DNA from: a virus
Length of the DNA stretch: 52,221 bases
Strand: one strand, 5' to 3'
Virus record (IMG/VR): IMGVR_UViG_3300029954_000016
Span: 1-52,221 of that record
This document shows, piece after piece, positions 1-52,221 of the stretch (position 1 is the stretch's first letter; each line of letters begins with the position of its first letter). The notes under the pieces were generated by a model. The model was not told the DNA's origin. It saw only the letters and a list, made by a program, of their open reading frames with translations, and made no database searches. The position numbers and the translations under genes were made by a program.

Positions 1-248
1 TCATCGTCATCCTCGCGGATCCTGAGGGCGTAGTTCACCACCCTCGTGGTCGGGTCGGCGATCCACTTCAAGTGACTGTGGTTGAACCAGGAACAGCCGT
101 TGACGCTGTACTCGAGGCAGCCGGTGCCGGTGCTGACGCCGGTCACGATCAGGGCGTCACCGTTGTCGATCCACGATGCCCAAGTTGGGGACGCACGATT
201 CGTGAGCGCCACCTCGGTACCGATGGCAAGGCTGATGGGTTTCTTCAT
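1..248 (-). CDS. Hypothetical protein, C-terminus cut by window edge
   Basis: Minus-strand gene starting at ATG 248 and running off the left edge; the first 82 residues are readable (begins MKKPISLAIGTEVALTNRA). I recognise no motif; the visible part has two cysteines (TGCLEYSVNGCSW) and looks like a small soluble beta-rich protein. The start is supported by an A/C-rich leader with a GAAAG ribosome site 6-7 bases upstream, the same leader style as the next two free-standing starts (791 and 2114). It is the last visible gene of the leftward block. Function unknown. Confidence 0.6.
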   Translation of the reverse strand, partial: MKKPISLAIGTEVALTNRASPTWASWIDNGDALIVTGVSTGTGCLEYSVNGCSWFNHSHLKWIADPTTRVVNYALRIREDDD

Positions 249-284
249 GTTGGTTCTTTCGTTGGTTGATTGGGACGGGACGGC

Positions 285-791
285 TCAGGCGCGGCCGAAC
301 TTCGAGGCCAGAGCCTGGATCTTCGAGTTGAGGCGCTCCATGTTGCGGATCTCCTCGGGGGTAGAGGTCCAGACCGGGGCCGGGGCAGCCGGATTGCGCT
401 GGTCCACGCCTTGGATGCGACGGACGTGCTTGATCACGACGTCGAGGCCCGGGTTCGCGTTGGTGCCAGCCAAGTGGCGGAGGTTCCATTGCTTGAGCCA
501 GATCAGCGTACCATCGGTCTGGGACCCGAAGCGGGTGGTCCACAGTTGGAGATCCCGTGACGTGACCTCGTACCATCCACCACCGATGTGCAGGACGTCG
601 GCCTGGCGCTCGGCAGCGGCGCCGGCCCTCGAAGCACGGAAGGCCGCCATATCCTTGGCTCGTGCCTGAATCTTGAGGACGCTGTGCTTGATGCCGTGCG
701 CCGGCTGGAACCAGTAGCGATAGCTGTTGGTCGCCGACTGGAAGTGAAGCTTCCTGGTCGTGGTGGCGAGGGCGGTTTGGATACTGTTCAT
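285..791 (-). CDS. Hypothetical protein, 168 aa
   Basis: I chose ATG 791 (MNSIQTALATTTRKLHFQ) over the longer frame from 830, because the upstream part (SRSTSQPTNEST) only translates the A/C-rich leader that precedes several starts in this arm. The protein is mixed alpha/beta, rich in Trp and Arg, with a proline/alanine linker near residue 128 and a helical tail ending SKIQALASKFGRA. There is no recognised domain. It lies between two other small leftward genes, a typical position for early accessory genes, but nothing in the sequence shows its role. Confidence 0.6.
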   Translation of the reverse strand: MNSIQTALATTTRKLHFQSATNSYRYWFQPAHGIKHSVLKIQARAKDMAAFRASRAGAAAERQADVLHIGGGWYEVTSRDLQLWTTRFGSQTDGTLIWLKQWNLRHLAGTNANPGLDVVIKHVRRIQGVDQRNPAAPAPVWTSTPEEIRNMERLNSKIQALASKFGRA

Positions 792-854
792 GGTTGACTC
801 GTTGGTTGGTTGACTGGTAGAACGGGACACAAGTTGTGGAACGGGACAGAGGGG

Positions 855-1118
855 TCAGATGTCGTGGGTCGGCTTGAACAGCTTGCGGGCTTCCATGGCC
901 AGATCGCACTGCATGTCGCTGCATCGGCCATCCAGCGTCCTGGATCCTCGCAAGTAACCCCAGACCACGTCGAGGGTCTCGTTGATATAGCCCTCGTATG
1001 CAGTCCGATCCATTGGACGGGGGCTGACACCGAGTCGGTTGCAGTGCTCGATCACTGCCCCGGTCACGAACCAGAGGACATGCTTGGGTTCGATGTGAGA
1101 CGTCGCGTACTTGGCCAT
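855..1118 (-). CDS. Hypothetical protein, 87 aa
   Basis: Start taken at ATG 1118, preceded by AGGAG with a 7-base spacer; the in-frame GTG at 1121 is too close to that site. The start overlaps the stop of the upstream winged-helix gene (TGATG), so the two are probably translationally coupled. The product (MAKYATSHIEPKHVLWFV...) is a small helical protein with two cysteines (RCSDMQC). No family recognised. Being coupled to a putative DNA-binding protein hints at a shared role but does not show one. Confidence 0.65.
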   Translation of the reverse strand: MAKYATSHIEPKHVLWFVTGAVIEHCNRLGVSPRPMDRTAYEGYINETLDVVWGYLRGSRTLDGRCSDMQCDLAMEARKLFKPTHDI

Positions 1119-1534
1119 CACTGGGCTCCTTTGTTGCGGATGCGATCCGCGATTTCGTTGGCCTCGCGCAGTTCGGCGGCGAGGGAGCTGGTCCGCGGCT
1201 TGGTGTACTTCGTGCGCTTGGCACCGATCGGGACCACGGCGGTCCCACGACGGCGGCGGGGCTCGGTCTCGACCACCTTCTCCTCAACGATTCGCAAACG
1301 ATCATCGAGGTCTGGGGTCGAGTACCACCAGAGCTTGCCGTCGCTGGCCATGCAATCCACCGCATGGCGGTTCCTCAGATGGTGGAGGCTGGCCCCGACT
1401 TGGTTGGCGTTGACCTTGCCACCCAGACGCGTGATCAGCTGCCCTGCAGTGATGAAGTCGTCGGCGGCGACGAGGGCCTGGAGGACGAGGCTGACCTTGG
1501 TCGGCTCGCGATCGGCCTTCTTGTACTTGGACAT
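1118..1534 (-). CDS. Winged-helix-like small protein, 138 aa
   Basis: Residues about 13-70 (VSLVLQALVAADDFITAGQL, then LGGKVNANQVGASLHHLRNR and a beta-like KLWWYSTP) have the rhythm of a winged helix-turn-helix: helix, 'ITAGQLITRL' helix, recognition helix 'ANQVGASLHHLRNR', then a wing. The C-terminal third is basic (EPRRRRGTAVVPIGAKRTKY) and ends in a helix. A DNA-binding or transcription-modulating role is therefore plausible. This is inferred from pattern only; no named family is recognised. It sits between two small unknown genes, overlapping the next start. Confidence 0.6.
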   Translation of the reverse strand: MSKYKKADREPTKVSLVLQALVAADDFITAGQLITRLGGKVNANQVGASLHHLRNRHAVDCMASDGKLWWYSTPDLDDRLRIVEEKVVETEPRRRRGTAVVPIGAKRTKYTKPRTSSLAAELREANEIADRIRNKGAQ

Positions 1535-1537
1535 GAT

Positions 1538-1786
1538 TCAAGGCCCTCCATAGATCTTGTCTTCGGCTTCCCGCGCCATCCACAGGAAGAGCTCGCGGGC
1601 GACGGCGCGTTGACGCCGTCCTTGAAAGTCCTCCTCGCCGCGCATCACGGCCTTCTGCACCTTCTTGCCGATGCGGCGCTTGATGTCGATACGCGAGTTC
1701 GTGAGCCCGTAAGCCTTCTCCATCTGACGGTAGGTGCGGGTGCCAGCCTTCGGGCCGACGTTCCAGGGTTTAGGTTGCAGCTTCAT
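1538..1786 (-). CDS. Small basic hypothetical protein, 82 aa
   Basis: The real start is ATG 1786, behind AAGGAG with a 6-base spacer. The much longer frame upstream (to 1981) is a shadow running antisense-out-of-phase through the neighbouring gene. The product (MKLQPKPWNVGPKAGTRTYR...) is strongly basic (KRRIGKKVQK, QGRRQRAVAR), which suits nucleic-acid binding. The first residues look superficially like the tag described at 36.65-44.95 kb but lack the A-K-x-R-L core. Function unknown. Confidence 0.65.
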   Translation of the reverse strand: MKLQPKPWNVGPKAGTRTYRQMEKAYGLTNSRIDIKRRIGKKVQKAVMRGEEDFQGRRQRAVARELFLWMAREAEDKIYGGP

Positions 1787-1796
1787 GATCGACTCC

Positions 1797-2114
1797 TTAG
1801 TTCCAAGCGCAGGCAACGGCCTGGCGGTAGACCGAGCGCGCATCCAGACCGAAGAAGCGGAAGGTGCCAACCTTGGCGGCGAAGCGAGCCGTGCCGTCGG
1901 GGCTGGCCGGGCGCGGCGCGATGACGATCGGTGGCAGACCGCGGGTCTTGACCGTGATGACGCCCTTGTGGTCTTGCACAAAGCGGACCTTCGTGATGCG
2001 GCCGTCCTTGAACTTGACGGTTCGCAGAAACTTGGTCGGCAGCTTGGACAGCGCTCTGGCGGCGAGGCTGATCAACGATGCTGCGAAGACTTGGGCCTGT
2101 GTCAGCGTTTGCAT
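1797..2114 (-). CDS. Hypothetical protein, 105 aa
   Basis: Starts at ATG 2114 behind CCAAGGAACCACC, a clear AAGGA ribosome site. The N-terminal 30 residues are an amphipathic helix (QVFAASLISLAARALSKLP), followed by a beta-rich middle (LRTVKFKDGRITKVRFVQDH, GVITVKTRG) and a C-terminal FGLDARSVYRQAVACAW. No family recognised. The hydrophobic helix is too short and too charged nearby to call a membrane segment with confidence. The gene is separated from the upstream gene by a structured, poly-A-rich intergenic stretch. Confidence 0.6.
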   Translation of the reverse strand: MQTLTQAQVFAASLISLAARALSKLPTKFLRTVKFKDGRITKVRFVQDHKGVITVKTRGLPPIVIAPRPASPDGTARFAAKVGTFRFFGLDARSVYRQAVACAWN

Positions 2115-2137
2115 GGTGGTTCCTTGGTTGGTTGGGC

Positions 2138-2293
2138 AATGGGGGTTTTGCGTCCAGGCTCGTGCCTGCCTCCCCGCACCCCCATTTTACCCCCAAAAGG
2201 GACCAAAAAGTCCTGCCGGGAGGTAAAAACAGGACCAAAAAGAGGGCAAACCCGCTGTTTTTGCCTCAAAATGCAGCACAAAACAGCGGGTTT
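2138..2293 (-). terminator. Structured intergenic region with a 14-bp perfect stem; probable terminator(s)
   Basis: Between the gene ending at 2396 and the start at 2114 lie about 280 bases without a gene. They hold: a perfect 14-bp inverted repeat (AAACCCGCTGTTTT at 2248-2261 and its complement at 2280-2293, 18-base loop); an 8-bp pair (AATGGGGG 2138-2145 / CCCCCATT 2179-2186); and two direct copies of GGACCAAAAAG (2200-2210 and 2232-2242), each giving a T-run on the minus transcript. Reading leftward, the 14-bp hairpin is followed by CTCTTTTTGG, consistent with a terminator for the upstream gene. The base composition is unlike the flanking genes. Confidence 0.55.
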
Positions 2294-2395
2294 ACCCCTA
2301 TACCAGTTACCCCTCATGGGTCCTGGTTGGATCACGGTTTGATCCTGTGCAGACGCTCCGCATCGTCATGCAAACGGAGGTCAGCCCAGGCCCGG

Positions 2396-3052
2396 TCAGT
2401 TGGCGTGCGGCTTGAGGAAGGCGACGACCTTCTCGTTGTGCTGGAGTTCCTTCAGCATGTACTTGATCTCGGGCTTCGTGTACTGACCGCGGCTGCGGAT
2501 GCGGTTCAGGGCCTCGATCGGCGCCTTGTCCTTGATGCTGGCCACGAACATGGTGAAGCCAGATGACAGCGCGTTCGGCTTGTCGTCCTCGGCCCCGGCC
2601 ACAGAAGCACCGGCGTTGATGTTGGTCAGCTCTTCGACGGTGATCACGTCGGCGCCAGAACCCTGGATAGTGCGGGCGGCAGTCGCGTCCTTGATCTGTT
2701 GTTCGCGCTCGTTGAGGCGGTCCTTCTCCTCCTGGGCGCCTTCCTGGGACAGGAGGGCCAGGGCGTAGTCCTCGGTGATTGGGATGATCAGGCCGCTGGC
2801 CACCGCGTTGCGGAACTCGGACGCTTCGAGGAGTTGACGACGCGGGACCTGCTCGGTCAGGCAGACCGGAAGCCACGATTGCGGCAGGTGCAGGTCGTCG
2901 GTCTTTGTGCCGTTCTGCTTGGGGATGCCGACGTGGACCTCGCCCTGGGCGCGGACCTTGGAACTGGCGCTGCCATTCAGGGCCCAGATCGGGTCGGTGA
3001 TGGTGCCGCGCTCGAGCTGGGCGATGGTGAGTGTGTTGTCGTTCTGAGCCAT
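2396..3052 (-). CDS. Hypothetical protein, 218 aa (possible structural or regulatory protein)
   Basis: Start taken at ATG 3052 (MAQNDNTLTIAQLERG), behind AGGAA with a 10-base spacer; the longer frame to 3232 runs through a hairpin and is not credible. Visible parts: a beta-like N-terminus, a conserved-looking stretch near residues 55-75 (HLPQSWLPVCLTEQVPRRQL), a charged coiled-coil-prone helix near residues 108-130 (EEKDRLNEREQQIKDATAAR), an Ala/Gly/Ser-rich middle, and a helical C-terminus. It lies alone between two hairpins, so it may be its own transcription unit. I do not recognise the family. Confidence 0.65.
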   Translation of the reverse strand: MAQNDNTLTIAQLERGTITDPIWALNGSASSKVRAQGEVHVGIPKQNGTKTDDLHLPQSWLPVCLTEQVPRRQLLEASEFRNAVASGLIIPITEDYALALLSQEGAQEEKDRLNEREQQIKDATAARTIQGSGADVITVEELTNINAGASVAGAEDDKPNALSSGFTMFVASIKDKAPIEALNRIRSRGQYTKPEIKYMLKELQHNEKVVAFLKPHAN

Positions 3053-3155
3053 GATGATGGTGTTCCTGGTGAATGCTCCTAGATGTGTAGGGAGCTGGAG
3101 GAGTGCAGTTGCCGATACGGTGCAGTGTTTTGTTGGAAGGCGCGTTGCCTTCTCG

Positions 3156-3189
3156 GACGCGGCCGCTCGCTGATGAAGCGGCGGCCGTC
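3156..3189 (-). terminator. GC-rich hairpin between leftward genes
   Basis: GACGCGGCCGCT (3156-3167) pairs with AGCGGCGGCCGTC (3177-3189) around a 9-base loop, with one bulge. It lies just after the stop of the Acb2/Tad1-like gene (3195) in the leftward direction. There is no strong T-run after it, so it may be an attenuating or RNA-processing structure rather than a classical terminator. Confidence 0.45.
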
Positions 3190-3194
3190 TTGTT

Positions 3195-3569
3195 CTAGGT
3201 CTGGGTCGTGCCGACGATGCCGCGCGCCACACGATCTGCGGACCTGGCTTCGAGAGCCTGAAGCGCCTGGTCCATCAGGGTGATGGCCTTCGCGTTGGCG
3301 TCGCTAGGAACGATGATGTTCTTGACACGGGTCCGGTCGATGCAGACGGCGAGCAGGTGCTCGATGGTCACGCCGTTGGGCGGCTTCTCGGGAGTGATGG
3401 CGCCGTTCTGGAACAGGATCCTGGCAATGAGGTCGCGCTTGATACCAGGATCGTGTGGATCCTGAGACTGCACTCCACATACCAGGTAGCGATTGCCTGG
3501 AGGCCCACTGGTCTCGTTGTCAGCTGCGAAGATTGTGACGCCGTTCGGGTCGGTGTAGATGACCCTCAT
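3195..3569 (-). CDS. Acb2/Tad1-hairpin-domain-like protein (candidate cyclic-nucleotide sponge), 124 aa
   Basis: The C-terminal half matches a widespread phage small-protein pattern: LFQNG-I-x-E then NGVTIEHLLAVCIDR, then NAKAITLMDQALQALEARSADR and RGIVGT (consensus NGVTNEALLA-I-DRL ... NA-AL--L--AL--L--RT--R--RGVEGT). As I recall, this family is grouped with the Acb2/Tad1 hairpin fold, whose members bind cyclic oligonucleotides or cyclic ADP-ribose signals and so block CBASS or Thoeris defence. The N-terminal ~60 residues are a beta-rich cap (MRVIYTDPNGVTIFAADN). The start ATG 3569 overlaps the upstream stop (ATGA) and has GGAG 8 bases away. Family membership is fairly confident; sponge activity is inferred. 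Confidence 0.65.
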   Translation of the reverse strand: MRVIYTDPNGVTIFAADNETSGPPGNRYLVCGVQSQDPHDPGIKRDLIARILFQNGAITPEKPPNGVTIEHLLAVCIDRTRVKNIIVPSDANAKAITLMDQALQALEARSADRVARGIVGTTQT

Positions 3570-4063
3570 TGATCGATCTCCGGATCCTCCACTGAGGACT
3601 TGCTCAGATCGATGATCTCGTCGTCCGGATGGTCGTACGAGTCAGCCACCTTGACTTCGGTGGCGGCGTCGGCTAGAGCATCCTTCAGTGCAGCCTCGAT
3701 CTCGTCGTCGGGCTGCGAATTCTGGGCTTCCGCCTGCTCCTGAGCCACGGATGCGCGGCCGGCACCGAATGCGTTGCTGTAGATGACAGATTGGAGGGAG
3801 GCGCGAACATGCTTGAGACAGGCGTCGAGGTCGTGTTCCACGATGGCCAGGTCTTCGTACACGATCTTCGCGATCATGGAATCGGGTCCCTGAGCGCCAC
3901 GCGGGCTCAGGCCGAGAGTGAGACCCTTGCCGGGCTCGAACCACGAGGCCAGCGCCAGGGGATACTTCGCGAGGAACGCGGCCTGCGCCGCAGGCCGCGC
4001 TTGTTGAGCTGCCTGTTGCTGAGCTTGTTCGGCGGTTTGATCTTGAGTCGATTCAGTGGTCAT
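3566..4063 (-). CDS. Hypothetical acidic protein, 165 aa
   Basis: Start taken at ATG 4063 (MTTESTQDQTAEQAQQQAA), behind AGGAA with an 8-base spacer; the frame extends to 4102 but the extra part has no ribosome site. The N-terminus is a low-complexity Gln/Ala stretch. The centre (FLAKYPLALASWFEPGKGLT, then DSMIAKIVYEDLAIVEHDLDACLKHV) looks globular. The last 60 residues are very acidic (PDDEIEAAL, DHPDDEIIDL). It is translationally coupled to the Acb2/Tad1-like gene (ATGA). A GTAAATA motif lies about 45 bases upstream. Function unknown. Confidence 0.65.
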   Translation of the reverse strand: MTTESTQDQTAEQAQQQAAQQARPAAQAAFLAKYPLALASWFEPGKGLTLGLSPRGAQGPDSMIAKIVYEDLAIVEHDLDACLKHVRASLQSVIYSNAFGAGRASVAQEQAEAQNSQPDDEIEAALKDALADAATEVKVADSYDHPDDEIIDLSKSSVEDPEIDQ

Positions 4064-4101
4064 GTTCAGTATTCCTGGGTTGTGGGTTGACGTTGGGGTC
4101 A

Positions 4102-4572
4102 CTACTTATTTACACTTTTCGCTCCGAGATCAAGAAGCGCTTGACGCCGATTCATGAGGATGATGCCAAGATTGTTTTCGCCTTCACCATCGACCTGACC
4201 CCAGAATCGGTCGTCGTGTCGGTTGCCCTCGATCAGGATCGCGTTGTCGGTATCGACAAGCGCTTGTGCGAGCGGAGACTTGAGTACGAATTTGTGGTCA
4301 ATGATAGCTTTCATGAAATGAAGTTTCCGCTGATCCCAGCCAGGACGGAGCGTCACACGATTACCCATGCGCTTCGCATCACGCGCGTGTGGTGCCTCGA
4401 GACGGATGCGTTCTTGCTCACGCAACACGCTCGTCTTCATGGCCTGATACGCATGCTCACTGCTGGGCCAACGCAGAGCGCGGTACATCATGGGTCGCAT
4501 GAAGAAGTTGGACAGGAATTCGTACTGGCCCTCGAACTGGAGGATGACGGGTCTTGCTGCGGAGTCGTTCAT
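4102..4572 (-). CDS. NADAR / YbiA-like family protein, 156 aa
   Basis: Matches the NADAR (YbiA/DUF1768) pattern along its length: FEGQYEFLSNF (about 13-23), then RWPSSEHAYQAMK (34-46), the AKRMGNRVTLRPGWDQRKLHFM region, and WGQVDGEGENNLGIILMNRR (124-143). Length (about 150-160) is typical. NADAR enzymes act on N-glycosidic bonds of ADP-ribose-like or riboflavin-intermediate substrates; some remove ADP-ribose from guanine in DNA, reversing DarT-type toxins. A counter-defence role in a phage is plausible. It overlaps the upstream unknown gene (ATGA), with AGGA before the start. Family confident; substrate inferred. Confidence 0.85.
   Translation of the reverse strand: MNDSAARPVILQFEGQYEFLSNFFMRPMMYRALRWPSSEHAYQAMKTSVLREQERIRLEAPHARDAKRMGNRVTLRPGWDQRKLHFMKAIIDHKFVLKSPLAQALVDTDNAILIEGNRHDDRFWGQVDGEGENNLGIILMNRRQALLDLGAKSVNK
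4106..4113 (-). promoter_or_regulatory. GTAAATAA motif upstream of the 4063 start (weak candidate promoter)
   Basis: On the minus strand the sequence reads GTGTAAATAAGTAGTGACC, the same GTAAATA core found before 10240, 13791, 21893 and 47534. It overlaps the last codons of the NADAR gene (V-N-K-stop) and lacks the short hairpin that follows the other four copies, so it may be chance. If real it would drive the 4063 gene and the Acb2/Tad1-like gene. Confidence 0.35.
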
Positions 4573-4868
4573 TTGAAGCCATCCTGGGTGATGACAAGAT
4601 TCTCGATGCGTTCGATCCGCATCGACTCTTGGATCTCAGCGCTCAGGTCTTGGACTGTGCTGACGGCGAGCAGCGTGAATTCGATAGCCAGGGGGTAGTG
4701 AAGGTTATAGGCTCGTTGATGGGCGTGTAGAAAGCCGAGAGCCAGATCCAATCGCTTCTCGTTCAGATACGAGAAGGAGAGGAGCGTGTTCGTCACCGGG
4801 AAGGTCTCACCGCGGTTCATCATGGCGTTGCCGGGACCGCGCCATTCGTTGACCATGAGCAGGAGCAT
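4569..4868 (-). CDS. Hypothetical protein, 99 aa
   Basis: A small mostly helical protein (LLSFSYLNEKRLDLALGFLH, then YNLHYPLAIEFTLLAVSTVQ) directly upstream of, and overlapping, the NADAR gene. The start at 4868 lies 9 bases after the helicase stop and has no strong ribosome site; MVNEWR at 4856 is an alternative. Its tight coupling to NADAR suggests co-translation. The DNA runs leftward like all neighbours. No family recognised. Confidence 0.55.
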   Translation of the reverse strand: MLLLMVNEWRGPGNAMMNRGETFPVTNTLLSFSYLNEKRLDLALGFLHAHQRAYNLHYPLAIEFTLLAVSTVQDLSAEIQESMRIERIENLVITQDGFK

Positions 4869-4877
4869 GATGGGGTC

Positions 4878-6533
4878 TCAGAAGGTGTAGAGGGCCTTGG
4901 TCGGCCTCGTGGTGAGGACGTAGAGCGCACGATACGCTTCGCGCTCGTCTGGGTTGGCAAGCACGTCGCTCTGGTCGACGAAGATGCGTTCCAGGGTGGA
5001 TCCCTGGAGACGGTGCGAAGTCAAACAAAATCCGTGTCGGATCTGATGGAACTGATTCTTCAGGTTCCAGAAGCGCTGCCACAGCAGCTTCCGCTCGTGC
5101 GACTCGCACTTGGAAGCCCTATTGGCACGGCGGCTGAGGATCTCGTTCAGGTGCGACTGGTCCTTCGGCACGTAGAGCACGATCTTGCTATCGTACAGCG
5201 TGATGGCACGCGCCTCGATGGGACCTTCCTCGATCTCGAACGTGCGGTCCTCGATCGAGCGGATCTGGAACTCCTCGTCGGTGAAAGCGATGACGCGCTT
5301 CTCGCTGTCCGTGATGGGAGCCGCCATCATGATCAGGTCCCCAGGCGCGTACTCACCTTCGAGCCCCAGGTTCTTGCGGATCCAGTCGTTGTACTGCTTG
5401 ACCGTCTTGTTCCGCCAGCATCCGACCTTCGTGGTCTTCCAGTCGTCGATGGTCAAACCCTTCATCATATCCATCATCTGTCGGCGCGGCATGACGAACA
5501 CGCCTTCCTTCCCATCGTTGTCATCCTTGATGGGGGACGTGCCGTACTTCTTGAGCTTGAGGCGACTGCGGATCTTGATCGAGAGAGCCAAGAGCTGGTT
5601 GTCGAACCGCTTCACCTCAGTGAGGAGGGCGCGGTAGTGACGCTCGGCGAATGACCAGACGACGGAGCGGCTCTCCTTCACAGGATTGAGCTGCGCAGGA
5701 TCGCCCACGAAGATCACACGCCAACCGTGGTTGTCGGCCAGATCCTTGAGCAGGTCGGCCATGAAACGGGGGATCATGCCTGCCTCGTCGATCACGATGA
5801 TCGGCTTCGGGCCAAGCTGCGGTGTGCGTCCGCTCTTCGACAGCACCTGCTTGTCGTCTTCCTCGACCATGCGGAGGCCAAGCAGGCTGTAGGTGGTACG
5901 GCACTGCTCGCCGATGAAGTCGGACAGAACCTTCGTCGCCTTGTTCGTCGGAGCCGTGAAGTAGAGGTTGTACGCCGTCAGCTCGTGCAGCTTCTTCATG
6001 AGGAAGCTCTTGCCGGTGCCGGCAAAGCCTTTTAGCACGAAGAACGGGTAGTCGTCCTTGAGCCAGACGATCAGCTTGTCCCACGCATCAGATTGGCCCT
6101 GCGTCATCACGATCGGCGGCGGGCTCTTCACGACTTTGCGACCTTGGCCCGCCAGCAATTCGTCAAGCGTCGGGTCGCGTTCAGGAAGGTCACCGTCTAG
6201 TGTCTTGGCGACCAGGCGTTGGATCAGGCCAGGAGGTGCGATCTTGGAGGTCCAACCGCTGTCCTCGGTGACGGCACCGTACTCGGCGTCGGCTCGGCTC
6301 TGCTTCAGGTCAGTGTGCTCCTTGACGAGCCGGTCTTCCATCAGGGCATCGAGCTGGGCCGCCATGCGATGGGGCTTGCGCGTGACGAAGCCTGGGCCCT
6401 TCGACTCGTGAGCCAGCACGTCCATCACGTGTTGGATCGTTGGCATGTCGTGCGCGACCCACGCCTCCGTCAGCAGACGGAGGAGTGTGCTCGGTTCACG
6501 TAGGAGCGACCTCGGTTTGGGTTGCGGACTCAT
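4878..6533 (-). CDS. Dda/RecD-like SF1B DNA helicase, 551 aa
   Basis: Has the ordered motifs of a superfamily 1B 5'-3' helicase: Walker A GFAGTGKSF (about 169-177), motif Ia TAPTNKATKVL (about 193-203), Walker B VIDEAGM (247-253), motif III GDPAQLNPV (about 278-286), motif V TSHRLQGSTLERIFVD and motif VI YVLTTRPTKALY at the C-terminus. The family includes T4 Dda, which acts in origin initiation, recombination and clearing proteins from DNA. About 140 N-terminal residues precede the helicase core and are not recognised. The start at 6533 has GAGG 4 bases away and overlaps the upstream gene by 38 bases. Confident of the family, not of the exact role. Confidence 0.9.
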   Translation of the reverse strand: MSPQPKPRSLLREPSTLLRLLTEAWVAHDMPTIQHVMDVLAHESKGPGFVTRKPHRMAAQLDALMEDRLVKEHTDLKQSRADAEYGAVTEDSGWTSKIAPPGLIQRLVAKTLDGDLPERDPTLDELLAGQGRKVVKSPPPIVMTQGQSDAWDKLIVWLKDDYPFFVLKGFAGTGKSFLMKKLHELTAYNLYFTAPTNKATKVLSDFIGEQCRTTYSLLGLRMVEEDDKQVLSKSGRTPQLGPKPIIVIDEAGMIPRFMADLLKDLADNHGWRVIFVGDPAQLNPVKESRSVVWSFAERHYRALLTEVKRFDNQLLALSIKIRSRLKLKKYGTSPIKDDNDGKEGVFVMPRRQMMDMMKGLTIDDWKTTKVGCWRNKTVKQYNDWIRKNLGLEGEYAPGDLIMMAAPITDSEKRVIAFTDEEFQIRSIEDRTFEIEEGPIEARAITLYDSKIVLYVPKDQSHLNEILSRRANRASKCESHERKLLWQRFWNLKNQFHQIRHGFCLTSHRLQGSTLERIFVDQSDVLANPDEREAYRALYVLTTRPTKALYTF

Positions 6534-7086
6534 GGGACCTCAAGGGAAGAATGTAGAGCATGCGATGCAGTGGCAGCAGCAGATCGGCGGCCAGCTTGCG
6601 AGGCGAGTACGCTAGGCCGAAGCCAGCGACGATGAGGGGCACGGTGGGATACCGCTCGTGTAGATCGCGGACCTTGTCTTTCTGCACGCGGCTGGCCTTG
6701 ACGCCGATGCCGGTGGCGACCACGAGCGTGGGCTCGATCTCGCGCTTCGCGCGTGGAACCGGGCCTGGGACGGCGCCGGTGTAGCGGTCGGGCTTGTCAT
6801 CCCACATCGACAGCCACAGCACCTCGTGATGAGGACCATGATCGATGTGCTGATTCACGAGCCAAGCCGCCACGTAGTCGGCGTGGAACTGATCCCACGC
6901 AGTGACCATGAAGCGGACAGGCCCGTGCGGGTTGGAGCGCCAGTCGGCCAGACCCTGGAGCTGGATCGCCGCGTCGTCTCCATCCTTGTCGGAGGGACGC
7001 CACTTGAAGACCCCTTGTCGGAAGACAGGGCCAGGCACAACATGTCGCATCGCGTGCCTATCGACGTTGAACAGGATGGATTGCAC
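6496..7086 (-). CDS. Hypothetical protein, 196 aa
   Basis: Begins MQSILFNVDRHAMRHVVPGP. Residues about 60-80 (RFMVTAWDQFHADYVAAWLV) and 118-165 (PTLVVATGIGVKASRVQKDK, YPTVPLIVAGFG) have the alternation of a Rossmann-like or P-loop-like alpha/beta core, but no Walker A is present. The overlap with the helicase start and the stop 2 bases from the next gene suggest an operon with the helicases. It might be a replication accessory protein; I do not recognise the family. Confidence 0.6.
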   Translation of the reverse strand: MQSILFNVDRHAMRHVVPGPVFRQGVFKWRPSDKDGDDAAIQLQGLADWRSNPHGPVRFMVTAWDQFHADYVAAWLVNQHIDHGPHHEVLWLSMWDDKPDRYTGAVPGPVPRAKREIEPTLVVATGIGVKASRVQKDKVRDLHERYPTVPLIVAGFGLAYSPRKLAADLLLPLHRMLYILPLRSHESATQTEVAPT

Positions 7087-7088
7087 GG

Positions 7089-7400
7089 TCAGTCTTCCTC
7101 GTCTTCATAAAGGCTCGGGCAATGCTTGAGGATAATCCTGTTGACGCCGCTGCGACGATGCGTCTTGACGAGATCAGCCAAAAACTTCTCCTGGTCACGT
7201 CTCTCTTCGGTTCCTGTGTCATAAGGACCGAAGACATAGCAGGCCGCACTAAGGATCCGGTTGATCAGGGGGTCCATGTCGTACGAGGGCGCCATCTCCA
7301 TGTAGTCGTGCTCGGTCTCTAGGTTTCCTCCAGATTCTTGAAGATCAAGGAGTAGTTGGAAAACACTGTCCCGCGAGGGACGGGTAGGTTGCTTAGGCAT
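7089..7400 (-). CDS. Hypothetical protein, 103 aa
   Basis: A small acidic helical protein (MPKQPTRPSRDSVFQLLLDL... ending SLYEDEED). It starts at 7400, two bases after the stop of the SF2 helicase, and is followed within two bases by the 196-aa unknown, so all are on one transcript. TAAATA just before this start comes from the helicase stop codon region and is probably not a promoter. No domain recognised. Confidence 0.6.
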   Translation of the reverse strand: MPKQPTRPSRDSVFQLLLDLQESGGNLETEHDYMEMAPSYDMDPLINRILSAACYVFGPYDTGTEERRDQEKFLADLVKTHRRSGVNRIILKHCPSLYEDEED

Positions 7401-7402
7401 AT

Positions 7403-9670
7403 TTACTGTTTCGTGATCGAGGCGCTGGCCCGTAGCTTGGCCAGGGTCGTCTCGTGTTTCTTGACCGTGGCCACGATGCGGGCGGAGTCGGGATTGACCA
7501 CGAGGCGACGTTTCGCCTGCACGATCAGGTTGAGGACGGAGCGGATTTCCTTGGACTGGTCTGGGATATACTTGCGTGTGGCCTTCTTGACCGCGGCGAT
7601 GCGGCGTGCCTCGTCCTCAGGGTCCACCGTCTTGCTGTGACGCAGAGGGGTCAGGGTCGGCACGCACCAGACCTTGAACGGCTCGCACTTGATCTTCTTG
7701 GCCAGGAGGTGGGCACCCGTCATGTACGGAACGATCATGAGGACGGGGCCCACACCATCGGGATCACGCAGGTTGGTTCGGTACAGGGTCTGGACCAGGT
7801 TCTCGATCGAGTGGTCTTGGTCCACGTCGTACTTCGGGATCAGGCCAGCGTACACACGGATGAGACCAGGGTCCGGGTTCAGCGCTGCGAGGTGAGTGAA
7901 CCCGCGTCGATTGCTGTACTTGTTGATGCCGTGAAGCTGCGGAGTCCGAGGCACGGTGAACACCACCTCAGGCCGACCACTGAACAGGATGTTGCTCAAT
8001 CGCTGTGGCCAGACGTCACCCATGCGGTCCGCCTCCTGCAGGGTCTCGGCGTCCTCGGCGTCGGAGCCTGAGTAGTCGTGGTTCCGCCCGTGCTTTGAGA
8101 CGAAGTGTCCGTAGGCCACGATCCGGTAGATGATGCCCAGGTAGTGGATGCCGTTCGGCGCCCAGGTTCGACCGTGGGTCTCCTCGCCCTTGCGTGGAGC
8201 GTTCAGAGTCAGCAGTGACAGAGGGTGATACCCCATGTTCGGCTGCCCCTTGGACCAACCCACGAAGATCTTGGCTGCCTGCCAGATTAGCACCCACAGA
8301 GGTGGCACCGTGAACTTCTTGAGCTCGGCCTCCAGCTCTGGATGAGCGGGCATCACATGCTTGTCCGCGGCCAACCGAGACAAGACTTCACCTATGGGCA
8401 TCTGTGGGCTCAGCTTGCCTTGGATCTGGGCAGCGAGCTTGGTCGGGATCACCATGCCGAAGTCCAGAAGTGCTCGGGTCAGGTTGCGCTGAGTCGCCTC
8501 GCCGTCCATGTTGGTCGGGGGCTTGAGGAGTGGTGCCACGACCAGGCGTTTCGATGCCGCAGCCCGCAAGCGCGCATCCCGTTCGGAGATCGACTTGATA
8601 GATGGTGTGTCCTTCGACTTGGAGTGCTTCTGCAAGTCAATGAAGACGTGTCCGTCCTCCCTCAAGAAGTGGAACATCTGACTGTCTCGGAAGAACGCCG
8701 AGGTCAGGATCACACGACCGTAGCCATCGAACAGGCTCGTCGGCTTCTGGACCAGGTACAGGAGCACGTTCCGCTCGGCGCGGTCGATCATGTCCTCCGG
8801 GTTGAAGTTTGACAGCAGGAACATTGCACCCCGGCCTTCGGAGGCCGCAGCCTTCTCGAACTGGCTTCGGATGTCCCTGACCTGGGCAGGCAGCAGAGTG
8901 AGCGACGGCACCTGGAAGCGCTGCTTGAACTCGTCGGCGCTCTTGAGAGTGGCCACCTGGCCGAGGGTCCATTGTGACATGGTCAATCCCTTGAGCAGCG
9001 GCGTCGACTTGGCCTTCACAACCTCTATGTCCATGAGATCCAGCAACAGCAACCGCATGTACGAGTTCTTCAGCACCATGCGCTTCGATGACAGGACGCA
9101 CTTGCGCGCCTCGTCGAAGATGATCTCCATCTTCTTGAGTAGGTCGAAGCTTGAGTCAGCCTCGTCGAACCTGCGGACCCGGACGAAGGACTCGTGGGTC
9201 GTCATGATGAGAGAGCCGAACGGGACCGGGCCCTCCAGGCTGTGGAAAAAGCCTCGCGTGTACTTCCTGGACCTGTAGTCGTCGCGGCTGGTGATGCCGA
9301 ACAGGTAGTTCAGTGCGAAGGATGGTGGGTCAGAGATGACCTGGTACTGGAGATGGCGAGTCTCATCCTTCTTTGGCTTGAACACCCGCTCCACCGAGTT
9401 TGGGTTCGCGACGACGAACGTGTTGGCGATGGCCCTGGCCTTGGCCCGCGCCCATGCCTTTGGCTTGAGATCCAACTCATCTTCAAGCCTGACCAACACG
9501 CGGGCGTAGGCCTCACGGATCAGGGCCACGGTCGGAGCGACGTAGACGAGGATGATCCTTGGGTCGTCGGTCATCAGTAGCTTGACCGCACGCGACACGA
9601 AGTACTCGGTCTTCCCCGCGCCGGGCATTGCGTCGATGTAGTAGAACTTCCTCTTCTTGATTTCTTCCAT
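7403..9670 (-). CDS. SF2-type helicase/ATPase, 755 aa
   Basis: Start taken at ATG 9670 (MEEIKKRKFYYIDAMPGAGK), behind GGAG; the GTG at 9685 lies inside that ribosome site. Walker A AMPGAGKTE (about 14-22), motif Ia VAPTVALIREAY (about 44-55), Walker B FDEAR (about 185-189) and a C-terminal VQTLYRTNLRD that reads as motif VI (Q-x2-YR-x2-R) make a superfamily 2 helicase likely. The protein is long for such a core, with a large middle insertion and a basic C-terminal tail. First gene of the leftward operon, facing the control region, so probably expressed early. Translocase or replication helicase cannot be told apart. Confidence 0.7.
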   Translation of the reverse strand: MEEIKKRKFYYIDAMPGAGKTEYFVSRAVKLLMTDDPRIILVYVAPTVALIREAYARVLVRLEDELDLKPKAWARAKARAIANTFVVANPNSVERVFKPKKDETRHLQYQVISDPPSFALNYLFGITSRDDYRSRKYTRGFFHSLEGPVPFGSLIMTTHESFVRVRRFDEADSSFDLLKKMEIIFDEARKCVLSSKRMVLKNSYMRLLLLDLMDIEVVKAKSTPLLKGLTMSQWTLGQVATLKSADEFKQRFQVPSLTLLPAQVRDIRSQFEKAAASEGRGAMFLLSNFNPEDMIDRAERNVLLYLVQKPTSLFDGYGRVILTSAFFRDSQMFHFLREDGHVFIDLQKHSKSKDTPSIKSISERDARLRAAASKRLVVAPLLKPPTNMDGEATQRNLTRALLDFGMVIPTKLAAQIQGKLSPQMPIGEVLSRLAADKHVMPAHPELEAELKKFTVPPLWVLIWQAAKIFVGWSKGQPNMGYHPLSLLTLNAPRKGEETHGRTWAPNGIHYLGIIYRIVAYGHFVSKHGRNHDYSGSDAEDAETLQEADRMGDVWPQRLSNILFSGRPEVVFTVPRTPQLHGINKYSNRRGFTHLAALNPDPGLIRVYAGLIPKYDVDQDHSIENLVQTLYRTNLRDPDGVGPVLMIVPYMTGAHLLAKKIKCEPFKVWCVPTLTPLRHSKTVDPEDEARRIAAVKKATRKYIPDQSKEIRSVLNLIVQAKRRLVVNPDSARIVATVKKHETTLAKLRASASITKQ

Positions 9671-9743
9671 GATGGTGGTCTCCACTCGTTGCCCTGTCTT
9701 TAAGGTTTGTCATGATGGGCGGTTGAATCTATAAGCCGATCAT

Positions 9744-9886
9744 GGATGTATGTTTTGTGATGTAGGTTTGGGCTGTACACGATGATGACAAAGTACATCC
9801 TTCCAGGGGGTTTTATACGACCCCGAACCCCAAACATACATCCATCATCACCCTTTATATAAGACCCTCATGTAGGATGTATGTTT
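9744..9886. repeat. Three copies of 12-mer GGATGTATGTTT (two direct, one inverted)
   Basis: Copies at 9744-9755 (+), 9832-9843 (inverted) and 9875-9886 (+). Related sequences lie nearby (GATGTAGGTTTGG near 9759; AAGTACATCC near 9791). Copy 2 and copy 3 face each other around TATATAA, giving a palindromic arrangement that looks like an operator or initiator-protein site. Confidence 0.6.
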
Positions 9887-10029
9887 GGCACGAGGCGCGA
9901 AGCGCCAAGTGTCGTCGGGTGGAGCGTCAGCGACACCCGACCCCGAATGACAGATGACACAGGGGCGCCAGCGTAGCCTGGCGGCTGGATGAGCGGAGCG
10001 AGTCCAGCCTGTCGTGACACGGAAGACAG

Positions 10030-10058
10030 CCCTCGTACTAGGTCTTACCCTCGTACTA
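10030..10058 (+). repeat. Two direct repeats CCCTCGTACTA, 18-base period
   Basis: Exact copies at 10030-10040 and 10048-10058, flanked by matching purines. The spacing puts the copies nearly two helical turns apart. This resembles an operator or iteron pair in front of the rightward genes. Confidence 0.5.
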
Positions 10059-10194
10059 CATCACTGGTATTTGAGGGCCGGTCTTCAGGTCACTGTCTAC
10101 GACAGGTCGTGAGAGCTGCACGACATGTAGGTTTCCAACTTGGGACTAGTACGATTGCGCCGCGCACCGGGCCCGCCGCCGACCGCGGCCCGAA

Positions 10195-10220
10195 CCGTAA
10201 ATAGTGGACAGCTAGTCCAC
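10195..10220 (+). promoter_or_regulatory. GTAAATAG promoter-like motif followed by a 6-bp hairpin
   Basis: CCGTAAATAG (10195-10204) is followed at once by a perfect hairpin GTGGAC-agcta-GTCCAC (10204-10220). The first rightward gene starts 20 bases later. The same motif-plus-hairpin layout recurs at 13752, 21840 and 47461. The TAAATA core resembles T4-type late promoters; the transcript would begin at or inside the hairpin. Confidence 0.55.
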
Positions 10221-10239
10221 CAACAACCCAAGGTTTCAC

Positions 10240-10899
10240 ATGTCCGATCCCGCAATCATGGCCGCCAACAACACGATCCTCAACGCCAACGACTTCGACA
10301 TCCAGCTCTTCGTCGTCGATGGCAACGGTGTGCCGACCCGTGAGCTCAAGGAGCTGGGCTCCCTGGTCTCCGACTGGGCCTACGTCCTGGCGCCGAATCC
10401 GTTCGAGGACGACGAGGAGACCGAGTACGACTTCGGTGAAGACGAGGAAGACGCCCTTAGCCTGGGCCTCGATCATCCCGACTCGGAGGCCGAGGAAGAA
10501 GACGCTGACGAGGAGGACAGCGGTGAAGTGGGAGACGAAGGCGTGGACGCCAGCCTCGAGCCGTACCGCGAACTCCAGCTGACCCACGCGATGACCGGCG
10601 CCGCCTTCCAAGAGGTGATGCACCATGTCTATCGTCGGAAAGAGCAGCCCGCGGTCTCGGTCTCTATCACCTACTACTCGGCCGTCGACGGTGTGCGCCA
10701 CCCCATCTTCCGCCACATCTTCATGGGCGACATCTTCATGCGTGATGACCTCAGCGGTTCGCACGCCGACAAGACCCGTCTCACTATGACCACGAACATG
10801 GACGTGTTCGGCTCGGAGACCTACGTCGACCCGACCGATGGCGTCGAGCAGGTGATGGCCCGTCTGGCACAGGAACACTCGGCATCGAGCGTCCACTGA
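10240..10899 (+). CDS. Hypothetical protein with long acidic segment, 219 aa
   Basis: First gene of the rightward block, behind CCCAAGGTTTCAC. The N-terminal domain (about 1-55) is followed by a very acidic stretch of Glu/Asp (about 58-105, e.g. EAEEEDADEEDSGEV), then a C-terminal globular part with a probable beta-sheet (AVSVSITYYSAVDGVRHPIF, IFMGDIFMRDDL). Such acidic linkers occur in DNA mimics and in assembly chaperones, but there is no specific match. It abuts the gp47-like nuclease gene (1-base gap). Function unknown. Confidence 0.65.
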   Translation: MSDPAIMAANNTILNANDFDIQLFVVDGNGVPTRELKELGSLVSDWAYVLAPNPFEDDEETEYDFGEDEEDALSLGLDHPDSEAEEEDADEEDSGEVGDEGVDASLEPYRELQLTHAMTGAAFQEVMHHVYRRKEQPAVSVSITYYSAVDGVRHPIFRHIFMGDIFMRDDLSGSHADKTRLTMTTNMDVFGSETYVDPTDGVEQVMARLAQEHSASSVH

Positions 10900-10900
10900 C

Positions 10901-11914
10901 ATGATCGTTTCAATCGGCGATCTCCACTTGACGGATTCCGTCGGCAAGGGCGGCCTCAGTGCTTACCTCGAAGAACCGGACGCGATGGTCGCCGATCTGG
11001 TGATCGACCAGCCGCTTAGGTACGCGCGCAAACATGGCGTCCGTGACATCGTGCTGCTCGGCGATCTGTGCGAGAATCCTCGCATGAGCTATCAGGCGCA
11101 GCTCGCGCTGGACCGCATCATCAGCACACGGTACGACAGCAAGTCGCTGTTCCGGTTCCACATCTACCCGGGCAACCACGACCTGTTCGACACGAACCCC
11201 GAAGCCGGTCACAGCCTCCAGGTGCTCGAGTTATGGAAGCGGCCGAACGTCGTGCTCTACACCGAGGTGACCGACGTTGAGATCGGGGGCCATCCGGTCC
11301 GCTTCCTGCCCTGGCCTCACCAGAACTTCCACAAGGGGCGTCTCAACTTCGCTCACGTCGACGTTCACGGCTCGAAGACTGACAGCGGTCGTCTCAACGA
11401 CAAGGACGGCATGTCGACGTCCAAGGCGCACTGCGTGATCGGCCACATTCACACGATGCAGCGGATCAGGAACAGCTTCTACCCCGGCACCACGTACCAG
11501 ACCAACTTCGGCGAGTCGGGGGACAAGTTCTTTGCCCACATCACCAACGACGACGGCTGGAACGTGGAGATGGTTCCCATACGCCCGACGTACCGCCTTC
11601 ATACCATCACCGTCGAGTCGAAGGCTGACCTGAAGTTGATCCCAGCTTCCCCTCAGGATCTGGTGAAGCTGATCATCAGAGGCAAGATCAATGCCAGCGA
11701 CTACCAACATCTGACCGTGGTCAAGACGCTGGCCGTCAAATCTGAGGCCGAAGCAGCGCTGGCCCAGGTAGAGGAGCTGAGTCAGGGCTCGGCTGTCGAG
11801 GTTAGCACCGACGAGTTCTTCGAAAACTGGATGGCCGCCCAGTCCAAGCCACAAGAGCTGAAGGACAAGGCGACGGCCCTCCGCAAACGTCTTCTTCAAG
11901 GAGTTGCCAAATGA
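10901..11914 (+). CDS. gp47/SbcD-like recombination nuclease subunit, 337 aa
   Basis: A calcineurin-like metallophosphoesterase with the expected metal-binding blocks: GDLHLTD (6-12), GDLCEN (about 52-57), GNHDLF (about 91-96), an H in HVDVHG, and GHIHT (about 183-187). Length matches T4 gp47 and phage SbcD homologues. These pair with the ATPase gp46/SbcC to resect DNA ends in recombination-dependent replication. No gp46/SbcC gene is in the window. The stop overlaps the next start (ATGATGG). Family confident; partner must lie elsewhere. Confidence 0.88.
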   Translation: MIVSIGDLHLTDSVGKGGLSAYLEEPDAMVADLVIDQPLRYARKHGVRDIVLLGDLCENPRMSYQAQLALDRIISTRYDSKSLFRFHIYPGNHDLFDTNPEAGHSLQVLELWKRPNVVLYTEVTDVEIGGHPVRFLPWPHQNFHKGRLNFAHVDVHGSKTDSGRLNDKDGMSTSKAHCVIGHIHTMQRIRNSFYPGTTYQTNFGESGDKFFAHITNDDGWNVEMVPIRPTYRLHTITVESKADLKLIPASPQDLVKLIIRGKINASDYQHLTVVKTLAVKSEAEAALAQVEELSQGSAVEVSTDEFFENWMAAQSKPQELKDKATALRKRLLQGVAK

Positions 11915-12219
11915 TGGACAAGCAACAGCTTCTGGCCTTCATCCAGTCCCTGCCCGATGACTTGGTGGTCCGAGACTTCGACATCCGTGAGTGGCAGCGT
12001 CACGAGTCATCGTGGACCCCGACCGATCGCGTCACCGAGTACGGCCGCGTCCACACACGCAGTGTTGACAACCTGCTGACCATGAAGCTCGACTTCAAGG
12101 CCAACTACAGCGGCGAGTTCTGGGCCCGCCTCGACATGCTCGATCACGTCGAGACCGCCCACAACTACCACTGCACCAATCCCGGAACTCACGGAGGCCT
12201 CACGTGCCCATCCTCATAA
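11911..12219 (+). CDS. Hypothetical protein, 102 aa
   Basis: Overlaps the end of the gp47-like gene (ATG 11911 or 11914). Begins MMDKQQLLAFIQSLPDDLVV, a helix, then a beta-rich middle (NLLTMKLDFKANYSGEFWAR). The C-terminus carries two cysteines and two histidines (HNYHCTNPGTHGGLTC) that could bind a metal. No family recognised; operon context only. Confidence 0.6.
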   Translation: MMDKQQLLAFIQSLPDDLVVRDFDIREWQRHESSWTPTDRVTEYGRVHTRSVDNLLTMKLDFKANYSGEFWARLDMLDHVETAHNYHCTNPGTHGGLTCPSS

Positions 12220-12458
12220 GCTACAAGCTCTGCCGCCTCAGCCCAAAGTGGAAGCCTGGGCAAAAGCGGGCTCGCACCGTCCTCTTCACCGACATTAGCC
12301 TCGACCTGCTTCGTGAGAAGCGTAAGAAGACCCGGGTCGAGACCGGCATCTACGAGGTGGGTCCGGACCATATCTGGAAGTTCGTCGAGGGTGTGGACGT
12401 GACCAAGGCCCCTGTCATCGCACCCGCGCCCAACCCCGAAGGAGCCCCTCATGGCTAA
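12204..12458 (+). CDS. Hypothetical protein, 84 aa, GTG start
   Basis: Starts with GTG 12204 behind ACGGAGG and a 6-base spacer, overlapping the upstream gene by 16 bases. The product (MPILISYKLCRLSPKWKPGQ...) is basic in the first half (REKRKKTRVETG) and Pro/Ala-rich at the end. It overlaps the following start by 8 bases, showing continued coupling. Function unknown. Confidence 0.6.
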   Translation: MPILISYKLCRLSPKWKPGQKRARTVLFTDISLDLLREKRKKTRVETGIYEVGPDHIWKFVEGVDVTKAPVIAPAPNPEGAPHG

Positions 12459-13272
12459 GTCCCATCTCGTGCCCAAGCTCAAAGTCAACAGCCTGATCAC
12501 CACAGGTGGCACGCTGATTCATCTCACCTACGACCTGCTGACCAACAAACTACTGTCCAGACACGTGCCGTACAGACTCTGTGACTACAGTCCCGGCGTC
12601 CACTCGTGGCCACGCCGCCTCGCCTACGGACACCGCCGTGTCGACGGTCAATGGTTTGCCAGGGTCATGAAGATCGAGCGCCTCGGTCAGATCGAGCTGC
12701 AGACCACCAAGACCGGCCGCTTCCTCCACGTCTACACGGTGCACGACCGCTACCTGCTGGACTTGGCCCAGCTCTGGAAGCAGGTCGCTCGTCAGCTGGT
12801 GAAACAGGCGGCGCAGCAGTCGGCAATGGCCATGATGGCGATGCCGGGTCTGCGACGCGGTCCGACCCAGGAGCCGGGCAAGGCAGGAGCCGGGCAAGGC
12901 AGGAGGTGTACGATGAGCGAAGACTTCGACAAGCCAAAGACCACCATGTACCTGGTGACCGAAGGTGCAGGGCTGGGTCACCCGGTCCTCGTCAACGAGG
13001 CTGACCTGAAAGAGATGGAGGACAAGCCCCTCTTGCAGCAGGGGAAGCTACTCTGGGCGCGCCATCCTACGGCGAGCCAAGGTTTCCCTGTTCCGTTCAG
13101 GTACCTCAAGCCGACCAAGCTCGAAGCCATCACGACCCAGATCCGCCTCTGGCAGAGCGCGCAAGACTTCTTTGCCCACCAGAGCGCCCAGACGGCGAGC
13201 AAGATCGTGGTTGCCCTTGAGATGATCGACTCCGAGGCCCAGGCCCTCTCCAGAATCGAGGACCCAGCATGA
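12451..13272 (+). CDS. Apparent fusion of two coupled genes, 273 aa (hypothetical)
   Basis: One open frame, but it reads as two proteins. Part 1 (about 1-138) begins MAKSHLVPKLKVNSLITTGG and ends in an Ala/Met/Gln-rich helix. Part 2 (from M155, MSEDFDKPKTTMYLVTEGAG) has its own strong ribosome site, AGGAGGTG, before ATG 12913. The linker is coded by a perfect 16-bp tandem duplication (12871-12902). Removing one copy makes part 1 end in a TGA that overlaps ATG 12913 (ATGA), the usual arrangement of this operon. So part 2 can still be made separately (119 aa). Neither part is recognised. Confidence 0.6.
   Translation: MAKSHLVPKLKVNSLITTGGTLIHLTYDLLTNKLLSRHVPYRLCDYSPGVHSWPRRLAYGHRRVDGQWFARVMKIERLGQIELQTTKTGRFLHVYTVHDRYLLDLAQLWKQVARQLVKQAAQQSAMAMMAMPGLRRGPTQEPGKAGAGQGRRCTMSEDFDKPKTTMYLVTEGAGLGHPVLVNEADLKEMEDKPLLQQGKLLWARHPTASQGFPVPFRYLKPTKLEAITTQIRLWQSAQDFFAHQSAQTASKIVVALEMIDSEAQALSRIEDPA
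12871..12902 (+). repeat. Perfect 16-bp tandem duplication
   Basis: GAGCCGGGCAAGGCAG occurs twice in a row (12871-12886 and 12887-12902). Because 16 is not a multiple of 3, the extra copy shifts the frame of the upstream gene into that of the downstream gene and removes the stop between them. Confidence 0.85.
12903..12915 (+). promoter_or_regulatory. Ribosome binding site and internal ATG of the second half of the fused gene
   Basis: AGGAGGTGTACG precedes ATG 12913, a near-consensus site with good spacing inside an open reading frame. It indicates that the downstream 119-aa protein is, or was until recently, initiated independently. Confidence 0.6.
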
Positions 13273-13529
13273 AGCACGTCAAGCCCCTCGTGCACGTTAC
13301 TGAGATCGACCACTCAGTGCTGGAGTGGGTGCCAGAGAGCCGAACCTCGAAGGAGGCCCGTCAGCGAAGTCTTGAGCGCGCGGCCCAGGATCACTCGGCT
13401 ATGCTGGGAACCCTCAAAGTTGACTTGAGTCCACCCCAACTGACCTGGGCCGAGGTCCGTGCCAAGCAGATGTTGGACTACCGGACCCTAGCTCACCTGA
13501 TTGACTTGTGTAAGGAGCAACAATCATGA
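13269..13529 (+). CDS. Hypothetical protein, 86 aa
   Basis: ATGA overlap with the upstream gene and with the next one. Begins MKHVKPLVHVTEIDHSVLEW; mostly helical and charged (SKEARQRSLERAAQDHSAML; EVRAKQMLDYRTLAHLIDLC). No family recognised. It is part of the small-gene run that ends just before the DNA polymerase promoter-like motif. Confidence 0.6.
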   Translation: MKHVKPLVHVTEIDHSVLEWVPESRTSKEARQRSLERAAQDHSAMLGTLKVDLSPPQLTWAEVRAKQMLDYRTLAHLIDLCKEQQS

Positions 13530-13759
13530 CCTGGTGCATTGCCGTGAAGGCAGACATCGTGGTCCCGGTCTGCCCTCTCAAGCCCGGCCGCTGCATGTGG
13601 CAGCACCGCGAGACCCACGCCTGCGTCCATACTGCTGAGGAGATGACGCTTCAGCAATGGTGCGCCCACGTCGGTCTCAAGGGTCACCCGACCGAGGAGC
13701 AGGTGGGCCGCTTCATGCTCCGTCTGAGGAAGGACCTCAAGGAGGCGGACGGTAAATAG
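13526..13759 (+). CDS. Cysteine/histidine-rich small protein, 77 aa
   Basis: Residues 1-50 contain C4, C16, C23, H27, H31, C33 and H35, then WCAHVG, a density that suggests a small zinc-binding fold. The rest is a basic helix (GRFMLRLRKDLKEADGK). It overlaps the previous gene (ATGA). Its stop codon TAA forms part of the GTAAATA motif in front of the DNA polymerase gene. Function unknown. Confidence 0.6.
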   Translation: MTWCIAVKADIVVPVCPLKPGRCMWQHRETHACVHTAEEMTLQQWCAHVGLKGHPTEEQVGRFMLRLRKDLKEADGK

Positions 13760-13774
13760 AGGCCAAGCCCTAGG
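13752..13774 (+). promoter_or_regulatory. GTAAATAG promoter-like motif plus small hairpin before the DNA polymerase gene
   Basis: GTAAATAG at 13752-13759 is followed by TAG-(A)-GGC caa GCCCTA, a 6-bp stem with one bulged A (13757-13772). The polymerase start is about 33 bases downstream, close to the spacing at 10197. Same arrangement as at 10197, 21840 and 47461. Confidence 0.55.
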
Positions 13775-13790
13775 CACCACCAGGATACTC

Positions 13791-16700
13791 ATGCTCAACA
13801 AGACCATCACCTACGACGACGGCAACCAGCGCAGCTGGAAGCTGACGTTCCCGATCGACAACGATTGGGCCAACCAGAAGCGCCGGGTCCTCGTCATTCT
13901 GCAGTCGGTAGACGGGCGCGACATCAAGGCTGGAAAAATCCTTGGTGACCAAGGAGTCCGGACGGCCTTCGTCGAGAGCTACAAGTACGCCCGACGCATC
14001 GCCAACCAGCACCTAGGCGACAAGGACCTCCGTGAGAACGGCCTGTGCGTTGTCAACCACCAAAGCTTCCGCCACTTGCACCTGAAGGGTACCCCGAAAG
14101 CCGAGGCCGAGTCGGAGTTCCGGGCCCGTACCCTCGCCATCATCAAGAAGCTGAACCCGACCCACATCCTGTTCAGCGGCAATCTCAACGTCCTGTACCC
14201 GATGCCCTTCGCCCAGCTGAAGAACGGCTGGGTCCACAAGATCGACGGCCGAACCGTCACCTCGACGGTTGACTTTAGCCACCTGCTGGAGAAGCAGGGT
14301 CAGTACGCCAACCTCCTTGGCTTCTGGTGCCGCCACTTCGCAGCCCTGCTCACTGGTGAGACTCCACATTCGCTGGCCACGTTGGAGCCCAAGCCTCGGT
14401 ACGTCAACACGATGGCCCGCTTTCGCGAGATGATGGCGGGCTTTGATCGCGCCAGTGAGGTGGCCTTGGACACCGAGGCGAAGAGCCTGGCCGTCAACAA
14501 GAATCCGGTCTACACCATGCAGATGGCGTTCGACCACACGCCCGATGTCGGGTACGTGCTGCCGATCGATCACCCGCATGAAAAGAACCCATTCACGCCC
14601 GAGGAACGGCTGATCATCAAGCGCGAGCTGCGCCGCCGCTTCGGCAACCCGAAGGCCAAGCAGCTCCTTATCACCTTCAACGGCATCTTCGACCTGCGCC
14701 TCATCCGCAAGAACCTGCGGCTGCCCATCATCTACATGCCGGTCTGGGAGTGCATGGCAGGCGAGCACTTGCTGGATGAGAATGCCTCGTCCCTCACCGG
14801 CATCGGGGTCAAGGAAGGTGGCATCAGCCCAAATGGACTGGCCGGCGTGCTGCTCCAGTACGGCAACGACTTCTACATCCGAGGCGACCTCACCTTTTCC
14901 AAGAAGGATCGCGAGACCGTTGGCTCGGTCGACCCTGGCGACAAGGGGTTCCTCAAGTACGCGTCGATGGACGTGGTCGGCCTCATCGGTATCAAGGCCA
15001 GCCAGCTTGCCCGCTCGCGCTTCCAGCACATCATGGGCAAGAGCTACACGCCGTTCTTCAAGGCGCACATGATGCACCAGATGAGCGACACGGTCCATCA
15101 GCTCAGTCACCTGAAGGAGGCCGGCTCGCTGGTCAACAAGCGATACCTGCGGTCGCTCATGCAGCCTGACTCGGTCCTCGCCAAAGCCATCAAGGAGCTG
15201 AACACCGAGTTCAAAGCCTTCCCCGAGGTACAAGAGGCGAACAAGCAACTGCTCGCCGAGTCCGGCTTCAAAGCCAAGGATCTGTTCTCCACCTTCGGCG
15301 CCGGTGCGGCCGCCAACGCCAAGAAGGGGAGCAAGCAATGGATGTTCAGCTTCAACAAGGCTGCCCACAAGATCAAGCTATTCCTCACGATCATGGGCCT
15401 GGAGGCGGTGGACACCACCGACACCGGAGCCCCGTCCATCAACAAGGCGTTCATCGAAACGTACAAGGACCGCAACTTCCTGGTCGCCAAGTTCGGCGAG
15501 TACCAGCAGGCTACCAAGCTCCTCTCGACCTATGTCAAGGGCTGGTACAAGGTCATCAGCCGCACGGTCGATGGCACGTACGATGATCACCTGAGGTCGG
15601 ACGTCGTGTTCTTCCCGGTGGACACGGGTCGCCTTGCCTCGCGTAGTCCCAATCTGCAGAACATCCCGGCCCGCGGCAAGCTCAGCAAGATCATCAAGGA
15701 AATGTTCATCGCGCCGGACGGGCACCTGCTGATCCGGTTCGACTACAACGCCCACGAAGTGCGTGGCTGGTCGATTGTCAGCGGCGACATGGCACTGGCG
15801 GAGACTTTCCGAATAGGACAGCAGCTACGACAGCAGTTCATAAAGCTTCACCCTTCAAGGCCGCTCGGTGAACGTCCCAAGACCGATGCCGAATTTGGTA
15901 AGCTCCCAAAGCGCGTACAGGCAACCTGGAAACTTATAGACCGATTGAAGAAAGAAGGCGATAGCCATATCAGAAATGTCTTTGTCTTCTTTGGTAAGTG
16001 GGTTGAGAAGAGTGATCCTTTGCGTGAGGCCATCAAGAAGGTTGTCTTTGGCACGTTGTACGGTAAGAGCGCCGAAACATTGGGCCACGATACCAAGGAA
16101 GCTGAACTCAATGTCCTTAAGGAAAAGATGGGTGTCGCCTACAAGGCGGGAGATAAGCTGGCCCTGGCCAAGCTCGAGATCCAGTACAAGAAGCTGATCG
16201 AGGCCGATCGTACTGCCTACGCGACTGGCATTATCGACAAGATGTTTGCCTCGTTTAAAGCTGGCAAGCGCTGGATCGACAAGATGAAGAAGCTGGCCGA
16301 GGACGAGCAGTACGTCTACAGCCCTATCGGTCGCATCCGGCACCTGTACGCCACCATGACCAAGGACAAGCAGATCGTCAACCGTCAGGTCCGCCGCGGC
16401 ATGAACGCGCCTATCCAGGGCTTCGCCTCGGAGATCGCGGTCAAGGCCAGCCGTCTGGTCATGAGGAGCTACTACTTGAACCTCAAGCGAATCAAGGCCA
16501 TCATGGACTACGACCTGAAGGCCAAGTTCGGCATCCGCTTCAACCGCATCGTCCACGATGCCTCGTACTTCACCGTGCCCTACGAGATGGTGCTGCCCTT
16601 CCTCCACATGCTCCAGTACGACATGACGTACGGGATCACCAAGGCTTACAAACAGCAGTTCGGCTTCGACTTCACGGTCGAGCCCGAGATCGAGATGGAA

Positions 16701-17033
16701 ATCGGCGTCAAGGACACCGAGAGCCACAAGTGGGGATGGGCCCTGCCCGAACTGCTGGGCATCCTCGAGAAGGCTGTGGACAAGGGCATCGGTGACAAGC
16801 TCCTATCAGAGCCGAAGTCCGTCATCATGGGCAAGATCCTGGGCCCGTGGCGCAACGATGAGTGCCTAAAGCTGCTGAACGAGAAGTGGCCGCTGCTCAA
16901 CGTTGACCTCGAGTCCGAGATCAAGGAGGCCCTGGCCGCCTACGATGTCGACACCGGGGCTCGGGCGAAGGCTGCTCGCGTGGCTGCCGCTGCTCTGAAG
17001 AAGGCCAGCACCAAGACCAAGGAGACCGCATGA
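13791..17033 (+). CDS. Family A DNA polymerase with 3'-5' exonuclease domain, 1080 aa
   Basis: Replicative polymerase. Exonuclease motifs: ALDTEAKS (D about 227), FNGIFDLRL (about 296-304), YASMD (about 389-393). Polymerase motifs: DTGRLASRSPNLQNIP, motif A FDYNAHEVR (about 650-658), motif B REAIKKVVFGTLYG (about 745-758), NAPIQGFASEI, and motif C VHDAS (about 921-925). Motif C has Ala where most family A enzymes have Glu (HDE). The N-terminal ~200 residues (RVLVILQSVDGRDIKAGKIL; THILFSGNLNVLYP) form an extra domain, possibly a uracil-glycosylase-like fold as in some phage PolA; this is tentative. Between about 15810 and 16130 the codon choice is clearly AT-richer than the rest. The start follows CAGGATACTC. 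Confidence 0.93.
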   Translation: MLNKTITYDDGNQRSWKLTFPIDNDWANQKRRVLVILQSVDGRDIKAGKILGDQGVRTAFVESYKYARRIANQHLGDKDLRENGLCVVNHQSFRHLHLKGTPKAEAESEFRARTLAIIKKLNPTHILFSGNLNVLYPMPFAQLKNGWVHKIDGRTVTSTVDFSHLLEKQGQYANLLGFWCRHFAALLTGETPHSLATLEPKPRYVNTMARFREMMAGFDRASEVALDTEAKSLAVNKNPVYTMQMAFDHTPDVGYVLPIDHPHEKNPFTPEERLIIKRELRRRFGNPKAKQLLITFNGIFDLRLIRKNLRLPIIYMPVWECMAGEHLLDENASSLTGIGVKEGGISPNGLAGVLLQYGNDFYIRGDLTFSKKDRETVGSVDPGDKGFLKYASMDVVGLIGIKASQLARSRFQHIMGKSYTPFFKAHMMHQMSDTVHQLSHLKEAGSLVNKRYLRSLMQPDSVLAKAIKELNTEFKAFPEVQEANKQLLAESGFKAKDLFSTFGAGAAANAKKGSKQWMFSFNKAAHKIKLFLTIMGLEAVDTTDTGAPSINKAFIETYKDRNFLVAKFGEYQQATKLLSTYVKGWYKVISRTVDGTYDDHLRSDVVFFPVDTGRLASRSPNLQNIPARGKLSKIIKEMFIAPDGHLLIRFDYNAHEVRGWSIVSGDMALAETFRIGQQLRQQFIKLHPSRPLGERPKTDAEFGKLPKRVQATWKLIDRLKKEGDSHIRNVFVFFGKWVEKSDPLREAIKKVVFGTLYGKSAETLGHDTKEAELNVLKEKMGVAYKAGDKLALAKLEIQYKKLIEADRTAYATGIIDKMFASFKAGKRWIDKMKKLAEDEQYVYSPIGRIRHLYATMTKDKQIVNRQVRRGMNAPIQGFASEIAVKASRLVMRSYYLNLKRIKAIMDYDLKAKFGIRFNRIVHDASYFTVPYEMVLPFLHMLQYDMTYGITKAYKQQFGFDFTVEPEIEMEIGVKDTESHKWGWALPELLGILEKAVDKGIGDKLLSEPKSVIMGKILGPWRNDECLKLLNEKWPLLNVDLESEIKEALAAYDVDTGARAKAARVAAAALKKASTKTKETA

Positions 17034-17437
17034 AAGTCCGTCATCTCAAGCACCGCCTCGCCCACCGGCAGTCCCGGTGGTGCGTTGGACAGACCAAGGT
17101 CTACAGCCAGATCGGCCTCGGAGTCGCCGAACAGATCGTTCCGATCGAGCCCGTCGCCCTCCACACGCTGCTCATGACCAGCGATCTGGGCAACATCTAC
17201 CGCAACACGGTCTACCCGACGCAGGCCGACATCAACTTGCAAGCCGCGAAGGACGCGATCCTCGGCGTCGGTCCTCCGATTGACCTCATGGTTAGCGAGG
17301 ACGACATGCGCCGTGCACGCGAGTTCGCTGGCTTCGCCCCTTCCTGCCCTCGTCCCAGTATGCAGGACATGCTGGACGGCGAAGCCGAGGATCGGTACAT
17401 TGCGGTGCTGGACCACCGGCACGAGCGGGGTGGCTGA
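17030..17437 (+). CDS. Hypothetical protein, 135 aa
   Basis: Overlaps the polymerase stop (ATGA). Begins MKVRHLKHRLAHRQSRWCVG. The middle (VEPVALHTLL-type segment, DLGNIYRNTVYPTQADINLQ) is helical, and the C-terminus contains REFAGFAPSCPRPSMQDMLD. No motif recognised. It is coupled to the polymerase gene and to the next small gene, so it may be a replication accessory factor; this is context only. Confidence 0.6.
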   Translation: MKVRHLKHRLAHRQSRWCVGQTKVYSQIGLGVAEQIVPIEPVALHTLLMTSDLGNIYRNTVYPTQADINLQAAKDAILGVGPPIDLMVSEDDMRRAREFAGFAPSCPRPSMQDMLDGEAEDRYIAVLDHRHERGG

Positions 17438-17577
17438 TGGGCCCGCCCTCAGACGACTCGACCCCAACCACGGTCACTCACCAGAACAGCGGGCCGCCGC
17501 CTGATCCCAGGAACAGGAAGCAGCGGCGTGCCGACGCGAAGGCTGCTAGACGTAAACCCAAGAGGAAGACCAAATGA
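17437..17577 (+). CDS. Very small basic protein, 46 aa
   Basis: ATG 17437 overlaps the upstream stop (TGATG) and its own TGA overlaps the next ATG (17574), so it is a coupled gene in its own right. Sequence starts MGPPSDDSTPTTVTHQNSGP and ends in a strongly basic tail (KQRRADAKAARRKPKRKTK) typical of nucleic-acid-binding tails. Function unknown. Confidence 0.6.
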   Translation: MGPPSDDSTPTTVTHQNSGPPPDPRNRKQRRADAKAARRKPKRKTK

Positions 17578-18191
17578 AGTTCTTCGGCTACATGAGTCTT
17601 GGAGGTGGCCCAGAGCTCGACTTCGGCATCGGCCACACTCACGAGGGTCAGCCGGTCGGCCCTCACCGTGGCCGCTGGCGCATGGCCACCGACCTGAAGG
17701 ACACGACGCTGTCCATCCCATCACGGGACAAGCAGCTCCAGGTCTTCTACAGCCGTGGCATCGAGCATCTAGCACCGCGCCTTGCCCAGCTCGACTCGGA
17801 GGACGGACCGAACTACAAGGCCAAGCTCCAGTCCGTGCTGAACGGAACGTACGAGCTTCAGTCTGTGGTCGGTGCTGTAAATACCATCAGCACCAGCAGT
17901 CACCACACGCTGACGCTGTTCTCAAACGACATGGACTGGCCCCTACACATCATCGGCCTGTTCGACGTCCAGCATAAGACTACCTACCTGTTCTGGTCGA
18001 CCAACCCCAGCCTCATCATGAGCGTGCTCGACGTTCATCCCTTGCGCTTCCTGATCTACCGCTTCCCGACGGCTGGTCTCGTGTTCCTGCGGACCGAGGT
18101 CCTCTGCTCGCAGTGGCGCAGCTGGATGCGCAAGTCCGAGTTCTCGGCACTCCTGCCCTTCAACGCGCTGGAACGCCGCCTCTTCAACTGA
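17574..18191 (+). CDS. Hypothetical protein, 205 aa
   Basis: Starts MKFFGYMSLGGGPELDFGIG. Histidine-rich loop near the N-terminus (GIGHTHEGQPVGPHRG); the middle is helical; residues about 112-165 are strongly beta-type (HTLTLFSNDMDWPLHIIGLF, KTTYLFWSTN). Lies between the polymerase cluster and the primase gene. The GTAAATA inside this gene (17877) is in-frame coding sequence and not near a start. No family recognised. Confidence 0.6.
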   Translation: MKFFGYMSLGGGPELDFGIGHTHEGQPVGPHRGRWRMATDLKDTTLSIPSRDKQLQVFYSRGIEHLAPRLAQLDSEDGPNYKAKLQSVLNGTYELQSVVGAVNTISTSSHHTLTLFSNDMDWPLHIIGLFDVQHKTTYLFWSTNPSLIMSVLDVHPLRFLIYRFPTAGLVFLRTEVLCSQWRSWMRKSEFSALLPFNALERRLFN

Positions 18192-18201
18192 CCAACACCT
18201 C

Positions 18202-19182
18202 ATGGACCAACGCAAGCTCGATCACGTGATCCAACAGCTGGACTACTTCGGCGGGCCCAAGAAGCGTCTCAACTCGGCTTCGACCTTCGTCGCCTGTCCT
18301 TTCCACAGCGAGCGCACCCCATCCTTCCGCGTCTTCCACAGTAGCACGAGCAACAGTCCGGGCTATGGAAAATGTTATGGCTGCGGTCAGGTCGCGACGT
18401 GGGACGAGCTGGCCCCAAAGCTCGGCCTCAAGCCCTACACCTGGGCCAAGCCTGTGACGCAGTACGCGGCGCCACTGCGCGCGAAGGACGAGACGCCTGA
18501 AGAGGCGGTGCTCAAGTTCAGCCCCATCCCCAAGGGCAAGGTCTGGCGCCAGATCAAGACCAACTTCCTGGTCAGCCTAGGGTGCAAGAAGGTACGGGTC
18601 CTGTACGATGGGTTCAGGCCGGGCCCCGTCATGCTCTACTTTCCCGTCATGATCAAGGGCGAGGAGCGCGGCTATATACGGGCACGGCTCAAGAAGGTGG
18701 ATGGCAAGCCCTCGTACCTGAACAAGAGCGGTGGCTGGTCCAAGGACTACGGTCTGTTCCTTTATGACCAGGCCGTGGCCCTCATGCATGAGAAGGGGAT
18801 CAAGACGCTGGTCCTGGTCGAGGGCCCACGTGACGCCCTTCGGCTGATGAGCCTGGGCATCCCTGCCATCGCCATCCTTGGCACCCAGTCCTGGTCCAAG
18901 CGCAAGAGCCGCATGATCGAGCTGACGGGCGCGCGCCGGGTTGTCCTATGCATGGATGGCGACGACGCAGGACTGGCCGCCATCGAGTTGATCAAGCCAC
19001 TGCTTGTCGACTACGTGCGAGTCCGCACATTCAGCCTCACGGGCCCCGACAGCCCGTACTGGCGCTACCGCAACGAAGACGAGCCAACCAAAGCCATGAA
19101 GGCGGCTGGTTCTGAGGGCTGGGATCCTGGCAACATGCCACTGAAGAAGGTCAAGGAGTTGAAAGCTCTAATCGGCCTCTAA
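18202..19182 (+). CDS. DnaG-like primase (zinc finger plus Toprim), 326 aa
   Basis: N-terminal zinc-binding domain with CPFH (C32, H35) and CYGC (C58, C61), followed by a linker and a Toprim domain: VEGPRDALRLMSLG (about 207-220, catalytic Glu) and CMDGDDAG (about 250-257). This is the compact primase design seen in phages without a fused helicase. It makes RNA primers for the family A polymerase two genes upstream. The length (326) is short for bacterial DnaG (about 580), with no helicase-binding domain. Function confident; the partner helicase is not identified (the left-arm SF2 protein is one candidate). Confidence 0.9.
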   Translation: MDQRKLDHVIQQLDYFGGPKKRLNSASTFVACPFHSERTPSFRVFHSSTSNSPGYGKCYGCGQVATWDELAPKLGLKPYTWAKPVTQYAAPLRAKDETPEEAVLKFSPIPKGKVWRQIKTNFLVSLGCKKVRVLYDGFRPGPVMLYFPVMIKGEERGYIRARLKKVDGKPSYLNKSGGWSKDYGLFLYDQAVALMHEKGIKTLVLVEGPRDALRLMSLGIPAIAILGTQSWSKRKSRMIELTGARRVVLCMDGDDAGLAAIELIKPLLVDYVRVRTFSLTGPDSPYWRYRNEDEPTKAMKAAGSEGWDPGNMPLKKVKELKALIGL

Positions 19183-19197
19183 ACAACCGGAGTTAAT

Positions 19198-20277
19198 ATG
19201 AGCAAGATCAAGACCGCAGAAGAGCTGACGGTGGACAACCTGATCTGCCGGCACTACGCAGGCAGCCGGTCCTACGGCACGAGCCTGCCGACCAGCGACG
19301 TGGACATCCGGGGCCTGTTCGTGGCCGACCCGATCCACGTCCGCACCCCATTCTTCCCAATCCGCGAGGCCAATCTCGCTGCCGAGCAGGACACCGTCCT
19401 GTACGAGCTGAGCCAGTTCATGGACTTGGCGCTGAAGTGCAACCCGAACGTGATCGAGACGCTATGGGTCGACCAGAGTGACGTCATCGTCGACAGCCCG
19501 GCCTACCAGATGCTTCGCGCCGCTGCACCGCTGCTCCTTAGCAAGAAGATCGCCTTCACGACGAGCGGCTACGCCCTGTCGCAGCTGAAGCGCATCAAGG
19601 GCCACAACCGCTGGATCGCCAACCCGCAGCCAGAGCGCCGGCCACAGGAGCGCGATCACGTGTCCATGATCCATAACTTCACGACCACCAAGATCTTGAA
19701 GTTCAACATCGAGGACTGGAACGAGGGTCACCGTCTCGTACCCTTTGGCCACAACGTGTTCGGCCTGTACAAATTCGAAGGTGAGCGCCGCTGCGACCAA
19801 CCCCATCGCCTGTACGACGGCGTTGGTGTCCTGATCACCGACTATGACGGCAAGGTCCACGAGCTCCCGGCTCCTCTGATGCTGGTCCAGTTCCACAAGC
19901 AGCAACACGACGAGGCGTCCACCGTCTGGGAGAACTACTGGCGCTGGAAGCGTGAGCGCAATGCCACACGCTCGGCGTTGGAAGAGGCCCACGGCTACGA
20001 CACGAAGCATGCTATGCACCTGGTCCGCCTGCTTCGTATGGGCGCCGAAGCATTGGAGACCGGCGTGGTCAACGTGCGGCGTGCCGACGCCGAGGAACTC
20101 CTGGCCATCCGCAACGGTAAGTGGACCTACAACGAGGTGGTCCAGTACGCGGACCACATGGATGCCCACATCCAACAGTCGCTTTATCCAAAGAGCGATC
20201 TTCGCAAGGCCCCAGACATCAAGATGGCCGCCCGTCTGATGCTTGAAATCCAGGACATGATGTGGAGCCGGACATGA
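19198..20277 (+). CDS. RlaP-like predicted nucleotidyltransferase, 359 aa
   Basis: N-terminal Pol-beta-type nucleotidyltransferase signature: HYAGSRSYGTSLPTSDVDIR (about 18-37), with the GS motif and DVD metal-binding aspartates, then GLFV. The remainder is helical, with KHAMHLVRLLRMG (about 274-286), which matches the RlaP/YcgL-type predicted nucleotidyltransferases found in many phages. The reaction is not known for this family; RNA repair or nucleotide transfer to a small substrate is usually proposed. A clear ribosome site (CCGGAGTTAAT) precedes ATG 19198. Confidence 0.8.
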   Translation: MSKIKTAEELTVDNLICRHYAGSRSYGTSLPTSDVDIRGLFVADPIHVRTPFFPIREANLAAEQDTVLYELSQFMDLALKCNPNVIETLWVDQSDVIVDSPAYQMLRAAAPLLLSKKIAFTTSGYALSQLKRIKGHNRWIANPQPERRPQERDHVSMIHNFTTTKILKFNIEDWNEGHRLVPFGHNVFGLYKFEGERRCDQPHRLYDGVGVLITDYDGKVHELPAPLMLVQFHKQQHDEASTVWENYWRWKRERNATRSALEEAHGYDTKHAMHLVRLLRMGAEALETGVVNVRRADAEELLAIRNGKWTYNEVVQYADHMDAHIQQSLYPKSDLRKAPDIKMAARLMLEIQDMMWSRT

Positions 20278-20573
20278 GCGGGTCAACACCAGGAATGGCC
20301 GTGAAACTGACCGCACGACAGATTGGTGAGTTCGAGAGCCGAGATTTCCTTGGCGAGGACACATGGAAGAGATGGAAACTCGACTACGACAACTGCATGG
20401 CTTGGCGCAAAACCCTCAATGGCAAACCGGATGATTACGATCGTCTGCTCATCCGCCTTAACCATGATGCACTGGAGTTGTACGGATCTAATCTGTTCCA
20501 TAGCGTCTCCCTGGCCAAGGAAGACATGTGTGCCTGCACACACTGCGGTCAGAATCGAAAGACCAAATCATGA
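20274..20573 (+). CDS. Hypothetical protein with C-terminal Cys motif, 99 aa
   Basis: Start taken at ATG 20274 (MSGSTPGMAVKLTARQIGEF), overlapping the upstream stop as ATGA with GGAG 6 bases away; the frame also opens 12 bases earlier. The C-terminus has CACTHCG, a possible half zinc knuckle. Codon use is AT-richer than the surrounding genes, suggesting a recently acquired accessory gene. No family recognised. Confidence 0.6.
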   Translation: MSGSTPGMAVKLTARQIGEFESRDFLGEDTWKRWKLDYDNCMAWRKTLNGKPDDYDRLLIRLNHDALELYGSNLFHSVSLAKEDMCACTHCGQNRKTKS

Positions 20574-20995
20574 ACGACCTCATCCCCATCCCTCCGTCGC
20601 AACCCACCGTTGGCCAGACCACGACCGCGCTAGTGCCACGCACTCACATCGTCAACCCTGTCGAACCCAAGGGCGACGTGTTCCGCCTCTGGATCAATGG
20701 CGAGGTCGAGGAAGAGAAGCTGTGGGCCATAATGGAACAGTACCCAAACATCTGCCACGAGGCCAAGGTGATCGAGCACTACACGACGGTCACTTTCCTA
20801 GGCGGCCGCCCTGACAACGTGTGGATCAGCTCGCTGGTCAGCCCGCAGGTCTTCGTGCTCCAAGGCGATGCCAAGGCCAGCATCCTCTACACGAACAGCG
20901 ACCTGAACGACGAGCAGAAGCGCAAGCTCAAGGACTTCTTGGCCAAGGTCAACATGCTCCGCATCGGCTTTCGCGGTTACTACAACCCGCGCTAG
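20570..20995 (+). CDS. Hypothetical protein, 141 aa
   Basis: Start taken at ATG 20570 (MNDLIPIPPSQPTVGQTTTA), overlapping the upstream stop (ATGA). Residues about 35-70 (GDVFRLWINGEVEEEKLWAI) and the C-terminal helix (LNDEQKRKLKDFLAKVNMLR) look well folded. No motif recognised. It precedes the ATP-grasp gene in the same operon. Confidence 0.6.
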   Translation: MNDLIPIPPSQPTVGQTTTALVPRTHIVNPVEPKGDVFRLWINGEVEEEKLWAIMEQYPNICHEAKVIEHYTTVTFLGGRPDNVWISSLVSPQVFVLQGDAKASILYTNSDLNDEQKRKLKDFLAKVNMLRIGFRGYYNPR

Positions 20996-21007
20996 TTTGG
21001 AACCACC

Positions 21008-21832
21008 ATGCACTGGATCCTACAGAACAACCTCTTCCACGAGAAGGCATACCAGACGCTTCTCGACACGCTTCAGCATCTGGACTTGCCGTATTCGGTT
21101 CACAAGGTCATACCTTTCATCGGCGAGTTGACCGAGCCCGAGGCCCCGAAGGTCGACGGTCCAGTCATCTGCATGGGCTCGTATTCGCTACGGCACGCTG
21201 CCTGCAAGCACGGTTGGATTCCAGGAGTCTTCGATCTCGAGCCCTTTGACTTCCAGGTCCAGCTCAAGCATTGGGGATCCGAGATGTTCAATGCCGACTC
21301 GGTTGTTACACGCTTCGCCGACGTGTCCTGGCCTGATGACGCTGAACGCATGTTCATGCGCCCGACTGCTGATTCCAAAGTCTTCGCAGGCAATGTCTTC
21401 GAGCGTGCTGACTTCTTGGAATGGCACCGAAAGGTCTGTGTCCTCGAAGAAGACTTCGGCAACTCCCTGACCAAGGACACCCTGGTTCAAGTGGCAGATC
21501 CGAAGCACATCTTCGCCGAGTACAGGTTCTGGATCGTCAAGGGCAAGATCGTTAGCGCTAGCCTGTACAAGCGCGGCCACACCGTCGTCTACTCGGCCTT
21601 CGTCGACGAGCGCGTGCATCAGTACGTGCGCGACCGCATTGCTGAGTGGTGTCCCGCCGAGGCGTTCTGCATCGATGTCGCTGAGCATGTGCCGGCCAAC
21701 GGCTACTTCGTCGACGACAAGGAGCAGTTTCCGCACATCAAGATCATGGAGATCGGCACGCTCAATAGCTGTGGCTTCTACGCGTGTGACATTACGAAGC
21801 TCGTCAACGCGCTCGAGACAGCATTCGGTTGA
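21008..21832 (+). CDS. ATP-grasp domain protein (DUF4343/R2K-like), 274 aa
   Basis: The N-terminal half is a substrate-binding alpha/beta part (VICMGSYSLRHAACKHGWIP). The C-terminal half has ATP-grasp features: FAEYRFWIVKGKIVSASLYK (about 169-188), EAFCIDVAEH, and IKIMEIGTLNSCGFYACDI (about 246-264) with the late Glu and Asn that bind Mg-ATP. Phage ATP-grasp proteins of this type are thought to ligate an amino or carboxyl group to a small molecule, a protein or a modified base. Given the thymine-modification genes nearby, involvement in base modification is possible but not shown. Confidence 0.75.
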   Translation: MHWILQNNLFHEKAYQTLLDTLQHLDLPYSVHKVIPFIGELTEPEAPKVDGPVICMGSYSLRHAACKHGWIPGVFDLEPFDFQVQLKHWGSEMFNADSVVTRFADVSWPDDAERMFMRPTADSKVFAGNVFERADFLEWHRKVCVLEEDFGNSLTKDTLVQVADPKHIFAEYRFWIVKGKIVSASLYKRGHTVVYSAFVDERVHQYVRDRIAEWCPAEAFCIDVAEHVPANGYFVDDKEQFPHIKIMEIGTLNSCGFYACDITKLVNALETAFG

Positions 21833-21839
21833 CAGAACC

Positions 21840-21859
21840 GTAAATAAGGGCTGCCGCCC
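21840..21859 (+). promoter_or_regulatory. GTAAATAA promoter-like motif plus GGGC/GCCC hairpin
   Basis: GTAAATAA (21840-21847) is followed immediately by GGGC-tgcc-GCCC (21848-21859), a perfect 4-bp stem. The MazG-like gene starts 33 bases further on. Third copy of the motif-plus-hairpin layout. Confidence 0.55.
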
Positions 21860-21892
21860 CCGCATCCTCCCACCTCCTTTGAAGGAATTCCC

Positions 21893-22609
21893 ATGTCGAG
21901 TCCGACTCCCAAGCCCTACCCGCTGCTGTCCGCGGAGCAGATGGCGCACGTCCTGCGCCTGACCAGCCCCCACAGCTTCAGCTTCAACATCCGTCGCATG
22001 AACGCGATGTACAAGCTCCCGATCAACACCGAGCCGTCGCTCTACAAGCTGCACAAGCCGAACGGCGAACCCGAGTCGGCGGTCCAGCGCATGACCGGCT
22101 TCCTGAAGACGTTGCAAGACGAGTGCGACGAAGGCCATGAGATCATGGCCCGTCTGCTGATCATCCAATCCCGTGACAATGAGCGTAAGTACGACAAGGC
22201 TGACGTCGTGAGTGCTGACAGCCTGGCTCGCGAAGCACTGCTGGACTGCGGCGGCCGTGACATGGCTCAAGACAAGGTGACCAAGGTCTTCGAGTTCTCC
22301 GACCTCGCCTTGCACGACCTGGAAGAAGCCAAGAAGGACGTCCTCACCGACATCACCGACTGGCTCGGCGACATCATGGTCTACTGCCGCAGCGAAGGCA
22401 TGAAGTTCGGTCTCCCCATCGAGAACGGCCTCGAAGCCATCATGGGCAGCAACATGACGAAGCTCGGTCCAGATGGTATACCCAAGCATGACGCGAACGG
22501 CAAGTTCTTGAAAGACATGTCTTCGTTTATTCCACCAGAGCCGGCCTTGAAGACGACACTCTGGGGGAACGCGAGCGGCTTGGTCTCTGCTGAAACTCCC
22601 AAGGAATGA
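21893..22609 (+). CDS. MazG-like / PRA-PH family NTP pyrophosphohydrolase, 238 aa
   Basis: The C-terminal half has the all-alpha NTP-pyrophosphatase pattern: LTDITDWLGDIMVYCRSEGM (about 150-169), then NGLEAIMGSNMTKLGPDGIP and a D-x-x-GKFLK, a typical 'SN-KLG-DG-P-D--GK' phosphoribosyl-ATP pyrophosphohydrolase-like ending. The central part carries Glu residues (DECDEGHEIMARLL) that would complete the E-x-x-E metal site. Phage members hydrolyse non-canonical dNTPs or alarmones. With the hydroxymethylase downstream, trimming of an unwanted dNTP (for example dTTP or dUTP) is an attractive idea. Ribosome site GAAGGAA precedes the start. Confidence 0.75.
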   Translation: MSSPTPKPYPLLSAEQMAHVLRLTSPHSFSFNIRRMNAMYKLPINTEPSLYKLHKPNGEPESAVQRMTGFLKTLQDECDEGHEIMARLLIIQSRDNERKYDKADVVSADSLAREALLDCGGRDMAQDKVTKVFEFSDLALHDLEEAKKDVLTDITDWLGDIMVYCRSEGMKFGLPIENGLEAIMGSNMTKLGPDGIPKHDANGKFLKDMSSFIPPEPALKTTLWGNASGLVSAETPKE

Positions 22610-22962
22610 ACGTGATCACCATCTCGACAACGATCAGTCATGGAGCCGACAAGGACTCCGTCATGAAGCATGCGGAGCAGCTTCTCCTGCACGCAGGCAC
22701 AATGACTTCTGACTGGCATAAAGTCACAGGATCTCGCGAGGTCAGAACGGTTTTCCCAACAGAAGATCAGAAGATGCTGGCCAAGGCGCAGGCCACGATC
22801 GGCAAGACCGAATCGGGCGCCAAGCTGCAGAACCACGGTGAGCCGAGTTCGATCTCGCACCTGACGACCGGACAGCCAGACAGCGGTAACCACCCGTACT
22901 CGAAGATCGACCAGCTGGAAGACACGGGGCCTGGCACCGGCGCCGAGTCCGACGTCCTCTGA
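22606..22962 (+). CDS. Hypothetical protein, 118 aa
   Basis: ATGA overlap with the MazG-like gene. The N-terminal 50 residues look folded (MNVITISTTISHGADKDSVM, KHAEQLLLHAGTM), while the C-terminal half is Gly/Ser/Pro-rich and probably disordered (GEPSSISHLTTGQPDSGNHP). A 9-bp hairpin follows the stop. No family recognised. Confidence 0.55.
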   Translation: MNVITISTTISHGADKDSVMKHAEQLLLHAGTMTSDWHKVTGSREVRTVFPTEDQKMLAKAQATIGKTESGAKLQNHGEPSSISHLTTGQPDSGNHPYSKIDQLEDTGPGTGAESDVL

Positions 22963-22972
22963 CCTGCACCGC

Positions 22973-23006
22973 ACGGGCTGTCCCCCTTAATCGGGTCACA
23001 GCCCGT
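22973..23006 (+). terminator. 9-bp perfect hairpin between genes
   Basis: ACGGGCTGT (22973-22981) pairs perfectly with ACAGCCCGT (22998-23006), 16-base loop, in the 71-base gap between two genes. The 3' side is followed by TCCCG, so there is no strong T-run. It may be a weak terminator or an RNA-stabilising element; a closely similar hairpin lies at 48727-48757. Confidence 0.5.
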
Positions 23007-23033
23007 TCCCGAATTCAAGAACCAGGAGCCGAC

Positions 23034-23228
23034 ATGGCTGGACAAAGACTCGAATACACCATCGTCTGGGCCAGTTGGCTCGACGAGCTGGCATCTGCTG
23101 TTAACGACCACATCTCCCGTGGTTGGGAGCCACTAGGCGGCCCTGGCACCACCCCTGATCCTGAGAGCTACGACGTCTTTCAAGCACTGACCCGAAAGGT
23201 CCCCGATGAAAACGCAAACGCAAGCTGA
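23034..23228 (+). CDS. DUF1737-like small protein, 64 aa
   Basis: Pattern LEYTIVWASWLDELASAVND...GWEPLGG matches the small DUF1737-type domain (Y-x-V... L--L---VN--I--GW-P-GG) common in phages and bacteria, with no known activity. A ribosome site is present (AGGAGCCGAC before ATG). The end overlaps the next start by 23 bases, so the two are coupled. Confidence 0.7.
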   Translation: MAGQRLEYTIVWASWLDELASAVNDHISRGWEPLGGPGTTPDPESYDVFQALTRKVPDENANAS

Positions 23229-24198
23229 GCTGGTCCCCGCATTCGAAGGTCTCTGCTGCGACTGGACGAGCACCAAGTACAAGGATCGCCTGCGCGCCGC
23301 CGCCCGCTTCTGCGCCGAGCGCCACATGATCTACGTGCGTCGACGTGAGGGACAACCATCCCCATGGACGAAGGATCCGATCCTTCGTTCGTCCAGGTTT
23401 TGCAACGTGTATAGAGAAATCGACAAGGTTACTCTTGAGATCATGGATCAGTGGCTGAAGCCGCAGCTGACAGGAAACAACCCGGCCATCGCTGCGCTGG
23501 TCGGCCGCGTCATCAATCATCCTCCAACATTGAATGCTATGAGGGCCGTTGGAATCGATTTCCGTGTTGGCAGTGGCCAAGCCAAAGCATGGAAGCTGTT
23601 CCAGTCTATCGTGGTCAAGAAAGGCAAAGAGGGGAAATTGGTTACGGGCGCTTACGTCGTGAACACCGTCTTCCCTCGTCATCATGAAAAGATCACTGGG
23701 TCGAAGGCTGACTACCTTGCAAACTTCTTCTTGCCGGAGGTATGGTCACATAGGGAACAGCTGGACGAAGCCCTGAGCGCCGGCACCTACCGAGGGATGC
23801 TCGACGCGTACCGCAAGGTTCACGGCGTCGGCCTCTTCATCGCGAACCAGGCAGCATGTGACCTGACGTACACCAGTCTTCTGCGCAAGGCCAAGGACAT
23901 CAACGAAATTTGGTCGCCGGGTCCCGGGACTGCGGCTGGTATCCGCCGCATCGTCAATGACTACAGCCTTGCACAAGGCTCAGTCGCAATGGACAAGGTG
24001 CTTACGCAGTACGCACAGGATCTGAATCACGAGTTGTCACATCACCGGCTCTGGTCCACGTCAACCAAGGACATGCACACGCACCTAGTACCCTTGTCGA
24101 ATCCTAACGCGAGCTCTAGCTTGTGCGAAATCTCCAAGCACTTTGGGATGGCTATGGGCGAACGGGATCGGTTGAAGAACAGCTACAAGGCGAGCTGA
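23206..24198 (+). CDS. Alpha-glutamyl/putrescinyl-thymine pyrophosphorylase-like (HMUDK-helical/aGPT-PPlase) protein, 330 aa
   Basis: Begins MKTQTQAELVPAFEGLCCDW behind AAAGG. Diagnostic blocks: FCAERHMIYVRRREG then WTKDPILRSSRFCNVYREID (about 54-73), ALVGRVINHPPTL (about 96-108), and a helix-hairpin-like VHGVGLFIANQAACDLTYTS (about 208-227) followed by WSPGPGTAAGIRRI. This is the pattern of the DNA-glycosylase-like aGPT-PPlase/5-hydroxymethyl-dU DNA kinase helical family. Those enzymes act on pyrophosphorylated 5-hydroxymethyluracil in phage DNA to install hypermodified thymines. It implies that this phage's DNA carries modified T. A dUMP hydroxymethylase candidate and a P-loop kinase lie 7-8 kb downstream. 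Confidence 0.82.
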   Translation: MKTQTQAELVPAFEGLCCDWTSTKYKDRLRAAARFCAERHMIYVRRREGQPSPWTKDPILRSSRFCNVYREIDKVTLEIMDQWLKPQLTGNNPAIAALVGRVINHPPTLNAMRAVGIDFRVGSGQAKAWKLFQSIVVKKGKEGKLVTGAYVVNTVFPRHHEKITGSKADYLANFFLPEVWSHREQLDEALSAGTYRGMLDAYRKVHGVGLFIANQAACDLTYTSLLRKAKDINEIWSPGPGTAAGIRRIVNDYSLAQGSVAMDKVLTQYAQDLNHELSHHRLWSTSTKDMHTHLVPLSNPNASSSLCEISKHFGMAMGERDRLKNSYKAS

Positions 24199-24200
24199 TC

Positions 24201-24538
24201 ATGGCACTCAACCAGATCGCTCGCGTACGCGGCGTGCTCAAGTGCTACTGCCGCTACGAGTGCCGCAAGTGCGGTGGCACGCAGGCCGGTGAGAGCTTCG
24301 AGGTGCAGATCTATACACACGATGCGACCTCAATCCTCGGCCCGAGTTCTACGACCGGGTCGCTGAGTGCCTGGAGCGCGTGGGCCTGCCCGTCGAGATC
24401 AAGAGCGAGCACTACGAGGGCCCAATGGCTCCGGATGTCATCGTGACCGAGACGGTCTACACAGAGGGCCACACCTACGTCGGTGATCGACTGGTCGACC
24501 ACATCGGTGACGATGCTGACTACTGGCAAATGGGCTGA
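24201..24538 (+). pseudogene. Small gene split by an apparent -1 frameshift (112 codons in total)
   Basis: From ATG 24201 the protein begins MALNQIARVRGVLKCYCRYE with a Cys-rich knuckle (CYC...CRKCGG). After about codon 45 the frame turns to a Ser/Ala/Trp-rich nonsense-like run and stops at 24446. In the -1 frame from about 24330 the sequence reads as a convincing protein (NPRPEFYDRVAECLERVGLP ... YTEGHTYVGDRLVDHIGD) to a TGA at 24536-24538, with good coding bias, but this frame has no start of its own (stop at 24290). So the gene is broken by one base, uses a programmed shift, or has a sequencing error. No obvious X-XXY-YYZ slippery heptamer is seen. Function unknown. Confidence 0.65.
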
Positions 24539-24553
24539 GCCCAGGAGAACGAA

Positions 24554-25282
24554 ATGGAATACACCGAACAGCAGCTCAAGAACATCGCCACGTCCGAAGA
24601 GCTGACCAAGAAGCTGGCTGACGAGGTGCTGACGTGGCTGAAGATCACGTTCGACTCGCAGTCGATCCTTCCTCGCATCTTGGCACCACTGACCCACCCG
24701 AAGCAGCAATGCTGGGAAAACCAGGGTGCCGAGTTCACCATCAATCTGGCGCCGGCCGATCCGTCCGTCGGCACGATGGTCGAGCAACTGATCACCGCCT
24801 TCGAGTCCCTGATCGTGGTGGGTGAGCGCAAGGCCCTCGAACGGCTACGACGCAAGGACCGCACATTGACCGAGGCCGTTTTCAGTCATCAGTTGATGCA
24901 CGACCTGATCGCGTTGTCAACGGCCCCGCACTCCGTCCTCTTGCCGAAACCCCAATTCTTGATCGGCTCCCAGTTCTGGGGAGATCTGGTTGGGTCCAGG
25001 GACTCGAATAGCCACACGACCGTTGAATCGGACTACTCAAAAGTCCTCCAAGGCAGGCTCGGCTCCTACGATGGGGCCGACATCCACAGCGATTGCCACC
25101 GGCATCCTGAGCACCGAGTCCTCGCCCACAATGAGGCCCTGTTCGTGACCGACACGTACCGGACCGGTGTCTACAGCGCGGCCTTCAGTGTCGAGACGCT
25201 GGCGCCCGGCCTATTCGAGCTTAAGAGCGAGATCGGTTGGGAAGTCGACTCTCATCAGGCCATGTTCATCACGCTGGCTTGA
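24554..25282 (+). CDS. Hypothetical protein, 242 aa
   Basis: Ribosome site CCAGGAGAACGAA precedes ATG 24554. The N-terminal part is helical (EQQLKNIATSEELTKKLADE); the central and C-terminal parts are mixed. A beta-rich tail ends the protein (TYRTGVYSAAFSVETLAPGL). Its His/Asp/Cys-rich segment near residue 175 (ADIHSDCHRHPEHRVLAH) could bind a metal. No family recognised. Confidence 0.6.
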   Translation: MEYTEQQLKNIATSEELTKKLADEVLTWLKITFDSQSILPRILAPLTHPKQQCWENQGAEFTINLAPADPSVGTMVEQLITAFESLIVVGERKALERLRRKDRTLTEAVFSHQLMHDLIALSTAPHSVLLPKPQFLIGSQFWGDLVGSRDSNSHTTVESDYSKVLQGRLGSYDGADIHSDCHRHPEHRVLAHNEALFVTDTYRTGVYSAAFSVETLAPGLFELKSEIGWEVDSHQAMFITLA

Positions 25283-25284
25283 TC

Positions 25285-25791
25285 ATGGTACGCTCCCATC
25301 ATTTCGCGCGCTTCGTAGAGTGGAAGGACCGGCAAGCGTTCTTCGGCGTCATCACCGAGATGCGGCACCACATGATCCGCAGCGGTGACTTTGACATCAA
25401 GGCTCTGCGCGCCCGCCTTCTCGCCGATACGCATCCGAGCTCTTATTCACGGATCCACGGCATCTACCTTGGTAGTCACGTCTTCGAGGAGGTGATCGAA
25501 CGCCGCTTCGCCAACGAGATGGAGCACCAACACAGTCTGAGCCGTGAGCCCGGTGCTCGATGCCCGATCTGCTTCTTCACTGCGTGGAGGAGCAAGGCCC
25601 AGCGCACCGTCATCTCCTACGAGTGCGACCTGACAGATGCGTACTACAGCCGGGCTTTCATACTGGAGTGGCTGACCGAAGCCGACGTCCTCCTCACCCA
25701 GCTGGAGCAGAACCTGCTGTGGAACAAGCGATACGGCCGGGCTCCAGGCTGTAAAGAATCGAAACTGCGCCACGTCGGCCGCTACCGATAA
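25285..25791 (+). CDS. Hypothetical protein, 168 aa
   Basis: Start taken at ATG 25285 (MVRSHHFARFVEWKDRQAFF), three bases after the upstream stop; the longer frame from 25237 only re-reads the neighbour. Contains a CPIC pair (GARCPICFFTAW) that may be part of a zinc site. Mostly helical. It immediately precedes the first glycosyltransferase. Function unknown. Confidence 0.6.
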   Translation: MVRSHHFARFVEWKDRQAFFGVITEMRHHMIRSGDFDIKALRARLLADTHPSSYSRIHGIYLGSHVFEEVIERRFANEMEHQHSLSREPGARCPICFFTAWRSKAQRTVISYECDLTDAYYSRAFILEWLTEADVLLTQLEQNLLWNKRYGRAPGCKESKLRHVGRYR

Positions 25792-25801
25792 AGAGACCCT
25801 C

Positions 25802-27244
25802 ATGAAGATCTTGTTCACCATCCTTGAAATCCTAGACTACGGCGGCATCACGGCCGACCTGGAGCTCAAGTGCCGCGGTCTCAAGGAGGCAGGTCACGAG
25901 GTCAAGGTCGTGATCCTCCGCCGAGCCAAGGCACCGCATTCCATCCGCAAGACCCTGATCGAAGGTGGGCCTGCCGGCACCTACCCCTCGTCTTTTGGCA
26001 CCTACAAGGGTCGCCAGATCATGGCGAACACCGAGAAGGGCTGGTACTGGCTCCCCGTCCTCGGCTACGACAGCGACGAAGGGATGGCGAACTGGAAGCG
26101 CATTGCCAACAAGTTCGACATGATCTTCCACGAGATCCCCGGCCCGAACCCTGACCCGGCTGGCCGTTGGCTCGAGCTCTACGACGTGAAGCCGCCGCAG
26201 ATCATGATCGCCCACGACGCGCACTTCCGCGAGATGTACCCCCACATGATCGATGTGGCGCCGAAGCTCAAAGGCATCGCCTGCACGACCCCGGCCGGCT
26301 ATATCGGTCTCGAGTGGATGCCGACGTATCGCGCCTTCATCGGGGCACCGCATCCCGTGCTGGACTGGGACTCGATGCCCAGGTGGAACCAGCGCAAGCC
26401 CGTGGGCGTCGCCGCCCACATGTGGAAGGCGTGGAAGCACCAGGACATGGTGGTCCAAGCGGCACCGCACCTGACCAAGTCCAAGGTCATCATGACAGGC
26501 GACGGCATCGAGCGCCGCTACATGATGAGTAAGGATAAGTGCCCCAAGGAGTTCAAGGGGGTCTGGAAGCGCGGGCTCGACAGCGGGAACATGGCGTACA
26601 AGGGTCTGCTGACCCCAGACCGCCTGTTCTCCATCTACCAGCGCAGCCGCGTCATGGTCGACATGTCGTGGAGCGACAAGTTCAACGGGCTTGGCAACCA
26701 CTTCAACCGCTCGATCATCGAGGGCTACAATAACGGCGTGGTCCCCATCTGCGTCGGCATGAACATGAAGGACGACAACACCCAGCGTCGTCTGTTCAAG
26801 GGCGGAGTCACGCACGTCGAGGTGCCACACACCATCACCCCGAAGGAACTGGCCGAGGTGATTGACGAGACGTGCCACATGCACCGCGACGACGCGATGG
26901 AGATGGTGACCAGGGGGCGCAAAATGCTGATGAAGTACTTCGCCTACAGCACGACGGCCACGCAGTTCATCGACCTCGGCCGGCAGAAACCCTGTGGTGT
27001 CTACCCAAAACTGGAACTGGGCAAGGCCAACCTCATCATCGCCGAAGCCCGCGATATGAAGCTGGCGAACAAGCCCACGGCCACGATCAAGGCCATGATC
27101 GTCAAGAAGCTACGTGAGCGCGAGGAGCGCATCGCCAAGAAGAACGGTGTGAAGGCTCCTCCCAAGAAGAAGGTGATGCGCGGTTACAATCCGCTGACCG
27201 CCAAGAAGGCGGCAGCCAAAGCCAAAGCCAAGGCCCAGAGATGA
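25802..27244 (+). CDS. GT-B glycosyltransferase-like protein, 480 aa
   Basis: Starts MKILFTILEILDYGGITADL, the typical first strand and Gly-loop of a GT-B (GT4-like) enzyme, followed by ELKCRGLKEAGHEVKVVILR. The second Rossmann half includes KPVGVAAHMWKAWKHQDMVV, KVIMTGDG (about 227-234) and a nucleotide-sugar-binding helix NRSIIEGYNNGVVPICVGMN (about 303-322) with the E of the E-x7-E motif. The C-terminal tail is Lys/Ala-rich (TAKKAAAKAKAKAQR), useful for DNA or surface binding. Acceptor unknown: DNA base or host envelope glycan. Its position just before the mutase/sulfotransferase/TAGT-like genes suggests the same pathway. Confidence 0.75.
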   Translation: MKILFTILEILDYGGITADLELKCRGLKEAGHEVKVVILRRAKAPHSIRKTLIEGGPAGTYPSSFGTYKGRQIMANTEKGWYWLPVLGYDSDEGMANWKRIANKFDMIFHEIPGPNPDPAGRWLELYDVKPPQIMIAHDAHFREMYPHMIDVAPKLKGIACTTPAGYIGLEWMPTYRAFIGAPHPVLDWDSMPRWNQRKPVGVAAHMWKAWKHQDMVVQAAPHLTKSKVIMTGDGIERRYMMSKDKCPKEFKGVWKRGLDSGNMAYKGLLTPDRLFSIYQRSRVMVDMSWSDKFNGLGNHFNRSIIEGYNNGVVPICVGMNMKDDNTQRRLFKGGVTHVEVPHTITPKELAEVIDETCHMHRDDAMEMVTRGRKMLMKYFAYSTTATQFIDLGRQKPCGVYPKLELGKANLIIAEARDMKLANKPTATIKAMIVKKLREREERIAKKNGVKAPPKKKVMRGYNPLTAKKAAAKAKAKAQR

Positions 27245-27525
27245 GACCCCCGCAGGATCACGAGCAGAAGTTCTACTATGGCCGAGGGTGTTCTGCACCT
27301 CAACTAGAAGGTGCCATGGCGATCCACACATGGACAGTCGGTCACTCCACTTGCATCATCGAACTAAACGCCGGCATCAGTCGGGGTGACATCGGTCGGG
27401 TGAGCTGGCTGGACAAGCGTCCTGGCTCCAGCCAGGAGTGGGTTACGGTCTTCGACGAGAAGACCATGGAGCGCCTTTCCATCACGTACGACGACCCTCG
27501 CTTTACGCCGAAGGACTCTGTATGA
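27241..27525 (+). CDS. Hypothetical protein, 94 aa
   Basis: ATG 27241 overlaps the glycosyltransferase stop (ATGA). An internal start MAIHTW (27316) behind AAGGTGCC is an alternative, giving about 69 aa. The C-terminal part is beta-rich (STCIIELNAGISRGDIGRVS, EWVTVFDEKTMERLSITYDD). No family recognised. Confidence 0.5.
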   Translation: MRPPQDHEQKFYYGRGCSAPQLEGAMAIHTWTVGHSTCIIELNAGISRGDIGRVSWLDKRPGSSQEWVTVFDEKTMERLSITYDDPRFTPKDSV

Positions 27526-27776
27526 GCCGCCGCACTCAGCAAGAGATCGAGAACCGCCAGGAGTCACTGGCGGCCCAGGTCGAGAACGCGAAGCTGTCCT
27601 GCGCGAAGACCGCGCTGGCTAACCCCTTCGTCTACCACGAGGGCGTGAACCTTAGCAACGCTCGTGCTGCTCTGGTCAAGGCCCAGCACGAGCTGAACGT
27701 GGCTCAGGCGGCATGGGATCGCCTCATTGCTCCGGCCAAGGGCTGGGCACCCGACCCCTTCAAGGAGAAGAAATGA
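27522..27776 (+). CDS. Small coiled-coil-prone protein, 84 aa
   Basis: Start taken at ATG 27522 (MSRRTQQEIENRQESLAAQV), overlapping the upstream stop. Two helical heptad-like stretches (QEIENRQESLAAQVENAKL and NARAALVKAQHELNVAQAAW) suggest a coiled coil, so it may be a scaffold or an interaction partner. It overlaps the Ntn-hydrolase start (ATGA). Function unknown. Confidence 0.6.
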   Translation: MSRRTQQEIENRQESLAAQVENAKLSCAKTALANPFVYHEGVNLSNARAALVKAQHELNVAQAAWDRLIAPAKGWAPDPFKEKK

Positions 27777-28216
27777 CCGTCATCGCGTGGGATGGCCGCT
27801 CGCTGGCAGCGGACAAGCGTATGTGCAGTGGGAATGCCATCTACACAGTGTCCAAGCTCACAAGGCATGGCCACTACTTGATTGGGGGTGCTGGCACTGC
27901 TGCGACGGAGCTTCAACTCATGGAGTGGTTCAAGTCAGGGGCCGATCCGGCGACATTTCCTGAGGCATGTCGAAGCTACGACTATACTGGTCGCCTCCTT
28001 GTAGTCAACACCAAAGATGGGAGTGCGATGCGATTCGACAGCGGACCATATCCACTCAAGCTCGACCGAGGCCCAGCCGCCATAGGGTGCGGAGATGAGG
28101 GCGCCATGATTGCCATGGCCTGTGGCAAGACGGCTGAGGAAGCTGTAAAGATCGTATCTCAGTTCAACTCTATGTGTGGCAACGGCGTAGACGTCCTCCA
28201 CGCTTTCGAAGGATAG
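27773..28216 (+). CDS. HslV/proteasome-like Ntn hydrolase, 147 aa
   Basis: ATG 27773 follows AAGGAGAAGA and overlaps the upstream stop. After Met removal the N-terminus is Thr (MTVIAWDGRSLAADKRMCSG), the nucleophile position of N-terminal-threonine hydrolases. Asp in the AADKR block, the HYLIGGAGTAATE strand-loop and the AAIGCGDEGAMIAM and AEEAVKIVSQ helices match HslV/proteasome-beta-like phage proteins. Length is slightly below HslV (about 175). No ATPase partner is nearby, so the target is unknown; it could process a phage protein or counter a host factor. Codon use is AT-richer than the neighbours. Confidence 0.75.
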   Translation: MTVIAWDGRSLAADKRMCSGNAIYTVSKLTRHGHYLIGGAGTAATELQLMEWFKSGADPATFPEACRSYDYTGRLLVVNTKDGSAMRFDSGPYPLKLDRGPAAIGCGDEGAMIAMACGKTAEEAVKIVSQFNSMCGNGVDVLHAFEG

Positions 28217-28217
28217 C

Positions 28218-29369
28218 ATGAAAATCGCCGTTATCGGCGCCGGCTTCTACGGCGCGACCCTAGCCCGTCTCGTTGCCGAAGCCGGGCACGAAGTCATGGT
28301 CTACGAGGCGGAGTCGTCGATCGGTGGCAACGCCAAGTCCCACTTCGATCCTAGGATCGGCACTCATGTCTCGGACTACGGTGCCCACATATTCCACACG
28401 AACAGCGACCGCGTGTGGGACTTCGTGTCTCGCTTCGCCACCTTCAACGGCTACCGGCATTACGTCAAGGGTTGGACTGGTACGAAGATGGTGGACCTGC
28501 CGTTCAACCTCAGCCTCTTCTCCCAGGTCCTGGGTATCACCACGCCTGCCGAGGCCCACACCTACTTCAACCGCCTGGCCAGCCTCCAGAAAGAGAGCTA
28601 TCGGCACGACGTGTCGACGGTCGAGGGCTGGTGTCTGGCCAACATCGGACCCGACCTCTACGAGACGGTGGTCAAGGACTACACGGAGAAGCAGTGGGGG
28701 CGTGCCTGCTCCGACCTCCCGGCCTCGATCATCCAGCGCCTCCCGATCCGTTTCACGTACGACAACACGTACTTCCACAATGCGAAGTACCAGGGGATGC
28801 CTCTCAACGGTTACTCCAACATCATGGAGCAGATACTGAACCATCCATCCATCGTGGTGGTCAAGGACGCCGACGTTGGGCTTACCAATCTCTCGCTGAT
28901 CGAAAAGAACGTCGACCGCGTGTTCTTCTCGGGTCCGGTCGACCGTCTATTCTCCTACGAAGAGGGTGTTCTGTCGTACAGGGGTCTTCGCTTTGAAGAC
29001 GTCCTCGTCCCAAAGAGCGCGTCGCAAGGGGCGCCGGTGATCAACAACGTCGGTCGTGTAGTTCCTGGCATCGCACGGAGTGGCAGTACTCGAACCATCG
29101 AGCACAGTCTGTTCTACCCTGAGGCCCGCACCGAGAACCAGACGCGCACGCTGCTGACCCGCGAGTACCCAGCTCAGTGGGCACCTGGTGACAGGCCGTA
29201 CTATCCGATCCGTGACGAGCAGAATCTTGCCCTGCACGAGCGGTACACCAAATTGTTGGATCATCACCACCCGAAGGTCCGCCTCGGTGGACGCCTCGGG
29301 ACCTATATGTACCTGGACATCGATCAAGCGGTTGGGCAGGCGATGTCCCACGCCAAGGAATTCCAATGA
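28218..29369 (+). CDS. glf: UDP-galactopyranose mutase, 383 aa
   Basis: Flavoprotein that interconverts UDP-galactopyranose and UDP-galactofuranose. N-terminal FAD-binding GAGFYGATLA (7-16), then VYEAESSIGGNAKSHFD, GAHIFHTNSD (about 55-64), the mutase-specific VVKDYTEKQWG (about 152-162) and the C-terminal RLGTYMYLDIDQAVGQAMSH. Length is normal (about 370-390). Ribosome site AAGGATAGC. It overlaps the sulfotransferase start (ATGA). A phage mutase implies that a galactofuranose donor is needed for one of the nearby glycosyltransferases, on DNA or on a host glycan. Confidence 0.92.
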   Translation: MKIAVIGAGFYGATLARLVAEAGHEVMVYEAESSIGGNAKSHFDPRIGTHVSDYGAHIFHTNSDRVWDFVSRFATFNGYRHYVKGWTGTKMVDLPFNLSLFSQVLGITTPAEAHTYFNRLASLQKESYRHDVSTVEGWCLANIGPDLYETVVKDYTEKQWGRACSDLPASIIQRLPIRFTYDNTYFHNAKYQGMPLNGYSNIMEQILNHPSIVVVKDADVGLTNLSLIEKNVDRVFFSGPVDRLFSYEEGVLSYRGLRFEDVLVPKSASQGAPVINNVGRVVPGIARSGSTRTIEHSLFYPEARTENQTRTLLTREYPAQWAPGDRPYYPIRDEQNLALHERYTKLLDHHHPKVRLGGRLGTYMYLDIDQAVGQAMSHAKEFQ

Positions 29370-30154
29370 TCATCAGCCAACGCCACGAGCTGGCTTTCGT
29401 ACACAACCCTAAAGTGGGCGGCACGTCCATCCGCCAAGCCATCGGCCACCTCCACGACGGGCCCATCCCGTTCTGGCACCAGGACTGGGACCCGAACAGC
29501 GATCGCGTCGTCGATCTGGCCCATCTCACGGTCGACCAGTGGGACGACCCCGATGTGATCCCGGCCAACTACTTCACGTTCGGCTTCGTGCGGAACCCGT
29601 ACACACGCTTCTGGTCGGCATTGAACGAATTCCTGCGCCGGCACGGCCAGTACATGCCGATCACCAAGGATAACATCTCCATGATGCTGACGCCGGCCAA
29701 CATCCGGTACGACTGGCGCTTCGTCCACTTCTGTCCGCAGCACGCGTTCTTCTACCAGGGCAACCGCTGCCGCGTTGACTTCATCGGTCGTCAGGAACGG
29801 ATGGAGCGCGACTGGGCTGCCGTCGCCGCGTTGACCGGCAACGTGATGCCAGCAGCGCTGCCCGAAGAGAAGGCCCGCGCCACCACGGCCGATCTGTACG
29901 ACCCGGACCTCAAAGACCAGGCGTTTGTCCAGAATCTGATCAACCGGCTGTATCTCAAGGACTTCCAGCTGTTCGGTTATGACATGGTCGGCAACCTCGG
30001 CATCCGTGACGTACACGCTGATCGCATCGAAGTGATTCACAATCCGCTCCTCGTGCCGTGGTTCCACGGTCAAGAGCTCGGCGCCCTCTCATTCACGCCT
30101 GGTGAACGCAAGTCCCTGGAGGCACAACGTGCAACTATTCATCCTCAGTCGTGA
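29366..30154 (+). CDS. PAPS-dependent sulfotransferase-like protein, 262 aa
   Basis: Shows both PAPS-binding blocks of carbohydrate sulfotransferase-type enzymes: HELAFVHNPKVGGTSIRQAI (7-26; 5'-phosphosulfate loop with Lys) and TFGFVRNPYTRFWSALNEFL (about 71-90; 3'-phosphate loop with Arg and Ser). Length about 260 is typical. These enzymes move sulfate from PAPS to a sugar hydroxyl. It overlaps the mutase gene by 4 bases and the TAGT-like gene by 26, tying the three together. Substrate inferred: the sugar added by this cassette. An APS-kinase-like gene that might supply PAPS follows two genes later. Confidence 0.75.
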   Translation: MIISQRHELAFVHNPKVGGTSIRQAIGHLHDGPIPFWHQDWDPNSDRVVDLAHLTVDQWDDPDVIPANYFTFGFVRNPYTRFWSALNEFLRRHGQYMPITKDNISMMLTPANIRYDWRFVHFCPQHAFFYQGNRCRVDFIGRQERMERDWAAVAALTGNVMPAALPEEKARATTADLYDPDLKDQAFVQNLINRLYLKDFQLFGYDMVGNLGIRDVHADRIEVIHNPLLVPWFHGQELGALSFTPGERKSLEAQRATIHPQS

Positions 30155-31040
30155 CCGTTGGGACTACAGTCCCACCGTCGACACGATGCCAGCCGAGGCC
30201 ATGACCTTCGTGACCGTCATGGTGCCGAAGGACCAGTACAAGCAGTACCGTGCGAGCCCCAACTTCAAGGGCCTGACCATCGAGTGCTGGCCCGACTACG
30301 TGGACTGCGTGCCTAAGAAGCGGCGCTATCTCTACGAGAAGGTGAAGGGTGCGTACATGGTGATCGACGACGATCTTGGTATCCAGGTCTGGTCGAGCAG
30401 GGATCAGAAGTACGTGCCGGCCAACTCGAAGCCCACGTTGTTCATGTCGAAGCTGGATCGCATGTGGGATCGCCTCGACACCGCCGACATCGGCACCGTC
30501 GGCGCCACCAACACCTTCATGGCGAGCAAGCGCATCAAGGAGAACGGTGGCCAGACGGTGTGGCCTGGTCTCGTTCCCTTCTGCTTCGCTGGCTTCGGCG
30601 CCGACCGACCCAAGATCAAGTGGCGTACCTTCTTCTTCACCGACATCGCTATGCCGATGCAAATCATGAAGCAAGGTGGCACCTCGGTCACTGACTTTAG
30701 CATCGCCTACTCGATGCGGAACAACAAGAAGCTCCAGACTACTGGCACCAGCGTCTACCGCGACGAGGCGACGATCAAGTACAGTGCACTGGCCTTGGCG
30801 AAGACGGTGCCCGGCCACGTCTTCGGCCTGAAAGATACTGGCAACAACGGCGGAGGCTGGTCGCTGCAGAAGACGTTCACCAGGCCGAACCTCAGTCGTA
30901 GCAACCAGTGGATCTCCGGATTTCTAGACCAGGAGGGACTAACCCATGTTCCACGTACTGTGGACCTGACGTTGAAAACGCCGATGGCCGAGCTTTTCGC
31001 GAACTATAAAGAGAGTTGGGAACAAGCCCAGGAGGACTAG
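30129..31040 (+). CDS. TAGT-like GT-A glycosyltransferase, 303 aa, GTG start
   Basis: Start taken at GTG 30129 (MQLFILSRDRWDYSPTVDTM) behind GGAGGCACAAC; the frame opens earlier at 30102 inside the previous gene. Pattern: LFILSRDRW first strand, VTVMVPKDQYKQY, then KGAYMVIDDDLGIQVW (about 74-89), whose DDD is the metal-binding motif of GT-A enzymes. This resembles the TET/JBP-associated glycosyltransferase (TAGT) group, linked to sugar addition on hydroxymethylated DNA bases. In this context, base glycosylation is a reasonable hypothesis. Family assignment is moderate. Confidence 0.6.
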   Translation: MQLFILSRDRWDYSPTVDTMPAEAMTFVTVMVPKDQYKQYRASPNFKGLTIECWPDYVDCVPKKRRYLYEKVKGAYMVIDDDLGIQVWSSRDQKYVPANSKPTLFMSKLDRMWDRLDTADIGTVGATNTFMASKRIKENGGQTVWPGLVPFCFAGFGADRPKIKWRTFFFTDIAMPMQIMKQGGTSVTDFSIAYSMRNNKKLQTTGTSVYRDEATIKYSALALAKTVPGHVFGLKDTGNNGGGWSLQKTFTRPNLSRSNQWISGFLDQEGLTHVPRTVDLTLKTPMAELFANYKESWEQAQED

Positions 31041-31649
31041 ATGCACAACGGATTCAGCGGCACGTCGGCAGACGATCTGCCACCCAAAAGCCCCAGCCAC
31101 GCTGGCCAAGAACGAATGCATGTGACGACCACTGTCATGGCTCCGGCCATCGTGATCCGCGGTCTTCCAGGCGTTGGCAAGACTACGCTGGCAAACGAGA
31201 TCGTCCGTCAATTGAGGCGCGGTAGCTGCTCGATCGTCTACCCAGCATTCCACATCAACGCCGACGTGGTGCGGGCCAGGCTCAACAGCGACCTGGGCTT
31301 CAGTCCCGCTGCCAGAGTGGAAAACGCACGCCGTATTGGCGCCGTGGCGGCAATGGCCCGTATCAACGTCTGCGCACCTGTCATCGACTTCGTCATGCCT
31401 ACCGGCGAGACGCTCGATGCGTTCACCGATGGCTTCGGCGGGAAGGAGTTCTCTGTCTTCACGCTGAACGGGCCTGCCGATTTCGAGACCCGCTTCGCCG
31501 ACACCGGCAAGTTGTTCGAGACCGACCCCGTGACTCGTAGTACAAGGCACGGCCCAGCCGACCATCGTCAGTTCTACTCCCTCCAACCCTTCGGCCGCGG
31601 CGATGTTCAACTCATCGCTGAGACCATCATCCAGCAGGTGTTCAAATGA
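31041..31649 (+). CDS. P-loop kinase, APS-kinase-like, 202 aa
   Basis: Walker A GLPGVGKTTLANEI (about 40-53), then the APS-kinase-like run NADVVRARLNSDLGFS and ARVENARRIGAVAAM (about 71-104). The C-terminal half differs from true APS kinase (no clear lid or DPKGLY block) and contains DTGKLFETDPVTRSTRHGP. Two readings are possible: (i) a PAPS-forming kinase feeding the sulfotransferase; (ii) a 5-hydroxymethyl-dU(MP) or DNA base kinase, for which phage P-loop kinases of this type are known. Its 4-base overlap with the ThyA-family gene favours (ii); the sulfotransferase nearby favours (i). AGGAGG precedes ATG 31041. Confidence 0.7.
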   Translation: MHNGFSGTSADDLPPKSPSHAGQERMHVTTTVMAPAIVIRGLPGVGKTTLANEIVRQLRRGSCSIVYPAFHINADVVRARLNSDLGFSPAARVENARRIGAVAAMARINVCAPVIDFVMPTGETLDAFTDGFGGKEFSVFTLNGPADFETRFADTGKLFETDPVTRSTRHGPADHRQFYSLQPFGRGDVQLIAETIIQQVFK

Positions 31650-32794
31650 GCCAAGCTCCCGTTCTCGCCATCGCCCCGACCTCCGGTGCCGATTCCGCCC
31701 TCCGCCAAGCTGTCGAGATGGCGATCCAAGGTCGTCACACGATCGACATGCCGAGCCGCAACGGCCCGGTGCGCCGCTTCAACCGCCCGGTCGTCACGTG
31801 CTGGACCAACCCGGTGGATCGCATCGTCTGGTCGAAGACGCGCGACGTCAACCCGTTTCTGCACTTCATCGAAGCGGCGTGGATGCTTGCCGGCCGCAAC
31901 GACGTGGAACTCGCGGCGTACCTCGCCCCGAACATGAAGAACTACAGCGACGACGGCGAGACGCTGCACGGTGCCTACGGCTTCCGTTGGCGCGAGTGGT
32001 TCGGCTTCGATCAGCTGACCGCCATCATCGGCGAGCTGAAGACCAACCGCGAGACCAGGCGCTGCGTCCTGCAGATGTGGGACGGCCACGACGATCTGGG
32101 CACTGCGCTCAAGGGAGGACGCGATCTTCCTTGCAATACCGCGATCTACTTCGATCCGTGCGGCGACGAGCTGAACATGACTGTGACCTGCCGCAGTAAC
32201 GACGCGGTCTGGGGCTGCTACGGCGCCAACGTGGTCCACATGTCGATCCTCCACGAGTACGTGGCGGCCGTCACCGGCTTCAAGCTCGGCACCTACTACC
32301 AGATGTCGAACAACCTCCACTTCTACCTGGAAAACGATGTCACGAAGCGGGTGATGGACTACGAGAACGCGGACAACGACGTGCTCTCCAAGTGGGACCC
32401 GACGAACGCTGAGCAGCTCGGCAGTCCAGCCTTCCTCACCAGCTACGGATTCCCGGCATTCGGCGGCGAAACGCTGTTCCATGATCTGAACCCCGACCTC
32501 AGCGACGAGGTACTGGCTGACGCGCTGAACGACGCGTGCTCCACCTTCGTGGGCAAGGAGCTGGTCGGCATCAGCGACGGCGAGACCCACTACTTCAACG
32601 TCCTGCACGCGATGATGGACGGCTTCACCATCTACAGGACGCAGGGTGCGAACGCCGGCGCCGAGTACCTCGAGAGCTGTATGGTCCACAGCCAGTGGAT
32701 CCTGTCGGCCATCCTGTGGCTCAAGCGTCGTCCCAGCTACAAGGTGCCCGTGACCAGTGACACGAGCGGCAACCAGCCTGTGACGGGGGCGTGA
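31646..32794 (+). CDS. ThyA-family dUMP hydroxymethylase candidate (or thymidylate synthase), 382 aa
   Basis: ThyA-fold pyrimidine methylase. Blocks: RPVVTCWTNPVDRIVWSKTR and NPFLHFIEAAWMLAGRNDVE (N-terminal), RDLPCNTAIYF with the nucleophilic Cys (about 167-177), the LNMTVTCRSNDAVWGCYGAN (about 183-202) and QMSNNLHFYLEND (about 223-235). The Asn in YGAN (where dCMP enzymes have Asp) points to dUMP as substrate. The CRSNDAVWG-YGANVVHM form is that of phage hydroxymethylases more than of cellular ThyA (RS-D-FLGLPFN). It would make 5-hydroxymethyl-dUMP, the precursor of hypermodified thymine. Overlaps the kinase gene. Length (382) exceeds bacterial ThyA (about 264-315). Confidence 0.78.
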   Translation: MSQAPVLAIAPTSGADSALRQAVEMAIQGRHTIDMPSRNGPVRRFNRPVVTCWTNPVDRIVWSKTRDVNPFLHFIEAAWMLAGRNDVELAAYLAPNMKNYSDDGETLHGAYGFRWREWFGFDQLTAIIGELKTNRETRRCVLQMWDGHDDLGTALKGGRDLPCNTAIYFDPCGDELNMTVTCRSNDAVWGCYGANVVHMSILHEYVAAVTGFKLGTYYQMSNNLHFYLENDVTKRVMDYENADNDVLSKWDPTNAEQLGSPAFLTSYGFPAFGGETLFHDLNPDLSDEVLADALNDACSTFVGKELVGISDGETHYFNVLHAMMDGFTIYRTQGANAGAEYLESCMVHSQWILSAILWLKRRPSYKVPVTSDTSGNQPVTGA

Positions 32795-33141
32795 TGGACA
32801 CAGCCCATACACGCAAGGTCATTGCCATCACGGTTGGTGATGAGAACTACGAACCCACAAGCGAGGAGTTGCAGAACATAGTCGAGATGTTCATGAACGC
32901 TAAACTCGATCCAGCCGGTGGATTCATCAGTGTCAAATTTCCGTACCGTGCCCGCATTCTTAACATCACTGGCAACGAGGCTGTCGTGGCATCAACAGGC
33001 TGGCTATCTGACGACGACATCAAGGCGTGTGTCAGCGCCTACACCCAAGTCTCTCTGAATAACCTCTTCAACGCACATCCGGAGATCGACGGTGTGGCTG
33101 CCTTCAGGGCTGAGCTTGACAAGCGCATGAACCAGGACTAG
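32794..33141 (+). CDS. Hypothetical protein, 115 aa
   Basis: ATG 32794 shares one base with the upstream stop (TGATG); a GTG one codon earlier is also possible. Sequence MDTAHTRKVIAITVGDENYE...; mixed alpha/beta, no motif. AT-richer codon use than the flanking genes marks it as a likely recent acquisition. Function unknown. Confidence 0.6.
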   Translation: MDTAHTRKVIAITVGDENYEPTSEELQNIVEMFMNAKLDPAGGFISVKFPYRARILNITGNEAVVASTGWLSDDDIKACVSAYTQVSLNNLFNAHPEIDGVAAFRAELDKRMNQD

Positions 33142-33144
33142 GCA

Positions 33145-33783
33145 ATGGATCCCTACAAGGTACTCGATGTCGAGCCGACTGCTACGATCGAGGAGATACG
33201 GCTCGCCTACAAGCGGCTTGCCCGTCAGTTCCATCCTGACGTGAGTACCGAGCCCGACCACGAACAGCGCATAAAAGAGATCAACGCAGCCTGGGAAATC
33301 CTCGGATCGGAAGATCGGAGAGCCAAGTTCGACTCGACCGGAAGCACGGGCCAGGAGAGGACAATCGATGAGGAGGCACTCGATCATCTGACCCGACTTC
33401 TTGCCTCGGCCTTGGACAATAACGTACCTGATCCTGTTGAGGCGGCAAACCACCTGATCGTGATCAACCTTGCGCAGTCGCACGAAGGCACCGCCAACTT
33501 GAAGAAGAGAATGGTGGCGCTCGAGGCCTACTCCAGAAGGATCAGGTCCAAGACCAAGGGTGATCAGCACGTTGTGGCGGCCCTGATAGCGGATCGGATC
33601 AAGGTTTGTCAGAAAGGACTGGAGCAGAACGCTCGTGGTCGAGAAGTTCTGACCCATGCCCAACTGTTGCTGACCGATCTCGAGTTTGTTGCCGACACGG
33701 TTGTAAACCCTGAGTCGACAATCATCTCCTCCATCGCGTTCAATCCTCAGATCTTCACCATCCGTTACTCGAACACCAAATGA
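33145..33783 (+). CDS. J-domain (DnaJ-like) protein, 212 aa
   Basis: Residues 1-65 form a J-domain: DPYKVLDVEPTATIEEIRLA, YKRLARQFHPDVS with the HPD tripeptide (about 31-33), and NAAWEILGSEDRRAKFD. It lacks the Gly/Phe, zinc-finger and C-terminal DnaJ domains. The rest (about 75-212) is helical with charged stretches and no match. Such proteins recruit host DnaK through HPD, either to assist assembly or to redirect the chaperone. Ribosome site AGGA. No DnaK gene in the window. Confidence 0.85.
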   Translation: MDPYKVLDVEPTATIEEIRLAYKRLARQFHPDVSTEPDHEQRIKEINAAWEILGSEDRRAKFDSTGSTGQERTIDEEALDHLTRLLASALDNNVPDPVEAANHLIVINLAQSHEGTANLKKRMVALEAYSRRIRSKTKGDQHVVAALIADRIKVCQKGLEQNARGREVLTHAQLLLTDLEFVADTVVNPESTIISSIAFNPQIFTIRYSNTK

Positions 33784-33802
33784 ATAGCAAGGACTGACCA
33801 AT

Positions 33803-34435
33803 ATGGATCCCGCATTCACCCTACTCCTGCACGGGGTGGAGACCAAACGTTTCCACACCGTGGCAACCATCCGCAACGAGACGGTCGGTCATCACCATGG
33901 ACTGGTCGTCGGCCTCATGGCCATTGCCTACCCATCCATCCGTGCCGACGTGATGCGCTACGCCGCGCTGCACGATCTGGCCGAGCACGTGACTGGCGAT
34001 CCGCCGTCAACGGTCAAGCGAGCGCATCCAGAGGTCAAGACAGCATTCGATCTGCTGGAAGAAAGCGTGTATCGTCAGGCGACGATCGAGATGCCTATCC
34101 TCTCGCGATTCGAACACGTCGCATTCAAGCGCTGTGACAACGTGGCCGGCATGATGAGTTGTCTCAGGGAGTACATGCTTGGGAACACGCCGATTCTCGA
34201 GCAGTTCAAGAACTTCCTGTCGTACTACACGTTGCAGCGCGAGGGTGTGACACAAGAGCTGACTCTACTCGCGATGAAGGACTACTGGTCTCCATACCTC
34301 CAGGGTAACTTGCTGCTCGACAAGCTGGTGTCCGACATGGACCTGAGTGTTGGCGGCAATGGCTACGCCGAACACTGGACCCCAGCCGTCGCTAGAAAGA
34401 TGGAAGAGCGCCGCACTGGAATCAGGTTGCTGTGA
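33803..34435 (+). CDS. HD-domain phosphohydrolase, YfbR-like 5'-nucleotidase, 210 aa
   Basis: RFHTVATIRNETVGHHHGLV (about 16-35), YAALHDLAEHVTGDPPSTVK (about 52-71, with the HD pair) and KRCDNVAGMM (about 109-118, second Asp) match the HD-domain deoxynucleoside 5'-monophosphatase pattern (YfbR/HDDC2). These enzymes convert dNMPs to nucleosides, so the phage could use it to drain a normal nucleotide (such as dTMP) in favour of a modified one, or to balance pools. Length and order are normal. AAGGACTGACCAAT precedes the start. Confidence 0.78.
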   Translation: MDPAFTLLLHGVETKRFHTVATIRNETVGHHHGLVVGLMAIAYPSIRADVMRYAALHDLAEHVTGDPPSTVKRAHPEVKTAFDLLEESVYRQATIEMPILSRFEHVAFKRCDNVAGMMSCLREYMLGNTPILEQFKNFLSYYTLQREGVTQELTLLAMKDYWSPYLQGNLLLDKLVSDMDLSVGGNGYAEHWTPAVARKMEERRTGIRLL

Positions 34436-34449
34436 TAACAAGGAACACC

Positions 34450-34740
34450 ATGAGCTGCGAATGCTACCCGCCTCTGAGGCCGATGTCTTCAGCACCGAAA
34501 GATGGTACTCCCATCCTGGCTTCATTTCCTACTAGTGACCACCCAAGATCAGACTTCGGTAGGAACGACGTGCGTGTTATCAGGTGGTCAGGATGGGGCG
34601 GTGGAGTCTGGGACAATGACAGCGGGCATCATCTCAGTGGTGAAGATCCAATCGGTTGGCGCCCACTTCCGCCTGCTGAAGTGGGCTACTGGCAAATATC
34701 CGCCGACAGTCCCTACACGAAGACTTGGGTCAAGACCTGA
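34450..34740 (+). CDS. Small phage protein, 96 aa (DUF551-like pattern)
   Basis: Start taken at ATG 34450 (MSCECYPPLRPMSSAPKDGT) behind AAGGAACACC; the frame opens at a GTG (34432) overlapping the HD gene stop. The PMSSAPKDGTPILASF ... GGGVWD ... PIGWRPLPPAE layout resembles the small Trp-rich DUF551-type proteins in many phages, which have no known function. A hairpin follows the stop. Confidence 0.6.
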   Translation: MSCECYPPLRPMSSAPKDGTPILASFPTSDHPRSDFGRNDVRVIRWSGWGGGVWDNDSGHHLSGEDPIGWRPLPPAEVGYWQISADSPYTKTWVKT

Positions 34741-34749
34741 GCACAACGG

Positions 34750-34782
34750 AACGGCACCCATCGTGATTGATGAGGTGCCGTT
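34750..34782 (+). terminator. 9-bp hairpin followed by a T-rich stretch
   Basis: AACGGCACC (34750-34758) pairs perfectly with GGTGCCGTT (34774-34782), followed by GTTCGTCTTGGG. It lies 10 bases after a stop codon and 56 before the topoisomerase start, so it probably ends the upstream transcript. A second small palindrome GGGGAATCCCC (34799-34809) lies just before AATTTTATG. Confidence 0.55.
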
Positions 34783-34837
34783 GTTCGTCTTGGGACCGGG
34801 GAATCCCCAATTTTATGCCAACGTGCAAGGACCCAAG

Positions 34838-36472
34838 ATGGAAAACGAACTCCAAGTCTACAAGCTGAGTGCCAGTCAGCTAACCAATCTGCTGCAGATC
34901 CTCGGTGCTCTCGTGGCCGACTACATCTCGAACCCAAATGGGCCGATGGACGCGAGTCTTCGGCCCTATGTCAGGACTGTCCTCGACTGGAAAGCCCTTC
35001 CGGGACTCAAGCCAGCGATTGCGGCCTGCATAAAGGGTGGGGACAAGCTGGAAGCGCTGGTCGAGCTCGGCAACGAGCTGAAGGCGGCGATGCCCGGCTT
35101 CAAGAACAACCGTGCCTTCACGACGCCCGAGCTGACGATGCTTCGCGCGCTCCGTGTCTACTTGAGCACCGACAGCGAGCCGGCCCTCAACTACATCCGC
35201 AAGAACGCGAGTGTGTTCGGATCACCAGAGCTCGCCGCCGTCTTCCTGCCTCCGATCCCGAAGGCGGACAACAAGGCGCTGCGTCGTGCCGTCCAGTCGC
35301 TCGTCGGCCGTGACGGTACTCACCTGACGAAGACCGAGTCGGACATGCTGAAGGAGACGAACCCCGATCAGCACGGGAAGTACGTCCAGCTGCGCAAGGC
35401 CCACAACGCCGAGTTCAAGGCCACGGTCACGACCTACGTCCGTCAGTCGGGTAAGGACAAGGTCCCGTATCAGCAGCTCTACAAGTACATCGTGGGACAG
35501 GGTTTCACCCACTCACTGGTTCCCGGCTTCACTGGACTTGTGGACGACCAGGGGAACTGGTACACCGACAAGGGCGAGAAGATCGGTGGCGTCCCCAACC
35601 TGCAGACCTACACGCACGTCGTCATGAACGACGGCAAGGATCCGGAAGCCAACTGGGTCTTCAAGGCGTTCAAGGCTGACGGCGGTTACGCCTACGCATA
35701 TACGGCGAACTTCCGTCGTGACCAGTCGAGCGCCAAGTACGAGCACGTCGCCGAGCTGATGGAGAAGATCCCCGCGATCCAGGCCGCGTGGCGCAAGAAG
35801 ATCAAGGCGTTCAATCCGGCTGACAGGCAGTGCGTGAGTGCTGTCATCCTCGAGATCCTCTTCACCTACGCTGCCCGCATCGGTTCGGCTCCTGGTCGTG
35901 GAGCCGGCACCCTCCTCGTGAAGAACGCAAGCATCACGCAGCAGGGCGTCAACCTCGCCTACATCGGCAAGGACTCGATCCCCACCAAGCACATCATCCG
36001 CAGCGCCGACGGTCCCTACAGCGCGATGGTCGTCAAGGCGCTGAAGGGCATGATCGAGGGCAAGAAACCGAGCATGTGGCTCTACACCACGGTCAGCCCG
36101 AACGGGAAGCTGACACGCGTCGGCCCCGCCAACGTCAACGGTGCGTTCCACGCCTTCGGTGCGCCAGAAGGTGTGTCGGTCCACAAGTTGAGGACCGTGC
36201 GGGGAACAACTCTGTTTCACCAGCTGATGGAAGACGACGCTAAGAGACGGCCACCGGCGACGGAGAAAGAGGCCATGAGTCGCTACAACGAGATGACGGC
36301 CAAGGTTGGCAAGCTCCTGAATCACAAGCGCGGAGTTGGTACCGACCACGAAAGCGTGACGGGGACCACGGCAGCGGGATCCTATATCGACGGTGACATC
36401 CAGTGCGAATTGTGGGAGCGATGGGGATTTAGGCCTCCGGTCTTTCTTGAGAAACTCCTAGCTGGTGGGTGA
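34838..36472 (+). CDS. Type IB DNA topoisomerase with recoded 3' end, 544 aa
   Basis: Start taken at ATG 34838 (MENELQVYKLSASQLTNLLQ) behind AAGGACCCAAG; the longer frame runs through the terminator. The C-terminal ~260 residues match poxvirus-type topoisomerase IB: AARIGSAPGRGAGTLLVKN (catalytic Arg about 347), YIGKDSIPTKH (Lys), KLRTVRGTTLF (about 449-459, second Arg) and TTAAGSYIDGDIQ with the likely nucleophile Tyr516. It relaxes supercoils through a 3'-phosphotyrosine. The N-terminal ~180 residues are not recognised. The final codons (RWGFRPPVFLEKLLAGG) are AT-rich and recoded, and a diverged second copy of the same ending lies 156 bases downstream. Confidence 0.75.
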   Translation: MENELQVYKLSASQLTNLLQILGALVADYISNPNGPMDASLRPYVRTVLDWKALPGLKPAIAACIKGGDKLEALVELGNELKAAMPGFKNNRAFTTPELTMLRALRVYLSTDSEPALNYIRKNASVFGSPELAAVFLPPIPKADNKALRRAVQSLVGRDGTHLTKTESDMLKETNPDQHGKYVQLRKAHNAEFKATVTTYVRQSGKDKVPYQQLYKYIVGQGFTHSLVPGFTGLVDDQGNWYTDKGEKIGGVPNLQTYTHVVMNDGKDPEANWVFKAFKADGGYAYAYTANFRRDQSSAKYEHVAELMEKIPAIQAAWRKKIKAFNPADRQCVSAVILEILFTYAARIGSAPGRGAGTLLVKNASITQQGVNLAYIGKDSIPTKHIIRSADGPYSAMVVKALKGMIEGKKPSMWLYTTVSPNGKLTRVGPANVNGAFHAFGAPEGVSVHKLRTVRGTTLFHQLMEDDAKRRPPATEKEAMSRYNEMTAKVGKLLNHKRGVGTDHESVTGTTAAGSYIDGDIQCELWERWGFRPPVFLEKLLAGG

Positions 36473-36490
36473 ACATATTAGAGAAGTATC

Positions 36491-36637
36491 GTGAGCACCA
36501 ACAATGCACTGGCTGACGTCATAGACCTAAAGTCTGACTTGGCATCACGAACTAAACAGCTACGACACCTCACCGGTGGGGCTTCCGTCCTCCGACCGCC
36601 CTCGAGAAGCTCCTCGCCGGTGGCGACAACTGATTAA
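36491..36637 (+). CDS. Short ORF, 48 aa, GTG start, possibly a remnant
   Basis: GTG 36491 behind AGAG begins MSTNNALADVIDLKSDLASR then TKQLRHLTGG, a protein-like helical start, but the second half reads the displaced topoisomerase tail out of frame (low-complexity Ser/Pro/Arg). Its AT-rich first half fits the inserted segment. Either a tiny gene or a truncated remnant. Confidence 0.35.
   Translation: MSTNNALADVIDLKSDLASRTKQLRHLTGGASVLRPPSRSSSPVATTD
36574..36633 (+). pseudogene. Displaced 3' end of the topoisomerase gene
   Basis: In the +1 frame this stretch encodes RWGFRPPTALEKLLAGGDN and a stop. It repeats, in GC-rich synonymous codons, the last residues of the intact gene (RWGFRPPVFLEKLLAGG). 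The codons differ at most third positions, so this is not a recent duplication but the original tail, left behind when a divergent 3' end was brought in. Confidence 0.7.
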
Positions 36638-36650
36638 CCAAGGAACTTAC

Positions 36651-37151
36651 ATGACCAACATCCAACTCCAAGCCAAGCAACGCCTCGGCACCAGCATCAA
36701 GGCTGCCGACCTGAAACAGGGCAAAGCATTCCTCGAGAAGATGCTTGCCAAATACGTGGGTGAATTCAGTCCGAAGGTCAAAGTGACAAAACCACACGGT
36801 GATGACGCAACCTTCGCTGGCATGTTTGTACTCACTTTCCAAGTCGGAGAGCAGGGATGTGAATTTCGACTCGAATTGGGGCAGCCACAGAACACGAAAC
36901 TCAAGTCCAACGTCGCTCTGTATCTCTTCGCTTACGATAGTCCTTCCGTTACGATGGTGTTCGAAGATTCGTTGGGCAGTCGCGATGATATCGTAGATGC
37001 CAAGAGTGTCAAAGAATTCAACAAGATCGCTCTTCACGCGATGGCCGTTGGCAAATTCCTCGTAGGGTTCGGCAAGTTCCTGGATGCTTTGTTCGCGGTC
37101 TCCCAAAAGAACGATCCGAAGACAGACCCGTGGGCTGATGGTGACAACTAG
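36651..37151 (+). CDS. Tagged protein 1: hypothetical, 166 aa
   Basis: Start taken at ATG 36651 behind AAGGAACTTAC. Begins MTNIQLQAKQRLGTSIKAAD, the shared N-terminal tag (core L-Q-A-K-Q-R-L). The body is alpha/beta (AFLEKMLAKYVGEFSPKVKV; MFVLTFQVGEQGCEFRLELG) with a helical C-terminus and is not recognised. Codon use in the body is AT-richer than the tag region, as if a standard tag had been joined to a foreign gene. Probably packaged in the head if the tag is a targeting signal (inference). Confidence 0.65.
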   Translation: MTNIQLQAKQRLGTSIKAADLKQGKAFLEKMLAKYVGEFSPKVKVTKPHGDDATFAGMFVLTFQVGEQGCEFRLELGQPQNTKLKSNVALYLFAYDSPSVTMVFEDSLGSRDDIVDAKSVKEFNKIALHAMAVGKFLVGFGKFLDALFAVSQKNDPKTDPWADGDN

Positions 37152-37159
37152 GACGCATC

Positions 37160-37642
37160 ATGAAACTCGAAGCCAAACAGCGTCTCCTCGCTGCAGGACT
37201 CAAGCCGGTGAACTGGCGCCGACCCACCTCCAAGGAACTGGCGTTCGAGTACAAGGTCGAGTACGCGCTACCTCAGCGCCGCTGGGATCAACGTGCGAAG
37301 TCGATCGGTGCTCCCTACCCGATCTTCACGTCGGAGGGCGACTTCATCGCGAAGATGGGACAGGCTATAGAGTACCACATCCCGATTCAGGCTTTCCACA
37401 CGGTCAACAACCTGACCCTCTGCCGCTCCATCCGCGAGCTGAAGGACCTGGTGGGGAGCTACTCATTCCCACGTGACGTCGACTCGCTGATCCGAGGCTT
37501 TGAGTCCGGTGCTAAGATGCCGCTACCGATTGTGGTAGGAGGCTCCAAGGGAAGCTGGATCCTTGGGGGCAACACCAGACTCAACGTTGCGGCCATCCTC
37601 GGCTACGAGACCAAGACCCTTCTCTACACGGCAACACCATGA
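37160..37642 (+). CDS. Tagged protein 2: ParB/sulfiredoxin-like domain, 160 aa
   Basis: Begins MKLEAKQRLLAAGLKPVNWR (tag core L-E-A-K-Q-R-L). The C-terminal part PLPIVVGGSKGSWILGGNTR then LNVAAILGY resembles the ParB N-terminal/sulfiredoxin-like fold (P-I-V ... GNTRL-A---LG), used in DNA-binding or nuclease proteins of phages. The central part (YPIFTSEGDFIAKMGQAIEY) is unknown. It overlaps the next tagged gene (ATGA). Domain call moderate; packaging inferred. Confidence 0.6.
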   Translation: MKLEAKQRLLAAGLKPVNWRRPTSKELAFEYKVEYALPQRRWDQRAKSIGAPYPIFTSEGDFIAKMGQAIEYHIPIQAFHTVNNLTLCRSIRELKDLVGSYSFPRDVDSLIRGFESGAKMPLPIVVGGSKGSWILGGNTRLNVAAILGYETKTLLYTATP

Positions 37643-38598
37643 TCAAGATCCAGGCCAAGGCACGTCTTATTGCAGGACGGCCGATGCTGTCTCAACTGCA
37701 GAAGATGACACGGGACCAGCTCTATAGCCTGGAGATCGGGATCCAAGGCATTTGTGATTGGTATCAAGGTCACTACATCGGCCTTGGTGTGAAGACCGAT
37801 CTGCTGATTGAGGCTCAAGCCAGTCAGCAGAGCTTCACGTACCTAGTCAATGCCATGGCCTGGCTCTCGAAGTACTTCGCCCCTAAGTCGGTGCAAGACT
37901 ACGAGTACGCATACCGTCTGCACGATTCGGCTGAAGACCACATATCTCCTGATGAAAAGACCGTGACGGTCAAGCCCTTCAAGCCGATTCTCAGCTGGAG
38001 CACCAAGCCTGACATTTATATCGATGAGCGAACTCCACAGCCTCATGATCTGGTATTGAAGTTGGCACATCCACGCGTTCTCTTCAGTCCTACAACTGCC
38101 GAGCGCCTGGACATCACAGGTCTTCAGGAGTCCAACAATCGGCAGATCGTCGAGATCGGTGTCGCTTGTGCTCGACTCAAGGGTGTCTGCGCTGGCTATC
38201 GTGATGAGAACGAGATTGTAGTCTGGCACGGGACCGCTCCCTTCCAGGCTGAAATCCTAGAAGATCGCCGTCCTGCCTCTGTTGGTGGACCGCTCGATCG
38301 TGGTGCCCAGGCTTTGGCAAAGTACGACATCCCAGTCAAGATCAACGAGTTTGAGGTGTACGACTTCAGCGAGCTGACTCAGCAATTCGAGGGCTACACC
38401 GCCGTCAACCTATACAAGGCCGTGCACGAAAGCCTTGGTGATCCGACGCGGGTCGTTCCGCAGGCGAGTGACAAGACGCTCAAGAACGAGGTATGGGATC
38501 TCGGTGACGTGACCTTCACCCTGTGCATGCTTCAGGCTCCGATCAAGAGCAAGTCACTCCTCAACTTCGAGATCAAATTCCCAAAGGTGACCAAGTGA
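37639..38598 (+). CDS. Tagged protein 3: ADP-ribosyltransferase-like, 319 aa (paralogue A)
   Basis: Begins MIKIQAKARLIAGRPM (tag core I-Q-A-K-A-R-L). It carries the R-S-E triad pattern of mono-ADP-ribosyltransferases in the right order and spacing: R93 in AYRLHDS, S119-W-S121 in PILSWSTKP, and E190-N-E192 in DENEIVVWHG. The next gene is a clear paralogue (KYFAPKSVQ, PFKP-LSWS, E-E-VVWHGT-PF). T4 Alt, a head-packaged and injected ADP-ribosyltransferase that modifies host RNA polymerase, is the obvious analogue. Family assignment is from motifs only and the target is unknown. Confidence 0.6.
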   Translation: MIKIQAKARLIAGRPMLSQLQKMTRDQLYSLEIGIQGICDWYQGHYIGLGVKTDLLIEAQASQQSFTYLVNAMAWLSKYFAPKSVQDYEYAYRLHDSAEDHISPDEKTVTVKPFKPILSWSTKPDIYIDERTPQPHDLVLKLAHPRVLFSPTTAERLDITGLQESNNRQIVEIGVACARLKGVCAGYRDENEIVVWHGTAPFQAEILEDRRPASVGGPLDRGAQALAKYDIPVKINEFEVYDFSELTQQFEGYTAVNLYKAVHESLGDPTRVVPQASDKTLKNEVWDLGDVTFTLCMLQAPIKSKSLLNFEIKFPKVTK

Positions 38599-39599
38599 CT
38601 GACCCGACTAAGATTGAGGCCGGCATCCAAATGCTGCCTGTCATCAACAAGATGTCGATCGACCAGATCAAGACTCTGACCCAAGGCGTCTACGCGATCC
38701 GCGAGTGGTATAAGGGCGAATGGGTTGGCGACAGCGCGAAGGGAGAGATCCTGGTTGGCGCGGTCCCAAAGTTCCAACTGGCCCTCAACGCCATGGTCTG
38801 GCTCACGAAATACTTCGCGCCCAAATCGGTCCAGGGTTTCAAGACCGTGTACCGTGTGCACGATGCTAAGAAAGACAAGATCAGTAAGGATGGTGACCGC
38901 ATCAAGGTCACACCGTTCAAGCCGATGCTTAGCTGGAGTGCCACCCCATTCATCGTTGTGAAGGCTCGAGAGTCGAAAGCCGAAGACGTGGTCATTGGCC
39001 TGGTAAACCCGAAGGTGATCTTCAGTTTCTTGACCCCAGGTCGCCTTGAATTCGAGTCCCTTGCAGAAAGCAAGAACGAACAGCACAAGAATCTCTACCG
39101 AGCCTTGGTCTCATTGCGGTCTATTGCCCGCGACTACAAGTCCGAAGAGGAGGTCGTGGTTTGGCATGGAACCAAACCGTTTGAGGCCGACATCATCGAA
39201 AGTCGCAGTCTGTCGACACTCACCAAGCGCACACAGGGTGTCCTGAAATCCCATGGACTCGGCGCGCTTGGTGGCAAGCCAGATCGTGTCGGGAGCCACA
39301 CCATCGGCTTCTACTACAAAGGCCCAGCCGCTGTGCCCACCGTCCAGAAGGTGACGAAGCAGCTCGGTGCCCCGACCAAGACCGAGAAGAAGGGCGCGCT
39401 TGCAGGCCACCAGCCGTATCAGATCGCGATTTGGCGATTTGGTGACTACGAGATCAGCATCCGCTACCGAGCGGCTTACAGGAAGATGGTGAAGTTCAAC
39501 TCCTGGAAGTACAAGTCCATCCAGTCCAAACTCCAGATTTATCCAGCGACGTGTAGCCTCTGGATCACCTTCCCAAAACCGAAGCCGACCAAGAAGTAG
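38595..39599 (+). CDS. ADP-ribosyltransferase-like, 334 aa (paralogue B), GTG start
   Basis: Start taken at GTG 38595 (MTDPTKIEAGIQMLPVINKM), overlapping the upstream stop, with AAAGG nearby. The same triad is visible: R87 in VYRVHDA, S113-W-S115 in PMLSWSATP, and E184-E-E186 in SEEEVVVWHG. Aligned with paralogue A, the tag core A-K-x-R-L is absent or eroded (KIEAGIQML), so B may be made in the infected cell rather than packaged, much as T4 has Alt (packaged) and ModA/ModB (made early). This comparison is inference. It ends with a basic tail (FPKPKPTKK). Confidence 0.6.
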   Translation: MTDPTKIEAGIQMLPVINKMSIDQIKTLTQGVYAIREWYKGEWVGDSAKGEILVGAVPKFQLALNAMVWLTKYFAPKSVQGFKTVYRVHDAKKDKISKDGDRIKVTPFKPMLSWSATPFIVVKARESKAEDVVIGLVNPKVIFSFLTPGRLEFESLAESKNEQHKNLYRALVSLRSIARDYKSEEEVVVWHGTKPFEADIIESRSLSTLTKRTQGVLKSHGLGALGGKPDRVGSHTIGFYYKGPAAVPTVQKVTKQLGAPTKTEKKGALAGHQPYQIAIWRFGDYEISIRYRAAYRKMVKFNSWKYKSIQSKLQIYPATCSLWITFPKPKPTKK

Positions 39600-39608
39600 G
39601 AGGCCACT

Positions 39609-40874
39609 GTGCCGCTCATCGATCGCCGCTCTCCCCTCACCCCTGCGAATGCCCGCAATAGTGATGTTGCCGCGCGCTTGACGGAGGACATTGCACCGAT
39701 CCAGCAACAAAAAATGATTTCGGCCTTTAGGGTGCAGGGCATCGAAGCCATCCTCTACAACCGACTCGGTCAGGGCGTGGTCTGCAGTTGCAAGAGCCAG
39801 GAGCACCAGGTCACGGATCGCACTGGCGGTGCCCAGAAGACGGGACCCGGTGCCACCAACAGTGCGCAGACTGGTGAGGCCAAGTTCGGGGTCGGTTCGT
39901 ACAGTCCTCTGACGCCGGACCAGGAGTTCGACGACCTGGACAACTTCCACGACGCGGAGACCAGCCCGACCAACGCGCTGTCCAAGTGGATGGGAGACCT
40001 GACGACCGCGGGTTCCACCGACGGTCCGGGCGTCAACCTCGTCACTGACCAGGTGATCACCACGGAGAAGGGTCAGTTCAGCCCTGACCTGGAGGACATC
40101 TTCAGCCAGTTCGATCTGGGCTCCATCGGCTTCAGTGACGTGAGTTGCGCCTGCTGCTTCGGCACCGGCTTCATCGGTGGCTACTCGCAGTTCCGTGGCT
40201 GGCGTCACGTCGTGGCGGCTACTCAGCTCGTCACGCAGTCGACTCTGGACCTGACGACGGCTCCGCTGGCGATGCGACCCGGTGTCCACACCTTCACCAC
40301 CGTCCTCCCCTTCGGCGCCTTGGTGCTAGACGTGTTCCGTCCGATGAACGGTGACAAGGTGGTCCAGGCCCGCATCTTGATCGACGGCGTCGACACGGCG
40401 AACAAGCGCGTCCTCAACTGGTTTGACGGCAAGCCCCACGTCGTCACCGTGGAGACCGACAGCTTGATGACCCACTTCGAGATGCAGGCGGCGACTAACA
40501 CGGATCCCGTGTACTTCGAGCTCCCGAAGCGGAACCGCACGCAGGACATCGCGCTGCTGGAAAAGCAGGAGCCGTTCCAGATCATCCTGAGCCCCGAATG
40601 CCCGCGCGTCGACACGCTTGACCTCATTGCCGAGTCGCAGATGGGCAAGCTGCTCATCGTGCAGAACGTGAACCCGTGGCAGACCCGGAACCGCAACTTC
40701 CTGGGTCAGGAGATCCAGGTCCGCGTGGCCCAGCCTGCTGAGCTCTGGCAGGTGATGCCGCGTCGTCGTCACGTCGCTGGCCAGAAGACGGTCAACGTGG
40801 CACGACAGGCCCAGGCCAAGAACCAGGGCGGCGTCAGCGCTGGCCCTGGCGACGGCAACAGCTTCAACTTCTGA
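39609..40874 (+). CDS. Probable virion structural protein with Cys-rich insert, 421 aa, GTG start
   Basis: GTG 39609 follows TAGGAGG. The middle holds CSC (59-61) and, about 120 residues later, SCACCFGTGFIGGY, so four or five cysteines could bind zinc. The C-terminal half is beta-rich (GVHTFTTVLPFGALVLDVFR, KPHVVTVETDSLMTHFEMQA) like baseplate or tail proteins. A Gln/Gly-rich tail ends NSFNF. The gene sits among tagged genes and before other virion-type genes. Structural role inferred from composition and context; no specific match. Confidence 0.5.
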   Translation: MPLIDRRSPLTPANARNSDVAARLTEDIAPIQQQKMISAFRVQGIEAILYNRLGQGVVCSCKSQEHQVTDRTGGAQKTGPGATNSAQTGEAKFGVGSYSPLTPDQEFDDLDNFHDAETSPTNALSKWMGDLTTAGSTDGPGVNLVTDQVITTEKGQFSPDLEDIFSQFDLGSIGFSDVSCACCFGTGFIGGYSQFRGWRHVVAATQLVTQSTLDLTTAPLAMRPGVHTFTTVLPFGALVLDVFRPMNGDKVVQARILIDGVDTANKRVLNWFDGKPHVVTVETDSLMTHFEMQAATNTDPVYFELPKRNRTQDIALLEKQEPFQIILSPECPRVDTLDLIAESQMGKLLIVQNVNPWQTRNRNFLGQEIQVRVAQPAELWQVMPRRRHVAGQKTVNVARQAQAKNQGGVSAGPGDGNSFNF

Positions 40875-40890
40875 CTCCAAGGAAAAGAAC

Positions 40891-41289
40891 ATGGACATCC
40901 AACTCCAAGCCAAGCATCGCTTGCTCGCTACAGCCGGCAAACCTACGATCGGCAAAGCTGAGTTTCAGAAATTGGAGACACAGCTCACTCAACTTCTGGG
41001 AGGTGAGCCCAGGCCGATATGGCCAGAGCGCCCTCTCTACATAGCCTGGGACAAGAAAGTCGCGCCGTCTCTGAACTCCCAGACGAACAAGACGGTAAAA
41101 GATTTCATGGTCTCCAACGAGTTCGCGGCTCGCCTCTCCAAACTTCTTCAATGCGAACCTAACGCAGAAAAGTTCAATCCAACCTACAGGTACCTCCACT
41201 GGTCAGGTAATGGATGGGAGGTGACCTGGAACGGCAACGGCAGAAGTGTCACTTTGGACGGATACACAGACGGACTCTGGAAAGAGTGA
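40891..41289 (+). CDS. Tagged protein 4: hypothetical, 132 aa
   Basis: Begins MDIQLQAKHRLLATAGKP (tag core L-Q-A-K-H-R-L). The first 20 or so coding bases are nearly identical to those of the 36651 gene (shared CATCCAACTCCAAGCCAAGC). The body is unrelated: a basic helix (KTVKDFMVSNEFAARLSKLL) and a Trp-rich C-terminus (YLHWSGNGWEVTWNGNGRSV). AAGGAAAAGAAC precedes the start. Function unknown. Confidence 0.65.
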   Translation: MDIQLQAKHRLLATAGKPTIGKAEFQKLETQLTQLLGGEPRPIWPERPLYIAWDKKVAPSLNSQTNKTVKDFMVSNEFAARLSKLLQCEPNAEKFNPTYRYLHWSGNGWEVTWNGNGRSVTLDGYTDGLWKE

Positions 41290-41294
41290 GAATC

Positions 41295-41960
41295 ATGGAC
41301 ATCAAGCTCCAAGCCAAGCAGCGGCTCAGCGCCGGCGGCATGAATCCCGTGAACCCTGCTCCGACCTTCACTCCTCAGATCTTCATGCCCGAACGCCTCG
41401 TCATGCTCGATTGTGAGATGACGGGGCTCGACGTGCCGAAGGACGACCTGATCCAGATCGCTGCACTGAAGCTCGAGCTGCAAGGCATGAGCTACGTGCA
41501 GACGTCGGATCCGGAGTTCAACATCTTCCTGCACACGGACCAGGTGCCGAAGTCGGACTTCGCTCGTCAGCACTTGAGCGACATCTACCGCAAAGCCAAC
41601 GCCTCCAAGATCAACTACGTCGAGGCCCACAAGCTGTACAACGACTGGCTCGGTGATTGGCGGGGCAAGGTCAGTCCATGTGGAGACTGCGTTCCCACCG
41701 ACATCATGTTTATGTTCGCAAAGGGCGTGATCACCCTCAGTCACTACGATGGTGACACGCCGGTGGATGGCTCGCACTACTACGAGTTTTTCGATATGAA
41801 CTCGATCAAGGCAGTGGCACGCCAGAAGGCGGGGACCAAGTTCGATCGCCAGGTTCCACGCATTCCTGGCGACCACGACGCGCTGGTCGACTGCAAGAAC
41901 CAGCTCGCCGAGATGAATGCCATCATTGCGATGCTGTTGTCCGAGGGGATTCCGCGATGA
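41295..41960 (+). CDS. Tagged protein 5: oligoribonuclease-like DEDDh exonuclease, 221 aa
   Basis: Start taken at ATG 41295 (MDIKLQAKQRLSAGGMNPVN), five bases after the upstream stop. After the tag comes ERLVMLDCEMTGLDVPKDDL (about 34-53), the exonuclease I motif D-x-E of Orn-type enzymes, then QIAALKLELQ, a PTDIMF segment and GDHDALVDCKNQLAEM (about 194-209) with the H-x-x-x-x-D ending. These enzymes degrade short RNAs or single-stranded ends. Adding a head-targeting peptide to a nuclease fits an injected effector (inference). Overlaps the next tagged gene (ATGA). Confidence 0.75.
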   Translation: MDIKLQAKQRLSAGGMNPVNPAPTFTPQIFMPERLVMLDCEMTGLDVPKDDLIQIAALKLELQGMSYVQTSDPEFNIFLHTDQVPKSDFARQHLSDIYRKANASKINYVEAHKLYNDWLGDWRGKVSPCGDCVPTDIMFMFAKGVITLSHYDGDTPVDGSHYYEFFDMNSIKAVARQKAGTKFDRQVPRIPGDHDALVDCKNQLAEMNAIIAMLLSEGIPR

Positions 41961-42520
41961 AGCTCGGTGCCAAGGCCAGGCTCCTGTCGGCCTTCAACGG
42001 AGCGGTCCGCCAGTTCTACGAGCGCATCGCCAAACAGGTTGCAGGAACCGCAGCTCCTAGCGGTCGAACCGACTGCCGTGCCACCGTCGGTCAAGCAATC
42101 AAGGACCGCAAGGTTCAACCCGATGACCTAATTGTGGTCGTCGGTGATAATGACGACGGGGTTCTGCACGCGGTGCACACCTTCGTCACCAGTCCACAAC
42201 ACAAGATCCTTGCTGACGCCCGTACGGACGGACAGTGGGACGGCGAGACATACACCTCCGGGCTTGGTGGCGGTTCGTCCCTCACCAGGTTGGGTTCCAT
42301 GACGATCTCTGCCTTCGAGTCTCAGTATGTCCACGCTGCTCTCCTCGCTTCTTTCGACCCTAGCACGGCCCACGGTCACGTGGTACCTCGCCCCGATGGC
42401 CTGCGCGCTAAGTGCGGCGGCCTTCGTAGCGTGCTCGGGTGCACCATCTGCGCTCGTGAGGAGCAACTCCTCGCTGCTGGCGCTCATCCCCTGAACCTGA
42501 ATCCCAAGGAACCGACATGA
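41957..42520 (+). CDS. Tagged protein 6: hypothetical, 187 aa
   Basis: Begins MKLGAKARLLSAFNGAVRQF (tag core L-G-A-K-A-R-L). The body has a LIVVVGDNDDGVLHAVHTFV strand-loop-strand, a Gly-rich segment (YTSGLGGGSSLTRLGS) and two cysteine pairs (AKCGGLRSVLGCTIC). Its last residues (EEQLLAAGAHPLNLNPKE) resemble the second half of the tag (LLAAG-x-x-P-x-N in the 37160 and 41295 proteins). Function unknown. Confidence 0.6.
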   Translation: MKLGAKARLLSAFNGAVRQFYERIAKQVAGTAAPSGRTDCRATVGQAIKDRKVQPDDLIVVVGDNDDGVLHAVHTFVTSPQHKILADARTDGQWDGETYTSGLGGGSSLTRLGSMTISAFESQYVHAALLASFDPSTAHGHVVPRPDGLRAKCGGLRSVLGCTICAREEQLLAAGAHPLNLNPKEPT

Positions 42521-43686
42521 CCGATCCCAAGAAGTTCCGCTCGATGGAAGACGTCAAGCGCTTCCTCGCCGAACAGAGCAACGAGATGGATCTCGAGCGC
42601 CAGCTCGTCGACCACGGCCTGACACAGATGGCCAAGATGGTCAAGGCTGCCCCGACCCAGGTCATGGACTTCAGCGGCGGTGGCAAGGGCGGCCGCGTCA
42701 AGCGCACGTCGAACATCGACTTCCCGGTCGTGAAGGTGCCGAACATCCAGCAGTTGAAGGAGCACTACGCGCAGGCTGAAAAGCTGAGCGAAAGGTACAA
42801 GTACATCACGAACACCGAGAACGAGTTCAAGATGAACTTCGCCGGTGAGAAGGGGGGCAACTTCGACCAGGTGATCGGCAGTTTCCAGAAGCTGAAGGGC
42901 GAGATCGAGGCCACGCTGAAGGATTTGTTCCAGGCGCTGGGCCAGGTCGCCGAGGGCCACGCCCCGCCCGAGTACAAGAAATTCGTCCAGGCCCTGGCCG
43001 ACGAGATCGAGGCCAACCGTCACATCGAAGCTGACGGCCTGCAGACGATGACCTACGCCGCCCTGTCGAAAGACGGGGAGCTGATCTTCGCCGGCTACAT
43101 CATCCTGATCAACGCTGTGAACGACCAGCAGAAGGTACTGCCTCACCTCTACATCACGATCAAGTGGACGGTTGGTGCCAATGTCGAGCTCTTCATCGAG
43201 CACGAGTTCGTCGCACCGACCCTTCTGCACGACGGCGTGACCATCGACAGCCTGAAGAGCGCAGCCCAGGCCATCGCCAGCCAGATGGCGCTCGAGGGCT
43301 TCAGCTCCCAGATCGGCAACCTCCCGGTCGCTATGCAGATCCGCGAACCGAACGGTGGCCTGCGCCGCGAAGCCTTCTCGGCCAAGGACTGGATCAAGGA
43401 CGTGACGGCCGAGGCCGACGAGCTGAAGTTCGTGCTCACCACTGCCGATCCGCGCAAGGTCGAGGAGGTGCAGAACCAGATCTACATGGAGCTGCGTGCC
43501 CTTCTGAAGCGCAAGCGCAGCACCACGATCCGTGCCCGCCACGTCGAGAACATCGTCACCTTCACGTTCTCCAACCTCGAGCACGGCGACGGTCTACACC
43601 CTAGTGACCTCAGCTGGTTGGAAGATAAGTATGGTTTGGACCAACAGAAACTGCGCCGGCTGGTCAACGTCATCAACGGAGATTGA
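42517..43686 (+). CDS. Probable virion or internal protein, coiled-coil N-terminus, 389 aa
   Basis: ATGA overlap with the previous gene. N-terminal ~150 residues are helical and heptad-like (KRFLAEQSNEMDLERQLVDH; QLKEHYAQAEKLSERYKYIT). The centre is beta-rich (LPHLYITIKWTVGANVELFI), and the C-terminus holds a basic helix and IVTFTFSNLEHGDGLHPSDL. It lacks the tag. The regular high-GC codon use suggests a core phage gene. No family recognised; structural role is a guess from size and context. Confidence 0.5.
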   Translation: MTDPKKFRSMEDVKRFLAEQSNEMDLERQLVDHGLTQMAKMVKAAPTQVMDFSGGGKGGRVKRTSNIDFPVVKVPNIQQLKEHYAQAEKLSERYKYITNTENEFKMNFAGEKGGNFDQVIGSFQKLKGEIEATLKDLFQALGQVAEGHAPPEYKKFVQALADEIEANRHIEADGLQTMTYAALSKDGELIFAGYIILINAVNDQQKVLPHLYITIKWTVGANVELFIEHEFVAPTLLHDGVTIDSLKSAAQAIASQMALEGFSSQIGNLPVAMQIREPNGGLRREAFSAKDWIKDVTAEADELKFVLTTADPRKVEEVQNQIYMELRALLKRKRSTTIRARHVENIVTFTFSNLEHGDGLHPSDLSWLEDKYGLDQQKLRRLVNVINGD

Positions 43687-43688
43687 CA

Positions 43689-44231
43689 ATGGGCCAAGTC
43701 CTCACTGCGGAGGACCTGAGCTCGTACACGGGGCGTCTCGTCCAGCAGTTGCACCTGCTCGGTGAAGGCTCCTTCGCCCAGGTGTTCCAGCATCCGACTG
43801 ACCCCAACATGGTGGTCAAAGTGTTTGCCGACGATCCGGTCTACCTTCAGTACGTAAACTTCTGTCAGCGGAACCCGAACAACCGATGGCTCCCAAAGGT
43901 GATGGAGCTGCATCGCCTTGACATCGATGGACGTGACGACGTGTGGGCCGTGTTCATGCCCAGGCTTCGGCATGCGACTCAAGCCCAGGTAAATCAGGCC
44001 TTCGCCGGACTGGTGCCATGGTTGCCAGAGGTGAATAAGGCATTCTCCGAGCGGAAGCGCCTGTCGTTCCCGCAGTGGCGGATCCTCGTCCGTATGGCAG
44101 ATGATCCGGATACCAAAACCATGGCCACTTGGATGTGGCGTCACTTCAACCGCCTCGACCTGCTGAGGCAGAACTTCATGATGCGAGATGATCAGGTCGT
44201 ATTCAACGATCCAGTCGCCTCCAAGGAGTAA
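43689..44231 (+). CDS. Protein-kinase-fold-like protein, 180 aa
   Basis: Start taken at ATG 43689 (MGQVLTAEDLSSYTGRLVQQ) behind GGAG. N-lobe-like features: LLGEGSFAQVFQHP (Gly-rich loop, about 20-33) and MVVKVFADD (Lys, about 40-48). Near the C-terminus DLLRQNFMMRDDQVVFNDP resembles the catalytic D-x4-N and the D-P version of DFG seen in phosphotransferase-type kinases. It is short (a full kinase is about 250) and the C-lobe is reduced, so it may be a minimal or inactive kinase. Target unknown. Confidence 0.5.
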   Translation: MGQVLTAEDLSSYTGRLVQQLHLLGEGSFAQVFQHPTDPNMVVKVFADDPVYLQYVNFCQRNPNNRWLPKVMELHRLDIDGRDDVWAVFMPRLRHATQAQVNQAFAGLVPWLPEVNKAFSERKRLSFPQWRILVRMADDPDTKTMATWMWRHFNRLDLLRQNFMMRDDQVVFNDPVASKE

Positions 44232-44235
44232 TGAC

Positions 44236-44943
44236 ATGATCAACAAGAATGGCGCCAAGACGCGTCTCACAGCCGGCATTGGACAACGTCTGAGCCCAGA
44301 AGCTGTGGCCCAGGAGGCTGCCGTGACTCACGGGGATCTCATTCGCTTCCTGAAAGATAAACTGAGTGCGGCCCTACGCCCAGACGCAATGGAGCGGATG
44401 CTGAACCGCAAGTACGGGGATGGGTCCATGAGCCCGAACCCAAGGCACGAGGACACGGCGATGGAAGAGCCTGTGACGGCATCCATTCCTCAGCAGATGC
44501 TGCTCGACGCGTACAAGCGTAGCCTCAAGGCCGGCCGCTCCACCGGCACCGCAGCCGGTGCCCTCTTCTACGCGAAGGACACGGGCCGCTTCCTCTTCGT
44601 CAAGCGTAGCGACCGCGGTGACTGCGCTGGCACCTGGGGTGTCCCTGGTGGCGGCGTCGAGGACTTCGAGACCATCGAGGAGGCGGTTCGGCGTGAAGCC
44701 GACGAGGAGGTCGGCTACAACGAGCCCTACGACCTGATCCACATGCACCGCGACGTGCAACCGGACGGCTTCACCTTCCACAACCACATGGCGGTCGTGC
44801 CAAACGAGTTCGAGCCCAGGCTCAACGACGAGCACACGGCCTACGTCTGGTCGGAAGAGATGCCGGAGCCGATGCATCCCCGCCTCGCCCTGTCGATCGA
44901 TGCCTGGTCCCAACGCAACAGGCAAGACAATCCCCAAGCCTAG
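44236..44943 (+). CDS. Tagged protein 7: Nudix hydrolase, 235 aa
   Basis: Start taken at ATG 44236 (MINKNGAKTRLTAGIGQRLS) behind AAGGAGTAATGAC; the tag core is G-A-K-T-R-L. The Nudix box is complete: G-GVEDF-E-TIEEAVR-RE-A-D-EE-V-G (about 143-165), within GTWGVPGGGVEDFETIEEAV. Nudix enzymes cleave NDP-X compounds such as ADP-ribose, NADH, dNTPs or RNA caps. The ~85 residues between tag and Nudix domain are unknown (contains RFLKDKLSAALRPDAMERML). If injected, it could remove ADP-ribose or nucleotide signals early in infection (inference). Confidence 0.85.
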   Translation: MINKNGAKTRLTAGIGQRLSPEAVAQEAAVTHGDLIRFLKDKLSAALRPDAMERMLNRKYGDGSMSPNPRHEDTAMEEPVTASIPQQMLLDAYKRSLKAGRSTGTAAGALFYAKDTGRFLFVKRSDRGDCAGTWGVPGGGVEDFETIEEAVRREADEEVGYNEPYDLIHMHRDVQPDGFTFHNHMAVVPNEFEPRLNDEHTAYVWSEEMPEPMHPRLALSIDAWSQRNRQDNPQA

Positions 44944-44950
44944 GTCTCCC

Positions 44951-45964
44951 ATGCTCACGCTCCAGGAAGTCACCTCGTTGCTCAAGCGCTTCTCCTTTGA
45001 AGGACTGTCCCTGATCAGCATGGACGAGGAGAAGCTGACGTACAACTTCAAGTTCACGTCGTTCAACCCGGTCCTCATGCCCGTCAAGCCCACGGTGGCA
45101 GCGGGTGGCAAGGTCCTGGTGTTCACGGTACCAGACGTCGGCAAGTTCGGGGTCAGTCCGGCGAACTTCATGGTCCGCTACGTGGATAGCGGACTCAGGC
45201 ACGGTACCTCGTCCAGCGTGCCAGAGGGTCACCTGACAAAGCAGGAACTGCCAGCCGACCTGGTTCTCGCCTACCAGAAGGCAGTGGTGAACAGTGGCCA
45301 GCGCGTTGCCTTTGTCACCAAGCTCTGGCACCACTTCAACACAACGAAATTCAGCGGACAGATGCAGGTGCCGAAGCTCGAGGTCAGCTCTCATCCATCC
45401 TTCGGTGGGGTAGCCAAGTCAACCCGTGGTGCGTTCCTTGGTGATCCCGGCTGGCATCCAGGCCGCCTCTGGATGGCGAGCTTCATGTTCAACAGCCGGA
45501 TCGCCTTCTTCTGTGAGGTGTTCCTACACGAGATGTGTCACCTCGCTGCCTGGTGTCTCAGTTGCAGCGACGACTTCAGTGAGGGTGGACACGGTCCAGT
45601 CTGGCAACAGTGGATGACACACGTCGGTCTAGATCCTCGCCGCTTCGACCCGACCGACGACTACGAGTACCAAGATGATGCACAACGTCAGGCCACCGAG
45701 GTGAGTCTGACCCAGCAGTACGGCCCACGGTCGCCGTCCAAGGACGTGAAGGCTCTAAAGAAGATGAAGGGCTTGGAGCCTGGCCCAGCGATCTACCTGC
45801 AGATGGGTCGCATCTTGCACGGCACCATCGGTCTTCACAACGGCCGCAGTCCTTACTTCGAGTACAAGAACAAGGCTGGCGGTACGATGTTCATGTCATG
45901 GCCTGACGCAGCGAACTTCGCACGTCAGGGCCTCCCCAACCTCTATCATGAGACCGCAAAATGA
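44951..45964 (+). CDS. SprT-like zinc metalloprotease, 337 aa
   Basis: Start taken at ATG 44951 (MLTLQEVTSLLKRFSFEGLS); the longer frame overlaps the Nudix gene. The zinc site HEMCHLAAW (about 195-203) is followed by GGHGPVWQQWM, the typical SprT/Spartan-like HExxH...HG-x-W ending. The N-terminal half (about 1-110) and the C-terminal ~100 residues are unrecognised; the C-terminus has beta-hairpin-like repeats (GPAIYLQMGRILHGTIGLHN). SprT-type proteases cleave DNA-bound or structural proteins; a role in the phage particle or in clearing DNA-protein crosslinks is possible. It overlaps the next virion gene (ATGA). Confidence 0.75.
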   Translation: MLTLQEVTSLLKRFSFEGLSLISMDEEKLTYNFKFTSFNPVLMPVKPTVAAGGKVLVFTVPDVGKFGVSPANFMVRYVDSGLRHGTSSSVPEGHLTKQELPADLVLAYQKAVVNSGQRVAFVTKLWHHFNTTKFSGQMQVPKLEVSSHPSFGGVAKSTRGAFLGDPGWHPGRLWMASFMFNSRIAFFCEVFLHEMCHLAAWCLSCSDDFSEGGHGPVWQQWMTHVGLDPRRFDPTDDYEYQDDAQRQATEVSLTQQYGPRSPSKDVKALKKMKGLEPGPAIYLQMGRILHGTIGLHNGRSPYFEYKNKAGGTMFMSWPDAANFARQGLPNLYHETAK

Positions 45965-47454
45965 ATCTCTACGTATTCACCAAAGATGCGGGGGACATCC
46001 AGAATCAGCTGACCCCGGTTCTCAACGCAGGCGAGACCGTGACGGGCATCACAATCGATCCGGTGACGCCGGCCGACACGAATGCCCCAACACTCACGAT
46101 CTCGAGCGGAGTTGCGGTCCCGATCATGTTCAAGGTTACGGGCGGCAGCACCGGCATCACCTACGGTTTCCCTCTCAAGATCCAGACCGATCAGCGCCTG
46201 TTCGTCATCACGGTGGCGGTCAATGTGCTGTCCGACGCGCTGGCTCCCTACACGAATGCCGATCCGGACTCGTACCAGGACCTCGTGGGTTCGATCCAGG
46301 CCGGCAAGACTGCAATGGCCAAGATGATCATGACGTTCCCGCCCAGCTTCGATCCGAGCGGGGGCTACGTCGTGTGGGACATCCTCGATGCGACTGGCAC
46401 GATCTACGCCAGCGGCAACGCTTTCGACTACAAGATCGTGGCCAGTGGGATCGCCAATACGGTGATCGCACGGAGTTTGATCAACGTCCCGTCCAACATC
46501 CCCCCGAGTCCGGACAATCCGTACCAGCTCCGCTACACGGTGACCATCGGTCAACAGATCTTCCCGTACTATGAAAGTCTGCAAGTCGATGGCCTAGTCG
46601 CCATGCAACTCGGGGCACAGGATCAGGTCGAGCTGCTGAACGATCCGGCTACGATGAGCCTGGTCACTGCATCCCTGTACCAGAACTACGTGCTTGAACT
46701 CTACGCTGATGGGACGCTCATCGCATCAATGGCTGCACAGCCGGGCGAACAGGTGGTCGGCGGCTACTACGTGGCGGGCACCATCGACACGAGTCAGCTC
46801 GTTGCCAGCACAGAGCCCTACCAGGTGATCTGGAAGTTTTGGAACAATGCGACGGCGAACCAGGTCTTCCGCGAGGGCTGCGCCCTGTGGATCGTCACTT
46901 CTTCTATGGTCCAGGCCATCGAGGACGTGAAGTCCAAGGTCAACAAGGCCCGTCAGACTCTGTACGGGACACCCGACTCGCAGTTCCCCAGCACCGAGAT
47001 CATGAAGTGGCTCCGCCGTGGCAAGGACGCGTTCAACGGCTGGGGTGGCCAGTTCACTAGTTTCACCATGACGAATGCCAAGGGCGTGGTTCGTGAATAC
47101 TGGCTTCTCTGCGCTGAGAAGTCGGCGCTTGAGGCCCAGTACATGCTTGAAGGTGAGAAGGCCTTCAACTTCAGTGGTGCGGCCATCAGTCTCGATGTGG
47201 ACCGGACCTCTTACTTGGACAACCTGGCGTCCAAGATCCAGTCCGACCTCGACACCAACTTGACCAACATAAAAAAGAACCTCATCATCAAAAATCAGAT
47301 CTCTGGTGATGGGTCGAGTGCGACCGGAGATGGGAATTTCTCTGCCCTGAACGGCCTTGGTGCCATCGGGTCTGTCGGCGTCACCATCACGCCAGTCTCT
47401 CTGTACGGCTCCGGCCTTGGGGTCTACGGCTGGAACTACGCAGGGATCTTGTGA
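45961..47454 (+). CDS. Probable virion structural protein with Ig-like domains, 497 aa
   Basis: N-terminal ~300 residues show repeated beta-sandwich signatures (TGITIDPVTPADTNAPTLTI; VVWDILDATGTIYASGNAFD; YVLELYADGTLIASMAAQPG), like tail/baseplate or decoration proteins. The region 310-410 is helical (AIEDVKSKVNKARQTLYGTP, IMKWLRRGKDAFNGWGGQFT), and the C-terminus is Gly/Ser-rich. ATGA overlap with the protease gene. No specific family recognised. It ends 6 bases before the GTAAATA motif, so it closes this transcription block. Confidence 0.55.
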   Translation: MNLYVFTKDAGDIQNQLTPVLNAGETVTGITIDPVTPADTNAPTLTISSGVAVPIMFKVTGGSTGITYGFPLKIQTDQRLFVITVAVNVLSDALAPYTNADPDSYQDLVGSIQAGKTAMAKMIMTFPPSFDPSGGYVVWDILDATGTIYASGNAFDYKIVASGIANTVIARSLINVPSNIPPSPDNPYQLRYTVTIGQQIFPYYESLQVDGLVAMQLGAQDQVELLNDPATMSLVTASLYQNYVLELYADGTLIASMAAQPGEQVVGGYYVAGTIDTSQLVASTEPYQVIWKFWNNATANQVFREGCALWIVTSSMVQAIEDVKSKVNKARQTLYGTPDSQFPSTEIMKWLRRGKDAFNGWGGQFTSFTMTNAKGVVREYWLLCAEKSALEAQYMLEGEKAFNFSGAAISLDVDRTSYLDNLASKIQSDLDTNLTNIKKNLIIKNQISGDGSSATGDGNFSALNGLGAIGSVGVTITPVSLYGSGLGVYGWNYAGIL

Positions 47455-47460
47455 TCAACT

Positions 47461-47492
47461 GTAAATAGGGGCCGTAGCCTCCGTAGCGAGGC
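47461..47492 (+). promoter_or_regulatory. GTAAATAG promoter-like motif plus tandem small hairpins
   Basis: GTAAATAG (47461-47468) is followed by GGGGC-cgta-GCCTC (5-bp stem, one wobble) and then GCCTC-cgtagc-GAGGC (47477-47492). The two stems share bases and so are alternatives. The next gene starts about 40 bases later. Fourth copy of the motif-plus-hairpin layout. Confidence 0.55.
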
Positions 47493-47533
47493 GTGGCTCT
47501 GCCCAAACCGAATTCATCATCATGAGGTTCTGC

Positions 47534-48706
47534 ATGTGCTCTCAACGTTCCAAGGATCCGGGTCGCCAGCCTAGGGTTCTTTTCATCCTCAAGACCCGTC
47601 CCTCAGGCCCCTACGGATCTTGGGGTTACTGCGAGGGCGGCGGCCATCTGCCCTCTGGCATGTCGGTCTCCGTCGGTCAGATGGTGATCGCCCTCCGTGA
47701 GCTTGGCGTCGATGCCAAGCTGGTCCAGGCCGAAAACAACAACTTCATCCACCAGGAAGTCGAAGCCTACAAACCAACCCACGTCGTGATCGAGGGCTTC
47801 TGGGTCGTGCCAGAGAAGTTCAAGGTCCTGGTGGCTCTCAATCCGAAGATCCGCTGGATCGTTCGCTGCCATTCCAACGCCGACTTCTTGGCACACGAGG
47901 GCAACGTTTTCGGCTGGGCACTCGACTACCTGGAGCGCGGCATCACCGTGGCCTTCAATAGCCCGGATGCAAAGCGTGCCGTCGACGGTCTGGTCCGCGA
48001 GTCAGACGTGTGCCGCCCTGGCGCCACGCTGTATCTTCCGAACTACTACGACTTCAACGTTCAGCTGTCTCTACCACGAGAACTGCTCCAGAAGCTGGTG
48101 ATCCGGCACTCGAAGCTCAAGGTTGGCGGTGAGTTCCATGTCGGCTGCTTCGGGGCCATCCGGCCTCTGAAGAACACGATGCACCAAGCCCTGGCCGCCC
48201 TCCACGTGGCGAAGCGCATGGGTGTCAAGCTCCGGTTCTACGTCAACGCCAATCGCATCGAGAACAAGGGCGAGAGCCTGATCACTGCTCTGCGGTCGCT
48301 GTTCGACCGTATGGCACCCCACGAATTGGTGGAAGTGCCATGGCAGGAGCATGACCAGTTCATGCGGCTCCTTACCGACATGGACATCGTGTCGCAGGTC
48401 AGCCTCAGTGAGACATTCAACATAGTGTTGGCCGACTCCGTGGCCTGCGGTGTCCCGGTCATAGGTGCCAACATCCCGTGGCTGGACCCCGAGTACCAAG
48501 CCGACCCGAGCTCTATGCCAAGCATCGAGAAGACGATGTACCACACATGGCTCAAGTCCGGCAACGAGACGGTCCAGCATCGTCAGCGTCGTACCCTGAT
48601 CCAGTACGTGCGCAAGAGTGCCGAGCTGTGGGAACGCTACCTCTTCGATGGTTGTGCCCAGGAGCCTGATCTCGATCAGGACTCGGACTCGAAGACCGAC
48701 GCCTGA
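47534..48706 (+). CDS. GT-B glycosyltransferase-like protein, 390 aa
   Basis: Start taken at ATG 47534 (MCSQRSKDPGRQPRVLFILK), with GAGG 6 bases upstream; ATG 47522 has no ribosome site. GT-B features: VLFILKTRPSGPYGSWG first strand, SVGQMVIALRELGVDAKLVQ helix, a second domain starting FHVGCFGAIRPLKNTMHQAL (about 197-216, the GA-x-R nucleotide-sugar motif) and SLSETFNIVLADSVACGVPV (about 291-310, sugar-nucleotide binding with the E-x-x-x-x-x-x-D element). Ends with an acidic tail. It lies apart from the modification cassette, behind its own promoter-like motif. Acceptor unknown. Confidence 0.7.
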   Translation: MCSQRSKDPGRQPRVLFILKTRPSGPYGSWGYCEGGGHLPSGMSVSVGQMVIALRELGVDAKLVQAENNNFIHQEVEAYKPTHVVIEGFWVVPEKFKVLVALNPKIRWIVRCHSNADFLAHEGNVFGWALDYLERGITVAFNSPDAKRAVDGLVRESDVCRPGATLYLPNYYDFNVQLSLPRELLQKLVIRHSKLKVGGEFHVGCFGAIRPLKNTMHQALAALHVAKRMGVKLRFYVNANRIENKGESLITALRSLFDRMAPHELVEVPWQEHDQFMRLLTDMDIVSQVSLSETFNIVLADSVACGVPVIGANIPWLDPEYQADPSSMPSIEKTMYHTWLKSGNETVQHRQRRTLIQYVRKSAELWERYLFDGCAQEPDLDQDSDSKTDA

Positions 48707-48726
48707 TCCTACCGTCATGCCCACCC

Positions 48727-48757
48727 ACAGCCCTGACCATAACCGGTCCAGGGCTGT
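48727..48757 (+). terminator. 9-bp hairpin after the glycosyltransferase gene
   Basis: ACAGCCCTG (48727-48735) pairs with CAGGGCTGT (48749-48757); the inner ACC/GGT extends the stem with one bulge. It is followed by TCCACCTT. The stem sequence is close to that at 22973-23006 (both contain GGGCTGT). It separates the glycosyltransferase from the reductase operon. Confidence 0.5.
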
Positions 48758-48792
48758 TCCACCTTATGAACTCTACCTGGAACTCCAATCCC

Positions 48793-51159
48793 ATGGACAA
48801 GACCACTGACAACATCAAGCCCGCATCCAACGCCTTCGAAGGTGACGATGTGCAGGCGCGACAAGTCAAGGCCGCACCGGCATCCCAAGCCGACCGCGTG
48901 CAGAAGCGTGACGGTTCGTACCAGGACCTCGACATCAACAAGATCCATGCCGTACTCGAGTGGGCGGTCAATGGCGACGAGAACCTGGGCCCCATCCTGG
49001 GGGTCTCGGTCGCCGACATTGAACTGGCGGCCAAGCTCCAGTTCCATGACAAGATGAAGACGAGCCAGATCCACGACACGCTGATCGAAGCGACGGCCGG
49101 ACTCATCGACGAAGACCATCCTAACTACGACCATGTGGCAGCTCGCCTCGTCTGGTTCAAGGTGCGCAAGGAAGCGTTCGGGCAGAACCACCCGCCGCAC
49201 CTGTCGATGGTCATCGCCAAGAACGTGCAGAAGAAGTTCTACGACCCGGCCATCCTCGACCTCTACTCCGAGGACGAAATCGACATGCTGAACCGCATGA
49301 TCGACCACCGCCGCGACGACCTGTTCCGCTACGCGGGCGCCGAGCAGATGCGCAGGAAGTACCTGTGCCAGAACCGCAAGACCCGCAAGCCGACCGAGAG
49401 CTTCCAGTTCCCGTACCTGATGGTGGCGGCCACCCTCTTCTCCTCGTACCCAAAAGAGACGCGGATGAAGCAGGTCAAGGACTACTACGACGACATCAGT
49501 ACCCACAATCTGAACGAGCCCACGCCCGTCATGGCCGGCGTCCGCACGCGTGAGCGCCAATACAGCTCGTGTGTTGTGGTCTCGGCCGGCGACAGCCTGG
49601 ACTCGATCGAACGCGCTGGCCAAGCCATCCTCCGCTACGCGTCGAAGAAGGCCGGCCTAGGCATCGACGGCGGCCGCATCCGCGCCGTCGGTCAACCGAT
49701 CCGTGGCGGCGAGGCTATCTCGACTGGCCAGATCCCGTTCATCAAGAAGTTCAACGGCGACCTGAAGTCCAGCGCTCAGGGCGGCGTCCGCGGCGCCAGC
49801 GCCACCTACAACTTCCCATTCTGGCATCTCGAATGGGAGTCCCTCATCGAGCTGAAGAACGAGAAGGGCACGGAAGAAACCCGTGTCCGTACCCTCGACT
49901 ACGTGCCACACTTCAATGGCCTGTTCTTCGAGCGCTGGATCAGAGGCGAGTCGATCACCCTGTTCTCGCCCGAGGACTGCCCTGGCCTGTGGGAGAAGTT
50001 CTACAGCCCTGACCTCGCGGGTTTCAAGACCCTGTACGAGAAGTTCGAGCGCTCGTCCCTGAACAAGCGCCAGATTCCTGCGGCCGAGATGGCCCAGAAG
50101 GCGTTGCTAGAGCGCTTCGAGACAGGCCGCATCTACCCGATGTTTGCCGACACGGTCAACGCGCAGACTCCGTTCCTGGAGCCGATCACATCGACCAATC
50201 TTTGTTGTGAGATTGCCCTGCCCACGACCCCGGTGTCGAGCGAAGACCACAGCGTCGGCCGCATCGCCCTCTGCACGCTTGGCGCCATCAATCTCGGCAA
50301 GGTCGACATTACCACGCAGGCCGGCCGCGACACGCTGCGGCGCATCTGCCGCAACGCCGTGCGCGCCAAGGACGCGCTCCTGTCGTATCAGGACTACCCG
50401 CTTGAAGAGGCGCAGAACGCAGTGCTCGACTACCGTCCTCTTGGCATCGGCATCATCGGTTTCGCGCACTGGCTGGCCCGGAACAACCTGCTCTGGGGTG
50501 CGGCCGACACGCTGGTCCATGTCAACGATCTGTACGAGCACATCAGCTTCTACCTGATCGAAGCCAGCATCGAGCTGGCCGAGGAGCTAGGCCCGTGTCG
50601 CAAGCGTACGAAGTACGCCGACGGCTGGATGCCATGGGACGACTCGAAGCTCGTGCTGCCCAAGACTCTGCCGTGGGATGCGCTGCGTAAGCGTGCTGTC
50701 CATGCCGGCGGAACGCGCAACGCCACGCTCATGGCCGGTATGCCGAGCGAGACCAGCAGCCAACTCGCCAACGAGACTAACGGATGTGAGCCGCCGAAGA
50801 GCTTGATCACGAGCAAGGACTCGAAGGACGGGACGCTGCCACAGGTGGTCCCAGAGTTCGCGAAGTACAACCACCGCTACGAGCTGGTCTGGGATGTGAG
50901 TCCGGAGAACTACCTCCGTACCATCGCCGTCCAGCAGCACTACTACGATCAGGCCATCAGCGCCAACACCAGCTTCGATCCGTCGAAGATGAAGCGTGAC
51001 CCCGAGTCTGGCAAGGTACTGATGTCGAACTTCGCGTCGATCTTCATGCTGGCCTACAACCTTGGCTTCAAGACCCTCTACTACTCGAACATCCGTCGCC
51101 CGGATGGCATCGAAGAGGAAGTGGAAGACGACTGTGCCGGTGGCGCCTGCAAAATCTGA
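48793..51159 (+). CDS. nrdA: Class Ia ribonucleoside-diphosphate reductase, large subunit, 788 aa
   Basis: Start taken at ATG 48793 (MDKTTDNIKPASNAFEGDDV) with CTGGAA upstream; ATG 48766 (797 aa) lies right after a hairpin with no ribosome site. Has an N-terminal ATP-cone-like start (KRDGSYQDLDINKIHAVLEW) and all catalytic features of class Ia NrdA: SSCVVVS (redox Cys), STNLCCEIALPT (Asn, radical Cys, Glu), IALCTLGAINLG (second redox Cys), KTLYYSNIR (radical-transfer tyrosines) and the C-terminal CAGGACKI redox pair. Makes dNDPs for phage DNA synthesis. The small subunit follows 19 bases later. Confidence 0.95.
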   Translation: MDKTTDNIKPASNAFEGDDVQARQVKAAPASQADRVQKRDGSYQDLDINKIHAVLEWAVNGDENLGPILGVSVADIELAAKLQFHDKMKTSQIHDTLIEATAGLIDEDHPNYDHVAARLVWFKVRKEAFGQNHPPHLSMVIAKNVQKKFYDPAILDLYSEDEIDMLNRMIDHRRDDLFRYAGAEQMRRKYLCQNRKTRKPTESFQFPYLMVAATLFSSYPKETRMKQVKDYYDDISTHNLNEPTPVMAGVRTRERQYSSCVVVSAGDSLDSIERAGQAILRYASKKAGLGIDGGRIRAVGQPIRGGEAISTGQIPFIKKFNGDLKSSAQGGVRGASATYNFPFWHLEWESLIELKNEKGTEETRVRTLDYVPHFNGLFFERWIRGESITLFSPEDCPGLWEKFYSPDLAGFKTLYEKFERSSLNKRQIPAAEMAQKALLERFETGRIYPMFADTVNAQTPFLEPITSTNLCCEIALPTTPVSSEDHSVGRIALCTLGAINLGKVDITTQAGRDTLRRICRNAVRAKDALLSYQDYPLEEAQNAVLDYRPLGIGIIGFAHWLARNNLLWGAADTLVHVNDLYEHISFYLIEASIELAEELGPCRKRTKYADGWMPWDDSKLVLPKTLPWDALRKRAVHAGGTRNATLMAGMPSETSSQLANETNGCEPPKSLITSKDSKDGTLPQVVPEFAKYNHRYELVWDVSPENYLRTIAVQQHYYDQAISANTSFDPSKMKRDPESGKVLMSNFASIFMLAYNLGFKTLYYSNIRRPDGIEEEVEDDCAGGACKI

Positions 51160-51178
51160 CCGACGAACAAGGACAATC

Positions 51179-52221
51179 ATGCTTCATCTCCATACGACGA
51201 GTTCACGTCTCTTCTTCGGCCCGGAAGGGCAGGGCATTGCCCGCTACGACAAGCCGCGCTATCCCGTGTTCGACAAGCTGAACAAGCAGATGCGGAGCTT
51301 CAACTGGGAGCCCGAGGTCGTTCCTATGGCTGGCGAACGCCGGTCCTTCAATAGCATGACCGATGCCGAGCAGTTCATCTTCACGGCCGGACTCCAGCGC
51401 GCCATCATGCTGGATACAGAGCAGGGCCGGGCGCCGGTGCCGGTCTTCGGTGTCCACTGCACGGACCCGAGCTTGGAGAACTGCATCACGACATGGCAGT
51501 ATTTCGAGACCATCCACAGCGAGAGCTACACACACATCCTGCGCGCCATCTACCCGGATCCGTCCGTGGTGGTTGACGCGATCCCCGGCATCCAGGCCAT
51601 CGCCGACTGCGCGGTCTCGATTGACAGCGCGTACGAGCGCATGGTCAAGAGCCCGAACAAGGAGAACCTGTACCTGGCGCTGGTTGAAGCCAACGCTTTG
51701 GAGGCCCTGCGTTTCTTCCTGTTCTTCGCCACGATCTTCAACTTCAAGAAGCGGCTCCTGGTGCCTGGGAGTGGTGACATCGTCAAGTACATCAACCGCG
51801 ACGAGAACGTCCATCTGGCGCTGGTCACCCACATCCTGAAGGCGCTGCCGAAGGACGACCCGGAGTTCGTCACCATCGCAGCCGACTTGAAGGACAAGGC
51901 CTTGGCGATCTACCGTCTGGCCGTCGACCAGGAGAAGGCGTGGGCGCAGCACCTGTTCTCGAATGGTCCCGTCATGGGTCTGACCGAGGGCCTGCTTTGC
52001 GACTACCTGGACCACCGCGAGGCCAAGATCACCAACACGATCGGCCTCACGAATCGCAAGGTCCCGCCCCTAAACTTGAGCTACATGGAGCGCTACAGCA
52101 GCACCGAGGGCGCGAACAAGATGCAGGCGGCTCCGCAGGAAGACGGCGGTCTCGAGTACTTGTCGGCAGCCAGCCTACACAACGATCTGTCGACCTACAC
52201 GCCGACCCTGTCGAAACCGGG
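51179..52221 (+). CDS. nrdB: Ribonucleoside-diphosphate reductase, small subunit (cut at right edge)
   Basis: ATG 51179 behind AACAAGGACAATC; 347 residues readable before the window ends. Iron-radical site as in E. coli NrdB: MLDTEQGRAP (metal Asp), FETIHSESYTHI (Glu, His and the radical Tyr) and, later, FFLFFATIFNFKKR with INRDENVHLALVTH (Glu, His). The C-terminal tail runs through SYMERYSSTEGANKM. It shares an operon with NrdA, giving a complete class Ia (oxygen-dependent) enzyme. Confidence 0.93.
   Translation, partial: MLHLHTTSSRLFFGPEGQGIARYDKPRYPVFDKLNKQMRSFNWEPEVVPMAGERRSFNSMTDAEQFIFTAGLQRAIMLDTEQGRAPVPVFGVHCTDPSLENCITTWQYFETIHSESYTHILRAIYPDPSVVVDAIPGIQAIADCAVSIDSAYERMVKSPNKENLYLALVEANALEALRFFLFFATIFNFKKRLLVPGSGDIVKYINRDENVHLALVTHILKALPKDDPEFVTIAADLKDKALAIYRLAVDQEKAWAQHLFSNGPVMGLTEGLLCDYLDHREAKITNTIGLTNRKVPPLNLSYMERYSSTEGANKMQAAPQEDGGLEYLSAASLHNDLSTYTPTLSKP

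What the first reader, a model, noticed from the sequence alone, without database searches (positions are those of the whole stretch)
37639..39599. Tandem ADP-ribosyltransferase-like paralogues, one tagged and one not
Both proteins keep an R...S-W-S...E-x-E pattern with matching surroundings (YR-HD, PFKP-LSWS, E-E-VVWHGT-PF) and are clear duplicates. Only the first carries the A-K-x-R-L N-terminus. This parallels T4 Alt (packaged) against ModA/ModB (made after infection), reached here apparently by a different family.
Basis: partly seen in the sequence, partly recalled or inferred. Interest (0 to 1): 0.75.

Follow-up and report, generated by a model that had tools for sequence, protein, structure and literature searches.

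The report
Tandem tagged and untagged phage ADP-ribosyltransferases
A large uncultured phage carries, among its particle-building genes, two neighbouring copies of an undescribed enzyme family that very probably attaches ADP-ribose to host molecules, and only one copy begins with a short tag that this phage group puts on many different proteins, probably to load them into the virus particle.

Summary
Two adjacent overlapping genes (37639-38598 and 38595-39599, +) encode paralogues 34% identical over 290 aa (E 1e-58). Only the first starts with the A-K-x-R-L tag. No Pfam, PHROG or PDB sequence model matches them. A scan with the neighbouring SprT gene found ten more family members in related phages, including three tandem copies in Achromobacter phage Motura. 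In a ten-row alignment the near-invariant residues include R93, S119, E190 and E192, the R-S-ExE ADP-ribosyltransferase (ART) signature; one homologue lost all of them together. An AlphaFold model of the first protein (pLDDT 81) gives the ART fold: all 25 structures with Z of 2 or more are ARTs (best Z 5.5). The tag is a real clade-wide N-terminal element (73 of 687 ORF starts against 2 expected), on proteins encoded near virion genes, and it comes and goes on orthologues. Packaging of the tagged copy is therefore likely but unshown. The Alt-versus-ModA/ModB analogy is weak for timing, because the untagged copy sits in the same operon-like run and overlaps the tagged one. This is a new ART family in a known kind of phage host-takeover system.

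The parts
37639..38598 (+). ART copy 1 (319 aa), tagged; ART domain about residues 12-216, C-terminal domain about 220-319
37639..37677 (+). N-terminal tag MIKIQAKARLIAG of copy 1; residues 1-11 predicted disordered
   Evidence: sequence; pLDDT under 50 for residues 1-11; clade-wide enrichment
37915..37917 (+). R93 of copy 1, strand 90-96 (predicted NAD-binding Arg of R-S-E)
   Evidence: near-invariant; DSSP of model
37993..38001 (+). S119-W-S121 of copy 1 (S-x-S motif), strand 117-121
38206..38214 (+). E190-N-E192 of copy 1 (E-x-E motif), at the start of strand 192-196
38595..39599 (+). ART copy 2 (334 aa, GTG start behind AAAGGTG), untagged; R87, S113-W-S115, E184-E-E186
   Evidence: residue numbers counted from the sequence
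36651..37151 (+). Tagged neighbour (MTNIQLQAKQRL), unknown function
37160..37642 (+). Tagged neighbour (MKLEAKQRL), weak PHROG match, ParB-like by eye (GGNTRLNVA)
39609..40874 (+). Conserved gene (phrog_21298), homologue in the Motura late block at 146.5-147.7 kb
40891..41289 (+). Tagged neighbour (MDIQLQAKHRL)
41295..41960 (+). Tagged DnaQ-type exonuclease (MDIKLQAKQRL)
41957..42520 (+). Tagged neighbour (MKLGAKARL); its HGHVVPRPDGLRAKCGG motif is also found fused behind the degenerate ART in L056
43683..44231 (+). Kinase-like, untagged here but tagged in L070
44236..44943 (+). Tagged Nudix hydrolase (MINKNGAKTRL)
44900..45964 (+). SprT-type metalloprotease, untagged here, tagged in several relatives
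45961..47454 (+). Head-tail connector family (phrog_17327), places the gene run among virion genes

Best explanation
The two genes are tandem duplicates of a previously unnamed family of R-S-ExE ADP-ribosyltransferases, encoded with virion proteins by a Motura-like jumbo phage. Shown: the duplication, the family, the conserved triad, a predicted ART fold, the operon-like layout, and the clade-wide N-terminal tag. Inferred: both are made late; both split NAD+ and transfer ADP-ribose to a host macromolecule, probably onto arginine because of the E-x-E motif; copy 1 is loaded into the particle through its disordered tag and injected to act at once, as T4 Alt does; copy 2, apparently translationally coupled to copy 1, either acts in the producing cell late in infection or enters the particle by another route, for example together with copy 1.
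For: Paralogues E 1e-58. Family alignment with R93, P116, S119, E190 and E192 near-invariant. Row L056 replaces R with A, S with C and E-N-E with D-Q-I. Pair against Motura group by hhalign: E 8.4e-7, motifs co-linear. Model pLDDT 80.8, pTM 0.78, with R, S and ExE on the expected strands. All 25 PDB rows with Z of 2 or more are ARTs. BFVD: Motura homologues first at 1e-7 to 2e-6, a phage ADP-ribosylase at rank 12. Tag enrichment. Head-tail connector gene in the same run and shared genes with Motura's late block. Overlapping starts and stops. Packaged ARTs are common in large phages (PMC9503650).
Against: The best structural Z is modest (5.5), and plain Foldseek against PDB gives no significant hit. 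No Pfam or PHROG ART model matches. No virion proteomics or expression data exist here, so packaging and timing are inferred. One family member (L056) has lost the triad.
Confidence: 0.6

Rival explanations
1. Both are active ARTs, but the tag is not a packaging signal. It directs proteins to another place, such as a replication compartment, an assembly site or a protease, and the tagged/untagged difference says nothing about injection.
For: The tag is on enzymes of many kinds and comes and goes on orthologues. No tagged protein was shown to be in a virion. The literature searched gave no described tag of this kind.
Against: Tagged genes lie beside virion genes in the window and in Motura. A short, disordered, portable N-terminal peptide on varied enzymes is what a capsid targeting signal looks like by analogy with the T4 capsid targeting sequence (own knowledge; reviews listed were not read).
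Confidence: 0.3
2. The proteins have an ART fold but use NAD+ differently, as NADases, or modify DNA, RNA or a nucleotide rather than protein arginine.
For: The target cannot be read from sequence. Phage ARTs include NADase and RNA-repair types (PMC9503650), and T4 ModB attaches RNA to proteins (PMC10468400).
Against: E-x-E rather than Q-x-E is typical of arginine-specific enzymes (established knowledge, not tested here).
Confidence: 0.3
3. The pair are structural or inactive proteins that only kept the ART fold.
For: The L056 homologue has lost R, S and E; the genes are among virion genes.
Against: Both window copies and the other members keep the triad while overall identity to copy 1 falls to about 20%, which points to selection on catalysis.
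Confidence: 0.08
4. Not an ART; the R, S-W-S and E-x-E matches are coincidence.
For: No sequence-level match to any annotated ART.
Against: The structural comparison returned only ARTs among rows with Z of 2 or more, and the motif residues are the conserved ones.
Confidence: 0.03

Closest known systems
Achromobacter phage Motura QDH83611, QDH83613, QDH83614 (hypothetical proteins)
   Same: Homologous by profile comparison (E 8.4e-7); close together in the late block near SprT; keep R, S-F-[SA], E-x-E; all start with the tag or a close variant of it.
   Different: Three copies, all tagged; other C-terminal regions; ART domain 18-23% identical to copy 1.
T4 Alt (packaged and injected ART)
   Same: ART carried in the particle and injected (PMC10468400; annotation); the tagged copy is proposed to work likewise.
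   Different: No significant sequence match; Alt is a 682 aa protein, here a 319 aa protein with a ten-residue tag; packaging not shown here.
T4 ModA and ModB
   Same: Tandem overlapping paralogous ARTs; triad motifs align in register.
   Different: Alignment score not significant (hhalign E 0.34); ModA/ModB are early genes (PMC10468400), whereas here one of the pair is tagged and both sit with virion genes.
VIP2, Vis, VahC, SpvB and C3-type ART domains (solved structures)
   Same: Predicted fold of copy 1 matches them with Z 4.6-5.5 over 126-144 residues.
   Different: 8-15% identity; these are bacterial toxins or effectors; no evidence of any action on eukaryotic cells here.
MuF-, portal- and polyvalent-protein-fused phage ARTs (PMC9503650)
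   Same: ARTs encoded with head genes and thought to be injected.
   Different: Delivery there is by fusion to head proteins or large polyproteins; here by a short portable tag, if the tag is for packaging.

Membership tests
ADP-ribosyltransferase superfamily, R-S-E clade | ART fold (split beta-sheet around an NAD cleft) | tested here: met
   AlphaFold model pLDDT 80.8; all 25 PDB rows with Z of 2 or more are ARTs, best Z 5.5, rmsd 4.5 over 144 residues. Moderate Z, predicted model.
ADP-ribosyltransferase superfamily, R-S-E clade | Arg on first core strand, S-x-S on second, E-x-E at fifth | tested here: met
   R93, S119, E190, E192 near-invariant and on or next to strands 90-96, 117-121, 192-196
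ADP-ribosyltransferase superfamily, R-S-E clade | R, S and E side chains line one NAD pocket | not tested
ADP-ribosyltransferase superfamily, R-S-E clade | NAD+ binding and ADP-ribose transfer | not testable with these tools
   needs biochemistry
Pfam PF03496 (ADPrib_exo_Tox) | Match to the family HMM | tested here: not met
   No match in G000 at E up to 10, while the same search found one in phage PhiXhv-15
T4 Alt / ModA / ModB families | Significant sequence similarity | tested here: not met
   hhalign E 0.34 against a T4 Mod/Alt alignment, although the motifs are in register
T4 Alt-like packaged ART | Present in the virion and injected | not testable with these tools
   only context: tag, virion-gene neighbourhood
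T4 ModA/ModB-like early ART (for copy 2) | Expressed early after infection | tested here: inconclusive
   Copy 2 overlaps copy 1 in one run of genes that includes a virion gene, with no promoter-like site of its own on this strand; no expression data
Motura-type tagged ART family (this report) | Profile-level homology plus location in the SprT/connector late block | tested here: met

The most novel reading that the evidence does not exclude
A clade of jumbo phages uses one short portable N-terminal peptide (M-x-[IL]-x-A-x-x-R-L-x-A) to load a changing toolkit of enzymes, including ARTs, Nudix hydrolases, exonucleases, kinases and SprT proteases, into the particle for injection. Gene duplication followed by tag loss then splits one ART into an injected form and a form that stays in the producing cell.
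Probability: 0.35. Interest if true: 0.75.

Novelty: new variant of a known kind. Interest (0 to 1): 0.5.

Why it matters
It adds an ART family, invisible to the Pfam and PHROG models used here, to phage host takeover, with a cultured relative (Motura) in which it can be tested. The tag gives a direct, cheap hypothesis: if tagged proteins are found in particles, the injected protein repertoire of a whole phage clade can be read from genome sequence alone.

Tried and rejected
Direct searches with copy 1, copy 2 or the pair found nothing in viral contigs, phage records, bacterial genomes, Pfam, PHROGs or PDB sequences; only the detour through the SprT neighbour worked. A first fold with a two-row alignment failed for the ART part (pLDDT 41.7); in it only the C-terminal domain was confident, and its best structural match is weak (DUF4309 protein YjgB, Z 5.4). 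The pair HMM alone did not separate the Motura protein from shuffled sequence; homology became clear only with group profiles. Related jumbo phages NCTB, PaBG, PhiXhv-15, Lu11, HRDY3 and RHEph12 have no family member, and NCTB and PaBG show no tag enrichment. A chance or DNA-level origin of the tag was rejected: enrichment is over 30-fold in the SprT loci and synonymous codons differ between copies. I searched the literature for a described tag of this kind and found none, which is not proof of absence. The PF03496 protein of phage PhiXhv-15 did not match this family's profile and was left aside.

Full report
What is there. The window is a 52,221-base IMG/VR virus record from a jumbo-phage relative: it encodes a family A DNA polymerase, a topoisomerase IB whose best named relative is in Achromobacter phage Motura, and a ribonucleotide reductase. 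Copy 1 runs 37639-38598. Copy 2 most likely starts at GTG 38595 behind AAAGGTG and runs to 39599. They are 34% identical over 290 residues, E 1e-58. Copy 1 begins MIKIQAKARLIAG; copy 2 begins MTDPTKIEAG and has no tag.

Finding the family. Sequence searches with either copy found nothing. I therefore aligned the neighbouring SprT metalloprotease with its Motura counterpart and scanned viral contigs, which gave 25 loci of related phages. In these and in Motura I found further family members: L056, L072, L061, three in Motura, two in L065 (found again in L066), one in the contig of L068 (L084) and one in the contig of L071 (L097). A profile of the window pair against the Motura group gives E 8.4e-7 with all motifs co-linear. 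In a tree of the 12 members the window pair groups with L056, the Motura copies with L072, and the two L065 copies with L097, so copies appear to have multiplied separately in at least two or three lineages. The tree is small and several nodes are open, so this is a tendency rather than a result.

Why it is an ART. In the ten-row alignment the near-invariant columns are R93, P116, S119, E190 and E192, plus the leucine of the tag; Y92 and L142 are invariant along with the start methionine. That contains the R-S-ExE signature. The one exception, L056, has replaced R with A, the first S of S-W-S with C, and E-N-E with D-Q-I, so the residues are lost together, as expected if they act together. The AlphaFold model of copy 1 residues 1-217 has mean pLDDT 80.8 and pTM 0.78, with R93 on strand 90-96, S119 on strand 117-121 and E192 at the start of strand 192-196. 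Among 878 aligned PDB chains, all 25 entries listed with Z of 2 or more are ADP-ribosyltransferases, led by VIP2 (5.5), VahC, Vis and a Listeria ART-ARH pair (5.4). The Z values are modest and plain Foldseek is not significant, but no unrelated fold competes. In predicted viral structures the Motura homologues come first, then a fourth Motura protein, and a phage ADP-ribosylase appears at rank 12. Against T4 ModA/ModB/Alt the profile score is not significant (E 0.34), yet the arginine, serine and glutamate motifs align in register with ModA.

The tag. The pattern M-x(0-6)-[LIVM]-x-[AGS]-x-x-R-L occurs at 73 of 687 ribosome-binding-site-preceded ORF starts in the SprT loci against 2.0 in shuffles, at 17 of 440 in Motura against 1.2, and is not enriched in PaBG or NCTB. 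It starts seven proteins in the window. Synonymous codons differ between copies, which suggests selection on the protein. In copy 1 residues 1-11 are predicted disordered. Tagged genes lie close to a head-tail connector gene in the window, and in Motura mostly in the minus-strand block that also holds the major capsid and tail tube genes. Orthologues differ in whether they carry it: of the kinases compared only that of L070 is tagged, and SprT is tagged in L061, L062, L067, L068 and L073 but not in the window or Motura. This is what a portable targeting peptide would do. That the target is the virion is inference.

How it probably works, and the T4 analogy. Large phages often encode ARTs near head genes, and these are thought to be injected (PMC9503650). 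T4 injects Alt, and makes ModA and ModB from early genes (PMC10468400; annotation). By analogy the tagged copy would be injected and would modify host targets at once. The untagged copy, however, starts inside the stop of the tagged one and the whole run from 36651 to 47454 is closely packed; the only promoter-like site found between 36300 and 41400 is on the other strand. It is thus expected at the same time as its neighbours, unlike ModA and ModB. In Motura and L065/L066, where several copies exist, all are tagged; three members (window copy 2, L056 and L061) lack the tag. A division of labour between an injected and a resident form is therefore possible but not shown.

Verdict. New family within a known kind of phage host-takeover enzyme. 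The ART identity is well supported, packaging is likely but unshown, and the early/late division with ModA and ModB is not supported.

Noticed in passing
window 36651-45000 and loci L056-L073, L019, L020: A clade-wide N-terminal tag (M-x-[IL]-x-A-x-x-R-L) on many unrelated proteins, 73 of 687 ORF starts against 2 expected in the SprT loci.
   Followed up: partly
L056:5887-7251: Family member that has lost R, S and ExE together and is fused to a C-terminal domain with the HGHVVPR-DG-RAKCGG motif that is a separate tagged gene at 41957-42520 of the window.
   Followed up: partly
Motura QDH83630 (L020:4669-5187, - strand) and QDH83626 (L020:3059-3580, - strand): Two more tagged Motura proteins that look ART-like: one matches the model in BFVD (E 1.1e-3), the other begins after its tag with YHGTT and matches Arr weakly.
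   Followed up: partly
L070:3441-3944: Tagged protein beginning FYRGL after its tag, possibly another ART type.
   Followed up: no
window 34502-36472: Eukaryotic-type topoisomerase IB, 38% identical to Motura's.
   Followed up: no
window 28218-30154 and 31646-32794: phrog_9677 and sulfotransferase-like (phrog_3347) genes and a thymidylate synthase upstream of the virion block.
   Followed up: no
window 38320-38598 and 39235-39599: C-terminal domains of the two ARTs are shared only by this pair in the sequences held; a weak structural match to DUF4309 (YjgB) was seen.
   Followed up: partly
L003 (IMGVR_UViG_3300028562_000004): A 45 kb contig whose end encodes residues 1-401 of the window's topoisomerase at 100% identity, apparently the same or a very close virus, ending before the ART genes.
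   Followed up: no
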